Shown here one piece after another: positions 1-64,000 of a DNA stretch of 64,000 nt. A program made the position numbers and the translations under genes. Each line of letters begins with the position of its first letter. Within the stretch, counting starts at the first letter, position 1. A model generated the notes under the pieces. The model was not told where the DNA came from, ran no database searches, and saw only the letters and a program-made list of their open reading frames with translations. Origin of the DNA: Eutreptiella sp. 'Long Island Sound 2002' (taxonomy: Eukaryota; Euglenozoa; Euglenophyceae; Eutreptiales; Eutreptiaceae); NCBI GenBank assembly GCA_964036045.1, contig OZ038379.1, positions 116,277,604 to 116,341,603 on the forward strand, written 5' to 3'.

Positions 1-1
1 C

Positions 2-3000
2 GCCATCGAGGCCGCGCGTCGGAAGGTCGCTGAGGAGAGGGCCAAGACGGAGGCGGAGCTGGCAGCCTTGGAAGCTGAGAAGGCTCGGCTGCAGCAGGCT
101 CCGGAAGCCGAGGCTGCCCGTGCCCGGGGGGAGGCTGAAAGGCGAGCTGCCGCAGCCACGGCCGCCGCAATGGAGGAGGCGGAGGCCAAGCTCCAGCGCG
201 AGACTCCCCCGGGAGGATCCCGAGTGGAGACCCTTCGAAAGCTCTTCGAAGGGGACGCCTCCTCCAAGATAACGCTGGATCTGGAGGAGGTTGACACGGG
301 CAGCAGTGGGGACACTGGCCCCACCGCCTACCGACGGGGGAAGGGTAAGGAGAAGACCCCCGAGAGGTCACGGAGGCCAGCGGGTGGACACTCCCACGAC
401 TCCGACCCTTTCCTCACCACCAGCGACGGGGATGGACAAGGCCGCCAACATCGCCGAGGAGTGGCTGGCAGAGGAGGCGGAGACGTCTCCATGGAGCCGG
501 AGGGTGAGAGTGGAGATCTCCCTCCTCCCTACCGGAACTCAGGATCCACTGAGTGCGAGACCGAGACGCCTAGGTGGGGCGACCTGGACGAGGAGGAAGA
601 CATGGACTTCGGTTACACGGAGAAGCCCCCATCCTCGGACCCACCGAGGCGACCCGGCGGAGACCCACCAGGACCCCCTGGCGGAGGACCATCAGGACCC
701 CCTGGAGGACGCCGACCAAGTGGACCCCCCGGAGGCGGACCTCCGGGAGGGGGAGGACCCCCTGGACCGGGCGGACCCGGCGAAGGCCCTCCTGGAGGAC
801 CCCCTGGGGACCCCGACGACCCACCAGGGAACGGTGACCCGGATAACACCTGGCGCCGGATTGTCCACCTCCGCAGGAGGGTCCAGTCCCTCGAGCGCGA
901 GGTAGACACGGGCAAGGGCGAGATGATCCGCATCGCCAGGGTCACCGCAGGCGCACAGAAGGAGCTGCACATCGCCAAGACGGAGATGGTCAAGATCGCC
1001 AAGGTTGCCACCGCCGCCCAGAGGGAGCTGTACATCGCCAGGGGCGAGACCAGGCTGCTGAACAAGGTCATCAACGGCCTGCAGCAGAGGTTGGACGAGC
1101 TGGAAGGCCGCGGGAGCATCGGCAGCGACCACCCACTTCTGGAGTCTGCCTCGTCGGACGACGGCTGGGGACCTGGACCAGGTCCAGGCAGAGCCCACGC
1201 CCCCGGTGGAGCCCCCAGGAGTCGCCCCAGCGCCAGTGCCCCCTCTCTCAGCGCCCCCTCTCACCACAGCGCGGGCCGCCGCAACGAGCCCGTGCCGCCC
1301 AGCAGTGGCAGTGAGGAGTGGCGTAATGAGCCGCTCAGTGCGGAGTGTCACAACCGCCGTGCTCCACCGCGGACACCGGTACGCCCCCGACGCCCCGCAC
1401 CAGCCCAGGAGCCAATTCCAATGGCTGGCGGACGTTATGGTGGACTCAGGGATGACGTCCCCGGAGGGGACGTGGAGTGGGATGTCGGCGGAGGTGAGGA
1501 AGACCTGGAGGAGTTCGGCATTACCTCGCCGCGTGGTGTACAACGGGAGGCCGCTGAACGCAGCCGCCGGCGCCGTGATGAGAAGGCATACATGGAAGGA
1601 GTACGGCGTGAACATCTAGGTTCAGCGTACATGGAAGAACCACGGCGTAGCCACACGGATACCGTGGAGGAGATGGAACTGGCAGCCGTGGGAGTCCGTG
1701 GCGGACGCCCATGGGAACCTCGGTCGACCTCGCGGCCGGCGTTCATTGTCTCTAAGGCCGCGGATGCCGCCGTGTGGGAAGACCTGAAGGACATCAAGCC
1801 CCCCACGTACGATGGCAACCCCCTCAACCTCGACCGCTTCTTTGAGAAGCTGGACGATTTGCGGATGACCGTCACTGAAGACATGGATCCCGGAGGCGGA
1901 GAGATATGTCTTCAAACAGTTCAGGTACCGCCTGCAGGAGGTGCTCCAAGAGCTATACTTCATGGCGACCAAGGAGGGGAAGATCAAGACCTTCAAGGAA
2001 GCCAAGCAGTGGCTCAACGAGCAGGAGCGGGTGGACGCTCCGCAGGTGGCTGCCAAGCGGTGCAAGGCCATCAAGCTTCAGCATGATGGTCGGGAGATCC
2101 GCCTACGGGATTCGCGTGACTTCAGGGGTCAATACACCCTCTTCCGCCGCAACGTGGAGGACTGGAATGAGGGTGACGAGCAGGCCCGTCTGCTCTCCAT
2201 GCTGCCGGAAGCATGGATCAAGAGAGTCACCAAGGAGGAAGCCAAAAGGGCCAAGTCCAACCACACGGTCAAGATGATGCTCCCCAAGGAGTATCATACG
2301 AACGTGGTGGCTTGGACAAGGAAGAACGTGGCCCGGGATGTCAGACGGCACTCCCTGCGGGACGCCCTCCTCATCACCGTCACGGGCGATCGCGAGAAGA
2401 CCGCGATGTGGCGCTATGATGAGTGTGACGTGAGCGGCCAGACCATCCGTCTGCAGGCCATCCCGGCGCGGATGAGTTGCGACGAGATCCTGGAGTGGGT
2501 TGGAGAGGAGGTACTCAAGGAGTACCGGAACCTCCACCACACCCGCGGGTTGAGGCCCGGCGACCGTGACGTCAACTACGTTGGCGAGGGGCCTGGCGGG
2601 GAAGCTGCCATGGACCCAGCGGGAGCCGATGGCGATGAGGCTCTCGACAACGATGACGACGACGATGAGCCCGCCCAGATGGCCGTTTGTGCCTTCGTGG
2701 CCAGCAACCCGAACGCGGGGAGCAACCGGGGAAGCTGGAAGCCCCTGCAGAAGGGTTGGAAGAAGCAGGAGAAGAAGGATCCCCGCCGCATTGGCGACCC
2801 TCCGCTGTCCTTTGGGGAGTTCATACGAGCTCACCCTCAGGGCTGTTTCGTGTGTTATGCAAGGAACAAAGGGTTCAACCATGACCACCGAACATGCCCC
2901 ATCCACAAGGCCGACACGGAGGCTTACAAGAAGGTGCACGGGTTGAAGAAGCGTGCCCCCGCGGGTATCCGGGAGACCAAGGTGGAGGTCTCCAAGGACG

Positions 3001-3221
3001 AGCTCTCCAAGCTGATGTCGGTGGGGACCGAGTTGGCCAAGGAGATCCAGGAGATCAAGAGGAACTGGGTCCCCAGGTCGGACGACAAGAACAAGGAGAA
3101 CAAAGAGAACGACAAGAACAAGGACAAGGACAAGATGGGTAAGAGAGGGGGAAAGAAGAAGGGTGTCAACGAGGTTGATGCGGAGGAGAGTACCCCTACT
3201 ACCACAACCGACGCCCCTTAG
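2..3221 (+). pseudogene. gag: gag polyprotein, 5'-open, one frame break
   Basis: The frame is open from the window edge and begins with an Ala/Glu/Arg coiled coil. A Pro/Gly-rich low-complexity stretch follows (about 650-840), then a second helical segment (about 850-1,110) and a capsid-like retrotrans_gag region starting near 1,790 (KPPTYDGNPLNLDRFFEKL). At about 1,893 one extra base moves the frame; the other frame continues cleanly to the TAG at 3,219-3,221. A CCHC-like zinc finger (CFVC then H and C, near 2,845-2,900) suggests nucleic-acid binding. The C-terminus is a Lys/Asp/Asn-rich tail. Gag would form the particle that packages the RNA. The break may be mutation or a sequencing indel; programmed shifting inside gag would be unusual. 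Confidence 0.8.
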
Positions 3222-4290
3222 CGGAGCCCCTGCAGCCAAGGGCCCCAGCTAGGGCGGTCGCAGGATGGTGTCGTGGGAAGCGCCACACTATCCCAGTCGG
3301 GAGACGATAAGCACAAAGGGATTGCCGGGGGCGGAAGGCCCGGTCCGGCACCCAAAACGAAAGACAGTCGCGTTGGCGGGGTGAGGGCAAGTGAAGGCAC
3401 GAACCCTTGCACCCGTCCATCCTTCGCGACCAAGAATGTATTTGATGTGCTTCAAGATCTATCCGAGAGTATCGGAGGATCATCTGGACCGCAGCTGGAT
3501 GCTGCAGATGGGCAGCCTGAGCCCATTGTCCACGACCTGCACCACTCGCTTGTTGAGCTTCTGGAACGGCCGGAGATCCTGAGCTTGCACACCGTGCGCC
3601 GTGTTGGGCGTGAGCGGCAGTTGCACCTTAAGGTCCGTGCCTTATGAGGGGAATCGGAGAAGGTCTTCGACGTGTTGGTCGACACGGGAGCTCAGGTAAG
3701 CCTGGTCAAGGCTGGCCTACTTCCGCCAGAGTGTTTGACCGACAGTCGGAAACCTGTCAGGCTGAAGGTGGCGAACGGCCAGTACATGGTGGGAGGCACA
3801 AAGGAAACGGCCATTGGGCTGCAGTTCGTGAACCACCGTGAGCTGAGCTGCCCGGACCTCGGCAAGGAAATCCTCCTGCAAGGTCGCTTCTACGAGGCCG
3901 AGATGGACCTGGGACATGATCGTTGGGTACCACTTCATGATGGAGACGGACTCCGGCGTCCTCCCGGCCGAGGCCTCAATGACCCTGTACCAGAATGACC
4001 AGCTCTCGTGGCTTTTGTCACCTGAGCACCATGTGGAGTGCCAATGGATCCACCCGGAACGCAATCAGCTCCAAGTGGCCGCGCTGGGCACTGAGTCAAC
4101 TGGGCCAGCAAACCAGGAGTACGGCGTAATGCCGGAAGTGGCGAGCCGAGTGGTTGCGGACCTGGGAGCTTCGGATCTGGCCTGGATGCGTTCTCTTCAG
4201 GAACCTCCGCCCATCTTCGGGTTTGTGAGAAGTATTGGAGCGCCCAGGACTCCGCGTGGAAGAAGCACTGGGGTCCGCATCAGGGTTTGA
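3222..4290 (+). pseudogene. aspartic protease segment of pol
   Basis: This continues in the same frame as gag after the TAG at 3,219. A second in-frame stop, TGA at 3,645, lies just before the protease motif VDTGAQVSLVKAG (about 3,675-3,715), the catalytic Asp loop of retroviral-type pepsins. The second conserved block, DMIVGYHFM (about 3,913-3,940), is in the +1 frame, so an indel sits near 3,908. The protease would cut the Gag-Pol polyprotein. Gag and pol sharing a frame hints that the intact element used one ORF or stop readthrough, but the second stop makes this copy non-functional. Confidence 0.75.
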
Positions 4291-6499
4291 TGTGGATCCA
4301 CTGCCCCCAATGGGACATTCCAAGGGCGGTAGCGAAGATTCGCAAGGACCGCTCCAAGGCAGTGCTGGTTGTTCCTATGGGATGCACTGAGGAGGAAAGC
4401 ACCCGACATTGGGTGGTCTCATTGACCAACATGACCTTAAACAAGGTCGTCCTACCGGCTGGAGAGAGTGTCTATCGGGACGCTAAGGGACAGCCCATGA
4501 CACCCCAGAGATGGCCAACAGAATTCCGCTATGTGGATGGGGGCCTTGAACAGGCCGACACCACAGACTTCGTGTGTGTCAACCGCATCGTAGCGGAGCC
4601 ATGGCGGCAATGCTTTGCGGTTTCCCCTGTTGACATCGGTGAATCGGAGGACCCCCTCACTGAAGAGGAGTTGGATCTGGTTCAGGGGTATATGGATCAG
4701 CCCTTTCACAACTGGGGAAGCCAGCGTGAGGGCAAGGGCCCGGACAAAGCCTGGTGGGAAGTGGATTCCATCGTCTCCGGTTCCTATGATGGGAATACCT
4801 TCGTAAAGAGGGTGCTGGACCACATGTCCAGCCAGGAAGAGCCAATTGGCGGCAACCCACCCACCTACGGCGACCTGTTCCGAGGCAAGACAAGAGATGG
4901 CCCTTCGGGCCACCTGGGAAGACCACCTGAGCCAAAACCGAGTGGGGTCACTACCCCTCAATTAAGCTCAGTGGTCCGGGCGCCCGGAAAAGCCAAGGCG
5001 GAGTCTGATGATTGCCTCAAGATCCAGGCATTCAGGGCCAGGCTGAAGCAGAAGTATGGTGAAACCTTCTTCAGCGGAAAACCTGTGTTTCCCCCACCGG
5101 TGCGTGGACCGTATGGCGAGGCCAAGATACGACTGAAGCAAGACCCCCGTGTGTACCGACACCGGGAGTTTGCCCTGAGGGGCGAGAGGAAGGAGGCCAT
5201 TAAGAGAAGATCCTCCGTGATTTCATCGAGAGAGGCTGGCTTGAGACGTGCCACTCCGAGTGGGCCTCCCCGTGCTTCGTCGTCCCCAAGAAGGTGGCCG
5301 GTGAGTGGCGGCTCGTGGTCGATTACCGCGGCCTAAACGCCCAAACGCAGCATGACAGCTATACGCTGCCCCTCATTGAGGACATGCTGCAAAAACAACA
5401 CCGGCGGAGGATCTTCACGGTGATTGACCTGAAACATGGTTATCATCAGATGCCTCTGGCCGAGGAGTCCCGTGCCTGCACAGCCATGAGCACCCCACTT
5501 GGACCTCTCCAGTGGAAGGTGATGCCCATGGGCGTTACCAACGGCAATGCGGCTTTTCAGCGGATGCTGGAGAACCTGCCTGAGCCGGTGCGTGACTTTG
5601 CGGACCCCTTCGTGGACGACGTGATCATCGCGTCCGGGGACCCCAGTATGAGCTATGAGGAGCTCCTGGAGGCACATGAGAGGGACGTCACCAGAGTGCT
5701 GAACCTTCTGGTTCGGCACAAACTCACGGGCAACAGTGACAAGGCCACCATTGCGGTAAGCGAGGGGGTCTTCGCTGGCCACGTAGTTGGGAACGGGCAG
5801 CGGAAGCCCATGCCTGGCAAGGTGGCTGCGATTGAGCACTGGGAAAAGCCCAAAACGGTCTCTGAGCTACGGGCGTACTTGGGGTTCTGCAACTACTACT
5901 CGGGGTATATCAAGATGTATGCCGAGTATGCAGCCCCCATGACGACCATGCTCAAGGGCAACCGAGAGGAGACCAAGAAGGGGTCCAAGAAGGCTCTGGT
6001 CTGGAATGCTGAGTCCCACCGTGCCTTTGAGGGGATGAAGCAGGCGCTGCTGTCCGCAGTGGGTCTGCACCTCATGGATCCTGACCGAGGGTTCGTCCTG
6101 CGCACCGACGCTTCCGACTACGCCGTTGGCGCTGTGTTGGAACAAGTGCTTGACGATGGGAGGCACGTGCCAGTGGCCTTCTGGAGCCGAGTCCTGGCGG
6201 AAGGCCAGAGACGGACGTGGATGCCCCGAGAAAAGGAGGCGTGTGCCATCGTCATGGCTCTCAGAAAATGGGCTGGGTACATAGCCCTTCATCCCGTCAC
6301 CGTCTGCACCGACCATCAGAGTCTGCAGTCGTGGCACAAAGAGCACGTGGACACCCCCTCTGGTCCCCCCTCCCGACGGGCAAGATGGCATGAGACCTTG
6401 GCCAAGTTCGACCTCACGGTTGTGTATGTTCCTGGCAAGGACAACACCGTGGCGGACTGTCTCAGTAGGTGGTCTCCTATCCCGCCAGCAAGGGCATGA
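4205..6499 (+). pseudogene. reverse transcriptase and RNase H segment of pol
   Basis: A connector (about 4,205-5,200) leads to the RT. After a frame change near 5,210 the RT palm is clear: ASPCFVVPKK, WRLVVDYRGLNAQT, FTVIDLKHGYHQM (first catalytic Asp), and the active-site box FVDDVIIAS near 5,610, which has Phe where most Ty3 RTs have Tyr. The connection motif YLGFCNYYSGYI follows, then RNase H with VLRTDASDYAVGAVL near 6,095 and CTDHQSL near 6,306. The segment ends at VPGKDNTVADCLSRW. The RT copies element RNA and the RNase H removes the template strand. Length and block order are normal for Ty3/Gypsy. Confidence 0.9.
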
Positions 6500-8211
6500 C
6501 AGACGTGTCTGCCCATGGCGATGAGGCTGAGACCGCTGAGGCCAAGAGGATCATAGAAATGGAGCGCCTGATGGAGGAGGAGGGTGTTAAATGCTTCGTC
6601 GTCATGGCTGCGGATGCCCCCCTCGGAACGAGAATGGGCAGAGCGGTCAGAGTACTCGCCCCTGATGGAGCTGAGTCCGACAAGCACCTCTTCCCTGAAT
6701 CTTGCCTTCAGGACGACTGGACCGACGACTACGCTAAGTCTGAGGCCTTTGAGGCCGAGTATAGGGCTGTGACCGACCCTGATGACGGGCAGAAGTGGCC
6801 AAAGGGGCTGACTGAAGAGGATGTTAAGCTCTACCGGAATGGTAAGCTGCTTGTCCCAGAGTCCCGAGTGCTCGAGCTATGTGAGCCTTGGCACCACCAC
6901 ATGATGCACCCAGGGGTCAGGAAGCAAGCTCTGGACATGCAGCGCCGGTTCCAAATCGACCAGATCAGTCTCTACGGCGCCATCAAGAAGGTCAGAAAGG
7001 GTTGCTTGGTCTGTCAGGCCTGCAGTCCCGACAACTGGAACGTCAAGGGTGAAGCCCAATGGACTCCGGTGCCTGACCAGCCCATGGAGAGCGTGGCGAT
7101 AGACGTCTTCTCCATGCCTGAAGTGCACATAGGCAAGGACACCTTTGACTGTGTGGTCCTTTGTGTCGATCGCCACAGCGGCTACGTAGTAGCCGTTCCG
7201 GCACGCAAAAAGGGGTTGCTTGCCAAGGAAGTGGCAGTCATGATGATTCGTCATTGGCTGACCGTCTTTGACATCCCCCGCACCATTTGCAGTGACCGAG
7301 GGCCCCAGTTTACTGGTGGCTGGTTCAAGACCACATGTTGCCTCATGGGAATACGTCATGCCAAGAGTGTCGCCTATCTCAGCCGGTCCAACGGCGGGGC
7401 TGAAGTGGCTGGAAGGCAGCTGTTCGAGAAGCTGCGCAAGATTCACATCACCAATCCACGTGGGAACTGGTTTGAGGAGATGTGGCCCTCTCTGAAGGCC
7501 CATCATGACACCCCCACTCCGGGTGGCTTACCCCCACACCAGATTCTGTTCGGCAGGGACCCCCTTGGTCGGGGACTTCCCTTGTCTGGTGATGGTATGG
7601 CCATGGACGCCAAGGAATTCTTTGCGCGGCAAGAGGCAACGGCGCGGGACATCCGCCAGCAGCTCGAGAGTGAGCATGCTGAGCGTCAGAAGTCCGCCCT
7701 GAGCTCGACAGCGCAAAAGTTCAGGGTGGGAGACCCGGTGTGGGTGATCAGACCCCGCCCTATGGGCACCCACCGCATCAAAACCTGGTTCACACCCGGA
7801 GAGGTGGTCTGCAGGATTGGTGAGGACACCTACCGCATCAAGGTGGGTCACAGACAGTTCTGGGAGCGCCACGAGAGTCAACTCCGTGTGCGGGAACCCG
7901 ACCTCCGTGGCCAACATGTGTCCCTGGACTATGCCGCACATGAGGCTGATTCAGAGGACTATGCTGAGCAGGACCACTATACCGTCGAGAAGATCCTGGC
8001 CCAGCGTCCGAGCGCCTCGGCACCCGGAGGCCTGGAGTTCAAGGTTCGTTGGCGAGGCTATGGGCCGTCCCACGACACCTGGGAACCCGTCTCCTCGTTC
8101 GTGCCGCGGATTAATACCCCCTTCATGGACTACATCCGCAAGCACGAGACCAAGATCCAGGTCTCGGACTTGGCAGCACTCACCCGGGCGATTGCAGCCA
8201 GGGGCGCCTGA
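6469..8211 (+). pseudogene. integrase with C-terminal chromodomain
   Basis: This 580-codon open stretch overlaps the RT end in another frame, so a one-base shift near 6,475 separates it from the rest of pol. The HHCC zinc domain is near 6,890-7,020 (HHHMMHPG then CLVCQAC). The DDE catalytic core has Asp in AIDVF (about 7,100), Asp in CSDRGPQF (about 7,290) and Glu in GAEVAG (about 7,400). A C-terminal chromodomain at about 7,975-8,160 contains FKVRWRGYGPSHDTWEP. The integrase inserts the cDNA; in chromoviruses the chromodomain can direct insertion to modified chromatin. The ORF itself is undamaged, but upstream breaks make the polyprotein non-functional as assembled. Confidence 0.9.
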
Positions 8212-8575
8212 TCACCGCCCTGAGCTCTCCCCTGATGCAGTTTGAGCGCTTGTTAGGTCGATGGATCGTCCCTCACTTGCTTGCTCTCTTCCATCTTCTG
8301 GTGACCTGCCATCAGAGTGGCCATATACCCCCCCCTGCTGAATCCAGGAGAGGATGGCCCCTCTCTTCCACTTCTATTCGTCACTCTGCGCCTGCTGAAT
8401 CCTTGGGAAACCAGGCAGGGCGACTGACCTTGACATTTCCTGAGCTCTTAGGGCCTTGAAGCCCGTACGACGTTGCGGAACGGATGCCGCTGTCATCGGC
8501 ATTGCGATTTTTGGGTGTGTGGTCTGGTCCCATGGCACTTGCGGGGTCGAGACCAGTCTACGTGTGTCTGCAGAC

Positions 8576-8584
8576 TATATATGG
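8576..8584 (+). promoter_or_regulatory. TATA-box-like motif in the putative LTR
   Basis: TATATATGG lies in the presumed LTR downstream of integrase. It is a plausible core promoter element for the retrotransposon, but nothing else in the sequence confirms a start site. Confidence 0.25.
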
Positions 8585-9724
8585 CCTGAACTCAGGCGTT
8601 TTCCTGTCCACCCTCCTGCATATGCCTTATCCCAACCGGGGCGTGGTTTGGCGCGCTGTCCAGAGCGTGTTTACACGCCTATTTACCCGTTTATTGCTTA
8701 CTTTTCTGCCCCCCAGGATATGTGCATCTGTATGTTAAGTGTTGTCAGCCCATCACCGAGATATGGACTGTTTTTCCCCCCCAAAGGGACACGAATCGGA
8801 ATACAAGGGCGCCCTGAGTCGCTGTGTACATGCTCATACATAAGGTCCAGCCTGGACCAGTACCTAAGTACAGATTCTTCTGTTTGAGTGCCCGTGATAC
8901 CGTGTGCCCTAGTGGCTGGGATGTGCTGAGATCCTGATGGCGCCAGGCAAGAAGCCCAGTTGCCTGACTACACTCCCAGCGGTCCGCCACTGTCAGTCCG
9001 AGTGTGAGCCTACCGACTCGCAGACGCACTTGCAGTCGGGTGGCGACCTCCGGTGTCCTGACCTCGGTCAGTCTGCCTGGGAAACTGGTGGTTTGAGGAG
9101 TGGACGCCTCTGCCCAGACTGCATGGGGACTCCCCCATGCATGGCCTTCGTCGTAATGGGGCGAGGGAAAAGACGGCCTTGATGCCTGATCCCTTATGGA
9201 GGAGCTCGTTCGGCTTTACCACTCTGGACTCGCGTCGTGGATATGGACATGGTGCGCCCAAGGAAGGACCCGTGGGGAGTCTCCCCCAGACTGCGGCCTT
9301 GGGAAGCCTGGGGTAGCCTGATGGATCTTTGTGGTCGCTTTCGACCTGTGGGACCACCTCGGTCGTCGTGTGACGCCTATGTTGGCCGTGTATGCCACTG
9401 CCACTGTGGTAGTGACCGTCGCAGCCGGCACCCGGTGCGCCTGGTATGGGTTAACGGGTCCTTTGGATGCCGAACCATCGCCGCCAGGACCCGGGACTTG
9501 ATACTTGTTACTATACTTGCAGTTACTAACAGCTACAGCACCGTACCTGTCTTACTGTGGGATCGTACTGGGCAGCCTAACCCGCAAATCGGCCTGAAGT
9601 GAGGATGTGACACAACTCCCCCCCCTTCAGGGGATGGCCCTGGGTACCCGCTGCCATGCTTGGGTGTTTTCGAGCCCCCCCCAGGGTTTGCTCTAAGGAG
9701 GGGGGTGAAGCGGTACCCAGAACC

Positions 9725-9805
9725 TATGGCCCATGGCCCGGAGGCCTGTGAGCCGTCACACCCATTATGGCCCATGGCCTGGAGGCCTGTGAGCCGTCAC
9801 ACCCG
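9725..9805 (+). repeat. two-copy 41-bp tandem repeat
   Basis: Two nearly identical units in a row, each starting TATGGCCCATGGCC and ending CCGTCACACCC. They differ at one or two bases. They lie at the border between the GC-rich retroelement and AT-richer DNA. Confidence 0.85.
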
Positions 9806-9849
9806 TGCGGAAGCCGTTGACGCCGGCTGTCAGCGGGATATCCCTGTTC

Positions 9850-12800
9850 TTTAACCCGCAAAATCTGGAATCCGATTTCTAACCATTAAATCGATGTAGA
9901 ATTACCATAATTTTACTGTCTTGATCGATTTGCGGTTAGAAATCGGTGAAATACCCGATTTCTACCGCAATTTCTAATTGTCGTGAAATTGCCACCCGAC
10001 GTCGCCCGTTCCGTGCACTGCATTAGATGATTCTGTAAAACGATTTTTTCGGAAGTAAAGACTGAAACACTCCTTGAATGATCCGCAATTTTTTCCTTGA
10101 TAAAACGCATCGCGTCCCAGATTTTTCCCAGAAAATCTGGGCGGCCGAAGGCGCTTTGAACCCCCAAGTGAAACAACAAGGGTTACGGGCGTTCAAGCGC
10201 CCAAGGACGAGCTAACGTGCCTCATAGGCACTGTGCATCAGGTTTTGCCCCCCATAGTCATAGGATGAGGCCAAAGGATCCCAACTCCATAGGCCCAAAG
10301 GGTTATTTATTTTGAGTGTTTTCCAAAAAATGGGCAATCTCACGTACTTGGCGTCCAAGTACGTGTAGAAGTATGTTGAGTTGGCGTTTTCTCTCTCTTT
10401 GCTTGCCTCTACATCCGGGGCATATCACTTGTCCTCTCCGGATAGTACATATATGATCTCCATATATATATTGGCAACATATTTTGCGTGCATGCTAAAA
10501 TTCGGCTTTCCGAAAGGAGGTCGATTTTCGACCAAAGCACTTGCATGCGTGTCAAGGGACCAACGTTACTCTAGAATATAGGCATACTTTGATTCTAGGC
10601 CACTAGGTTGCGTGTAGAAGGCGAGGGTAGGGTTGTATGCCATATTTGGTGTCATATCACGTGCCCATTTGGCGGGTGCACCATTCCAAGACTAACCCGC
10701 CAATGGACCCCATATCGCACGAAGCCCTTCATTGTACTCCCAACCAACACTCGCGAGCCTAATCTTCGTGAAGGGACGCTTGTGGAGCGCTCCCGAAGCG
10801 ATGCGTTGCGAGCAAGGTGTGTTTTTTGCAATATTCCATTTTTGCATGTGCCCACTTGGGAGGCAGCGCGCGCGGCCTTTCAAAGCGCCCCAAGTGGAGC
10901 ACATATGTGAAGTCCAAGGTCATTGATGTCGAGTCATTGTGTTTAGAAGGATTGGTCGATTACTCAATCCAAGCCGAAGATATTATAACATATTTGTGTA
11001 GTTTTCAGGGCACTTTTGCGTGTTTTTTCGCCAACTTTGCTGTTTTTTGCCCGTCATGGTGTCAAGTGGCGACCGTGTATCTGAACGTTGCGCTCAATTG
11101 ACATCATGACCCAAGTATCATATGGGGGTACACACTTCGGTGCCCAACATATCTTGGACCCGGCGAATAACTCCCCTTGGGCTTGGCATACCGTGGCCGC
11201 CATGTTGGCGATTTGGGACGATCCCAAATCATGGGCTCACTTGGCGACCCTGCCATTCCCAAAACCGGAGGGGTTTGGGCGACGCCCAAAAGATATGTTG
11301 GACGCACATGACTTGATACCAATCCTATGGCACACTCCCGTCCAAGTCGGGCATGTGCCTCATTTGCCCCACCCATGAGTGTGCGCATTTTCGGCCATTT
11401 TGAGCAATTTTCCACATTTTCTGCCCGCCGTGCACCATGTTCAGCCCCCTTTTGCACGCCGGATGCATGGACCAATGGACCATATATGACATGGGTGTTA
11501 TGGATATTGGTCACCATGGTCCGCACACCACGTGGGCAAAGCGGAGCAACCTTCGTCAAGGTGCTAGCCCAAAGTGAGTGTGGACGATTTTGCCATTTTG
11601 GCAAATGTGGACCCAATTTGGATTGTCACCACGCCGAGTGGCATGGAGATCTTTGAGAGCCAAGGTCATGGGAGTCTCAGTTGGACTCCCGGTGAATCGC
11701 ATATGGAAAGGCGGATCCGATCTCCAAGCCGGCGTGGAGATATACCATTGGAAGTACCCCAGATTTTGGCTCATTTTGAGCAGCCAAAATGACCCCCTTT
11801 TGGGACCCCAATTTCACCCCCCCGTGTGGTCGATTGGCGGCCCCATATCTCTATGCCCACAGGGAGCCCAGACCTAATACCAAGTTGTGCACTCAGATAT
11901 AGGTCCTAGGTCCTGCCTCCTATCCTGTGAGCCATTGGCCTTGCCCTGGCCGGGCGAGCCGGCCGTGGGAATGACGCCAATTTTGATGATTTTGGCATCA
12001 TGGCCCCACTTTATGAACCCGTGGTGCCCTGATGCCGAAACCTCAGAGGGAACCAGGTTGGGTGAGGGCTCCAGGAAGCTCGTACGCTAAGGGCATGGGG
12101 TCAGTTGCCTGGTGCCTACCTCTGGCGGGTCCAGACGAGGGGTCAATTTAGGAGATTTCGGGGCTAATATCAGTTTGGGCTCGAACAGCCCATTTTCAGC
12201 TACCAACTCCTGGGGGATAATGGCGGGGCCTTATCTCCGGCTCAGAGGGGAGTTGGGACCTGCCGTTAAGGAAGCATGAGGAGTTACTGTAGGTCGGCCT
12301 TGGAGCACCTTGGTTTCCAGGAACTCGCCTGTGGCTGGGCGGGACACCCTCCCCCATGGACAGGGTTTCAGGGTCCGGACTGACTAGGGCATGGGTTGTG
12401 TTTGAGCCCCCGCCCCTGCCAGCCACTGAGAGGGTCGGACCTGGGATTGGGATATGAGTTGGGACTGAGTGTCTTTTGTCCTGTGATGCCTTTACCCCAG
12501 TCCAGTCTTAACCCCATGTGTACATATCCTGATGTGTTGCTGTGCATACTTTTGTTCCCTTGTTTCAGAGTGGCAAGGATCCTGAAACGCTTTGTCACAT
12601 GACACGAGCGTGATGATGCCCCTGTGAGCGCAGTGCTTTGCCTGCATGCTTGCTTGTGCATGTCCACCGCAGCGTCCCGTGGCCAGGCCCCCCACGGGAA
12701 CCCTACCCTGGCATATTACCCCTAAGGGAACATTATGTGGCCCTATATATGGGATATATATGGGATAGGGTATATCATATTCCATTTCCTTGTTAGGAAC

Positions 12801-12924
12801 ATAGGATGTGGGATAGATAAGGCAATCTTGGATGCTTAGTAGTTATATCAATTAGTGGATGATAGGGTGGATTTCTTATATGTGCATATCAGGTATTTCA
12901 TTGGCTATGTGTACCATATCTGTT
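9850..12924. other. 3 kb with no recognised gene
   Basis: Composition is moderate, with AT-rich start (9,850-10,600). The open frames here are short, lack family motifs and do not persist. Between 11.1 and 11.9 kb there are many CCCATTTTG-like words suggesting old dispersed repeats. A TATATATGGGATATATATGG run near 12,735 is the only promoter-like feature. Confidence 0.5.
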
Positions 12925-13248
12925 TGCAGGGTACTATTTAGTCAACACTATCGTTATGTGTTCTGTGCCAAGCAATGTTGCTGCCCATGCCATTGCGACC
13001 TTCGCTCCTGACCACTCGGTCTGGTTTCAAATGAGCACCTCGTGCTCGGCCACGTACTTGCTGCTGACGGCGGTGAGGAGGCCTCCCCCTCTGGAGGTGG
13101 ACGTGGCCCCCGTCTCCGCCAGCCAGCTGCTGAAGAACGGGGTGTACCCCTTGTCCCGAAGCGCCGCGGCCACGTGTATCCCCTGCGCCCGGGTGGCGAT
13201 CCCTGTCTCCTGGAGCATGATAGCAAAGCTCCCCTCCTGGGGTAGCAT
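12925..13248 (-). pseudogene. LINE AP-endonuclease domain, N-terminal part only
   Basis: The minus-strand frame reads IMLQETGIATRAQG, then ALRDKGYTPFFSSW and GGGLLTAVSSKY. This is the start of an exonuclease-endonuclease-phosphatase fold, with the catalytic Glu in LQETG. LINEs use this domain to nick target DNA before reverse transcription. An in-frame TGA follows HEVLI; beyond it the same frame still looks coding (VAMAWAATLLGTEHITIVLTK) and meets a TAG near 12,938. Homology then stops at about 12,925, so the catalytic Asp and His motifs and any RT are missing downstream. Loss of the 3' side is atypical for a LINE copy, which usually loses its 5' side. Confidence 0.6.
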
Positions 13249-13267
13249 GCCGGTGATGAGGTGCTCC

Positions 13268-14317
13268 TTATCGGTACAGGTCGCCGGCTTCCGGCGTCGT
13301 CGCAGTGTGTCCCGGAGGGACCCGTCCAGTGGGACGAGGCCGTTGCGCAGGTTGCAGGGGATGAGTCAGAGGGCGTCGTCCGCCGCGTCCTCCTGGAGTC
13401 AGCTGGCCCGTATCGGCATCGCCGCGGGGTCCGCTGGAGCAGCCAGGTCTCCAGGGTGTGCTGGGGACATGGAGTGTGGGGAGCCCGCCCCCAGGGGGGC
13501 CCACAAGGTTGCCAGGGGGGCCAGACCCGCGGGGACGGACCCTTGATGAACTGCACCGCCGGCTCCCGGGGCTGCTTTGGATGCCTCCTCTTCGTCCCCC
13601 GAGGCCGCCGCGTGGCCGGCCGCCTTGGGGGGGGGGGGGGCGCTGGGCGTACGGGGCATGCCACGGGGATCTCGGTGCCCTCCCCTGGAGGATGTGGGAG
13701 GCCGCCTCCTTGTCTTCCACTGGGGCAGCGGCGTGCACCGCGTGCCAGGCCAGGTGTTCCAGCATCGCCCCGCTTGTGTAGTACTTGTCCGCACATAGGG
13801 GGCATTCTGTTGGTTCCGTGGCCCCCCTTGCCCGCGGGGGCAGCACCGAATTGCGGATGGCGCCCTCCGGCGCCGGGTCGAAGGGTAGGTTGGCCAGCGG
13901 AACCGTGTGCGGCGCCAGCGCACGGCCCGGGGCCGATGTATCGAGGGCTCGTGTCGCGGGCGCGGGTCCAAGACCCTGGGCGGCGTCGCGCTGCGCGTCC
14001 GCCTGCAGCCACTCTTGCCAGTGCGTGGCGCCGATCTGGCGGTCGGGCTTGCCCCTCCATCTCAGGTTGTGGAAGGCCTGGAGCCAGTGGTATACCGTGG
14101 TCGGGACCGCCAGCTGCAGCTCCAGGTCGGCGGGGCGCGCCGCCGCCGGCCACACCCCCGGCTTTGCTGCCTTGGCGTTGTTCTTAAGGCGGACTTGGAG
14201 CAGGAGGGCGTGGTGTTCGCCCTCCCACAGCGCCTTGACTACACAGATTACGGCCTCGGGCCCCGGAAGGCGCTCGGGGTCGCAGACGGCGATGTGCGCG
14301 TCCACCGGGCTGAACAT
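13268..14317 (-). pseudogene. LINE ORF with a C2H2 zinc finger, upstream of the endonuclease
   Basis: On the minus strand this ORF encodes a basic protein containing ECPLCADKYYTSGAMLEHLAWH, a C-x2-C-x12-H-x3-H finger (near 13,770-13,830). Finger domains just before the endonuclease are known in several LINE lineages and bind nucleic acid. The first part (FSPVDAHIAVCDPERLPGPEA) and the finger look coding; the last third is Pro/Gly/Arg-rich and may be out of frame, with indels at G runs near 13,627. It lies directly upstream, in the element's sense, of the endonuclease fragment. Confidence 0.5.
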
Positions 14318-14786
14318 GCAGACTACCCACTGTGGGTTCTGCTGTCCCTGTTAGGCCACCGCGAGGGTGGCTGCCGGGCAGGCGTGCGTGATGGGCCCCG
14401 CGTGGAGGTCCGGAACGTCCGTGGTCCTGATGGCGACTCCTTGCCACGCGGCCCGTAGATGCTCCTCCTGATCGGGGCTCCAGACCAGTGTGGGGGGGTT
14501 CCTGCCGTTTGTTGGGGGCGCTGATGGTGTGTAGCAGGACGGCTAGCGGCCAGGCATCCGCCGTCACATAGTAGGCCTGGGTGGGCTCCTGCTGCCAGTC
14601 AACATGGGGCGGGAATGCCCCCTGCCTGGCGGTGCCGTGCCAGACGGTCCAGCGGCCCCCGGCTAGGGTGTGTGACCGGTACCCTCCGGCATGGCCGTGC
14701 ACGATGGCCTGGTAGCCCGCCGCCTGCAGCACTAGTGCTTCCCTCTGCTGCGGTCTGGGGGGGGTTGCGCCACCACCGGCATCCAT
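14184..14786 (-). pseudogene. unrecognised LINE-associated coding segment
   Basis: The first 90 or so residues (for example VLQAAGYQAIVHGHAGGYR, then RWTVWHGTARQGAFPPHVDW) have a natural composition, then the frame turns Arg/Pro/Ser-rich, suggesting a frame break near 14,500. No family was recognised. It is collinear with the zinc-finger ORF and probably belongs to the same element. Confidence 0.35.
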
Positions 14787-14853
14787 GACGCGGGTGCGCT
14801 CGCGGAGCGTGGCGTGCCACGGGTGGGGCGTGTCGCGCTGCGGCCCTTGTATG

Positions 14854-15468
14854 CTACCCGCGATCTCTGCTGGGCTGTGGTGGTGGACAAAACTCTCCCC
14901 GCCGTTCGCCAGTAGCGCCGCCGCGACAACATACGGCTGTTCCCCGCGAGTGGTGCCGTTGGCGTTTGCGTTGCAGCCGGTTGGCGGGGCCGCATGCCCC
15001 GGCAGGGACGTGGGGTAGCAGGCGCGCTGACCACGCCGCCACGGGTCCCATGGTGACAGCCGGGAGTGTGGACGCCAGTGCCATGCGTTCTGCTGGCCTG
15101 TAGTGCCTCATTCCCGCGGTGTCCCGGGCAAGGAGCCTGCAGGCTGCCGTCCAGGCCACCAACCCGCAGTTTGTGCGGTCCAGGTGGGCCCCGTCCGCGC
15201 TGCTGCTTCCCCTTGATTGCACCGTGGTGGTCGTGTCGAGCGGGGGGCCCTGCTGCAGTGCCTCCGGGCGGTGCCCCGGTGGGAGGGCGGGCGGGGCCGG
15301 TTGCGGGAAGCTTTGCGTGCCCAGGCGCTCCAGGTGCGTGAGGTACGGATTCTGCCGGCGGTGCTCCGGGGCTGCCCGAGGGAGGAGGAGGAGTTGGTGC
15401 AGGTACCAATGGCCCTGCGCGGTAGACGGGTTGCGGAGAGTCAGCCACTGTTCCACCACGCCTCCCAC
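14854..15468 (-). CDS. unrecognised LINE-associated ORF
   Basis: Minus-strand frame with plausible protein composition over its first 150 residues (EQWLTLRNPSTAQGHWYLHQ; later LVAWTAACRLLARDTAGMR). No motif was recognised. It sits between two other minus-strand ORFs of the same style and probably forms part of the 5' coding region of the LINE that ends in the endonuclease fragment. The tail after about 15,000 is low-complexity and may be out of frame. Confidence 0.35.
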   Translation of the reverse strand: MGGVVEQWLTLRNPSTAQGHWYLHQLLLLPRAAPEHRRQNPYLTHLERLGTQSFPQPAPPALPPGHRPEALQQGPPLDTTTTVQSRGSSSADGAHLDRTNCGLVAWTAACRLLARDTAGMRHYRPAERMALASTLPAVTMGPVAAWSARLLPHVPAGACGPANRLQRKRQRHHSRGTAVCCRGGATGERRGEFCPPPQPSRDRG

Positions 15469-15549
15469 GTGCGCGGCCTCGACGCGGCGTTGCAGTCCCA
15501 GGCGGGCCAGGCGGTTTGACGTGCCTGCAGGCGGGATGTCGGTCTGCGG

Positions 15550-16731
15550 CTAGAGCACCCGTTGGGGTTCCACCGCCAGGTCGAGCACCTCGTCGGTGCG
15601 CTGTTCAGTAGGGACCGACGCCCTGTGCAGGACGTGGCGGACCCCGGGCGTGGGGGCCGTGAGCTGCTCAAGTACCGGCCCCAACGGGTACCGTGCACCG
15701 GGGGTGGCCATCCACTCCCTGGGGTTGCTCAGCATGGCCCTCCACACTTCCCGTGTGAGGGCGTGGCGGGGGGCTAAGGGGCGGACCGCTCGCAGAAGGC
15801 GGTGGCACGCCGGAGGCAATCGCATGGGTTGCGGGGCGGCCGCAGTTATCCACCTGCACGCCGTGTCGGTCACGATCGCCCCCCATTCCATGGTTCCCAT
15901 GTCCTCGGCGTGAAGCAGCGCTTGGCCCTGCACCAGGGGGAAGTACGCGCTCGGGCGCCTGTCCTCCTCTCGCCACCGTATCCAGGCTGCCCCCGCGTGC
16001 AGGCTGCGGAGCAGGGCCACGCCGGGGGGTTGGGGCGGTGGGAAAGCCCCCTTGACGGCTTGGGCGGTATGCGCCAGGGTGCCCGTGGGCAAGTACCACA
16101 GCGGGAGGATCCAGTGGTCCGGTAGCCGTTGTGCCTCCCCCGCGTCCCACCGCCACCCGGAGTCGGGCGGGGCGGCCGGAACCGTGCCTGTCTGCAGGAA
16201 GTGGCGCGCCCTCTTGTCGGGGTATCCCTGGAGGGTCGCTGCGAGGTTGAACACCTCCGCCGCGGGAGCCACTCGGAGGCCGCCCTGGGGCCTGCGCCAG
16301 GGGAAGTCCTGGTCGACCAGCCAGGCGTGGAGGTCCCGGGCGATTTCCTCCGCGGTGCCTGTGGGGGTGCCCTCCGGTGCCAGGTGCCACATGACGGCAA
16401 GCACTGCCCATGTGGAGAAGGGCCACGGCCCTTGAGGGGTGTACACCTGGATGGTCCACTGCGGGCGCGCACGCCGCACGCGGGATGCGTGCAGCACCCC
16501 TCGGACCATGTCTGCCGCTAGGACCAGCACCGTTCCCATGGGCTCCACGACGATCCCCTCCGCTGGTCCGCCGTGGCGGCCCCGGGTGTGCAGGGCCACC
16601 TCCGCCTGGCCCGTGTGGGCAACCTGATGGACGGCCTCTTGGATGTTCACGCTGCCGCGTGTGGTCTCATCCAGGATCCAGCCGTGCACTACCCCGTAGC
16701 GCAGGGCGGCGCGTGCGGCCGCGTGCCCCAC
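15550..16731 (-). CDS. 393-residue unrecognised protein, likely LINE 5' ORF
   Basis: This is the longest clean frame of the 12.9-16.8 kb block. The sequence is varied and Trp-rich (WAVLAVMWHLAPEGTP; WLVDQDFPWRRPQGGLRVAP; LPDHWILPLWYLPTG), with none of the monotony of shadow frames in such GC-rich DNA. No domain was recognised. Position upstream of the C2H2 and endonuclease segments suggests an ORF1-like or accessory product of the LINE. GC content is near 70%, far above the DNA left of 12.9 kb, which points to transfer with the element. Confidence 0.45.
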   Translation of the reverse strand: MGHAAARAALRYGVVHGWILDETTRGSVNIQEAVHQVAHTGQAEVALHTRGRHGGPAEGIVVEPMGTVLVLAADMVRGVLHASRVRRARPQWTIQVYTPQGPWPFSTWAVLAVMWHLAPEGTPTGTAEEIARDLHAWLVDQDFPWRRPQGGLRVAPAAEVFNLAATLQGYPDKRARHFLQTGTVPAAPPDSGWRWDAGEAQRLPDHWILPLWYLPTGTLAHTAQAVKGAFPPPQPPGVALLRSLHAGAAWIRWREEDRRPSAYFPLVQGQALLHAEDMGTMEWGAIVTDTACRWITAAAPQPMRLPPACHRLLRAVRPLAPRHALTREVWRAMLSNPREWMATPGARYPLGPVLEQLTAPTPGVRHVLHRASVPTEQRTDEVLDLAVEPQRVL

Positions 16732-16869
16732 CGCGGGCAGCGCCCCGTCAGCGGGGCCGGGTCCAGGGTGTTGCCTGGGGCAACAACCTTCCCCGTTGCA
16801 GAGGCCCTGCTTCCACGCAGGGCTTGTCGCCAGTGGGACCCCCTTGGGCTGGCGCGGAGGCTGCCTAGC

Positions 16870-19230
16870 CTAGGGGTTGGGGCGTGGCGCTGTGCGCCAC
16901 TACTGCCTTGGCGGGTGCAGTGCCCCGTCTGTGTGTGCGCAGCGCTCGCGGCCGGTCTGGGGGGTTCGGGCCGGTACCTGGTGTTGTGTCTCTCTCGTTT
17001 CCCCCTTCCCGCCCCGCGTGTTCCGCGCTGCGTGTGGCGGGCCGTCTCATCCGGGTGTCCCTTACCCTGGCTCGCTGGTACGCCATTCCACGCGGTCTGT
17101 GCGTTCTGCGCGCTCGGTCCGGTTGCCCTTCTGGTAGTCCCCGCGTGCCCCTTTCGTGTGTGTGCGCTCGCGCTCCCGCGGCGTCCGCCCCCCCCCCCCC
17201 CTGGGTGGTGTGGCGTGCGCACCTCGCGTGGTCCCGGCACTGGGCGCTGGTAGCGCCGTTCCACGTGGTCCGTGCCCCTCCGCGTGTCCTGCCCCGGTCC
17301 CTTGCTCCGTCTGGCGTTCCTTGGGGGGGGCGGTCCGGTCCCGGTTCCCCCCTACTTGGCTTGGGGTTGTGGGGGTGGCGGTAGGGCGTCCCCGGGGGGG
17401 GTGCCTTCTACTGTTGCGAGGGGCGTCTGGGGTCAGGCGCTCCCCCTCCCCCGACTGCCCGCCCACAAGGCGGGCTGTTGGGGTCCGCGATCCACGTGTT
17501 GTGGGCGCGGGCGTGCGGGTGTGGGGGCCCTTCTCTGTCCCCTCGGCCTGCACGCCCTGTGGGGGCTGCGCGCCGGGGGCGGGTCCATGGCGTTCGTGTG
17601 CCGGGGGGCGGGCTAGGGGGGGGGGGCGTGCGCCGTACCCCCCGTTTGTGCGGCCGGGGGGGCCTGTAGGGCGGGGGGTCGCTCTGCCTCGTTCCGTCCC
17701 TCTGCCTTCCCTGGGCAGGCAACAAAGCGGGTGTCACTGCCGTCGTGCTGTCCATCGGGGGCGTGGCCCCCCATACCACTCCGGTTCGTGCTCACCCGCC
17801 TTCCCTGGGCGCGATCTGTGCGGCGTCCTGGCGCGTTGGCGCGGGCTCGCTTGTTCTCCGCGGCCCCCGTGGGAGCCGGCGGCTGGGGCGGGGGGGGCGG
17901 GTCGCGCTCCGGCTCCTCTCTCGGCCGGGGGGGGGACCATCCCCCCTGCCTCAGGGGGTGGGGGCCGGGGCCCCCGCGGCTTGCGGGCCCCGGGGGGGTG
18001 GGGGGGGGGGGGTCGCGCCGCGGCCTCCCTGCTCCCCTTCTGGGTGGCGACCTGCGGTACTCAAACCTGGCCCCCCTCGTGTCGTCGGCACACTCCCTTC
18101 CGGCGTGCGCGTGGCGGGGTCGCAGTGCCGCCCCGGGGTTGGGGGGGGTGAGGGGCGGCCCGTGGACCGCCCCCCCGGGGGCCCCTGCAGACCTGAACCC
18201 CCCCTCTGCCCTCCCTGAGTGGGCTGTGGTCACAGGAGGGTCATGTGGGGCACGGCCCCCATACTGTTCCGTTGCGCGCGGCGCTCCGGCACGCTGGTGT
18301 GGGCCCCCCCCGCGGCCGCGACCCCCGCGGGAGCAGGTCCAGCCACATCCCCCCCCCCCGCGTCGCGGTCCCTTCCGGGGGGGGGGGGGCGTCCCCTTGG
18401 CTCCGGGGGGGCGGAGGGCCGCTCCTGTGGCTCCCTAGCTGGGGGGGGTGCGGGGGGGGGGGTGGGGGGGCCTCCCCCTGCCCCCCCGCCCCGTCGGGCG
18501 TCGGCCTGCCTTATGTTGCCCCCGGCGTGCCCCCCCGGGGTATACTCATGCCGTGGGGGTTGCCGAGCGGCCGCGGGCGTCGGGCGCGGTCCGGTCCGCC
18601 GCCGACGGGTCAGTGCAGCAGGGGGGGGGGGGGGAACCCCCCCGCCCTGGTTTGCGCCCCCGTCTTCCCCGGGCCGGCCTCTGAAAAGGCCGCTCCGTTT
18701 GCGCCGTCCTGGGCGTCGCCGGTCCGCTGTCGGCCGGCAGCAGGCAGGGCGTGTGGGCGCCTGCCTCGGCCGTGGTGCCCCCGCACCCCGGGTGCAGCGG
18801 CCTCTTCGGGGGGAGTGTTGGGCCGCCGTTTCTCCGGTCTGCCTCCGTCTGCTCTTGGGCCTGAGTGGGAGGGGGGGGGGGGTGGGGGGGGCCCTCTGGT
18901 CCCCTGGCGACGCCTCCCGACGGCCGGGGGGGGGCGCGGCATGGCGGTCCCGGCCCGGGGGGCCAGCCATCGGCTGGGGGGTCGCACCCTTCCCCCGCCC
19001 CCGTCTACCTAGAGCCCGACCCTCGTGCAGGCCCTCGCTGGGGCCCCTCATCCCCCCGGCCGTCGTTGCGCGGCGCTGGCCGGCCGGGGGCTGCCGTGAG
19101 GGCTAGCGGTCAGGGGTTAGCGGGCTGCGGCGCAGCAGGTTCCCCCCCGCGCTCGTTGTCTCCGCCCTCCCTCCCGCGGAAGGTGGCGCGCTCTCCTGCG
19201 TCATGCCGTACCGTGGGGAGGGCGTGGGTC
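16870..19230. other. very GC-rich noncoding stretch with G/C homopolymers
   Basis: Long frames exist on both strands here, but all are Pro/Gly/Arg/Ala monotony created by G and C runs. I see no gene. Part of it (about 17,385-17,600) matches the satellite at 27.4-29.5 kb. Confidence 0.55.
17385..17600 (+). repeat. single diverged unit of the 27.4-29.5 kb satellite
   Basis: It shares the words GAGGGGCGTCTGGGGTCAGG, GGGGTCCGCGATCCACGTG and the CTGTCCC...GCCCTGTGGGGGCTG block with the 420-bp satellite units, in the same orientation. Its place upstream of the minus-strand ORFs suggests the satellite monomer came from, or moved into, LINE 5' sequence. Confidence 0.65.
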
Positions 19231-19279
19231 GGGGGGCCCAGCTCCCCCCCTCACTTTCTCGCGTCCGCCGTCTGGGCCG

Positions 19280-19765
19280 TCAGCTGCGCCGCCGCTTGTG
19301 TGGGGGCAGGGGCTGTGGCGGCGGCGGGTTGCGCCAGCGGTAGCGCCAGTGGGCGAGGGCGCTGCGCAAGGCCCGGGGGAGCCAGTTGTTGGCGTCCGCA
19401 TCCGTGATGCGGAGCACCGATCCCCCTTCCAGGAAGGCCGGCCACGTCGGCTCCCTGTCGGGCCACGCCGCCCGGATCACTGACCTGAGGACCCTCTCAT
19501 GGTCCTCTGGGGCTGCCCACCCCCCCGGGGGTACCTCTCGGTTTCCTCCGTCTCTCCGGAGGAGCACGGCATCGAAGGGCCGGTTCCTCAACCCCCTGGT
19601 GGTCCCCTGGTTGGCCCAGCACAACCACCCGTACACCTCCCCCACCAGGGGGAGGGCCTCCTCCCCCAGAGGGTCCGGGACCGTGCCCCAGTCACGGTCC
19701 CACGGCCAGGCCCCCTCTGCCCCTTGCGCCGGCTCCCCTCGCTGCCCCCCCTCCGCCGAGGCCAT
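19280..19765 (-). CDS. 161-residue unrecognised protein in the LINE ORF series
   Basis: Varied composition (GEVYGWLCWANQGTTRGLRN; ITDADANNWLPRALRSALAH) with a basic Pro-rich C-terminus ending PHKRRRS. No family recognised. It follows the 19,943-21,547 ORF in the minus-strand series, about 180 bp downstream, and may be the last ORF of that transcript. Confidence 0.4.
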   Translation of the reverse strand: MASAEGGQRGEPAQGAEGAWPWDRDWGTVPDPLGEEALPLVGEVYGWLCWANQGTTRGLRNRPFDAVLLRRDGGNREVPPGGWAAPEDHERVLRSVIRAAWPDREPTWPAFLEGGSVLRITDADANNWLPRALRSALAHWRYRWRNPPPPQPLPPHKRRRS

Positions 19766-19942
19766 CTGCGCCGGCTCCGCTCTCGGCGCGCGGGGGGCTG
19801 GCTGGTGCTGGGGTCGTGGGGGTTTGGGGGGGGACGAGCTCGCCGGCGTCAGGGTCGATGTTGTAGAGGTGGTGGTGGTGGTGGTGGTGGTGGTGGTGGG
19901 TGTGGTGCGCCGGCATCTGTTGGATGCCGGGGGGGATGCACC

Positions 19943-21547
19943 TCACCAGCTGCACGTCCGGCTGTGCGGGCGCCCCGCTCCCCGCCCCCCTCCCTTCGGC
20001 CCGCCCTCCCCCCCGGGCTCCCATGCCCCGTCCCGCCTGTCCCTTGGGGCCCGCAGCGCCCTTGCCCTTGCCCTTGGGCCCCTTTCCAGCCCCCTGCCCG
20101 TGCCGCGGGTCCCGCCCCCCGTCCCCCACGCCCTGGCCCGCCCGCTCACCCACCACCCCTCGCCCCGCCCCCTGCACCTGGGCTCCCTGCCCGCGCCCCT
20201 GCGCGCCCTTCCCGTGCCCTGGTCCCTTCCCGGCCCCCTGCCCTGAGTCGCGCCGTCTGCGGCCTGCGCTCTGCCCCCCCCCCGCTGCTGCGCCCTTGCT
20301 CCCTGCCGCGCGTGCCCTGGCCTGCTCCTTGCGCGCGCTCCTGGGCACTTCCCCTGTCGCCTCCTGCATCCCGCTCCGCGCTCCCGTGGCTGGCACGCAG
20401 CTCTGCCTGCGCGCCCTCCCCTCCTTCCTGGATCACGCGCCGGGCGTCCCGCTGTCTTTGCAGCTGCGGCAGCGTGACGCCCGGCGGCGAGCGCTCGGGC
20501 GCCGGGGGGCGGACGTGCCGCGCCCGCCCCGGGGGGAAGGGCTTGGGGGGGAACTGCTTTGGGGGGGCTGGTGCGGGTGTGGGTGGGGTTGGCGTGGGCG
20601 CGGTACTTCGCGCTCTCCCTGCCCACTGCTGCTGCTGCGGCGGCCGCCGGCGAGGCGCCCGTGGCCCGTGCGGGGTCCGTCCCCCGCTTTCGCGGCGTGC
20701 TGGGGGTCGCGGCGTGGCCGGCCGAGGCGGTGGCGCGGCCCGCCGGGGCCGCGGTCGCAACCCCTCGCGCGCCCTCCTCGCTCTCCCCTGCTGCTGTGGC
20801 GGCCGCCGGCGAGGCGCCCGTGGCCCGTGCGGGGTCCGTCCCCCGCTTTGGCGGCGTGCTGGGGGTCGCGGCGTGGCCGGCCCAGGCGGTGGCGCGGTCC
20901 GCCGGGGCCGCGGTCGCAACCCCTCGCGCGCCCTCCTCGCTCTCCTCTGCTGCTGTGGCGGCCGCCGGCGAGGCGCCCGTGGCCCGTGCAGGGTCCTTCC
21001 CCCGCTTTCGCGGCGTGCTCGGGGTCGCGGCGTGGCCGGCTGAGGCGGTGGCGCGGCCCGCCGGGGCCGCGGTCGCAACCCCTCGCGCGCCCTCCTCGCT
21101 CTCCTCTGCGGCTGCGGCAGCCCTCGGCGATGCGCCCAGTTCCTGCGCCGGGGCTACCCCCCGTGTCGGCGGCGTGCCGGGGGCCGCGGTCGGGGCCGCG
21201 GCGTGGCTCGCTGGGGCTGCGGTCTCAGCTTCCTGCGCGTCTGGGGCCCCCTCCCCGGGCGGGGCGGCAGGGCTTGCTGCTTGGGCGGCGGGGGCGGTCA
21301 CCTGGGCTGGCTCAGGCTCCCGGGCCGGCGGCGGCGGCCCGACCAGCACCGCCGCCTCCGTCAGCCTCCGCTCCTCGCGCTCCGCGAGGGTCTCCCCCGT
21401 CCACTCCGGGGAGGCGGGGGAGCGGGAGCGGGATCGGCGGTGGTGGCGGTCGTCCCGCTGGGGGGAGCCATCGGAGTGTGCCATCACTGTTATCCTGGTA
21501 GGCATGCGTGGTGGCAGGCGCGCCCTTCCCACTACCTCCTGGTGCAT
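19943..21547 (-). CDS. Ala/Pro/Arg-rich repeat protein, translation-coupled to the preceding ORF
   Basis: The start codon overlaps the stop of the upstream ORF as TGATG (21,549-21,545 on the minus strand). The N-terminus (AHSDGSPQRDDRHHRRSRSR) is SR-like, then a 53-residue unit with SEEGARGVATAAPAGRATAS repeats three times and a degenerate fourth. The C-terminal half is Gly/Arg/Ala low complexity and may be partly out of frame. A nucleic-acid-binding role is possible from charge alone; no domain was recognised. Confidence 0.4.
   Translation of the reverse strand: MHQEVVGRARLPPRMPTRITVMAHSDGSPQRDDRHHRRSRSRSPASPEWTGETLAEREERRLTEAAVLVGPPPPAREPEPAQVTAPAAQAASPAAPPGEGAPDAQEAETAAPASHAAAPTAAPGTPPTRGVAPAQELGASPRAAAAAEESEEGARGVATAAPAGRATASAGHAATPSTPRKRGKDPARATGASPAAATAAEESEEGARGVATAAPADRATAWAGHAATPSTPPKRGTDPARATGASPAAATAAGESEEGARGVATAAPAGRATASAGHAATPSTPRKRGTDPARATGASPAAAAAAAVGRESAKYRAHANPTHTRTSPPKAVPPQALPPGAGAARPPPGARALAAGRHAAAAAKTAGRPARDPGRRGGRAGRAACQPRERGAGCRRRQGKCPGARARSRPGHARQGARAQQRGGGRAQAADGATQGRGPGRDQGTGRARRGAGREPRCRGRGEGWWVSGRARAWGTGGGTRGTGRGLERGPRARARALRAPRDRRDGAWEPGGEGGPKGGGRGAGRPHSRTCSW
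20642..21118. repeat. 159-bp tandem repeat, three full copies
   Basis: Units start at 20,642, 20,801 and 20,960 with the word GGCCGCCGGCGAGGCGCCCG. The period is a multiple of three, so the repeats add 53 residues each to the minus-strand protein. A diverged fourth unit follows. Confidence 0.85.
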
Positions 21548-21549
21548 CA
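21545..21549 (-). promoter_or_regulatory. TGATG stop-start overlap
   Basis: On the minus strand the TGA ending the 21,547-22,779 ORF shares its last base with the ATG of the 19,943-21,547 ORF. Such overlaps are used for termination-reinitiation between ORFs in some LINEs and fungal dsRNA viruses. Here the role is inferred from sequence only. Confidence 0.5.
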
Positions 21550-22779
21550 GTGCCGTGCCGTGGGCAGTGCCGTCTGGTGCTCTGCGGGGGGGAGGGGGGG
21601 AGGGGGTGGGGCGCCGGCTGTGGTGTCAGCCCCGCACGGCCGGGGGCCGGCGGCCATCCATCGGCATTGGAAGGGGAGGCGGGGGAGCCACGCGGTCCAC
21701 GCGTCGCGCCACAGCTCCCAGTCTGGGGCGGGGCCCAGGGCTCTGGGCCCCCGGGGGTCGTCGGGTGGTGTCGGGGGGAGCCGCACTACGTGGACCCCCG
21801 TAACGGCGGTGACCTCCTGTGTTCGCAGGAAGGTGTGTACTCCGTCCCGCGCCGCGGGCGCCGGGGGGGGGGGGCGGGGTACGGGTGCTGCCCCGTAGAG
21901 GTGGGTGGGGCTGATCCCTAGGACCCGCCCCGGGTCCCCGTGGGTCGCGACGACGAGGAGGAGCAAGGGGGTGCCAGGGCACTCTTGCCAGAGGACCTGC
22001 CCCCTGTGGTGGGCACCCCTGGTTCTGGAGAGGGGGGGGGACAGGTGTGGGTTAGCCCAGCCGCGGGGCGCGTGCGTCGCCGGCGGGAGGGCGGGGCACC
22101 AAGTTGGCTCCCTGGGGAACGCCTCGCATACGATGGCGTACGGGGGGGTAGGCCTGGTGCTGTCGTACACCGGGTTGGTCGGCCGGGGGCGGGCGGACGC
22201 CTCGTCCGCGCCTTCCAGGAACACCGTGATCTCGCCCATCTCCAGGTCCTCGTCCGGTGGGTGTAGAAGGTGGAGCGCCGCATCCAGCTCGGACACTCCC
22301 CCCGGGTACGTGGCCCGCGCCTGGTTCAGGTACGGGGCCGAGTCCCCGGGGTAGCGCGTCCTGAGGGCGTGCAGCAGGGCTGGAGCGCTGCTGCGGAGGG
22401 ACATGGCAGACCCTGCTCCCGTCAGCCGCAGGGTATCCCCCATGGACAGGGGCCGGCCCGGCCGGTTGGACTCGCGCCACTCCATCCAGTGCCCGTAGAG
22501 GGCCACCTCCGGGCTGATGAGCCCCGGCTGGACGGCGTCCACGATCCGGTGCATCGCCGGGAGCAGCGTAGGGGCCCCCGCTCCGTTCAGGGCGCGGACG
22601 GCCGGGAGGGCGGTCTCGTTGAGGAAAGCCCTCGCACTGCCCGTCAGGTCACACCGTGCGGCAGCGTGCGCCTCGTGCGCCTCCGCCACTGCGTCCGTCA
22701 CCAGGCCCCGGACGGCCGCCTTCTGCGCTTTGCGGCTGGCCCTGGTGTGTCCCGGCCCATCCCCCCGTCGGCGTGGCAT
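21547..22779 (-). CDS. 410-residue unrecognised protein in the LINE ORF series
   Basis: Composition is that of a real globular protein over most of its length (ALYGHWMEWRESNRPGRPLS; VSELDAALHLLHPPDEDLEM; PLLLLVVATHGDPGRVLGIS). The N-terminus is basic. It begins 39 bp after the RT-like ORF ends and runs into the next ORF by a TGATG overlap, so all three probably sit on one transcript. No domain was recognised. Most LINEs end with RT, so ORFs downstream of RT would be unusual; alternatively this is ORF1 of a second, adjacent element. Confidence 0.45.
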   Translation of the reverse strand: MPRRRGDGPGHTRASRKAQKAAVRGLVTDAVAEAHEAHAAARCDLTGSARAFLNETALPAVRALNGAGAPTLLPAMHRIVDAVQPGLISPEVALYGHWMEWRESNRPGRPLSMGDTLRLTGAGSAMSLRSSAPALLHALRTRYPGDSAPYLNQARATYPGGVSELDAALHLLHPPDEDLEMGEITVFLEGADEASARPRPTNPVYDSTRPTPPYAIVCEAFPREPTWCPALPPATHAPRGWANPHLSPPLSRTRGAHHRGQVLWQECPGTPLLLLVVATHGDPGRVLGISPTHLYGAAPVPRPPPPAPAARDGVHTFLRTQEVTAVTGVHVVRLPPTPPDDPRGPRALGPAPDWELWRDAWTAWLPRLPFQCRWMAAGPRPCGADTTAGAPPPPPLPPAEHQTALPTARH

Positions 22780-22818
22780 GGTACTGCGGGCTCTGCAAAG
22801 AGCGGCGGCGGCTGGGGG

Positions 22819-24957
22819 TCAGGGCGCGAACACGTGCGACAGGTGCGCAACGGATGTGGGGTCCCGCAGGTGCACGTGGATCCACAGAAGGGCAGAGCCC
22901 GCGGGGCCCGCGCGTTCGTGTGAGGGGGGGTGTGCCCCCTCAATGCGCCGGTGCAGGGCCTCCTCCCCTGTGCGCCTGCGCGGGCCTGCGGGAGGTTCGG
23001 GCCAGGGGCACGCGGCCACCTGGGCGCACCGCGCGCACCTGTTGGCGCCTGTCGACGCTGCGGAGGACACCGTGTCGCATTCCCCGCAGAGCCGGCAGGT
23101 GTGTGGGAGGTGGGCGGGCGGCGACCAAGGGTCGAGATGGAGGAGCCAGAGGTCGTCCCACCTCTGTCGGAGGGGGTCCCGGATCTCCAGCAGGCGGGCG
23201 CGGACGCGGCGCCGGTAGTCCCTGCCAAGCGTCTTCCGCTGGACCTCCCGCCACGTGTCGTCGGGGAGGATCCCGTGGTCGTGGAAGGCGGCGATGAGGT
23301 CGTCCCAAGCCGGGCGGGGGTGCCCCTGGGGGGGGTTTGCCATGTACACGTGGCGCCCGGTCAGGTGGGGCGCCAGCGCATCCCATCGGCACCTGTTCGC
23401 GGTGTCTCGGTGGAGGAGGGCCAGCAGGGTGCCGTGCGCGACTGCCTCCCATCCCACTCGCAGCCCTTCGCAGCCGTCCAGCTCCTGGCGCAGCGCCGCT
23501 GCAATGTCGGTGGGGAGCATGAGGAGCAAGGGCCCCTGGGTGTCCCCCAGCCGGGACAGGGCGTCGTCGTATACCGGCCCCCCAGCTTTGAAGTGCGCCA
23601 CGGCGAGCTGGGCGGCCCCGCCCTCTGGGGGGTGCCACCGGACGGTGGCCGCAGCGTGTCCCCATGTGCGTATCTCCGTAGCCCGGAGTACGTTGGCGGC
23701 GTGAAGGACGATGCGGGGGGGGATGGGTGTCCTGACGAGTGAGGACACGTCCGCAGTCCATCCCGTGTGCGGCCCCGGGGCCGCCTGCAGCCATTCCCCC
23801 GTCGCCGCGTCCCACGGGTGGTCAGGTCCCGCCCCGCAGATCACGGTGGGTCTCGGCCGGGTGTCCGGCCCCCATCCCTTGAGCGGGATGGCGGCGTACC
23901 GTTGCGCAGGGGTCTCCGGGGCGCGCGTGGCGGCGCACCACCGGCCCCACTCGCGCGCCCATTCCTCACCCACGATGCGCGCCTCCCACGCGGTCATGGA
24001 GCCGCGCCCGATGATCCACGGTGGGAAGAGGGCGTCTTGTAGGTGCTTCGAGAACCCCCCCGGCAGGTCCTGGTACGGCTGGGGGCCCTCTTGGGGCGGG
24101 CACTCCAGAGCGCCATTCACGACACGGAGGGAGGCTACGAAGTCCTTGTCAGCGCGCGGGGGAGGGGGAGGGTGGTCGCCCTCCGCCGCAGTGAGCCACC
24201 GGTGTGCCCGGGCCGCCGCGCTTTGGGGCTCGCGGAGGAGTTGCTCCAGCCGGTGGTTGCAAAGCTCCCATGCGAAGTCCCCCAGCCGGAGCATGTGGTG
24301 GAGGAAATCGTCCACAGAGGTCCCTCCCGGCGGGTCGTAGCGGGCTATGGCGCGGAGCTGCGCCTCCGCGTCCTCGGGCTCCAGTCCGGAGCAGAAGACT
24401 TCCGTCCATGTGGCGCCTGCGGAGCGCCACGAGGCCACCCACAGGGCTTTGTCCCCGGGTGGGAGGTGGCGGGCCGCCTCGTGTACCGCCTGGCGGTAGT
24501 GGGGCCAGAGGAGCTTTGAGTGGGCGCACCCCACGTGCATGTGCACCGGGGTCTCCTCCGGGCCGCCGCATAGGAGGCACGGTTGTGGGACGATGGCGAC
24601 ACTGGAGAGCCGCTCCTTACGGACGCGGAGCCTGCGCTGCACCGGCGTGTGGCCGTCTTGGGCCCGCAGCGCCCGGCGGTTGGTGGCCGTCGCAGTGAGG
24701 TCCCGGGCGTGGACATAGGCTGTTGCGTGGGCCGCGCCCAAAGGTGTGTGTCCCCGGTGCGTCAGCGCATGGTCCGTCTGCGCCCGCTGCGCGACCTCGC
24801 CGAGCACCCGCATCGTGGGGGGCCGTAGATCGAGATGGCCAACACAGCCGGCGACAATGAGTTGGGCGTGGCCAGGGTCCGGGGGCGTGTTCTGCAGGAC
24901 GGTGTCCTGGGACGCCGCCCAGTCCGCCTTGTGCAGTAGGGCGTCGCTGTGGTGCAA
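22819..24957 (-). CDS. C-terminal region of a LINE reverse-transcriptase protein
   Basis: The frame contains CLLCGGPEETPVHMHVGC, a C-x2-C-x8-H-x4-C finger of the type found after the RT domain in many LINEs, here near residue 130. About 550 further residues follow, including a second zinc cluster, TCRLCGECDTV then CARCAQ, near the end. This C-terminal extension is much longer than usual. The RT palm is absent: upstream only a short thumb-like fragment remains before unrelated A/C-rich DNA, the shape of a 5'-truncated LINE insertion. Such proteins carry out target-primed reverse transcription; this copy cannot. Confidence 0.55.
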   Translation of the reverse strand: MHHSDALLHKADWAASQDTVLQNTPPDPGHAQLIVAGCVGHLDLRPPTMRVLGEVAQRAQTDHALTHRGHTPLGAAHATAYVHARDLTATATNRRALRAQDGHTPVQRRLRVRKERLSSVAIVPQPCLLCGGPEETPVHMHVGCAHSKLLWPHYRQAVHEAARHLPPGDKALWVASWRSAGATWTEVFCSGLEPEDAEAQLRAIARYDPPGGTSVDDFLHHMLRLGDFAWELCNHRLEQLLREPQSAAARAHRWLTAAEGDHPPPPPRADKDFVASLRVVNGALECPPQEGPQPYQDLPGGFSKHLQDALFPPWIIGRGSMTAWEARIVGEEWAREWGRWCAATRAPETPAQRYAAIPLKGWGPDTRPRPTVICGAGPDHPWDAATGEWLQAAPGPHTGWTADVSSLVRTPIPPRIVLHAANVLRATEIRTWGHAAATVRWHPPEGGAAQLAVAHFKAGGPVYDDALSRLGDTQGPLLLMLPTDIAAALRQELDGCEGLRVGWEAVAHGTLLALLHRDTANRCRWDALAPHLTGRHVYMANPPQGHPRPAWDDLIAAFHDHGILPDDTWREVQRKTLGRDYRRRVRARLLEIRDPLRQRWDDLWLLHLDPWSPPAHLPHTCRLCGECDTVSSAASTGANRCARCAQVAACPWPEPPAGPRRRTGEEALHRRIEGAHPPSHERAGPAGSALLWIHVHLRDPTSVAHLSHVFAP

Positions 24958-25142
24958 GGTGGCTCGGACCTACCAGAACGGGTGTCCGGCGTGTTGCCCT
25001 CGCGCGCACAGGCTGTCCTGGAGCCACCGCAGGGGTATCTGGTTGACCACCTTCGCTGCGCCCGCGGGGACCCCCGTGGTCTGCTCGCGATCTGCGTGCC
25101 GCAGGAGGTGGAGGATGACTTTGGGGTCCACCGTGTGGACCC
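24958..25142 (-). pseudogene. RT thumb-like fragment, frame-broken from the next ORF
   Basis: The minus strand reads DPKVILHLLRHADREQTTGV and IPLRWLQDSLCARGQHAG, then a stop; the sense continues in another frame as the 24,957 ORF. Sequence of this kind ends abruptly at about 25,143, where T-poor low-complexity DNA begins, marking the likely truncation point. Confidence 0.4.
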
Positions 25143-26990
25143 ATGGCAAACGCCACGACCCACACCCAGGAAGGGCATACCACGACGGGGGGACCAGCAC
25201 CGCCCCACCCCAACCGAAAGCCCCACGACTCCCGGGGGCGCACCCCCCAACACACACCACCGAAGCAAGCATCGGACGCCGTACGGATCACACCGGCGCA
25301 CACCCACCAGCCACCGGAAACCACACTGGGAATGGAGGGCACACCTACACGGGGAGAACGGGCCACACCCACAGAGGAAGCCGCAGGGAACGCCGCCGCA
25401 CGGCGCACCACCACGCCCTCAGCGCCAGACGAAGACCCCCGCCGCCACAAGGGCCACCTCACAGGCACCGGAAGAGGACGAAGGCACGGCCACAGCAACC
25501 AGGACTGGGGACCGAAACCCCCAGAGGACACGGGACCAAGGCACAGGCCCCCAGGGAGGGCAACCCGAAGGACCATCACGCGGTCGACCTACCCGACCCA
25601 CCAGCCCGAGCGGCACGCCCAAGCCCCCACAGCACGGACCCAGCGAGACAACCACACCTAACCGCACTCCCCAGCCACCAGCCAGCCACACTCCGGCCCG
25701 CACTCCGCACCACGACACAGGCCAGGCTGACCTCCACTGACCCACCGCGGCACAACGCGAGACCACGGCACGCCGCACCACAGAGCGCCACAGTGCAACG
25801 CGCCACAGCACAACGCGACGCGACGCGGCACAGAGCGGCACAACACGACACAACTGACCCTAACCTGAAGGACTAACCGAAGCAAGCCACCGCACACCCT
25901 GGAAGGCGCCGCACCAGCACGCCACACACCAGCACCGCAGGCCACACAGGGGGCCACAGCGCGCCTGGCAACAACGGTGGCGGACCACGCAGAAGGTTAA
26001 AACCGGCACCGCAGAGGGGAAAGGACACGAACAACCCCAGCCCCCTAACCCAGAGCCACAAGCAGCCGCCTGGCGCACCAGCCCAGCCGGCAGAGCCAGG
26101 ACCTAACCCGGCAAGAAGGGGCGCCGTGCCCACCGTGTACATAGCCCACCCGACCCATGGGGCCGGAACACGGCCAAACAGAAAGCAACTGACAACAGCA
26201 GCACGGAAGACAACACTGAATGCGGGCCAGTGCGTGCGCCAGCCAGGGGAAGGCAGAGGGAGGAACAGGCAGGCCCCCCCCCCGTAAAAAAAAACCAAAA
26301 ACAGAGGGGGGAGGGGGGGGGGCGCGAAAACAGCCCACAGCCACCAAACCGCCCGCCAACACCACCAGAGGCGGCCAAACCCCCCCCCAGAAGGCACCGA
26401 AGACAGGACCCCCAAACAGGCACAGGGGGACCACCCAGCCAAAACCGGCAACACCAAGCGAGGAACAGCGGCCCACCGGGAAAAGGGACACCGAAACCAG
26501 CAGACACACACCACGAAAAAAAAAAGGAGCCAGCAGCCCAGCCCAAAAGAAAGGGGATGGGGGGACAGGGACCACAAGGCCCGGGACAGGGACACCAAGC
26601 AAAAAAAAAAAGCGCAAAAAACACACCCCGACAACCCAGCCAAGAAGGGCTGGGCACAGCCGAGAACCGGGCCCAGCACACACGCCCACACCGCACGCCA
26701 GAAGCGGAAAGGGCGGGGGGCAAGCGGGGCGCCCATGCAACCACACACGTCCCATAAGCAGGCCGAAACCGAAACCCAACCACGAACACGACAAACAGCC
26801 GACACTAGAGGGACAACACCACAAACTGTGCCCAAACACACCCACCCAAGACCCCAGCCAGGACTGGCGGGGTTAACGAAACCCACACCCAACCGCAAAC
26901 CGGACCCAAACACAAACGCCACACAACAGTAGGAAACCCAGTGCCCACAGCCCGGGCACTGAGGCAGCCCGTGCCATGCAGCTGACCCGG
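25143..26990. other. T-poor, A/C-rich low-complexity stretch
   Basis: On the plus strand T is scarce over more than 1.8 kb while A and C dominate, with words such as CCACAGCACAACGCGACGCG and poly-A interrupted runs (26,285; 26,515; 26,600). Open frames on both strands are low-complexity and none shows a family motif. No gene is supported. Confidence 0.6.
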
Positions 26991-27430
26991 CCAAACGAGA
27001 TCCGGAGACCGGGGGTAAGGCTGCATCCTAAGGCCTGCGCTGCTTTGGGACTCGAGGCGGAGCGTGCGACACCCAAGCGCCTCGGAACCCTAGTACCAAG
27101 AACATGCATGCATGCCTTGGGAACGGGATACGCCAGGAAGTCCGGTGAACCCCTAGGGTTCCGCCCAAAGGAGGAAACATGCGCAAACACGGGGGCACAC
27201 CCTCTCGGCGAGACAAGCAGGTCACGCTGGCGGCGATCAGCCCTCCGGGTGTTGCCCGGGGCCGCTTTGTTCGGGGCCAACAGTCAGGTCTAGCGGGATG
27301 TAAGCCGCCTCCCCTCTTCACGCGCGGAGCCTCTTCCTGTTCGTCGCAGGGGCGACGCCAGGGGGAACCATGGGGCGCCTCTCCACGACCGAGTGCACCT
27401 AGCTACCTACCTACCTGTCCCAGGGGGGGT
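26991..27430. other. no recognised feature
   Basis: A transition between the A/C-rich stretch and the satellite. An ACATGCATGCATGCC word near 27,102 and short frames are all that stand out. Confidence 0.4.
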
Positions 27431-29470
27431 GGGCCTTCCACCGTTGTGAGGGGCATCTGGTGTCAGGCGCTGTCCCTCCCCGGGCCGCCCGTCCCTTCTG
27501 GCGGGCAGCCAGGGTTCCGCAACCCGTGGTTCCCGGGCGCGGTTGGTGTGGGCTTGGGGACCCAGGACCGGTCCCACAGCGTGCGCTCTTGCGAGCCGTC
27601 GTTGCGCGCTGTGGGGGTGGCGGGAGGGCGTCCCCGGGGGGGGTGCCTTGCGCCGTTGTGAGGGGCGTCTGAGTTCAGGCGCTCTTCTCTGCCGGCTGCC
27701 CGTCCTCTGGGCAGGCTGTCGGGGTCCGCTACCCACATGCTTTGGGGACGGGTGTGCGGGCGTGGGGGCCCAGCACTGTCCCTTTGGCTTGCATGCCCTG
27801 CAGGGGGCTGCATGCCGCGGGGGTGGTGGGAGACCGTCCCGGGGGGGTAGGCCTTCCACCGTTGTGAGGGGAATCTGGTGTCAGGCGCTGTCCCTCCCCC
27901 AGCCGCCAGTCCCTCGGGGCGGTCAGCCAGGGTTCCGCGGCCCGGTCTGTGGTTCCCGGGTGCGGTGGGTGTGGGCGTGGGGACCAAGCACCGATCCCAC
28001 AGCGTGCGCTCTTGCGAGCCATCGTTACGCGCTGTGGGGGTGGCAGGAGGGCATCCCCGGGGGGGATGCCGTTCGCCGTTGTGAGGAGTGTCTGTTTTCA
28101 GGCGGTCTCCCTCCCCCAGCTGCCCGTCCTCTGGGCGGGCTGTCAGGGTCCGCTACCCACGTGCTGTGGGCGCGGGTGTGCCTTGTCGGGGCCCAGCACT
28201 GTCCCTTTGGCTTGCATGCCCTGTGGAGGGCTGCGTGCCGCGGGGACGGTGGGAGGCCGTCGCTGGGGGGTTGGCTTTCCACCGTTGTGAGGGGCGTCTG
28301 GTGTCAGGCGCTGTCCCTCCCCCGGTCGCCCGTTCATTGGGGCAGGTAGCCAGGGTTCCGCGACCCGTGTTTCCCGGGTGCGGTCGGTGTGAGATAGGGG
28401 CCCAGCACCGGCCCCACAGCGTGCACTCTTGCGAGCGGTCGTTGCGCGCTGTGGGGGTGGCGGGAGGGCGTCCCCCGGGGGGGTGCCTTGCGCCGTTGTG
28501 AGGGGCGTCTGAGTTCAGGCGCTCTCCATCCCCAAGCTGCCTGTCCTCTGGGCTGGCTGTCCAAGTCCGCTACCCACGTGCTGTGGGCGCGGGTGTGCGG
28601 GCGTGGGGGCTCAGCACTGTCCCTTTGGCTTGCATGCCCTGCGAGGGGCTGCGTGCCGCGGGGGTGCTGGGAGGCCGTCCGGGGGGACATTGGCCTTCCA
28701 CCGTTGTGAGGAGCGTCTGGTGTCAGGCGCTGTCCCTCCCCCGGCCGCCCGTCCCTTGGGGCGGGCAGCCAGGGTTCCGAGGCCCGGTCCGTGATCCCGG
28801 CCGCGTTTGGTGTGGGCGTGGGAACCCAGCAACGGTCCCACAGCGTGCGCTCTTACCAGCCGTCGTTGCGCGCTGTGGGGGTGGCGGGAGGGCGTCCCCG
28901 GGGGGGGTGCCTTTCGCCGTAGTGAGGGGCGTCTGAGGTCAGGCGCTCTCCCTCCCCCGGCTGCCCGTCCTCTGGGGGGGCTGTCAGGGTCCGCTACCCA
29001 CGTGCTGAGGGCGCGGGTGTGCGCGTGTGGGGGCCCAGCACTGTTCCTTTGGTTTGGATGTCCTGTGTGGGGCTGCGTGCCGCGGGGGTGGTCGATGGCC
29101 ATCCCGGGGGGGGTGGCCTTCCACTGTTGTGACGGGCGTCTGGTGTCAGGCGCTGTCCCTCCCGCGACCGCCCGTCCTTTGGGGCGGGCGGCCAGGGTTC
29201 CGCGACCCGTGTTTCCCGGGTGCGGTTGGTGTGGGCTTGGGGACCCAGCACCGGCCCCACAGCGTGCGCTCTTGCGAGCCGTCGTTGCGCGCTGTGGGGG
29301 TGGCGGGAGGGCGTCCCCGGGGGGGGGGGGTGCCTTGCGCCGCTGTCAGGGGCGTCTGAGTTCAGGCGCTCTCCCTCCCCCGGCTGCCCGTCCTCTGGGC
29401 GGGCTGTCGGGGTCCGCTGCCCACGTGCTGTGGGCGCGGATGTGCGGGCGTGGGTGTGCCACCCGTTCTT
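27431..29470 (+). repeat. about 420-bp satellite, five units, each of two related halves
   Basis: CCTTCCACCGTTGTGAGG recurs at about 27,431, 27,851, 28,273, 28,692 and 29,115, giving a period near 420. Within each unit a second, similar half starts with GTGAGGGGCGTCTGAG(T/G)TCAGG about 210 bp later, so the array has a two-step higher-order structure. The long frames across it are artefacts of the repeat. A lone relative lies at 17,385-17,600. Confidence 0.9.
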
Positions 29471-31250
29471 GGGGCGGGCGGCCGGGCGTGGGTGCGTGTG
29501 GTGTGTGTGGTGCCTGTCCGGTGTTTTTGTGCTGGTGGGTGCTTGGTGGTGCGGTGTGTGCCGTGGTGCCGTGGTGCGTGGTGCTGCCTCCCTTCGTCTG
29601 TCTCCCTGGTGCCCGCCTCTCTTGCGCTACCTCGTGGTGTTGTGCTTGCCGTGGCTTGTGGCCGTGCCCCCTTCACCGCGTGTGTCCCTCGCTCGGCTGC
29701 TGGCTACTCTCCTTCTTCCTTCTTTGTTGCGGCGCTCTCTACCCTTTCCTCTACTCTCTGTTGGCCCGCCCTCCTCCCTGGGTTGCATTTTTCCCTGCCT
29801 CCGCCCTTGTGTTTGTCTCGGTTTTTTCCTTTGCCTACTTCCTCGTTCTCGGGGTACTCCTCCTTCTCTCCTTCTTGGTGCTGCGAGACAAAAGAAGGGT
29901 GGGGGTGTGGGCCATTGCGGGGGTGGCGGTACCGACGATGACGTAGCTGCGGCGGCGGTATCTCCTAACGTGGTTTGTGTGTGTGTGGTGGTGTCGCGGT
30001 TTTTCTCCATACCACTTGCTCGGCCTTGGCGACCTATGAGAGCGTGGGTGGGGATTGGGTGTTTGGTCACAAGGTCACAAGGTGTCGTTGCCTTGCTTGC
30101 TCTTGCTTGTCGCATTCCTCGCTCTTGCTTGTGGGCACCTGGCATACCTCTTGGTCTTCTCGTATGTGCGTGTTTCTTCGCGGTGGCATGCACTCATACC
30201 ATCCATTTTTATTTCCGCGGTGTTGGTGGCCTCTTGGTGCGTGACCGTTTTTCGTCTTCTTCACTCCGTCTCGGTCCCGGTGTGATTTGTTGTGGACTTT
30301 TGCTCTGTAGGAAGGGCCCTGTGGGGGGGAGACAGTGTGGGGGGGGCGTTGGTGGTGGTTCCTTTGTTTTTTTGTGCGCGGGCTGGGTGGTGTGCCGTGT
30401 ATCCCTCCCCTTCCCTGCTCTATCCCTTCTTCTCCTTGGCTTCCGGCGCCCTACTTGCTTGTTCATGCTCTTGTGGTTCTTCTGTTGGCGGCGGCCTTGG
30501 TCGTTCGTGTTTTCGATACCTGGTCGTGTTGCTTGCATTGGCGCTCTGGTGCCCTTGGTGCTGGCGTGTGGCTCCCTTCGTGCTTTTGTGCACTTGCGTT
30601 CTTTCCCCGCTTCTTTCTCTCTTCTAGTCCCTTCATACCTTTTTGCCACCCCGCGTCGTCTCTTATTGCGTGTATTCATCCGGTTGCGTGACATACCTTG
30701 CTTTGCTTGCGGCGCCTGGGTTGTGTGAGTGTTGGCATACCTTTCACTCCATATGCGGGCGTGTGGGGGTGGGCATGGCTCTCGGCTACACCTCTTTGGT
30801 TACCTTCGTTCCTTGGCGCGGTTATCGTTGTGCTTTTCTCGCCTGCGTGCCGCGGTGTGGCATGTAACATACCTGTACTTGTGTCGGCGCACGGGTGCTC
30901 TTGGTGGTGGTGTGTGGCTCCCTCCTTGCCTATATCTTGCTTTGCTTGCGGCGGCATATATGCGCGAATACGGGCGGCATACCTTTTGCTCCCTATGTAA
31001 GCGGGCGTGTGGGGGTGGGCATGTTTTCTCTGCTACACCTCTTGGTTACCTTTATTGGCGTGGTTATCGTGGTGCTTTTCTCGTTTTCGTAGCGTACCGT
31101 AGCGCGGCATGTAACATACTTGCACTTGCATCTCGGCGGCCGGGGCGGTTGTTTTTGCTTGTGCATGTTTGGTTTTTGTTTTTTTGTTTTTGTGTGTGTC
31201 GTGCTTTTCCTTGGTTGTGTGTTGCTCCCTCCGTGCGTTCTTCATTTCAT
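29471..31250. other. G/T-rich low-complexity stretch
   Basis: Plus-strand G and T dominate, the opposite bias to 25.1-27.0 kb. Words such as GTGTGTGTGG and CTTGCTTGC abound. Long frames lack motifs. Repeated blocks begin after 30,000. Confidence 0.55.
30720..31150 (+). repeat. two copies of a roughly 240-bp repeat in tandem
   Basis: Both copies carry GCGTGTGGGGGTGGGCATG, then CTACACCTCTTGG(T)TACC, GGTTATCGT and GGCATGTAACATAC in the same order. A third copy lies at about 32,590-32,790. Confidence 0.75.
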
Positions 31251-32520
31251 TCTTGAGGGGGGGACAAAGGGAGCCCACTCTTCCACTCAGCACCTCCTGG
31301 GTAGCCTGATTCAGGATCCCCAAGGAGGATGAACAAAATATGCAAAAACAACAAGACATGGGTAAGGCCCATTGGCTGTCAAAGCCTACCCTAGTGGGGG
31401 GGTTGTCACTCTCCAACCCCGGCACTACAGGACCCCAGAGGCGGGTGTCTAGTGCCTACACACTCACTCTCCATCCTCCCCCAATGTCCCGAATCAACCC
31501 CACTTGGGGCGGGAGATAGCCCCACCACACCACCGTAGGGGGAGTGGTGGTCCTCGGTGCCTATAAGACTTAGGCTCCAGAAATTCTGTGGAAAAAGGGG
31601 TAAAGTGGTAAATCGCCCATACCACCTCAGGATCCCACATCCCAAAGGGAAACAAGGGTAGTTGCAGGTAGCCAAGACCTTCACCCTGACACACGTATAG
31701 GGGCAGGACCCAACTCCACACGGGCTCTGAGACCTAGCATGGGAAGCAGGGCACAAAAACAGGCAAACCCAAAAATCAGAGGTTATCCACTTCAAGACAC
31801 TCTCCCGCCAAGGCAAAGGGGACTCGAAGGATTCCATGTGGGCACATCCAAAGGGCATCAGTCAAACATTATGCCCACCAGATATCCGAGTCTGTCTTCC
31901 TGATACCGTGTCACTGTCAGAAGTCTGGTAGGCTGCGCACTTTGGTGAAATTCCCCTTAAGTGAAAAACAAGGGGGAAAAGAATGCAAATAACTCCCGCA
32001 TAGGGTCAGCCTAAGGTCCGGGGAAGTGCATGCACAAAGGATCTGGAAAGGAGTTGATTGTCCCAAAGGGGCTGGCCCTACCTCCCCCTCAGGTTGGAGC
32101 AAGGCAACAAACTCCAATAACCACTTTTTGAGGTCATTTTTGGGGGACCTCAAAAAGGGATTAGGCATACATTCATGAGTCAGATTTGAAGTCAAAATTG
32201 AGGTGACATATGGGTTTGGTCCGATCCCATAAGGGTAGGCCATAACCCAAACTTCTCAAATATGAGGAATAGACACTGATGAGAGGCCATGGGTGAAATA
32301 TTGGCCCAAATCCAGAAGATGGCCCAACTTTCCCATGGCCCAGAAGTGACCTCATGAAATTTGGAATTTTCAACTAATTTCCAGAGAAAATTCAAAACAG
32401 TGAACCTATGTCCCAGTAACCTTCCAACAAATGCTCAATACAAAGTGGAGAGCACCATTGAAACATAGAAAACGACCCCAAGGTCCAACTCCTCATGGGT
32501 TCTTTACTGTTTACCCGCCA
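31251..32520. other. no gene recognised; possible insertion between repeat copies
   Basis: This stretch separates the second and third copies of the 240-bp repeat and has a more even composition. Frames on the minus strand are short and without motifs. No terminal repeats were found. Confidence 0.4.
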
Positions 32521-32589
32521 AGTAACTACTACTTTCACCCTTCTTGTCCCTTCATACCATTTTGCTTTTCCGCGGCGGTGGTGGCCTTG

Positions 32590-32790
32590 TTGTGCTTGCG
32601 GTGGCATGTATGTACGGGCACACCTTTCGTTCCCTATGTGTGCGGCGTGCGGGGGTGGGCATGGTCACTCGGTTACACCTCTGGGTCTTCCTTGTCGGTG
32701 CGTTTATCGTCAGGCTTTACTTGGCGGCGTAGCATACCGTTGCACGGCATGTAACATACTTGCATCTCGGCGGCCGGTGTTGATGTTGTT
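32590..32790 (+). repeat. third copy of the 30.7-31.1 kb repeat
   Basis: Shares GCGGGGGTGGGCATGG, GTTACACCTCTGGGT and CGGCATGTAACATACTTGC with the two earlier copies, and like them is followed by a T/G-rich tail after GCATCTCGGCGGCCGG. Confidence 0.7.
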
Positions 32791-35700
32791 GTTTGTGTGT
32801 GTTTTGTATTTGCTTGTTTTCTTTTGTTCTTCATTGTGTGTGTGTTCCCTTTCTTTTTCCTCCCTTGTGGTTGGGGCGCGCACAAGTCCCTAGCGCCTAG
32901 AACACGCACTTTGGTAGGTGTTTTGGGGCACGCAACCCTCAACTTCGTCGCCGTCGCGACTCTGTTGTTCGTAGTTTTCTGTGAGTGTCCCAAATGTTGC
33001 GACCTCGCCAAACAGCGGCATAAAGCTTTTTGGGGGGTTTCTGAGGTCGGAAAAAATAATTTTTCCGTTGAATTCTGCTGCCTTTACGTCTTTTTCTTGG
33101 TTTTTATGTTTTTTATGCTGATCCAGCCTTGGGGCCCTTTGATCCTCTTCTGCATGGCCTCCATCCGTGATTCCCTAACTGGTGAGTAACTTACCCTGAG
33201 GACTATGGCTTGGACACTGAAGGTCTGGCAGCCCAATCTTGCAGCCAAGTTGGAGTATGTCGACGACCTTGGACTCCTTGACACCTGATGTCCTTGCCAA
33301 GTATTTCGGTGTGCGGTTGGGTAGACGTTCTTACCAGTTGACAGTGGGAACTAATTATTATGTGTGTGTTTCACATTTGTGGGCACTCTTGCATCATAGC
33401 ATGCCATGGCCCTTGAGTGGCCTTTGTCTGCATCGCTGTCTCCGTGGCCCACGAGTGGCCTCTGCAGCTGCCCCAAAGCAGATAAAGGGGCTAGTTTCTC
33501 TTTTGTTGCTGGTCGGTGGCCTTTTTAGGCCTTGAAGTTGACTGGTGGCCGTGAAGGGCCTTGTTTTGAATGCTTGGACGTTTTTGCCCAAAAGCAGATA
33601 AAGGGGCTAGATCCGGTGTCCACAGAGGCCAAGCATGCCTCCGGGGCTTTCTATTGTTCGCCGGCGGCTTTGCTTGTCCCCAGGGGGACAGCCAAGCCCC
33701 CTGGGTCGACGCCGTTGTGTGCATCCCTGTCTTTTTTTGGTTATAAGGTTAAGGTAAGGTATACAGTGTGGCCTAGGATTGGCGTAGGATCAGTGCAGCT
33801 TTGTTTTGTTCGTTCGTCGTCGTCGTCGAGTTTCGTCGAGTTTCATCGCGTTTCGACGCGTTTGTTGTTTCGTTCGTCGAGTTTTGCTCCCTTTGGAGCT
33901 TACGAAACCTGTTTTTACCATCCATCCTGGGCCCTGCTGCCTTCTTTTGGCAGTTTGGGTGTTTCATGTCATGGTGGCCGGGGGGCAGGTGCGTGGGCTT
34001 GTAGGGTGGTCTAATCTCGGTTCGTTTTTGGATGAGTCGACGTCCGTCGACTCGATTTCACTCTTCTTTCTTCGAGTTGGTTCGAATTGTGCTCCCTTTG
34101 GAGCTTGGGATAAGTTTTGTGTGAAAAATCGGGTCATTGGTTGTCATTGCCTTGAGGTGGTTTGTTGGCTACCCCCCACCCCACCAAGGATCAGATTGTG
34201 CACTTGTTTGGGCTTGTTGGTGTTTATTTGTGCTCGCCGTGAGTGTTTGGAAGCACAGGAAGTAAGGCAGTGACAACTAACCACCTTTTCTTTTGGGTGG
34301 GAGGGGGCTAGGAAACCCTCCTCACACCAACATCTAATATAAGTTGCAGTAGAGGAACTATGATCACAATGACCCTAGGAGAAAATAAGAGAAGCCTTCA
34401 GCCTAAGGCTTAGGCTCGGATTTTAACTGAGATAGCCTTATGCCAAGTGCTGAGGCTCCTGTTTGTACTCCTCCCAGAGAGCAAAGGGTTATTTATTGCT
34501 TTGATCACCCCCCACCAAGTTTCGAGCCTAGGTAGCCGATCCTGGGGGGTGTAAAAACCTGTGTTAAAAAACTTCCCTACAAACGAGGGAGGTGGGGAGA
34601 GGTAACACCAACTAATAACCTCCAGGCAAAAGCACCACTGATGGTGCAGCACTGTAGGTGGCAATGAACCCAAGGAGAGTTGCGTTGGGTGCAGACGTGC
34701 ACGAGGCACTTGGACTTAGACCCCAGGTCCAAACCTCATCTAAGAGATTTTACACTGTGTCATATGTCACATGTGTGCAAGTTGGGTCTAGTAGGTTAGG
34801 GTGTTGCGAAGGAACCCTCCCAGCTTGTGGGTGTAACAGGAACCCCTACCAGCTTGTGGGTAGTCAGCACCCTAGCCACGCCAGATGTTTAGTAGGAACC
34901 CTCCCAGGCTTGTGGGCTATGGGAACCCTCCTAGAATTGTCGGTAGAAACTAACTTAGTTCCTAAACTCTGGTACCTAACTTTAATCCTCTAATGGTTTT
35001 GATTTTCTACAACAGTGTGCTGAAAGCCACTTTCCCTTCTGCAAAGCACCGATTTCTGGGCACTGGCCTTGCTCGGTTGCAAAAGGTGAAAGACGGAAAG
35101 GGAGAGAGAGAGAGTGAGAGAAAGAGTCATTGTTTGGGGCTATGGGAAAATCAGTTTGCCCTGCCCTTTTTTGTTTGGTTTGCTGTCAATCAGTCGCACT
35201 GTTGGCACCGCACTGCACATCCCTGATCCACTGCACTGTCTCTCTAGTCAGCACTGATGCCGCCCGCACTTGTTTGTCCTTCCCTCCCTTCAATGGCCAT
35301 TTCTCAGTACAGATCTGCCACTTGGCGTCGGCACTGCCATCTCAGGTCTTTTCTGACTGTTTGTACAGTTTTGGCCTTCATCAGGGCCATCTGGGGCTGG
35401 CCGAGCCCTGCTGCCACTCACAGCCCCGTCCCCAGTGGAATCGGAAAATTTTACATTCAGGTACTTCAGTTTAGTGACCCTGGCCCAGGGTTACAGGTGC
35501 CTGGTAGCAATTTTTCTGCCTTTTGGCAGGGCCATTCCTCTGTTTTTGGCCCACAGAGCAGGTCAGTCCTACCCATCAAAACCCACTTTGGGGTGCCAAA
35601 AGCTAAATGCACTGTTTTGTGGAGTTTGGAGCTCAGCCTTGTTCTTTGGCTCCACAACTATGAACGGACACCCTAATCAGAGATTTTGGGGTGATCTGAG

Positions 35701-36440
35701 CTCGGTTGGTGGAGACATCAGAAAAACTCCCCCCCCACAGCCCATGATTAGCTTCATCAGATCATGCATTTTTGAATCTCACATTCGTTTTTCAGAAATC
35801 AGTTCTGATTTTCAGCCACCCCCTTGAAATTCAGCTTAGTGGGGGGGTTGCTGAGTGTTGTGCCTTTGCGTGGGTAGTAGAGCCACTACTAGCTCTAGGC
35901 TTCTCTTCCCATGTTCTTGTGTTTTGGTGAGGAGAGAAGCCATGTCAAGCTCCTAGGCGGCCTTCACCCCTTGGAACCCCTCGCCTTGGGGAAGTAGTTA
36001 ATTCTACACGGCCTAGGTTGCAGCAGTCCCCCTATCTCCCTGGTAGGTCGGGCCCGAATATGCCGTAGTGGCGTAACCCCATTCTGTTCCCCTTCGGGGT
36101 TGCTCTTAACCCACATTTTCTATTTTTTTTTTGGCACTCGCTTGTCTTGTTGTGGTTTTTTCGGCCACGACCCCATGGTGTGCCCCCCCTTTGGTTGTGT
36201 CCTAGTGGGGGGGTGTAACCAGACAAGCGCGCGCGTTCGCATCGCAGATACATAAATGTAGTAATTGTTGCATATTTGTTGCTATTTGTGCATATTCATT
36301 ACTTCATTACATACACATTTAGATTCCCCAATGATACAATGATGCTCTATGCCTCTGTCTGTTTCTCATGCACCATTTTCGGTTTAATGTAACTGTCTGG
36401 TGGTCCCAAATTTAACTGGTTAGGCCTAATTGCGGTAGCC
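32791..36440. other. 3.6 kb with no recognised gene
   Basis: It contains short local repeats: AAAGCAGATAAAGGGGCTAG twice (33,475-33,494 and 33,591-33,610), a CCCTTTGGAGCTT block twice (33,890 and 34,090), and GGAACCCTCC-type units four times (about 34,818-34,935). Several G or C runs (34,500; 35,840; 36,205) may mark ends of old elements. No frame shows a family motif. Confidence 0.5.
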
Positions 36441-36624
36441 AGTTGCGGCGCGCTACCATCTCTGTTGGGCAGTGAAGTCAGGGGTGACCACGGTATGAAA
36501 ACTAGAGATGCCGGCGGAACCTACATGGGCGCCCATGCAGCGGCGCCGCATCAAAGGGAATGTACATGCTGTGTAGTCGGTGGATCTGTCCATTTTTTGT
36601 TTCTATGCGCGCTCATGACCTCCA

Positions 36625-36644
36625 TTGCGCGAGGCCTCGCGCAA
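36625..36644. repeat. perfect 20-bp palindrome of the outer element
   Basis: TTGCGCGAGGCCTCGCGCAA is fully self-complementary. A near copy is at 36,685-36,700, and CGCGAGGCCTCGCG recurs at 57,457-57,470, just outside the other arm of the inverted pair at 57,318-57,361. Confidence 0.8.
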
Positions 36645-36820
36645 ACATCACTAAAAATTTAATGTTTCTCATGCGCCATTCCGTGCGCGAGGCCTCGAGC
36701 ATGAAACTACAGTTTGTTCCAGAACATTTGGACATTTCAAGATTGACGGGTGTAGCCATATCCAAATTTATTCCTTAATAGATGCATTTCCATTAATTGA
36801 TCCTGCTAACGGTTCAAAGC

Positions 36821-36864
36821 CCTAGATTATCGTCTTAAGGTCAAAGTCGTCTTACTCAACTCAA
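36821..36864 (+). repeat. left arm of a 44-bp inverted repeat pair
   Basis: Begins CCTAGATTATCGTCTTAAGG and ends ACTCAACTCAA. Its reverse complement matches 57,318-57,361 with about five mismatches. Both arms have the GCGAGGCCTCGC palindrome on their outer side, so they may be subterminal parts of one element interrupted by later insertions. Confidence 0.65.
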
Positions 36865-36878
36865 CCCTATTCAATCTG

Positions 36879-36945
36879 TCAATTGAACAGAATTGAATAA
36901 AATTGCACATTGACAAAATTGAACACAGAGCGCGCCGACATTTTG
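36879..36945. repeat. AATTG-centred palindromic words upstream of the 37,152 gene
   Basis: Degenerate copies of TTCAATTGAA occur here in both orientations. The same word recurs in the intron of the next gene and at 38,579-38,672, 48,230-48,290 and 57,270-57,300. Confidence 0.5.
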
Positions 36946-37151
36946 CGCTCGCGCGCTCAGTCAAAAAGACGCAAATAGATGTCATGTAGAGCCACAGACA
37001 GCTTTAAAGCTCATAAAAGTTGAGGATTTCACAGTGTCTGGTGATAAAATACAATCCTGTTCATGTAGGTTAATTGTGTGTTGCCCAAAATTGCTGTGCG
37101 CACTATTGACCGTGGTGCGCGCTACTCATGTTCAATTTTTATGTGTAGATA

Positions 37152-38284
37152 ATGGCCTCTCGCAACATCTATAACCCTCATTGACTCCATGATTTCCTAG
37201 TAAATGCAACACGTGCAACTTCCATCTTTGATGATGACGTTGTTGACGTGCTTGCAAACTTTTTCATACAAACACCACGATACCGCAACCTTCTAAAGAA
37301 GGTGTGTGATACGGCCCATGGTGGTAATATCGTTCAACGTTGTACAGAAGAAGCGTTGACCGACCATGGTACGCTTATTTGCACACCTATACGCGCGGTA
37401 GAGCTCATTGTCGATTTAAGGATGCCACGTACGAGGTATCCTATCCTACAAGAGTTCATAAGTGACTTCGGTCACGAATTTACCCAAAAGCTCCGTGTAC
37501 AATGGTCTCCACGCTTACCTTCGTTGAAGTCCGTGAACGATAAGTGGACGGAATTGTGTAGTGAAATGCGGCTATATATAGCTCTATAGAGCCTCCAAAA
37601 CTTACTACACAAGACGGAGCTATTAGGATATCATGGAGTATCCTAGAGGTCGTCAAATTTATACAACAACATAAGGTGTTACATAGTGCATGGGATACTT
37701 CCATGCCTTTGACCCTTATTGTCCGTGGGGACGCATTCCCCGTTGCGGGCACTCAATGGTCCCAATTATGCATAACATTTGCTAATTGGGGCCAATTGGC
37801 ACGGAACTTGTCACACCAATTCATCATTGGTGTGGCATATTGCGATGACAAGGATGCTACAATCCTTGCCAACCTTTGGGAAACAAATATCAAGGTATGT
37901 GTTACGATGCGTCCTTCGTGGTTATTCACATCCGATGGTTCAATTGACGAATTGAACTTTCAACTCGTTCAATTGAACATTACAACTTACAATACACCTT
38001 CTTCTCTTTCTAGTTGTTGCAAGCTCTCATTGACGGTGCAACACTTGAGTGGTTCCGGAAGAAGGAGCATTGCGAAGTATGGTTCGGGTGTGACGAGCCG
38101 TGGTTGCGGCGATGGTTGGGATTATCGGAATATTGGGAGATCGCTAGTATATATGCATTTTGTTCCGATTATTGCACGCAACGAGACGCGGTGGGCGCAA
38201 TGCACGAACCAAAAGATTGTGGATGCTGTATATGCGTGGTTCGATGCAGATAATAGTGAATCTGAGGATGAAGTGGAGGAGTGA
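37152..38284 (+). pseudogene. intron-containing unrecognised gene, possibly element-encoded
   Basis: From ATG 37,152 the frame reads MASRNIYNPH, then an in-frame TGA (37,182), then LHDFLVNATRATSIFDDDVV without change of frame. A one-base shift in the TATATATA run near 37,575 links to SSIEPPKLTTQDGAIRISW and the block LIVRGDAFPVAGTQWSQL. A phase-0 intron fits at 37,895-38,013 (GTATGT to TTTCTAG), joining ETNIK to LLQALIDGATLEWFRKKE. A further shift near the A run at 38,210 would give the acidic tail NSESEDEVEE. The function is unknown. Location between AATTG palindromes and the inverted-repeat arm suggests it belongs to the outer mobile element; a transposase remnant is possible but no catalytic motif was proven. 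Confidence 0.5.
37930..37980. repeat. palindromic words inside the 37,895-38,013 intron
   Basis: The intron holds the perfect palindrome GTTCAATTGAAC (37,967-37,978) and two partial copies. Palindromes in introns are a shared property of several elements in this window. Confidence 0.6.
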
Positions 38285-38578
38285 GTGGGTGTAGGATATA
38301 CACTTTAAGCTATTGCGTTCTGTGTTCGAAGGGGCATGATGGACGTGCTTGGGCAAGTGCTAGCCCAAGCACTATTGGGGTCCGCTGAGTCTCCACAACG
38401 GCAGCAAGTGTGTGGGGATGTTTCGTGCGTGTGCGTATGGCAATGTTTCACGCATGTGGGTATGGCAATGTTTCGTGCGTGTCCGTACGTATGGCGATGT
38501 TTCATGCGTGTGCGTAAGGCCCAAAATTTCATGACGCAATGGAGGCAAGCATGTGTGTAGCGGTTTGGTTATCACTTT

Positions 38579-38672
38579 GTTCAATTGAAACTTCAATATT
38601 ATATTATTATTATTATAATAGTCAATTGAACATTCAATTGAACAAACGACTTTCAATTTTGTCAATTGAACA
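38579..38672. repeat. cluster of GTTCAATTGAAC-type palindromes
   Basis: Four or five copies of the word lie around an ATT run, just before the satellite. A matching cluster on the far side of the satellite (48,230-48,290) suggests the satellite array interrupts one original cluster. Confidence 0.6.
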
Positions 38673-38691
38673 CTGCGTGTTTTTGACAAAC

Positions 38692-39966
38692 CATTGTGTA
38701 AAGGTGTCAGGGGAGTAACTTGGCGCCACCGTGGAGTTTTTCCAATCCGTTTGGACCGTTGGAAAGCCCAAGGTGTCTACTTTTTGAATATGCATGGCCA
38801 TGCTAGGCCATCCCACACCGGCTTGGAGCGGTCGGACCGTCATGGGTTGGAGGTTGGTCAAAAAAATGACGAAAAAATTTCTTTTACGAACCGAGTTGCC
38901 TGAAGTACCAGGGGGGTAACTTGGCGCCACCGTGGAGTTTTTCCAATCCGTTTGGACCGTTGGAAAGCCTAAAGTGTCTACTTCTCGAATATGCATGGCC
39001 GTGCTAGGCCGTCTCACACCGGCTTGGAGCGGTCAGGCCGTCATGGGTTGGAGGTTGGTCAAAAAAATGGCAAAAAAAATTTTTCAAAACCGGGTTGCCA
39101 GAAGTACCGGGGGGGTAACTTGGCGCCACCGTGGAGTTTTTCCAATCCGTTTGGACCGTTGGAAAGCCCAAGGTGTCTACTTTTTGAATATGCATGGCCA
39201 TGCTAGGCCATCCCACAATGGCTTGGAGCGGTCGGACCGTCATGGGTTGGAGGTTGGTCAAAAAAATGACGAAAAAATTTTTTTTCAGAACCGGGTTGCC
39301 AGAAGTACCGGGGGGGTAACTTGGCGCCACTGCGGAGTTTTTCCAATCCGTTTGGACCGTTGGAAAGCCCAAAGTGTCTACTTCTCGAATATGCATGGCC
39401 GTGCTAGGCCGTCTCACACCGGCTTGCAGCGGTCGGACCGTCATGGGTTGGAGGTTGGTCAAAAAAATGGCAAAAAAAAATTTGCAAAACCGGGTTGCCA
39501 CAAGTACCGGGGGGGTAACTTGGCGCCACCGTGGAGTTTTTCCAATCCGTTTGGACCGTTGGAAAGCCCAAGGTGTCTACTTCTTGAATATGCATGGCCG
39601 TGCTAGGCCATCCCACACCGGCTTGGAGCGGTCGGACCGTTATGGGTCGGAGGTTGGTCAAAAAAATGGCACAAAAAATTTTTCAGAACCGGGTTGCCAC
39701 AAGTACCGGGGGGGTAACTTGGCGCCACCGTGGAGTTTTTCCAATCCGTTTGGACCGTTGGAAAGCCTAAAGTGTCTACTTTCCGAATATGCATGGCCGT
39801 GCTAGGCGGCCCCACACCGGCTTGGAGCGGTCGGACCGTTATGGGTCGGAGGTTGGTCAAAAAAATGGCAAAAATCTTTTTTCAAAACCGGGTTGCCAGA
39901 AGTACTGGGGGGGTAACTTGGCGCCACCGTGGAGTTTTTCCAATCCATTTGGACCGTTGGAAAGCC
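38692..39966 (+). repeat. about 200-bp satellite array, seven units
   Basis: TAACTTGGCGCCACC recurs at 38,716, 38,917, 39,116, 39,317, 39,516, 39,715 and 39,913, period 198-201. Each unit carries CCGTTTGGACCGTTGGAAAG, a GAATATGCATGGCC block and a run of A and T. The protein-like frames across it are repeats of one another and are not genes. More units lie at 42,063-42,286, 42,999-43,102 and 47,848-48,215. Confidence 0.95.
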
Positions 39967-39969
39967 TAA

Positions 39970-40009
39970 GGACCCGTCTTTTTTTCAAAACCTGAAGCTG
40001 TAGCTTCAG
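39970..40009 (+). repeat. left terminal inverted repeat of the PIF/Harbinger-like element
   Basis: Pairs with 42,022-42,062. The first 20 bases match exactly; the inner CTGAAGCTGTAGCTTCAG segment matches after a few differing bases. Confidence 0.85.
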
Positions 40010-40257
40010 AAGGCCAAGACCCCCCCCCCCCCCCTCCCGGTGAAGCTGCCCGACCAAATCTGCAAGTGGTTGCCTACCAGCTTTGCGTATTCCTTTACTA
40101 ACCAGTGTTGCACATGAAAACGCCCTCCCTTTTGGAACCCACAAACAAAACACAAGCAATTGAAGCATTAATGGACACCAAAGTGTGACCTCATTGATCA
40201 TTTGCGTCGGAGTCACCTCAACGACTGGAAACAACAGTAGACATCCAATGGAGTTAT

Positions 40258-40779
40258 CTAAATGTCAACGACACCTGAATCACACCTGAACTGCTCAAGA
40301 AGCCACGGCGGCAGGTTACCCTCCGGTTCGACGGTGTCGCTCTCTGCCCCAAACCCCTTCCAGCGCACTTGATAATGCACCTTCCCGCGCCTTTTTACTG
40401 ATTTGATGATCCTTTCAGGCTCATACATGGTCTCATCACCATTTTCTCTCTCATATGCATCTACCAACTCCTGACAATGGCGCAATGACTCTGCGGGCTC
40501 CTCTGTGTCATCCCCCTCCCCATACCCTTTCCACCGAACTACATAATGCACCACCCCATCCCGCATCGCTTTCCCAACAATGGCCTCTACCTCTGCCTCG
40601 TCCTCCCCTTCACTCTCTTCTTCCCCGCGGCGCTTGTGAGGGACAACCTTATCTACTCCCCGGTAGGCTTTGGCCCTTTTGGCCCTTTTGGGCGGGGGCT
40701 TTTGGGAGCCTCCGAATATTTTGGTGAGCTCGTTTTTTGGGGCAAGAACTTGGGATGCACCTTGGGGATAGGAACCAAA
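40258..40779 (-). CDS. protein with two tandem chromodomains
   Basis: The minus-strand frame begins after a stop near 40,780, so the first exon or start is uncertain. It has a basic segment (QKPPPKRAKRAKAYRG), a hinge rich in Glu (RRGEEESEGEDEAEVE), then two chromodomains: VHYVVRWKGYGEGDDTEEP and YQVRWKGFGAESDTVEPEGN. Aromatic cage positions Tyr/Trp are kept, though the third cage position is Glu-flanked (DTEEP, DTVEP) where DTWEP is usual, so binding to methyl-lysine may be weakened. The protein ends at 40,258. It lies inside a TIR element, so it is either captured cargo or part of the element's own machinery. Chromodomain proteins bind modified histones. Confidence 0.65.
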   Translation of the reverse strand, partial: FGSYPQGASQVLAPKNELTKIFGGSQKPPPKRAKRAKAYRGVDKVVPHKRRGEEESEGEDEAEVEAIVGKAMRDGVVHYVVRWKGYGEGDDTEEPAESLRHCQELVDAYERENGDETMYEPERIIKSVKRRGKVHYQVRWKGFGAESDTVEPEGNLPPWLLEQFRCDSGVVDI

Positions 40780-40934
40780 GAGTCAAAATTCTTGCGAAGT
40801 TGAAGGGCCCCCGAAGCGAGCAAAGGTAAAGGCCGGGGTGGCTTGGTTACCTTGGTTCTCACGATGAACTTGTCCATATGTGGCAAAAGGCAAAAAGGCT
40901 GTCGGACCATGGATTTGTGTGGAAATGTGAAACA

Positions 40935-41400
40935 ACTCATAGCGCAAGGCTCTCGGCACCTCTACAACCAAAACTAAAGCAGGGGCGTGCCTTCGTACAA
41001 CAAATGAACAACGTTGGACCACATTAAAAGCCACTAGCGCACTTTGTTGACGTCGCCGTTTTGACATGCACTGCAAATCTAATTGTATCATCTGCTCACT
41101 AGTACACAGGAAAAAAACCACTCCTTGTGCGAGGCTCCTACGACCTCTACAAACAAAAGTGAAGCAAAGGCGCACCTTCCTACAATCAATAAACACCGTT
41201 CGCGCGCAGTAGGGAGGCCCGGGTCGCACGGCTGACGTCGCCGATTTTAGATGCCATAGCAATGCAACGCAAATCGGAATCCAACAAAAACACAAGGCAT
41301 AGTGGAAGGCTTCTACGAAGTCTACAACCAAAATCAAAGCAAGGCTGTGCATTCATATACGGAATCAACACCAGTGCACTTCAAAACAAATCAAGACAAA
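40935..41400. repeat. about 165-bp degenerate tandem repeat within the TIR element
   Basis: Three units share GAGGCT(C/T)CTACGA, CTCTACAACCAAAA and GCAAAGGCG-like blocks followed by TTGACGTCGCCG. Long frames in this part are products of the repeat. Confidence 0.55.
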
Positions 41401-42062
41401 TCCTGCAACTTGAGACAATTGTGCATTGTGTGGCACTCACATGGTGAATGCTATTGCAGCTCAGAATTCAGCAAGGCATTTGAGGCAGAATCGTACAATT
41501 GTGGCACTCGCATGAGTCATGTTGCAGAGCATCCACCCATTCGTACCTTAACAACGATGCGCCTACCTCAGTTGCCTCCTAGTCCACTCATCTTCCACTC
41601 GGGCTCCTCCGGCTTCAAGGGACTTGTGATCCCCCATACACGTAGGCGTGGCAAAAGCCGAAGCAAATGCGCCCATTAACGTGTACCAGTCCCCTCCCAA
41701 GTGCATTGATGCACCCAAGGGGGACAGCCGGTGTGGGCTGAGGCACCACACCAGGGTTTAGCCAGATCCTTAACTCCGGGCCTTCTATCATCCACCGGAG
41801 TCACCCTTGTTTCCGAATCGTGTCCTAATTGGCAATTGGATAGAACTAACACTATTAGCATCGTTGTTAAGGCCGTCGATGGGCTGGCCTGCTGTGAGCG
41901 CGCCGCCGAAGGCAGGGAGCGCGCCGCCACCACAGGCCCCAAATCCGCCAAATCAGGTCCAAATTTGGCATTGCACAATTTTCTCCAGCTGTGAAGCCGG
42001 CCCCACCCCCCCCCCCCCCCCTCTGAAGCTACAGCTTCACGATTTGAAAAAAAGACGGGTCC

Positions 42063-42286
42063 TAAGGTGTCTATTTTTTGAATATGCATGGCCGTGCCAG
42101 GCCGTCTCACACCGGCTTGGAACGGTCGGACCGTCATGGGTTGGAGGTTGGTCAAAAAAATGACAAAAAATTTTTTTTTCAGAACCAAGTTGCCAGAAGT
42201 ACCAGGGGGGTAACTTGGCACCACCGTGGAGTTTTTCCAATCTGTTTGGATAGTTGGAAACCCTAAGGTGTCTCCTTTTTGAATAT
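42063..42286 (+). repeat. satellite unit right of the PIF/Harbinger-like element
   Basis: Continues the 200-bp unit exactly where 39,969 left it, then one more partial unit ending at TGAATAT. Confidence 0.85.
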
Positions 42287-42998
42287 TCCTTTGGCTACTA
42301 GCACAACGGTCTTGTCCGGTCTGGATTTTTGTGCAAATTGTGACTTTTGTGTGAAAAGTTGGGTCAGGGGTATTTGCATGTGGCGGATCTTGTGGTTTTG
42401 GTGTTTTTTGATGATTCGACGAAGGATTAGAGTTTTGCATGTAGACCAGTTTGGCAGATCACAAGACCGGTCTAGACCGGTCTTTGTACCAACTCAAACG
42501 AACTCAAACGAAAAAGGGATACAAGGATTACAAGGTTTTTACTTCTTTTGCGCCAACTGCATAAAACGAGACGAACTGATCGAACCGACCGGACCGAACC
42601 GTTCATTTCACTTCGTGTAAAGACCACACCGGACCGGTCCGGACCGGTCTTTGAACAAACTGCATAAAACGCGCTGAACTGGGCGGTCCGACCGGTTCGA
42701 CCTGTTTATGCGTGTTTTTGATGTGAACTGTATAAACTGCATAAACTGCTCGAAATGATCGGACTGGCCCGTTTAGATCGTTTTACGCGGTTTGTTCAAG
42801 GACCGGTCTGGACCGGTCTGGACCAGTCTTCTGGTAAACTAAAACGAACCGCATAAACTGCATAAACTGTTCGGTCTGCATAAACTGCATAAACTGCGTA
42901 AACCGGCGTAAAGTACAAGTTTTGCTAGAATAAACTGCGCGAAACGGGAAGACCGGGCAGACCGGAAGACCGGACTTTATGAAATGCGTACCCGTGCG
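42287..42998. other. 712-bp insertion in a satellite unit, rich in GACCGGTC and TGCATAAAC words
   Basis: The satellite block TTGAATATGCATGG is split: GAATAT precedes the insert and GAATAT follows it at 42,999, a possible 6-bp target duplication. Inside, the palindrome GACCGGTC or GGACCGGTCC occurs many times (42,465; 42,630; 42,800) with repeated ACTGCATAAACTG words. No coding frame and no terminal inverted repeats were found. Confidence 0.5.
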
Positions 42999-43102
42999 AG
43001 GAATATGCATGGCCGTGCTAGGCCGTCTCACACCGGCTTGGACCGGTCGGACCGTCATGGGTTGGAGGTTGGTCAAAAAAATGGCAAAAAAAATTTTTCA
43101 AA
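42999..43102 (+). repeat. partial satellite unit left of TIR transposon copy 1
   Basis: Matches the second half of the 200-bp unit and is cut at CAAAAC, where copy 1 begins; the unit resumes at 47,846. Confidence 0.85.
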
Positions 43103-43416
43103 ACTGTAACTACGAAGCCAACCCCAGATACTGTACATTCGCCAACTCCTGGTCAACTCCATGTCGAGAGCATTCAACTTGCTTGTACTTGTGCACTGTG
43201 TTGTTGCTACGCCTTGTGCATGAAACGTGAGGAACTATTGATATTTTACAGCTTTTGGTTGCGTTGCTTTGTTGTTATGATGCAATATGTGGGTTTTTTG
43301 GGTTGAAGCCAACTTTTTGGAAGCCAAGTCAAAGTTGGCGCGCCAAGTGCCCCATTCTTCCTCTTCTTTTGCACCCTTTCTGCATTCCCTTTCCCTTCTA
43401 GGCATTTCACTTTATC

Positions 43417-45675
43417 ATGCCTCCAAAGCAACCCAAGAAGGGCAAGGGGAAGAAGGTGACAGTCACCGACCCCACGTCTGCCCCAGCCCCAGCCCCCGCT
43501 GCACCACCTAACCCCGAGGTGCAGGCGGTGCTCGACGCCCACATCGCCAACGTCGCCTCCGAGCACTTCCCCGGGGGCTATTTTCCCATCCCCTACACCC
43601 TCACCTCCCCGGACGCCGAATCCTTCCCCCAGCTCTCCCCCCTCCGCGAACCCCTGGAGGCCGCCCTCTTCGGCAAGTGGGACCAGCCGGGCAATCCCTA
43701 CTTGGTCTGGCGAATTGACGCCACCCGTGTTAACTTCGCCCTGACCAGGGGGGTTCTTAGCAGGTTCTGCTGTGCCGTGATGGGCCGGTACCCCACGACG
43801 CTCGCGGTCGAGTTGAAGCTTTCTCAAGTCACCCTTGAGGCCTTCAACAAGACCCTGAAGCTGTGCACTGCTGCAGCGTCAAAAGAGTTCGTTAACGTTC
43901 TCGACCTGCAAGAGATGCCGCCTCAGGGTCTCGACCCCGAGGAGCAGTGGCTGTGGGTGGATCCAGTCAAAAAAAGTGGCTGGACGCACCGCACGGCCAC
44001 TGACGCCGTCGTGCGGTACCAGACGGTGAAGGTGCAGGCGTGGGATGCAGTAGCTCCCACGGAGTTCTCCACCAACCGTCGCCTGCGCACCCACATCCCC
44101 GACATCACCCACCCCACCCTCTACAGCACCGACGCCCCCTTCACCATGCTTGGCATGGGTTGCCCCCACCCCTCCTTCCACAACTCCTACCCCGTCGCCA
44201 ACCACGACATCCCCAACCCCCCCATCGTCACGGAGGAGGGTTTTGCCGCGGCGGGCTACCGCCAGTATGACCGCATCATCCCCGAGGATCTGTGGGCCAG
44301 ACTGGCGGAGCTCGCCACGGTGGAACTCAACCCGTCGATGCTCGAGGAGGTGGACCTCCAGGCCCCCGGGGAAGGTGGGGGGCGCTATCAGACGACGGTC
44401 TCCAGCGTCCCCCACTGGCTCCCGGACGACCTCTGGCAGGCTGTTCTGGCCCTGCTGGGGTTCTCCCTCCCACCGCTGCAGGGACTTGAGGCCTTGTGCC
44501 CCAAGATCATGGAGCGGTGGGAGGCAGAACCCTGGAAGGGTTTCCAGATCCCCCACCGCGATTTTGCACTGTCTGTGAAACAGTCAGTGCAGTGCATGGT
44601 CGTGTTCATCCCCCTCACCACCTCTCCCCCGTCCAAGTCCCTCCAGGTGTGCCCGGGCACGCAGGGGGGCTATCACGCTGCGAATCGGTGGGATATTGTT
44701 ATCCAACCGCTTCGCAGCGTGACGCTCCTCCGCGGGACGGTGATCCACCGCGGTGCGGGCGGGCCTGGCCGGGCACTGTTCATCCCGTTTGCACCCGTCG
44801 GCTACTGGTCGCGCATGCTGACCGTAGAGCCGGAGAGTGTAACGGAGCTGATGAACAGTGTTCCGGTGATGCCCTCGGAGCTTCTGGCCGAGGGGGCTGC
44901 AGTCGGGTCCCCTCTGTGCCTCCCGTATGGGTCCGACCCGGACAGGTACCGGCCCCAGGATCCCGTTCCTGCCCCCCACGAGGTGGACATGCCGGAGGCG
45001 CCGGCGGATGCGGAGGAGAGGCCGGCCGCGCCGGCTGACGCGGATGCCGCCCCCCCCCCACAGAGTGCGGCACAGGAAGAGGAGGAGATGCCGGCGGCGC
45101 CAGCGGATGCGGAGGCGCCGGCGGATGCGGAGGCGCCGGCGGATGCGGAGGCGCCGGCGGATGCGGAGGCGCCGGCGGAAGCGGAGGAGAGGCCCGCCGC
45201 CCCCCCCCCCCGGCAGAGGAGGACTTCCTCACTCCCGACGCGATCCCCCAGCCAGTCTGCTTCGTGTCGCAGGCTGAGCAGCCGTTGGACCCCCCGGTGC
45301 CCTACATGGGGGACGTCCTCCTCCTGCAAGAGGGGGTGTCTGCGGGTCTGTTTCTGACCCCCACCGACCACGCGCACGTGGGGCCCACCGCCGAGGCGGC
45401 CAGAGCGGATGCCTGCCTCACTCCGCACATCCACCGGTGGTGGCTTCCCCCCCCCCGAGGCCACCGACTTCTGCCGCGTGCGCTGCACGGCCGGCACGGT
45501 GGTGTACTCGTTCGCCGCACTGGGCGCTGCGTTCGTGCGGGAGCCAGGGGCCGGCCGCATGGCCTGGATGGCCATGGCCCACTTCACCCCGCCCCTGAGC
45601 TCCCAGGACGCCGAGATGTTGGACCTCGTCCGCGTGGACAAGGCCCGCCGCACCATCTGCTCCTGCAGCGAGAAG
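43417..45675 (+). pseudogene. putative 2OG-Fe(II) oxygenase, copy 1 (core intact, tail frame-broken)
   Basis: From ATG 43,417 the protein starts with a Lys/Pro-rich tail (MPPKQPKKGKGKK). The block RTHIPDITHPTLYSTDAPFT is shared with the 61,371 gene. The double-stranded beta-helix signature follows: His380-x-Asp382 in IPHRDF, then VFIPLT, VCPGTQGG, VTLLRGTVIH with His444, and Arg452 in GPGRALFIPF. This fits Fe(II) and 2-oxoglutarate binding as in PhyH-like and related oxygenases. An acidic tail of PADAEA repeats (15-bp units) comes next. Two C runs (near 45,200 and 45,450) break the frame; beyond them a conserved second domain ends ICSCSEK, followed by a GTGTGC splice donor at 45,676. The substrate is unknown; nucleic acid is a reasonable guess. 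Confidence 0.6.
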
Positions 45676-45729
45676 GTGTGCCCGCGCGGTGCCTTGCATG
45701 CATGCGATGTTGTCACACGTGACACGAAT

Positions 45730-45907
45730 TTGGCGCGCGCCAAATAGCAGATTGGCGCGCCAACTTCGCAGTTGGCGCGCGCCAACTTCCATCTTGGCGC
45801 GCGCCAAGTCACCGGTTGGCGCGCCAAGTGTTCGGTTGGCGCGCGCCAAGTCAAGTTTTGGCGCGCCAAATAGCTAGTTGGCGCGCGCCAAGTGCCGTTT
45901 TGGCGCC
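45730..45907. repeat. palindrome array in copy 1: eight units and a half unit
   Basis: TTGGCGCGCGCCAA (14) or TTGGCGCGCCAA (12) units are separated by variable spacers of 8 nt, such as ATAGCAGA and CTTCGCAG. It lies just after the splice donor at 45,676. Copy 2 has one more unit at the same place. Confidence 0.95.
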
Positions 45908-46064
45908 TGAATTTAATTCGTTGGGTTTTATCGGAAACGTTGTTCTGTGGCTGGTTTTCGAGTTGTCTTCGCTGTTGCAGTGGTGTCGTTGTGTGCATTG
46001 TTTTAAGCGTTTCCCGGCGACCGTTCACGGTGACCCGTTACACACGGCCTGTTTTCTGGCATAG

Positions 46065-47407
46065 GTGATGTGGCACCGTGACGGCCCCACGTTCCTGACG
46101 GACAACGTGTGGGTGGGCATCTCCTTCGACGGGACAAAGCTCTGGCAGGCCTCCTTCGTGCATTTTGCCGTTGGAGACCTGGGGAGTCATATGCCCTTGG
46201 GCTCTTGGATCTTGCTGCGCCGATCCGAGAAGAAGGCCATCATTTCCCAATTGGCCGAGGTCTATGACCTGAACGCGGACCTCACCGTCGACGAGGTGGC
46301 GCAGCAGCAAATCCCCGATAAAGGGGGTTATACCTGCGTAAGGTGATTTGTTTTTTTATAGCAGACACCAAGGCGCAGGTCATTTTGGGGGGTTGCTCCT
46401 CCTTCACGGCCAAAAACCCCGCAGCCACCGTTTGTTGGCTGTGTGGGAAAAATCGGGCAACCATTCTGCACGAATTTGGTTGCGGGATGGGGGTGATTGT
46501 CGAGGAGTGGCTGTGGGCGGGGATGATCTGCCCGATCGTGCGCCCCGCCCAGCGGCCCCCCGACTATGGGCTGCATGGTGTGCACCGGCAAGTGCACAAT
46601 GGGCTTTCAGCCCTTGTGAACAGCCTCCACACGGTGCATCGGTGGAAAAGGGGAAAGGCCGTGAGGTGGGTGCAATGGTTCCTGGATCCCATTCGGATCC
46701 AGGCACGGACCGCCACCGGGGTGGCGTTGGAAGAGGAGAGGAAGGATAAGAAGAAGGTGCCCCTGAAAATCGAGCAGACGGCGGCTGCCGAGTGGGTGAA
46801 GAGTGAGGGATGGGACACCATGTGTGACCATTTGGAGGGGGAGGGCCTCCTGCAGCATGTCGTTGACATGGGGGGGGTCCAGGTGTCCTGGACGGACGCC
46901 TTCCGGCAATGGGGAAAATCCCTGTTGGCAATAAGCGATGTCGTCTGGAAATCCGGACCATTGCAGTTGCCCGACATGAAAATTCTGCGAACAGAATTGA
47001 AAAAAATGGGGGAGGCCCATAAGGCCTGTGAAATGAACGTCACCCTGTGTGCCCATCTGTGGATTGACCACCTGTTGGGATGGGCCCGCAGGTGGGGGCA
47101 CATTGCCATTTTTGCCGCCTTCAAAGGAGAGGGGCGGCACAAAGCCCTGAAATGTGAAATCTCAAAGCGCAGCTTTCGAGGTGGAAGTAAAGGCGGCCGG
47201 GTGTCCAGACTGCGGGGGGCCAGAGTGCGGGTGAAGGGGGGCAAGGGGGATCGCACGCGGAAGGGGTGGGGGGAAGTGATCCGCTCAGATAATCTGGACT
47301 GGGGGTTATATAATAAGAAATTTTCGGTTTGGGAGTCGTCGTGGACGAAGCAAAGGGGGTACATAGAGAATAAGGGGGTCTTCGTCCAGGCTGAACAAGG
47401 CATGTGA
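46065..47407 (+). pseudogene. CxxC protein (possible transposase), copy 1, 5' part deleted
   Basis: The first exon present in copy 2 (54,733-55,134) is missing here through the 2,020-bp deletion. What remains starts VMWHRDGPTFLTDNVWVGIS, with FDGTKLWQASFVHFAVGD. A 41-bp phase-0 intron (46,338-46,378, GTAAGG to GCGCAG) would join GGYTC to VILGGCSSFTAKN. The final exon is long and undamaged: CWLCGK, then VEEWLWAGMICPIVRP, DYGLHGVHRQVHNGL, and a basic C-terminus to the stop at 47,407. An acidic block, a later CxxC and then a His-rich helix is the layout of several RNase H-fold transposases, so it may be the transposase; this is inference from layout only. Confidence 0.5.
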
Positions 47408-47847
47408 CCTCTATATATGATTTATATGATTGATTTGACAGCTTCTTGCACATTCGCAGTCTTTTGCACATTAATCAAAAAAAGATGGAACAATGCTTTC
47501 TTCGTGCCAAGTGTGCAAGGGCAGGTGAGGGACGGAATTTCCAGTGACAACAATGGTATGCAAGTCGATGGTTTGATCGATGGGGGGACATTTGGCGCGC
47601 CAACTTGTGAATTTGCGCGAGCCCAGGCCCGGGAAGCCAACTTTGGGACTTTTGTACCGTGTAGGAGTGTTTTCAGCACGAGAGGGGCATGAAACCCGGG
47701 GTTTTTTAGGGTAAAAAGTTTCCATTTACACCAAAAAGGAGGAAAAAATCCCTAGGTAGCCAGTGTAACAACATAATAGACACCCGCCATGATTTGGCTG
47801 CATTCCGAAGCAAGTTGGCGAATGTCTCTTGGCTTCGTAGTTACAAC

Positions 47848-48215
47848 CGGGTTGCCAGAAATACCGGGGGGCTAACTTGGCGCCACCGTGGAGTTTTTCC
47901 AATCCGTTTGGACCGTTGGAAAGCCTAAGGTGTCTACTTTTTGAATGTGCATGGTCGTGCTAGGCCGTCTCACACCGGCTTGGAGCGGTCGGACCGTTAT
48001 GGGTCGGAGGTTGGTCAAAAAAATGGCAAAAAAAAATTTTCAGAACCGGGTTGCCAGAAGTACCGGGGGGGGTAACTTGGCGCCACCGTGGAGTTTTTCC
48101 AATCCGTTTGGACCGTTGGAAAGCCTAAGGTGTCTACTTTTTGAATATGCACGGCCGTGCTAGGCCGTCCCACACTGGCTTGGAGCGGTCGGACCATCAT
48201 GGGTTGGAGGTTGGT
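47848..48215 (+). repeat. satellite units right of copy 1
   Basis: Two units continue the array split by copy 1 and end at GGAGGTTGGT near 48,213, next to AATTG palindromes. Confidence 0.9.
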
Positions 48216-48710
48216 GCTTGTTTGTAGGGTGTTCAATTGACTTTCAACATGGCCAATTGAACAAGTTGAATGGAATTTACTTCAATTGAACAAGGGAGCA
48301 TCCACTTGGTGCACATCCACTTCGTTCGCTCGTAGGTTCGCGCTTGAGCAAGAAGGCTTTGAAGAATTTGGCTGCCTTACAACCCAAGGAGGTACCCAAG
48401 AAGGGAGACAAGATAGAATTGCTTGTCCTAATTTTGCTCCAACACTGTTCCTATTTTTTCTGTGATTGACGCTTACCCCGACCTGTCCCTATGTGATGCA
48501 CACAGGGCTGTGTACGCCCAGAGTATCCTCACAACTCTGGATCTCGTCAGAAACAACAATTCAATGTTGTACGACCCATATAAATGGGACAGTAGTAGAG
48601 AAAACGAAAGGCAGGGCTCAGAACAAAGAGGGCAGTGTCCAAGAGTCCAGGTGTACAGGGCGTCATGGCACCACGTGCATGGCTTCAATGACAGTGATAG
48701 ATGAGCACAC
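48216..48710. other. part of the outer element with AATTG palindromes; no clear gene
   Basis: 48,230-48,290 holds three TTCAATTGAAC-type words. A short frame at 48,462-48,704 (AYPDLSLCDAHRAVYAQSIL; NNNSMLYDPYKWD) has plausible composition and could be an exon of the outer element, but no start or splice sites are convincing. Confidence 0.35.
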
Positions 48711-49280
48711 ACATATTCCTTTGTCTACGACGTAGATGACGAAATGGGCGCTTCTAGGGGTCGGGAAAAACACCCTTGTTTTTACAGCGCTTCTGGGAGT
48801 TTTTGAGGTAGCCCGACGCACTCGCGCATGAGTTTTTATGCGGTTCAGCCACTTTCAAGGAGAAAAGCACTTTGCATGTTGCCTCCCGCTTTGCTTCCAC
48901 CGTTCTTAGCGTCGTATGGGGTTCGTTTGTTGGCCGCGTTTTCTACGTTCCGCTTCTGTGCTTCCGGTGGTGCTTCTGGAAGCGGTTCCCTCGTTTTCCG
49001 CGTTATCCGCGTTATCCGCGTTCCGGTTTTCTGCTTCTGGTCGTGCTTCTGGAAGCGTGTTCCGCGTTATCCGCGTTATCCGCGTTCCGGTTTTCTGCTT
49101 CTGGTCGTGCTTCTGGAAGCGTTTTCCGCGTTCTCCGCGTTATCTGCGTTATCTGCGTTCCGGAGCGTTACGGAGTGTTATTGTCGTTGTGCGCGTTCTC
49201 CTAGCTTACGGGGATAACGTACGGAGCGGAGGCGGGAGCGGAGGCCCAAAAATGGCGCTTCTGTAGACAAAGGAATATGT
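48711..49280. mobile_element. 570-bp MITE-like element with internal tandem repeats
   Basis: ACATATTCCTTTGTCTAC at the left end is matched by its complement at the right end, an 18-bp terminal inverted repeat. Both ends are followed inward by GGCGCTTCT. The centre (about 48,955-49,160) has a 62-bp tandem unit containing CCGCGTTATCCGCGTTATCC. No coding capacity. The target duplication could not be set. Confidence 0.65.
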
Positions 49281-49441
49281 ATGGTGTACCACACGCATGG
49301 TGACAGCGCCTAACCTGAACACACTGGACCCATCCCACTTGATCTTCCGTTTTGCGATCACGTTCTGCAGCCTCAGATGCATCTGTGAGCAGTTTTCTTT
49401 GTGTTGTGCACGCCTGCTGTCTTTACCAGCCCAAGAAGGCC

Positions 49442-50270
49442 ATGGGTGCTCCGAAGAAGCCGAAGGGGAAGGATGCTCCCAAGAAGGCAACACCGAAGCC
49501 CGCGGTAGAACCGAAGGATGAGATTGTCGAATAGGTCGGAGGGTGGCACTCGTGTTTTACACGCGTGCATTGCCGGAACACATGCCGGAAGCGGATGTTG
49601 CGCAATTGCGAAGCCTTGCATTCCCGTTGGTTTGAACAATGTGAGTCATTGCTTTCACTTGCTTATGTGGTGTTGCATGCATGTGAATGGATATTTCCTT
49701 TGCTTTTGTCCGTTGGTGTGGCCTGTTCTCTCTAGAGCCTCAAAGTGAATTTGAAAGGAGCCGTGGCAAGCAACGTTGAGGCGGAAGCAAAAAAGGAGGA
49801 AGAGGAAGAGGAAGAGGAACCAACCATTGATGTGGATGACCCAAACGAGGAAGAGGAACCAACCAATGATGCGCATGAGGGAGAGGAATGTAAGTAAGTA
49901 GAGAGAGTGGTTGAGGAAGATGGGGTCCCTCCAACAAGGGCCTCTCTATTAATTAATACGTCTTAAAGACCTAGATAAATTTTGGGTTCCCATGCAATTG
50001 GAAATGGAAAAGGACTTGGAGTGTGATAAGGAGTGGGTTGTTTGTTGTGGGTATGATGCCATGCTTTTGCTTGGCTCGGAGTTAGATGATGCTCCGAGGA
50101 GTGAATGGACAAAGGCCACCCGTCCGGGTTGGCGAATGCTCATCATGCCCCCGCAACTACCCGGGGAGGATGACATTAGCCTCGTGGCCGTAAAAAAAAT
50201 TGATTGTGAAAAGACATATGAGGAGGCGGAGGCCCGGAGGGTGCAATACAAGGCGGATGCCAAGGTGTAG
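49442..50270 (+). CDS. multi-exon unrecognised gene with an acidic middle
   Basis: The start is uncertain: ATG 49,442 opens GAPKKPKGKDAPKKATPKPA but stops at 49,534, so an early exon may be missed. Two introns fit well: 49,641-49,735 (GTGAGT to CTCTCTAG, phase 0) and 49,890-49,974 (GTAAGT to GACCTAG, phase 1). The joined exons read SLKVNLKGAVASNVEAEAKK, an acidic stretch (EEEEEEEEPTIDVDDPNEEE), then EYKFWVPMQLEMEKDLE, GYDAMLLLGSELDD and EEAEARRVQYKADAKV to the TAG at 50,268. No family was recognised. Copy 2 of the TIR transposon is inserted 8 bp after the stop. It probably belongs to the outer element with the 37,152 gene. Confidence 0.5.
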
Positions 50271-50508
50271 GACAAGTGTGTAACTACGAAGCCAACCCCA
50301 GATACTGTACATTCGCCAACTCCTGGTCAACTCCATGTCGAGAGCATTCAACTTGCTTGTACTTGTGCACTGTGTTGTTGCTACGCCTTGTGCATGAAAC
50401 GTGAGGAACTATTGATATTTTACAGCTTTTGGTTGTGTTGCTTTGTTGTTATGATGCAATATGTGGGTTTTTTGGGTCGAAGCCAACTTTTTGGAAGCCA
50501 AGTCAAAG

Positions 50509-50564
50509 TTGGCGCGCCAACTCTTGAGTTGGCGCGCGCCAACTCCGGTTTTGGCGCGCGCCAA
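50509..50564. repeat. palindrome array upstream of the oxygenase, three units
   Basis: Units at 50,509-50,520, 50,529-50,542 and 50,551-50,564 with 8-nt spacers CTCTTGAG and CTCCGGTT. Copy 1 has a single 12-mer at the same place (43,335-43,346). Confidence 0.95.
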
Positions 50565-50634
50565 GTGCCCCATTCTTCCTCTTCTTTTGCACCCTTTATG
50601 CATTCCCTTTCCCTTCTAGGCATTTCACGTTATC

Positions 50635-52782
50635 ATGCCTCCAAAGCAACCCAAGAAGGGCAAGGGGAAGAAGGTGACAGTCACCGACCCCACGTCTGCC
50701 CCAGCCCCAGCCCCCGCTGCACCACCTAACCCCGAGGTGCAGGCGGTGCTCGATGCCCACATCGCCAACGTGGGCTCCGAGCACTTCCCCGGGGGCTATT
50801 TTCCCATCCCCTACACCCTCACCTCCCCGGACGCCGAATCCTTCCCCCAGCCCCCCCCCCCCCGCGAACCCCTGGAGGCCGCCCTCTTCGGCAAGTGGGA
50901 CCAGCCGGGCAATCCCCACTTGGTCTGGCGAATTGACGCCACCCGTGTTAACTTCGCCCTGACCAGGGGGGTTCTTAGCAGGTTCTGCTGTGCCGTGATG
51001 GGCCGGTACCCCACGACGCTCGCGGTCGAGTTGAAGCTTTCTCAAGTCACCCTTGAGGCCTTCAACAAGACCCTGAAGCTGTGCACTGCTGCAGCGTCAA
51101 AAGAGTTCGTTAACGTTCTCGACCTGCAGGAGATGCCGCCACAGGGTCTCGACCCCGAGGAGCAGTGGCTGTGGGTGGATCCAGTCAAAAAAAGTGGCTG
51201 GACGCACCGCACGGCCACTGACGCCGTCGTGCGGTACCAGACGGTGAAGGTGCAGGCGTGGGATGCAGTAGCTCCCACGGAGTTCTCCACCAACCGTCGC
51301 CTGCGCACCCACATCCCCGACATCACCCAACCCACCCTCTACAGCACCGACGCCCCCTTCACCATGCTTGGCATGGGTTGCCCCCACCCCTCCTTCCACA
51401 ACTCCTACCCCGTCGCCAACCTCGACATCCCCAACCCCCCCATCGTCACGGAGGAGGGTTTTGCCGCGGCGGGCTACCGCCAGTATGACCGCATCATCCC
51501 CGAGGATCTGTGGGCCAGACTGGCGGAGCTCGCCACGGTGGAACTCAACCCGTCGATGCTCGAGGAGGTGGACCTCCAGGCCCCCGGGGAAGGTGGGGGG
51601 CGCTATCAGACGACGGTCTCCGGCGTCCCCCACTGGCTCCCGGACGACTTCTGGCAGGCTGTTCTGGCCCTGCTGGGTTTCTCCCTCCCACCGCTGCAGG
51701 GACTTGAGGCCTTGTGCCCCAAGATCATCGAGCGGTGGGAGGCGGTGGGATATTGTTATCCAACCGCTTCGCAGCGTGACGCTCCTCCGCGGGACGGTGA
51801 TCCACCGCGGTGCGGGCGGGCCTGGCCGGGCACTGTTCATCCCGTTTGCACCCGTCGGCTACCGGTCGCGCATGCTGACCGTAGAGCCGGAGAGTGTAAC
51901 GGAGCTGATGAACAGTGTTCCGGTGATGCCCTCCGAGCTTCTGGCCGAGGGGGCTGCAGTCGGGTCCCCTCTGTGCCTCCCGTATGGGTCCGACCCGTCC
52001 AGGTACCGGCCTTAGGATCCACCACCCCGGCAGAACTACAGCCCCCTCGACCAGGGGTCTGAGGAGGCCGAGGCAGGCGCCACCGACCCCGTGCCTGCCC
52101 CCCACGAGGTGGACATGCCGGAGGCGCCGGCGGATGCGGAGGAGAGGCCGGCCGCGCCGGCTGACGCGGATGCCGCCCCCCCCCCATAGAGTGCGGCACA
52201 GGAGGAGGAGGAGATGCCGGCGGCGCCAGCGGATGCGGAGGCGCCGGCGGATGCGGAGGCGCCGGCGGATGCAGAGGCGCCGGCGGAAGCGGAGGAGAGG
52301 CCGGCCGCCCCCCCCCCCGGCAGAGGAGGACTTCCTCACTCCCGACGCGATCCCCCAGCCAGTCTGCTTCGTGTCGCAGGCTGAGCAGCCGTTGGACCCC
52401 CCGGTGCCCTACATGGGGGACGTCCTCCTCCTGCAAGAGGGGGTGTCTGCGGGTCTGTTTCTGACCCCCACCGACCACGCGCACGTGGGGCCCACCGCCG
52501 AGGCGGCCAGAGCGGATGCCTGCCTCACTCCGCACATCCACCGGTGGTGGCTTCCCCCCCCCCGAGGCCACCGACTTCTGCCGCGTGCGCTGCACGGCCG
52601 GCACGGTGGTGTACTCGTTCGCCGCACTGGGCGCTGCGTTCGTGCGGGAGCCAGGGGCCGGCCGCATGGCCTGGATGGCCATGGCCCACTTCACCCCGCC
52701 CCTGAGCTCCCAGGACGCCAAGATGTTGGACCTCGTCCGCGTGGACAAGGCCCGCCGCACCATCTGCTCCTGCAGCGAGAAG
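50635..52782 (+). pseudogene. putative 2OG-Fe(II) oxygenase, copy 2, catalytic centre deleted
   Basis: Same start and N-terminal half as copy 1, with few substitutions. A 161-bp deletion after IIERWEA removes the His-x-Asp strand and the VFIPLT and PGTQGG blocks and shifts the frame. TAG codons at about 52,013 and 52,188 and the two C runs (11 and 10 C) add breaks. The second domain (about 52,330-52,782) is kept, ending CSCSEK before a GTGTAC donor. Copy 2 also has about 70 bp between RYRP and the acidic repeats that copy 1 lacks. This copy cannot make an active oxygenase. Confidence 0.7.
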
Positions 52783-52836
52783 GTGTACCCGCGCGGTGCC
52801 TTGCATGCATGCGATGTTGTCACACGTGACACGAAT

Positions 52837-53036
52837 TTGGCGCGCGCCAAATAGCAGATTGGCGCGCCAACTTCGCAGTTGGCGCGCGCCAACTTCCATC
52901 TTGGCGCGCGCCAAGTCACCGGTTGGCGCGCCAAGTGTTCCGTTGGCGTGCGCCAAGTCCAGTTTTGGCGCGCGCCAAGTCAAGTTTTGGCGCGCCAAAT
53001 AGCTAGTTGGCGCGCGCCAAGTGCCGTTTTGGCGCC
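52837..53036. repeat. palindrome array in an intron: nine units and a half unit
   Basis: Every spacer is 8 nt. Units alternate between 14 and 12 nt; one has a T in the core (TTGGCGTGCGCCAA). The array ends in TTGGCGCC. It lies between the CSCSEK exon and the VPIHYANF exon. Confidence 0.95.
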
Positions 53037-53159
53037 TCAATTTAATTCGTTGGGTTTTATCGGAAACGTTGTTCTGTGGCTGGTTTTCGAGTTGTCTTCG
53101 CTGTTGCAGTGGTGTCGTTGTGTGCATTGTTTTATGCTTGTGTTGTTGCGCATTTGCAA

Positions 53160-54414
53160 GTCCCCATCCACTACGCCAATTTTCAATTGGAAGTGGACCC
53201 GCGTCCAGTGCCCGTGCCGGCCGGGGCGGAGGAGGTGGAGGGGCAGCCGCAGGAGCAGCGGCAGGAGCAGCGGCAGGAGCAGCGGCAGGAGCAGCAGGAG
53301 GGGTTGGAGGTGGATGTGGACGTGGTGGTGGATTGGGAAGTTCCGGCGGTCCCGGAACCGGCGGACTTCGGGGACGCCTTGCACAGCCCCGACAAGTTCC
53401 TGAAGGTGACGTCCGCCGAGGCGACGGCGGTGGACGTCGTCGATGGGGGGGGGACGATCATCAGCCGCCTGTTCCAGGCGCAGGTGATTCGGCGGGGTTC
53501 GGGACAGAATAGGGTGGTGGAGTGCCCGTTCTGGGCAGTGGTGCAGGGGTAGGGGGGGGTGCAACCATGGGTTGTCTCCTTTTGCCCTTTGTGCAGGTGC
53601 GCCCCCCCTCCACGCACAACCGGCTCCTCCTCTGCAGCATTGACGCTCTGGGACAGCTGCAGAGGTGGAAGCGGTGTGAGTGGAGCAACGTGCGGGCCAT
53701 TGCCCCCGCCCCCCACTTGAAGGAGGCAACGCAGGCGTTTCTGCTCCGCTTCCAGAAGCAGCTCGTGGGGAAAGGGCCGAAGGGGGAGAAGGCGGGCAGG
53801 GCCGCATCTGACGTGTCTGGGGACCCCTCCCTGCAGAGCAAGGGCCGCACGGAGCAGCAAGCTAGGGGCTCGAGGCGCCCTCGCCCCACGACCACCCCCC
53901 GGGAGGCAGCACAGGCAGCGCAGGCAGCGGGAGACGGGGGGGGGGGCACGGGAGAAGGCGGAGATTCTCCGACTGGAGGGGGGAAAACAAGCTGGTGCGC
54001 GAGCAGCTGAAGGCGGCGGAGGCCGCCCGCAAGACGGCACAGGACGCGCTCACCGGTGAGCGCGCCTTGTGGGAGCGGCCGGAGAAGGGGTGGGAAAAGC
54101 AGAGGGGGGAGTTGCAGCAGCAGGTGACCGCCACGGCGCAGGTGCATGCAGTTGGGGGGGGGGCAGAGGGTAGTGCCGACCCCGACCATGGGCAGCATGT
54201 GCTGTACCTGCAGGCGGCGGCGGTGGAGTTGCACTCTGCACTCAGCGCCCAACGCCATGTGGCCATCAACATGGGGGTCAAAGAGGCCACCCTCACGGAG
54301 CTGAAGGGCCTGCCGGACAAGCACACGGTTGCGCACCTGCTTGACCCCAAGCGCAGGCGGGCGGAAGAGAGCGAGGGGAGTCAGAGTCAGGGCAGCAAGC
54401 GGTCGAAGAAATGA
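53160..54414 (+). pseudogene. C-terminal exons of the oxygenase gene: Gln/Glu repeats, coiled coil, basic tail
   Basis: The frame VPIHYANFQLEVDPRPVPVP starts where the 61,371 gene, after an equivalent intron, has VPFTAWSPNIRHHTRRQYKP; both follow an exon ending in Lys. The acceptor here reads GCAAG where GCAG would fit, so one base may have been gained. EQRQ repeats follow (12-bp units, 53,248-53,300). An intron GGGTAGG to TTTGTGCAG (about 53,549-53,594) joins WAVVQ to VRPPSTHNRLLLCSIDALGQ. A G run near 53,940 breaks the frame; then a coiled coil (REQLKAAEAARKTAQDAL) and the basic end PKRRRAEESEGSQ. The last part could carry a nuclear localisation signal. It is absent from copy 1. Confidence 0.5.
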
Positions 54415-54437
54415 GCAGGCACTGGCTGGGCATGGTT

Positions 54438-54623
54438 TTGGCGCGCGCCAAGTGGTAAGTTGGCGCGCCAAATCCTGATTTGGTGGGCGCCAACAGGGGA
54501 GTTGGCGCGCGCCAAATGGGAAGTTGGCGCGCCAACTTGCCACTTGGCGCGCGCCAACTCAGGACTTGGCGCGCGCCAACTGACGAGTTGGCGCGCGCCA
54601 AATCCTGAATTGGGACGCGCCAA
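54438..54623. repeat. palindrome array between the oxygenase and CxxC genes, nine units
   Basis: Nine units and eight spacers, all spacers 8 nt. Two units carry substitutions in the core (TTGGTGGGCGCCAA and TTGGGACGCGCCAA), yet spacing is kept. All eight spacers have A at position 7. Confidence 0.95.
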
Positions 54624-54732
54624 CTGCCTGCCAACTGTGTGCCATCTGTGTGCGAACGTGCAACAACGTTCCGTTGCATGATCCAACCCGCCTGCCACGT
54701 CCTCACGTGCCGCAGGTCTTTGTTTGTGCACC

Positions 54733-56458
54733 ATGCAGCGGCCCTTTGAGCAGCTGGCGCCCTCAAACTACCGCGACAGGCGCGCGCGGCTGGCACGCCT
54801 TCGCGAAGTCGTGGGGGAGATTTTGGGGCCACATTGGGAAGTACACGTCAAACCCGGCCGCCGCCGCATCCACCCCGTTTGCGGGGAGAGCAAACCCCCC
54901 ACCCCCGATTTGGAGCTGTTGGCCGCGGCCATTCTGTGGGAGAGCTGCAAAAATGGCGACAGCTTCCGCAAACTGCAGTACAGCCGGGCACACAGCCAAT
55001 GGAAGTGCCCATGGGGAACCCTGATGCAGGTGCGAAAGGCATTGTCCGCCCCCCGTGTCACGGAGGTCCATTTTCAGACGGACGAGGACAATGACATTTT
55101 TGGGGCCGCATGCAATCTGTGGCAGAAACTGCAGGTATTTTCACCCTGCACCAAAGCGTTTCCCGGCGACCGTTCACGGTGACCCGTTACACACGGCCTG
55201 TTTTCTGGCATAGGTGATGTGGCACCGTGACGGCCCCACGTTCCTGACGGACAACGTGTGGGTGGGCATCTCCTTCGACGGGACAAAGCTCTGGCAGGCC
55301 TCCTTCGTGCATTTTGCCGTTGGAGACCTGGGGAGTCATATGCCCTTGGGCTCTTGGATCTTGCTGCGCGGATCCGAGAAGAAGGCCATCATTTCCCAAT
55401 TGGCCGAGGTCTATGACCTGAACGCGGACATCACCGAGGTGGCGCAGCAGCAAATCCCCGATAAAGGGGGTTATACCTGCGTAAGGTGATTTGTTTTTTT
55501 ATAGCAGACACCAAGGCGCAGGTCATTTTGGGGGGTTGCTCCTCCTTCACGGCCAAAAACCCCGCAGCCACCGTTTGTTGGCTGTGTGGGAAAAATCGCC
55601 CAGCGGCCCCCCGACTATGGGCTGCATGGTGTGCACCGGCAAGTGCACAATGGGCTTTCAGCCCTTGTGAACAGCCTCCACACGGTGCATCGGTGGAAAA
55701 GGGGAAAGGCCGTGAGGTGGGTGCAATGGTTCCTGGATCCCATTCGGATCCAGGCACGGACCGCCACCGGGGTGGCGTTGGAAGAGGAGAGGAAGGATAA
55801 GAAGAAGGTGCCCCTGAAAATCGAGCAGACGGCGGCTGCCGAGTGGGTGAAGAGTGAGGGATGGGACACCATGTGTGACCATCTGGAGGGGGAGGGCCTC
55901 CTGCAGCATGTCGTTGACATGGGGGGGGTCCAGGTGTCCTGGACGGACGCCTTCCGGCAATGGGGAAAATCCCTGTTGGCAACAAGCGATGTCGTCTGGA
56001 AATCCGGACCATTGCAGTTGCCCGACATGAAAATTCTGCGAACAGAATTGAAAAAAATGGGGGAGGCCCATAAGGCCTGTGAAATGAACGTCACCCTGTG
56101 GGCCCATCTGTGGATTGACCACCTGTTGGGATGGGCCCGCAGGTGGGGGCACATTGCCATTTTTGCCGCCTTCAAAGGAGAGGGGCGGCACGAAGCCCTG
56201 AAATGTGAAATCTCAAAGCGCAGCTTTCGAGGTGGAAGTAAAGGCGGCCGGGTGTCCAGACTGCGGGGGGCCAGAGTGCGGGTGAAGGGGGGCAAGGGGG
56301 ATCGCACGCGGAAGGGCTGGGGGGAAGTGATCCGCTCAGATAATCTGGACTGGGGGTTATATAATAAAAAATTTTCGGTTTGGGAGTCGTCGTGGACGAA
56401 GCAAAGGGGGTACATAGAGAATAAGGGGGTCTTCGTCCAGGCTGAACAAGGCATGTGA
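54733..56458 (+). pseudogene. CxxC protein (possible transposase), copy 2, complete 5' end
   Basis: Exon 1 from ATG 54,733: MQRPFEQLAPSNYRDRRARL, a basic block GRRRIHPVCGESK, and FQTDEDNDIFGAACNLWQKL. A phase-0 intron 55,135-55,213 (GTATTT to GGCATAG) leads to VMWHRDGPTFLTDNVWVGIS. A 41-bp intron fits at 55,481-55,521. In the last exon a 92-bp deletion right after CWLCGKN removes the EFGCGMGVIVEEWLWAG part and shifts the frame; the rest, from RPPDYGLHGVHRQ, matches copy 1. Neither copy is complete, but together they show the layout of the ancestral gene. A transposase role is inferred from layout and position only. Confidence 0.55.
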
Positions 56459-56642
56459 CCTCTATATATGATTTATATGATTGATTTGACAGCTTCTTGC
56501 ACATTCGCAGTCTTTTGCACATTAATCAAAAAAAGATGGAACAATGCTTTCTTTGTGCCAAGTGTGCAAGGGCACGTGAGGGACAGATTTTCCAGTGACA
56601 ATAATGGTATGCAAGTCGATGGTTTGATCGGTGGGGGGACAT

Positions 56643-56760
56643 TTGGCGCGCGCCAAGTCGCAAGTTGGCGCGCCAAGTCCGGACTTGGCGCGCGCCAACT
56701 TCCCAGTTGGCGCGCGCCAAGTCCGGACTTGGCGCGCCAACTTGCGACTTGGCGCGCCAA
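56643..56760. repeat. palindrome array near the right end, six units, itself an inverted repeat
   Basis: Six units with spacers GTCGCAAG, GTCCGGAC, CTTCCCAG, GTCCGGAC, CTTGCGAC. The outer spacers are complements of each other and GTCCGGAC is self-complementary, so the 118-bp array is nearly one large palindrome around 56,703. Copy 1 has a single 12-mer here (47,592-47,603). Confidence 0.95.
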
Positions 56761-57002
56761 CTTGTGAATTTGCGCGAGCCCAGGCCCGGGAAGCCAACTT
56801 TGGGACTTTTGTACCGTGTAGGAGTGTTTTCAGCACGAGAGGGGCATGAAACCCGGGTTTTTTCAGGGTAAGAAGTTTCCATTTACACCAAAAAGGAGGA
56901 AAAAATCCCTAGGTAGCCAGTGTAACAACATGATAGACACCCGCCATGATTTGGTTGCATTCCGAAGCAAGTTGGCGAATGTCTCTTGGCTTCGTAGTTA
57001 CT

Positions 57003-57540
57003 TGTATTCATCAATACATGGTCTTCACACTTTTTTATGATAGTGTTCATTCCATCGTATTGTGCGTGTCGATCCTCTTGTTGTTCAATGGAATTTTCAA
57101 CTCCATCAATTGTGAGAAAAATGCATAAAATAGGGTATGCAAGGGTCGCAAGGGTTTAAAAATCAATGGTAGGTGTTTGACATACATTTTGTGAAATGTT
57201 TGTCATGGTTTTGGAAATATGAAACCACATGAGGTGCCACTAAATGGGAATTAGACATGGTGGAAAGTAGTTGTTCAATTGAAATCTATGGTATTCAATT
57301 GAGTAGACTTGTTTGATTGAGTTGAGTAGAACGGTTTTGACCTTAAAACGATAATCTAGGGGTTACGTGTATAAATAAGATAGGTTTCTCTTTTCCGACA
57401 ACCTGCCTAATGCATTGCGCTGTAGTACATTAATCTGACACAAATGAACGCCTTTACGCGAGGCCTCGCGCAAAGAATGGACACAAAATAATACTTTTCC
57501 GTGTATGACCCATGGGACGTGTCATTTCTACGACAATATT
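57003..57540. other. right part of the outer element
   Basis: Contains TTCAATTGAA words (57,273-57,300), the right inverted-repeat arm and the CGCGAGGCCTCGCG palindrome at 57,457-57,470. No coding frame. Confidence 0.5.
57318..57361 (-). repeat. right arm of the 44-bp inverted repeat pair
   Basis: Its complement begins CCTAGATTATCGTTTTAAGG and ends ACTCAACTCAA, matching 36,821-36,864. The intervening 20 kb is mostly made of later insertions. Confidence 0.65.
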
Positions 57541-57689
57541 TATTCCATGGTACTGGTTCGCGGCGGTCCAGACATATCCATCAAAATAATTATCATTTGA
57601 TGCTTTCCGAAACCTGTCGTTTTCCTACCTTTTCTGTTGTTTTTGACCCTGCAACTTGAGCCGCCTAAGAACTGTTTCCCTGCATCGAT

Positions 57690-59548
57690 AAATCCACCTT
57701 CTTCCACAGTCGAGTACCCTTTTGCGGATACATCGTCAATAAAGATGAGGTACACATCTACCCCGAAAAGATCAAGGTCATTCAAGGTTGGCCTCCGCCC
57801 CCCACGGTTCATGAAGTTCGACAATTTATCGGGTTGTGTGGATTTTACCAGCAGTTCGTCGAAGGATTCCAAGCTGTAGCAGCCCCTCCGACCGCGATGT
57901 TTAAGTCAGATTTCGAGTGGGAGTGGACAGCTGTGCACCAAGCTTCCTTCGACAAGCCGAAGCAAGCCATGATCAATGCGACACATTTCAGTGCCATCGA
58001 CCCCCGACAGCAGTATCACTTGTACACGGATGCTTCGAAAGATTGCGTGGGGGCCACGCTCGCGCAGCGATGTGCGCATGGGAAGTACAAGGGACATCTT
58101 CGACCTATTGCCTTTATGTCGCGGAAGATGCAATCTGCTGAAACTCGATACCCTATTCGAGAACAGGAGTTGTTGGGCATCGTGCTAGCTTTGAAGCAGT
58201 GGTTTCATCTACTTTGAGGACCACAGCAGGGGCATGTGCACACCGACCACGAAAGCCTTCGTTATCTTCATATATGTCCTCGATTACTGACACCACCACA
58301 AGCACGTTGGAACCAGTTCCTCGAGGAGTACAACCTCACATTGTGGTACGTACCGGGTCTCGAGAATCCAGCAGCGGACGCCTGTTCCCGCCTGACTTCG
58401 CGACAGTTGATGGACATGGAGAATGCTACACGTACACGGGTGTTCGTGGTACCTTTCGTGGTACCAAAATGGTCGAGAACTGGGTTTCCCTTGAAGGGGA
58501 ACCTGTCGATGCGTTCCTACATGTGCTCGAGGACTCCTTCTCGCATGATGAAGTGTGGCCCCAGCCATACGACCGCCTCTACGCATCACTTCGAAGCGGA
58601 CGCTCCATGGGAAAGAGACCTGATGTTGACGAAGACGCAGAACAAGCCCACCAATTCGACACTGAACCAGCCTTCGAGCCGGAGGACCTGGAGCCACTGC
58701 CGTCCAACGAGGCGTTGGCTGAGGATTCACACCAGTCTGAAGTACATCTGGGCGATGCTGGCAATGAGGTACCAGACATGTCGACCGACCCCGACGACCT
58801 TCCTGACATAGACATGAACCGCCCCCTTCGAGTCACTTTTGGCAAAGAACTTCGATATGCCCCCACCTTGACGGAACTGATCCGCTGTTGACGCCACCGA
58901 GACGGTACACTACAGCCAGTTCCCTTGCCTGGAGTTGGACCGAACACACCGTACCCGTCGAGTCTTAAAGGTACACACCGTCGAGTACACCGACACTATC
59001 AGTGTAAGGATTTGACTTCGACAGCTGTGTGGGCAGCAGCCTATCGAGAAGACCCACGTACGAGACACATCTACGAAGTCGCGGTTTGAAGCCCTACAGC
59101 ACGACACCAACTCCGAGACGCCAAGTTGTCCTTCGATGATGGCAAGTTCTTCCATTTGTCGACAATGGGCAAGTGTGTGCTTGTCCCTCGAACGCTCGTT
59201 ACCTCGAGTCTGGCCATGTATCACGAGTCGGAGGTGTACGGCCACTCGGGAGTACTTCGAACCATGGCGCTGATTAAGCGCGATCACGTTTGTTCGCACC
59301 TTCGACACTACATTGAACATTACATTTTGAGCTGCGATGTGTGGCAAACGGCTAAGTCACGGCATGTCGACACCACCAGACAGCCCACGCCCTTGCCGGT
59401 GCCCGATACCAAGTGGCATAGTGTGGCCCTCGATTGGGTTTCAGGATTGCCGTCGACCACCAGAGGCCATGATGCTATCATGACTCTGGTTGATCGATTC
59501 TCCAAACGTGGAATGTTCATCCCTTGCCGCTGGGATGCAGCGTTCTAG
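57690..59548 (+). pseudogene. truncated Ty3/Gypsy pol: RT end, RNase H, start of integrase
   Basis: From about 57,690 the frame gives FCGYIVNKDEVHIYPEKIKV and RQFIGLCGFYQQFVEGFQ (RT connection), then RNase H with HLYTDASKDCVGATLAQR, EQELLGIVLALKQW and HTDHESLRYL after an in-frame TGA at 58,215. LWYVPGLENPAADACSRL ends RNase H. After a frame change the linker is acidic. Integrase begins near 59,126 with a zinc domain whose second Cys is Trp (SCDVWQT), and the first catalytic Asp (VALDWVSGLP). It is cut at 59,548, where unrelated DNA begins. It differs from the 1-8.2 kb element and has lower GC. Confidence 0.85.
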
Positions 59549-59710
59549 GGCGTGGTGCGGAACCCCCCCCAATTTTGGGTGTTGTTAATATGGTTGGAAC
59601 CCGGAATTTCACATGTTACATGGGTGCACTATGATGCAACAATGTGCCTTGCATGTTTCGTTTGCTCGATATTGCCCGTTTGACACCTTTTGCGATTTGA
59701 TCTTTGTGTG

Positions 59711-59860
59711 CTCTAACTAGTTAGAACGGGGTTAGAACGGGGTTAGAGCACGAGTTATCGCGTGGGTTATCGCGCGATAACCTCGTTATCGCGGGGGTTA
59801 TCGCGGGGGTTATCGCGCGATAACTAGTTATCGCGCGAGTTATCGCTTAGGTTATCGCGC
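59711..59860. repeat. TTATCGCGCGATAA-type palindrome cluster
   Basis: Perfect GTTATCGCGCGATAAC units (near 59,767 and 59,812) are mixed with half units GTTATCGCG and with AGAACGGGGTT repeats. It lies directly upstream of the 59,922 start, as the TTGGCGCG arrays lie upstream of the oxygenase in the TIR family. Confidence 0.85.
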
Positions 59861-59921
59861 TTCATTTTATGTTTCCCCTTTTTGCTTCAAATTAGCTCTC
59901 AAAGCTTTCATATTCTTTGTA

Positions 59922-61025
59922 ATGGCCCTTGCTGCTGCCCACGCTTGGTGCGAACACCATCAAAAGCTCCTTGGGCTCCGTCGCCTTGGCGGTCCCGAGG
60001 GGTTTACGATGGGTGACGCAAACGTGAGGCGCCCTGTGGCGACCCGCTTTGAACATGGTGTGGACTTTGGACTCCTTGTCCATAAGTCCCCCTTCATGGC
60101 CGACCAGAGAGACCCCCTTGTTCTCAGCAACTACATCTTCGAGTTGCTAGAGGTAAATCCAGGGGTTGCTGGATTCTTGATTCAGCTGCATCCCGAGGAT
60201 GTGGACGCGGTGGTGGAGTCCGTCACCGCCCATGCCGAGAAGGGTGCGGGGACGAAGACGACCCTTTATGTGGGTCAGGAGGAGGAGGAGGAGGAAGTGG
60301 AGGAGGAGGAGGATGCGGGGGGGAAGGAGAAGCCCCACCGCCCCCTCATGATTAGTCTAAGTGTGCAGAAGGGAACGATCCGACCCGGTAAGGGGAAAGG
60401 GAAGTCGGATGGATGGTTCCCCCAAACCCTCACCCACAACACCTGCCGGGTCTGCACTGACGACCCCGAAAACAAGCTCCCCATGCACTCCCTTTGCCCC
60501 ACAAGGGAGTGGGAGCGTGAGTGGTATGGGGTCACCACTCCCAACATTATTTCGGGGCGGGGGGTGTTTCTTTTTCCTTTTGGGGCAACCCCCCCCCTTA
60601 TTGGGGAGGCGGAGGAGGTGGTTGCCGCCGAGCCCTTGGGGGCCTTTAATAGGGACCCCAATCACCTTGTGCTCACTGTGGGGGGAACGCTGGTGGTCAA
60701 CCACCTCCGGGACCACGATTTTTTGAGTGATGTGCAGCTGCAAAGTCTTTTGGATGATCTGGATAGGGTGCCTCTCTCAGAGAAGGCACCCATTTTCAAT
60801 GAGAACCCCCCCATTTCATGTCGGCAGGCCCCAAGATTCTGGGACCCGCCGCACATTGTATGGCAACTATGGGGGTGCCAATCACCACAAGCACAACCCC
60901 CACAAGCTCCATGATCTGCCAGTCCTCAAAAGGGTGGCAGATCGTGTGCTGGAGACGGCGAAGAAGACTGTGGTGGGGGGTTTCGGATGGAGCTTTACCT
61001 GTGTACCCTTCGTGAACCGGCCGTT
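59922..61025 (+). pseudogene. gene resembling the N-terminal half of an AlkB-type 2OG oxygenase, truncated
   Basis: ATG 59,922 opens MALAAAHAWCEHHQKLLGLR. A Glu-rich stretch (near 60,283-60,330) and a zinc-like cluster (CRVCTDD then HSLC) follow. The last third reads VVNHLRDHDFLSDVQLQSLL, then after a frame shift near 60,850 RRTLYGNYGGANHHKHNPHK, LPVLKRVADRVLETAKK and FGWSFT. AlkB-family proteins show this order: a loop with FLS and LL, a PRxTxxYG motif, a WxxxLxxIxxxV helix, then FNxxLxNxY. The HxD and distal His would come next, but the sequence stops at palindromic DNA from 61,034. The match is by motif order only. Confidence 0.4.
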
Positions 61026-61036
61026 TGAATCCGAGA

Positions 61037-61322
61037 TTCACGGTACCGTGAATTTCACCCAATTTTGCTGTGTTTTGCTCGTAACTTGGTGCTATCGTGT
61101 GCTTTTGTCGTGCTACCTTCGCCCAAAGTAAGATGCAACAAATAGGTGCAATTTAGAGGTTTAAAGTCCCCGCATGGTTTAACAGATTTGGTGAGATTCA
61201 CGTGAATGTGAGATTCACACACCTAAATTCACGCAGAAATTCACGCTAGATTCACAGATTCACAGTATGTGAAATTCGTACGAATTTCGTACGAATTTCG
61301 TACGAATTTCGTACGAATTTAC
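61037..61322. repeat. palindromes upstream of the 61,371 gene
   Basis: TTCACGGTACCGTGAA at 61,037-61,052, several GATTCAC/GTGAATC words (61,190-61,262), and four TTCGTACGAA units at 11-bp period (about 61,274-61,318). Confidence 0.9.
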
Positions 61323-61370
61323 CCTCATTTCCACTGTTTCGCTTTCCCACAGCTCTCAAACTCTTTGACA

Positions 61371-64000
61371 ATGTCGCAGCAGACTATGTCGCAGCTCGCC
61401 AGCCTGGCCTCGCGCCCCGACCCCGCAGCCGACACCCTCGCCCACTACCAAGCCCTCCCCGTTGCCCACCATCAATTGGAGGAGGCAACGTACGAGTCGG
61501 AGGCACTGGGGGTGGATGCCATCGTGGGCTGGGCAGCCTCCCTCGACCCCTCCCCCGATGTCATCCACATCGACATGCGCAGCCCCACCCGCATCAGCTA
61601 CCTCGGGGGGAGGGGATGGGCCACAACCCTGTGGAGGGAACTGCGCCACCAACTCCCCACCCTCAAATTTCTCCATCTGACCCCTCTCCCCTCCAGTGTT
61701 GACCAGCTCCTCAACTCGATGAGGAATAACCCTGTGGGGAAGCCTAAGGACGCCCACGTCCAGGTGTACCCCACCACTAACCTCGTCCACACCCCCCCCC
61801 CACTGCGATATGGTGTGCCTGCAGGATCTTGCTGCAGGTGCACCAGCAGGCCACTCTTTTTTCCCCTTTTCTTGGGATCTTGCCAACCCCCGGTGGTGGG
61901 ATGATTTGGGCATCGCCCCTTTCCATCCCACCATCCCCCCCCAGGTGCACGTCCCCGACGTCACCCACCCCACCTTCTACAGCACAACTTCTTTGCAATG
62001 GTACCGTGGTGCCTCATGCGCCCCCCCCTTCATTTCCAGTGAGCCCCCCCTCCGCACCGAACCCCTTCCCGACCCCCCTCATGGGGTGACGGGCAGCCCT
62101 GACCCCGCCCCCGACAGGGTTGGCCCCTCTCAGCCGCCCCTCAACTTTGTTGATGGGAACGGCTACATTGTGCTTCGGGGGCTTGTGGAGGCACGGGATT
62201 GTGAGGTGGGGTGGAACAAGGTGATGAAGGCGTGGGGCAGCGGCGACGAAAAAGTCGTCGCAAAAAATTTTGAGCTCCTTTTCAACGCCGCGCGGAGTGA
62301 GGAGCAGGCCAAGGATCCCGAGCTCCCCCGCCGGTGGCAAAGCAAGAGCACCTTGGGGTCGGGGGTGGGGGGGCCTCTCTTCAAGAAGTTCCACCCCCAC
62401 CTCACCGAAAGTGTCCCTGGGGTTGAGGACCTCCACCCAATGACGCCGGGCAGCGTCATTGTGGCCAGTGTGGGGAGTGGGCCGCAGCTCCCCCACACCG
62501 ACGTGACCACCCACCCCGAAGTCCTCCCCCCCAGCGACAAGGCGGTGGGGGACTGCCACCTGAGTAGCTTCCTCTGCTTGTCAGAGGACTACCAGGTGGC
62601 GGTGCAGGCGGGGACGGCCCTGGGGGAGGCGGCGGAGGCGCGCTGGGACACCGTTCAGCTGCATCGGGGGGACATGCTGCTGATGGTGGCCACCAGCCGC
62701 CATCATGGATTGCCTGCCCACCCCGACTCCAAGGATGGGCTGCAGGGGGCTCTTTTTAACTTGTGGACCCCCGACCCCCGACACAAACACCACCAGGCCA
62801 ACACCACACACTTGGACGCCATCCCCCCAAAGGAGGCCCTGGACGTTGCTGGGGATTTGTCCAGCTGGGACCTCCCCAACGTGGACCAGGTGTTGTGGGT
62901 GGGGAAGGGGGCGGTTGCGAGGGTGGGGTTGTGGGAGGGGGAGGTTGCCCAGGCCCTGTTCGCCGACGCCCCGCAGTCGCTCCCGGCAGGCCCCCCCACC
63001 TGCCCCTTCCTCCCCACCTTCATCTCCCGGTCGGCCCCGGCCGCCGACCTCGCCGTCATCGAGGTCGGCCCCCAGTGCATGCTGTTCTTCGTGGGCAGCG
63101 TGCACCAGCTGGAGGTCGTGAAGGGGGGCGATGTCGACGCGGAGTCGGAGATCCACTTCGCCTTGTCCGGCATTGCCCCCCCGGGTCGGCCGACCACGCT
63201 GTGGCACCTGGTGAACACGGTCCCAGCGTGGCGGTCGCCCAAGTGCGCGAGGACCGGGGCATGGAGCATCACCTGCCCATGCGACTGCAAGGTGTGCCTG
63301 CTTGTGTGTTTGCTTTGTGTATTTGCAACAATTGGACGAAATTCACGTGAAATTCGTACGAAATTCGTACGAAATTCGTACGAATTTCGTACGAATTTCA
63401 CGTGAATAAATTTGTGTGAATTTTCTCGAGATGTGAAATTCGTACGAAATTCGTACGAATTTCGTACGAATTTCCGTGAATTTCGTCCAATTTGCTCCTT
63501 TTGCTCTTCCATTGCCCCGTGTCCACTCCCCCTTTCTCAATTTTTGCCTTGCACACCTCCCCACATCTGCATGCAGGTCCCGTTCACCGCTTGGTCGCCG
63601 AATATTCGGCACCACACCAGGCGCCAGTACAAGCCCCGGCCCCGATTGCCTGAGGAGCACGCCGAGCCCGCCGAAGGCCCCGGTGGCGCCCAGCCCGCAG
63701 GCACCGGCGATGGACGGGCACCAAGCGAGGCCGGCAGTGTGCGCAGTGTGGGGTCGCAGCGCTCTCGGCGTTCGGGAGGCAGCGAGGCCAGCACCGCCAG
63801 GGGGCATATGGCGCGCGAGGTGGTGGTGCCCCAGCCGTCCCGCGACGAGCTGGGCGAGGCCCACACCGACCCCCCCCTGGACCGGGTGACCCTGGCCGCC
63901 AGGCAGCCGGATCCGGCCTGGACCCAGCAGGTGTCGCCCGGGCCGGATGGGCGGCAGCGGCACCTCAGTGCCGTGTGGGACATGGAGTTGGAGTCGCGGG
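61371..64000 (+). CDS. divergent second member of the 2OG oxygenase family, 3' end outside the window
   Basis: Exon 1, 61,371-61,763, starts MSQQTMSQLASLASRPDPAA. A phase-0 intron (61,764-61,944, GTGTAC to CCCCAG) leads to VHVPDVTHPTFYSTTSLQWY, the counterpart of IPDITHPTLYST in the TIR-family oxygenase. The helix core has His-Thr-Asp in PQLPHTDVTT (62,494-62,502) and a distal His in ATSRHHGLPAHPD (62,701). The position of the 2OG-binding Arg seems to be Gly (LQGALFNLW), so activity is doubtful. The second domain ends ITCPCDCK, then an intron (63,292-63,576) full of palindromes and exon 3 from VPFTAWSPNIRHHTRRQYKP, open to the window end. Exon 2 has no frame breaks. Confidence 0.55.
63341..63472. 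repeat. intronic palindrome array, including a 67-bp near-perfect palindrome
   Basis: 63,341-63,407 reads TTCACGTGAA, four TTCGTACGAA units, TTCACGTGAA, joined by single A or T; the whole is nearly self-complementary. A second run of three TTCGTACGAA units lies at about 63,437-63,472. All of it is inside the intron 63,292-63,576. Confidence 0.95.

Follow-up and report, generated by a model that had tools for sequence, protein, structure and literature searches.

The window, a stretch of 64,000 nucleotides from the genome of Eutreptiella sp. 'Long Island Sound 2002' (assembly GCA_964036045.1, contig OZ038379.1, positions 116,277,604 to 116,341,603), contains two copies of a mobile element, designated family A, together with further repeat arrays (Table 1). 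Judging from its sequence, the element would be a DNA transposon that carries several genes, among them one for a DDE-like transposase, with Plavaka as the nearest known type. TGTAACTACGAAG is found at the ends of family A and of two related families, B and C, giving PlavakaA-like 5'-TGT..ACA-3' termini, with mismatches at the right end of copy 2, where the final base of the TIR deviates, and at the right end of L051. The first 13 bp of the TIR are common to the three families, and the next letters are family-specific (CCA, TAA, ACA). A 2-bp target duplication (TSD), again PlavakaA-like, flanks nine of nine elements having both ends in one locus, a count that omits TIRs unpartnered within their locus as well as a TIR-like site in L047 with 3 mismatches; besides those of copies 1 and 2, the duplications read CA in L041, GG in L042, GT in L043, TA in L044, AT in L050, TA in L052 and AA in L053. 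Copy 1 is inserted in a tandem repeat of ~200 bp and is without array 3 and ORF B, and its ORF C is missing the start.

Table 1. Transposon copies, arrays and reading frames in the window (position 1 is its first letter).
Feature	Position	Strand	Details
Transposon copy 1, family A	43105..47845	+	TSD AC/AC
Array 1, copy 1	43335..43346	.	single unit remaining
ORF A, copy 1	43417..45357	+	646 aa frame; PHRD ... VIHRGAGGPGRALF, 2OG-Fe(II) dioxygenase-like motifs by eye
Array 2, copy 1	45730..45911	.	9 units, final one degenerate
Array 4, copy 1	47592..47625	.	2 units, final one degenerate
Transposon copy 2, family A	50279..57002	+	TIR TGTAACTACGAAGCCAA; TSD TG/TG
Array 1, copy 2	50509..50564	.	3 units; left subterminal; ORF A ATG 70 bp further on
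ORF A, copy 2	50635..52829	+	two overlapping frames, 50635-52062 and 51984-52829
Array 2, copy 2	52837..53040	.	10 units, final one degenerate; ORF A/ORF B interval
ORF B pieces, copy 2	53076..54414	+	53076-53552, 53522-54010, 53995-54414
Array 3, copy 2	54438..54623	.	9 units, of which 2 carry two mismatches; ORF B/ORF C interval
ORF C transposase pieces, copy 2	54733..56458	+	within ORFs 54724-55182, 55214-55489, 55586-56458
Array 4, copy 2	56643..56782	.	7 units, final one degenerate; right subterminal, end ~220 bp away
Type D array	59755..59860	.	TTATCGCGCGATAA and direct TTATCGCG, mostly 12-bp steps; geometry differs
Type E array	61277..61315	.	CGTACG at every 11 bp
Second type E array	63355..63468	.	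CGTACG, 11-bp steps, one 53-bp step

The element proteins were characterised by motifs recognised by eye. The TET/JBP motif HxD...H, which belongs to a double-stranded beta-helix, may be represented by HRD and a distal H in ORF A of family A, by HTD and HHG in a related ORF at 61 kb, and by HRM, with the aspartate absent, in family C. The C-terminus of ORF B is rich in lysine and arginine, while the DDE-like motifs of ORF C (DGTKLW, IADTKAQV, CWLC, HGVHRxVH, KGEGRH) are common to families A and B, whose transposases are 54% identical; the Plavaka/CMCT pattern used for comparison was a DDE with C(2)C and H(3-4)H between the second D and the E. Searches against Pfam returned no relevant match for the transposase (29 members of A1, E up to 10) or for ORF A. 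Among the element proteins, no Pfam match reached the cut-off and no PDB sequence match was credible, only retrotransposon neighbours giving matches above the Pfam cut-off. AlphaFold confidence was low, with mean pLDDT values of 33.6 for ORF A and 31.1 for the related 61-kb ORF.

The four arrays that a first-pass annotation had reported in copy 2, starting at 50509, 52837, 54438 and 56643, were confirmed. Exact units occur in the window as 14 copies of TTGGCGCGCCAA and 20 copies of TTGGCGCGCGCCAA, against shuffle expectations of 0.00 and 0.01. The units are perfect palindromes, and the outer palindrome half is complete, by eye, at six of the eight array ends in copy 2, which favours the palindrome as the unit. 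Family A arrays occupy both subterminal regions and the intergenic intervals, with arrays 1 and 4 placed symmetrically, ~220-230 bp from the element ends. This symmetry, together with the presence of single half-site copies in the TIRs (both family A TIRs hold GCCAA and CGCCA), would suit subterminal enhancers that bind transposase and have no part in expression or silencing. Such a purely transpositional role is considered improbable: the largest arrays of copy 2 are the two internal, intergenic ones, and L052, a family B element with the same gene order and with arrays at four corresponding places, also has two internal arrays. The half-site idea fits less well at the right TIR of family B (GTAATG) and the left TIR of family C (GACAGTG).

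Spacing was the central claim of the first-pass annotation, which had counted 24 spacers in copy 2, all of 8 nt. The length stands for every spacer, while the count becomes 25 (25 of 25) when the degenerate last units are included; an automatic parser gave 24/25, since it took the unit at 54480, which is mutated, for a 10-mer. Centre-to-centre distances are 20-22 bp (mean 21.28 in copy 2), in agreement with the claimed 20 or 22 bp. The survey of other genomic copies that had been proposed as a check yielded 283 spacers of 8 nt among 300 parsed in 20 further loci and the window. Across the assembly (2.28 Gb in 2205 contigs), a count covering gaps of 8-27 nt placed GCGCGCCAA-N8-TTGGCGCGC at 5,537 sites, compared with 668 sites at gaps of 9-27, and two variants account for 21 of the 23 places in the latter range whose letters were displayed. 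A subfamily with a 10-nt gap (L049) makes up 44 of 50 places listed, out of 229 with gaps of 9-20, and a 1-nt variant is found at one site of array 1 (8/254 exact half-site gaps). When one mismatch per half-site was allowed, 282 of 331 gaps within 40 nt were 8 nt and 16 were 1 nt, the remainder including chance pairs and half-site-like letters within spacers. In family A, 8 nt is dominant across the genome yet not universal. The gap within the palindrome is variable (2 in 183 cases, 0 in 114) whereas the facing gap hardly varies, and so the rigid unit may be half-site-N8-half-site. Within the spacers, T at position 2 and A at position 7 are seen in 92/112 cases.

Families B and C carry motifs unlike that of family A (TTTRCGYRCGYAAA and TTGACGCGCGCTAA) at a unit step of 22 bp, and their units are imperfect palindromes. 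In counts of exact half-site pairs, 8-nt gaps were obtained in 20/20 cases for family B (two loci) and 8/8 for family C (one locus), with patterns that were picked after the arrays had been seen. For family B, the exact count replaced a loose parse (up to 4 mismatches) in which false units produced mixed spacings; for family C, the 8/8 figure belongs to the narrower of two patterns, the wider half-site giving a 6-nt gap in 6/6 cases through a shifted register. One family B stretch has a half-site at each end and a full unit between. The ACAA half-site predicted for family C was only partly borne out (mainly TTTGAC and TTTAGC, with TTTTGTC in the minority). The 14-nt units of all three families share two CpGs at fixed positions, following the template TTnnCGnnCGnnAA. 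Motif and spacer letters changed between families and the geometry stayed, which is the strongest result and supports the earlier proposal of selection for a binding geometry. The accompanying claim that every site faces the same side of the DNA comes close to holding only in family A, where a unit spans 2.03 turns; in families B and C, 22 bp corresponds to ~2.1 turns, so that successive sites in a long array gradually rotate away from a common face. In the window, arrays of types D and E have gaps other than 8 nt; the second type E array sits at the end of an ORF (61810-63405) with short similarity to ORF A.

The same comparison bears on two further readings. Plant E2F proteins recognise TTSSCGSS, and TTGGCGCG in the family A units fits this consensus; host E2F/DP factors could bind the arrays and switch the element on in S phase. 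MITEs bearing E2F sites are known from Brassica and resemble the present case in that TTSSCGSS-type sites are amplified by a transposon. However, the consensus is matched by family A only, not by the units of B, C, D or E, although the 8-nt gap and a similar placement also occur in B and C; the E2F reading, which would leave fixed-gap arrays and family-specific motifs without a reason, was rejected as quite unlikely. The perfect palindromes of family A, and the near-palindromic array 4 as a whole, might alternatively form hairpins or cruciforms acting in replication, processing or termination. This was rejected as very improbable indeed: a loopless 12-14-nt palindrome should make a poor hairpin, B and C units are imperfect, and neither the fixed facing gaps nor the conserved spacer positions 2 and 7 would be explained.

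A passive history, in which modules of 20/22 bp were duplicated or inverted and 8 nt was merely inherited, requires closer attention. The concern raised with the original proposal, that the spacers might be duplicates of one ancestral unit, applies to some of them: nine copy-2 pairs differ by 0-1 letters where ~3.5 are expected, array 4 has near inverted symmetry, and identical spacers recur in many copies. Some module duplication or inversion did happen in the copy 2 arrays. Nevertheless, the copy-2 spacers as a whole resemble one another no more closely than after column shuffling (27 pairs within 2 mismatches against a shuffle mean of 23.1, with 438/2000 shuffles reaching 27); apart from the nine pairs, they thus seem widely diverged without change of length, a statement qualified by the 17 gap openings per 97 mismatches between copies 1 and 2 (from five alignments that take in arrays and low-complexity stretches). 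Since 8 nt is also kept in families B and C despite other motifs and spacers, a passive origin has, in our judgement, a small probability, and the pattern is more suggestive of a conserved arrangement for protein docking than of leftover repeats.

The reading that we favour, with somewhat better than even confidence, treats the arrays as operators of a DNA transposon of Plavaka-like, multi-gene type, bound by an element-encoded dimer for which the ORF B product is a candidate. The protein would recognise the half-site ANTTGGCGC, with the dimer spanning the 8-nt gap (GCGCCAA-N8-TTGGCGC), and adjacent dimers, stacked about two turns apart, would bind cooperatively and only in dense arrays. Binding before each gene could maintain transcription of the element or shield it from silencing, binding near the ends could mark them and help bring transposase to the right element, and the change of motif between families would prevent related elements from using one another's proteins. 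More speculatively, binding may be methylation-sensitive, given the two fixed CpGs of the A, B and C units, and the dioxygenase-like ORF A may act on the arrays. A broader version, which we regard as doubtful, is a family-specific operator code: each multi-gene Plavaka-like family would have its own CpG-containing motif, set at both ends and ahead of every gene on a rigid ~22 bp lattice whose facing gaps are 8 nt. A rapidly evolving protein of the element would read the motif, a dioxygenase-like enzyme that the element also encodes would be coupled to this system and keep the CpGs unmodified, and motif and TIR half-site would switch together. If true, such a code would let several related families share one genome without cross-talk.

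Among known systems, maize Spm/En is similar in that TnpA, an element protein, has many short sites close to the promoter and the element ends, linked with control by CpG methylation; the Spm sites, unlike those described here, are non-palindromic 12-mers of variable spacing and orientation. Plavaka, of the CMCT clade, resembles the present element in its TGT..ACA termini and 2-bp TSDs, stated for PlavakaA, and in carrying extra genes, one of them dioxygenase-like (here by eye), in TET/JBP-bearing members (PMC12730594). By contrast, the present element gave no Pfam match, TET-bearing Plavaka families are all assigned to PlavakaB, and binding arrays are not among the features described for Plavaka in the accessible portion of that source (PMC12730594). 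A parallel in layout is offered by the Arabidopsis VANDAL elements, for which transposon-encoded anti-silencing via motif arrays has been described; in the available parts of those reports, arrays of short motifs lie in the non-coding sequence of a DNA transposon with several genes, differ between related elements and act in a density-dependent manner, the VANC21 targets being 9-nt motifs arrayed in one orientation (PMC5735166; PMC10398659). Families A, B and C likewise carry family-specific motif arrays in non-coding regions, but their motifs contain CpG, are palindromic or nearly so, and face one another across a constant 8-nt gap, and no VANC relative was identified among the element proteins. 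A layout similar to the VANDAL arrays is now seen in another transposon type and genome, with a measurable constraint in which spacing is constant while motif letters change, and the several natural families in one genome provide a test bed for joint change of specificity in protein and sites. Should the dioxygenase-like gene turn out to be active, a single mobile element would combine site recognition with base modification.

All four palindrome arrays that the first-pass annotation had described in copy 2, one of the two family A transposon copies in the window, were recovered in place, and the uniform 8-nt spacing it had claimed holds for 25/25 spacers when unit coordinates including degenerate units are used (29 units, two degenerate last units included). 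An automatic parser returned 24/25, taking one mutated unit as a 10-mer. Centre-to-centre distances are 20-22 bp (mean 21.28, equal to 2.03 helix turns of 10.5 bp each), in line with the two turns originally proposed. The window has 14 exact 12-mers and 20 exact 14-mers, whereas shuffled sequence would yield 0.00 and 0.01, respectively. The TTnnCGnnCGnnAA 14-mer occurs 23 times in the whole window, with 21 copies within family A arrays, 2 within the differently built D array at 59.7 kb, and none outside.

Spacer lengths in further family A copies, proposed at first reading as a check, agree with this pattern: across 20 loci and the window, 283/300 parsed spacers are 8 nt. When exact half-sites (halves of a palindrome unit) and gaps within 40 nt are considered, 220 of 254 facing gaps, i.e., spacers between half-sites of neighbouring units, are 8 nt; 23 are 28 or 30 nt, the lengths given by skipping one mutated unit, 8 are 1 nt, all at one array 1 site, 2 are 10 nt, and 1 is 6 nt. 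This 1-nt unit pair, TTGGCGCGCCAA-C-TTGGCGCGCCAA, is one of the chief departures from 8-nt spacing and is present in L039, L040, L042, L043, L044, L046, L047, and L050. A genome-wide family A count spanning gaps of 8-27 nt places the 8-nt gap at 5,537 sites versus 668 for gaps 9-27; among 23 of the latter with letters displayed, 18 include the 1-nt site, three have a 10-nt gap, one has a 6-nt gap with a unit and then an 8-nt gap behind it, and the last is a poly-C stretch. Gaps of 9-20 nt number 229, with 10 nt in 44 among the 50 listed. Such 10-nt gaps recur across the genome, and in the L049 subfamily the period stays at 22 bp because they adjoin 12-mers.

A passive model, in which arrays grew by module duplication or inversion and merely inherited the 8 nt, could account for the 9 copy-2 spacer pairs differing by 0-1 positions (about 3.5 expected in column shuffles); however, pairs within 2 mismatches (27 versus a mean of 23.1) are matched by 438/2000 column shuffles. 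Spacers are clearly more alike than under full shuffles, largely because positions 2 and 7 are conserved. The first-pass view that geometry was selected rather than tandemly duplicated survives for the majority of spacers, which look independent, and yields for some modules that were duplicated or inverted. Five alignments of copies 1 and 2 contain 17 gap openings per 97 mismatches, so indels are not rare here; together with mostly independent spacers, this leaves the passive model weak, and the 8-nt gaps kept with other motifs in related families B and C weaken it further.

What stays constant across families A, B, and C is the facing gap; the spacing within the palindrome varies. Family B units in L051 and L052 (TTTACGCACGCAAA, TTTGCGTGCGTAAA, and similar units) show 8-nt facing gaps in 20/20 cases, and the family C unit in L053 (TTGACGCGCGCTAA) in 8/8. 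The inner gap is 2 in family B (19/19) and family C (7/7), and mostly 2 (183) or 0 (114) in family A. One family B stretch carries half-sites at both outer edges with a full unit between, and 92/112 distinct spacers (orientation-symmetrised) have T at position 2 and A at position 7. These features suggest, short of proof, a rigid dimer spanning the facing gap. CpG transitions in 14-mer units are more frequent at the central CG (17) than at outer CGs (4), as counted in related, non-independent copies.

Coordinates of transposons, arrays, and neighbouring features
Feature	Location	Details
Transposon copy 1	window 43105-47845	TIR TGTAACTACGAAGCCAA, target duplication AC
Transposon copy 2	window 50279-57002	TIR TGTAACTACGAAGCCAA, target duplication TG
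~200-bp tandem repeat	window 38710-39971, 47845-48215	insertion place of copy 1
64-73-bp tandem repeat	window 48929-49163	built on CGTTATCCG and CTTCTGGAAGCG
Ty3/gypsy-like retrotransposon piece	window 5294-8211	RT, RNase H, integrase, chromodomain
Ty3/gypsy-like retrotransposon piece	window 57834-59548	RNase H, integrase zinc-binding domain
D array	window 59755-59860	directly upstream of ORF 59922-60914
E arrays	window 61277-61315, 63355-63468	flanking ORF 61810-63405
Family A subfamily array, L049	about 4058-4333	12-mers with 10-nt gaps
Family B element, L052	2127-8005	reverse strand
Putative operators, L052	2385-2494, 4567-4745, 5554-5598, 7729	four places matching family A layout

The element is ordered as array 1, ORF A, array 2, ORF B, array 3, ORF C, array 4. 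Target duplications of 2 bp were found in 9/9 elements whose two ends fall within a single locus (window copies 1 and 2, L041, L042, L043, L044, L050, L052, L053), and the empty site of copy 1 is visible in uninterrupted units of the surrounding tandem repeat. The TIR start TGTAACTACGAAGNNA has 772 + 750 genome matches versus 1 + 2 for a control. The first 13 bp of the TIR are common to the three families and are followed by CCA in A, TAA in B, and ACA in C, apart from a few single forms, among the first 100 matches listed. At both ends of family A elements (GCCAA) and at the L052 left end in family B (GTAAA), these following letters are the same as in the array half-site; they differ from the main array half-site in family C, where an ACAA half-site predicted before inspection was borne out only in part.

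ORF C is the predicted transposase; one of the 90%-identity clusters of its homologues (P0001) has 192 members, and searches of Pfam and PDB gave no credible match. Family B transposases (P0020) are ~54% identical to P0001 and share DGTKLW, IADTKAQV, CWLC, HGVHRxVH, and KGEGRH with it. Family B has many copies in this genome, a P0020 search giving 149 scored matches that include family A copies (about 55-56%). In L051, three places match the array layout, and a left element end was sought and not found. L053 encodes an ORF A homologue (23% over 491 aa, E 5e-21); a transposase match was sought there and none was found, so family C is tied to the others by this ORF together with its TIR and 2-bp duplication. 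ORF A has HxD...H-like motifs in family A, with the aspartate missing in family C; a putative dioxygenase, as judged from these sequences, is a lead.

Elsewhere in the window, the D array combines TTATCGCGCGATAA and direct TTATCGCG half-sites, mostly in 12-bp steps; it fits the TTnnCGnnCGnnAA template and departs from the 8-nt gap, its facing gaps being 4 and 5 nt. The E arrays are CGTACG-centred palindromes with an 11-bp period, and the ORF they flank has an HTD...HHG dioxygenase-like motif and a short stretch similar to ORF A (33% over 61 aa).

An E2F reading of the arrays is countered by its consensus, which fits family A only. We favour putative operator arrays that would be bound by an element-encoded protein, with ORF B, whose C-terminus is rich in lysine/arginine by eye, and the ORF C N-terminus as candidate binders. 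No description of fixed-gap palindrome arrays in transposons was found in the titles and abstract openings that were listed, with subscription journals largely outside this literature. According to PMC12730594, PlavakaA has TGT..ACA termini and 2-bp duplications, identical to those of the family A element. In function, the closest system to these putative operator arrays is VANC of Arabidopsis VANDAL elements: according to PMC5735166, the targets of VANC21 are YAGTATTAY arrays that it binds in VANDAL21 outside the coding sequence, and the motifs of VANC6 differ from those of VANC21.
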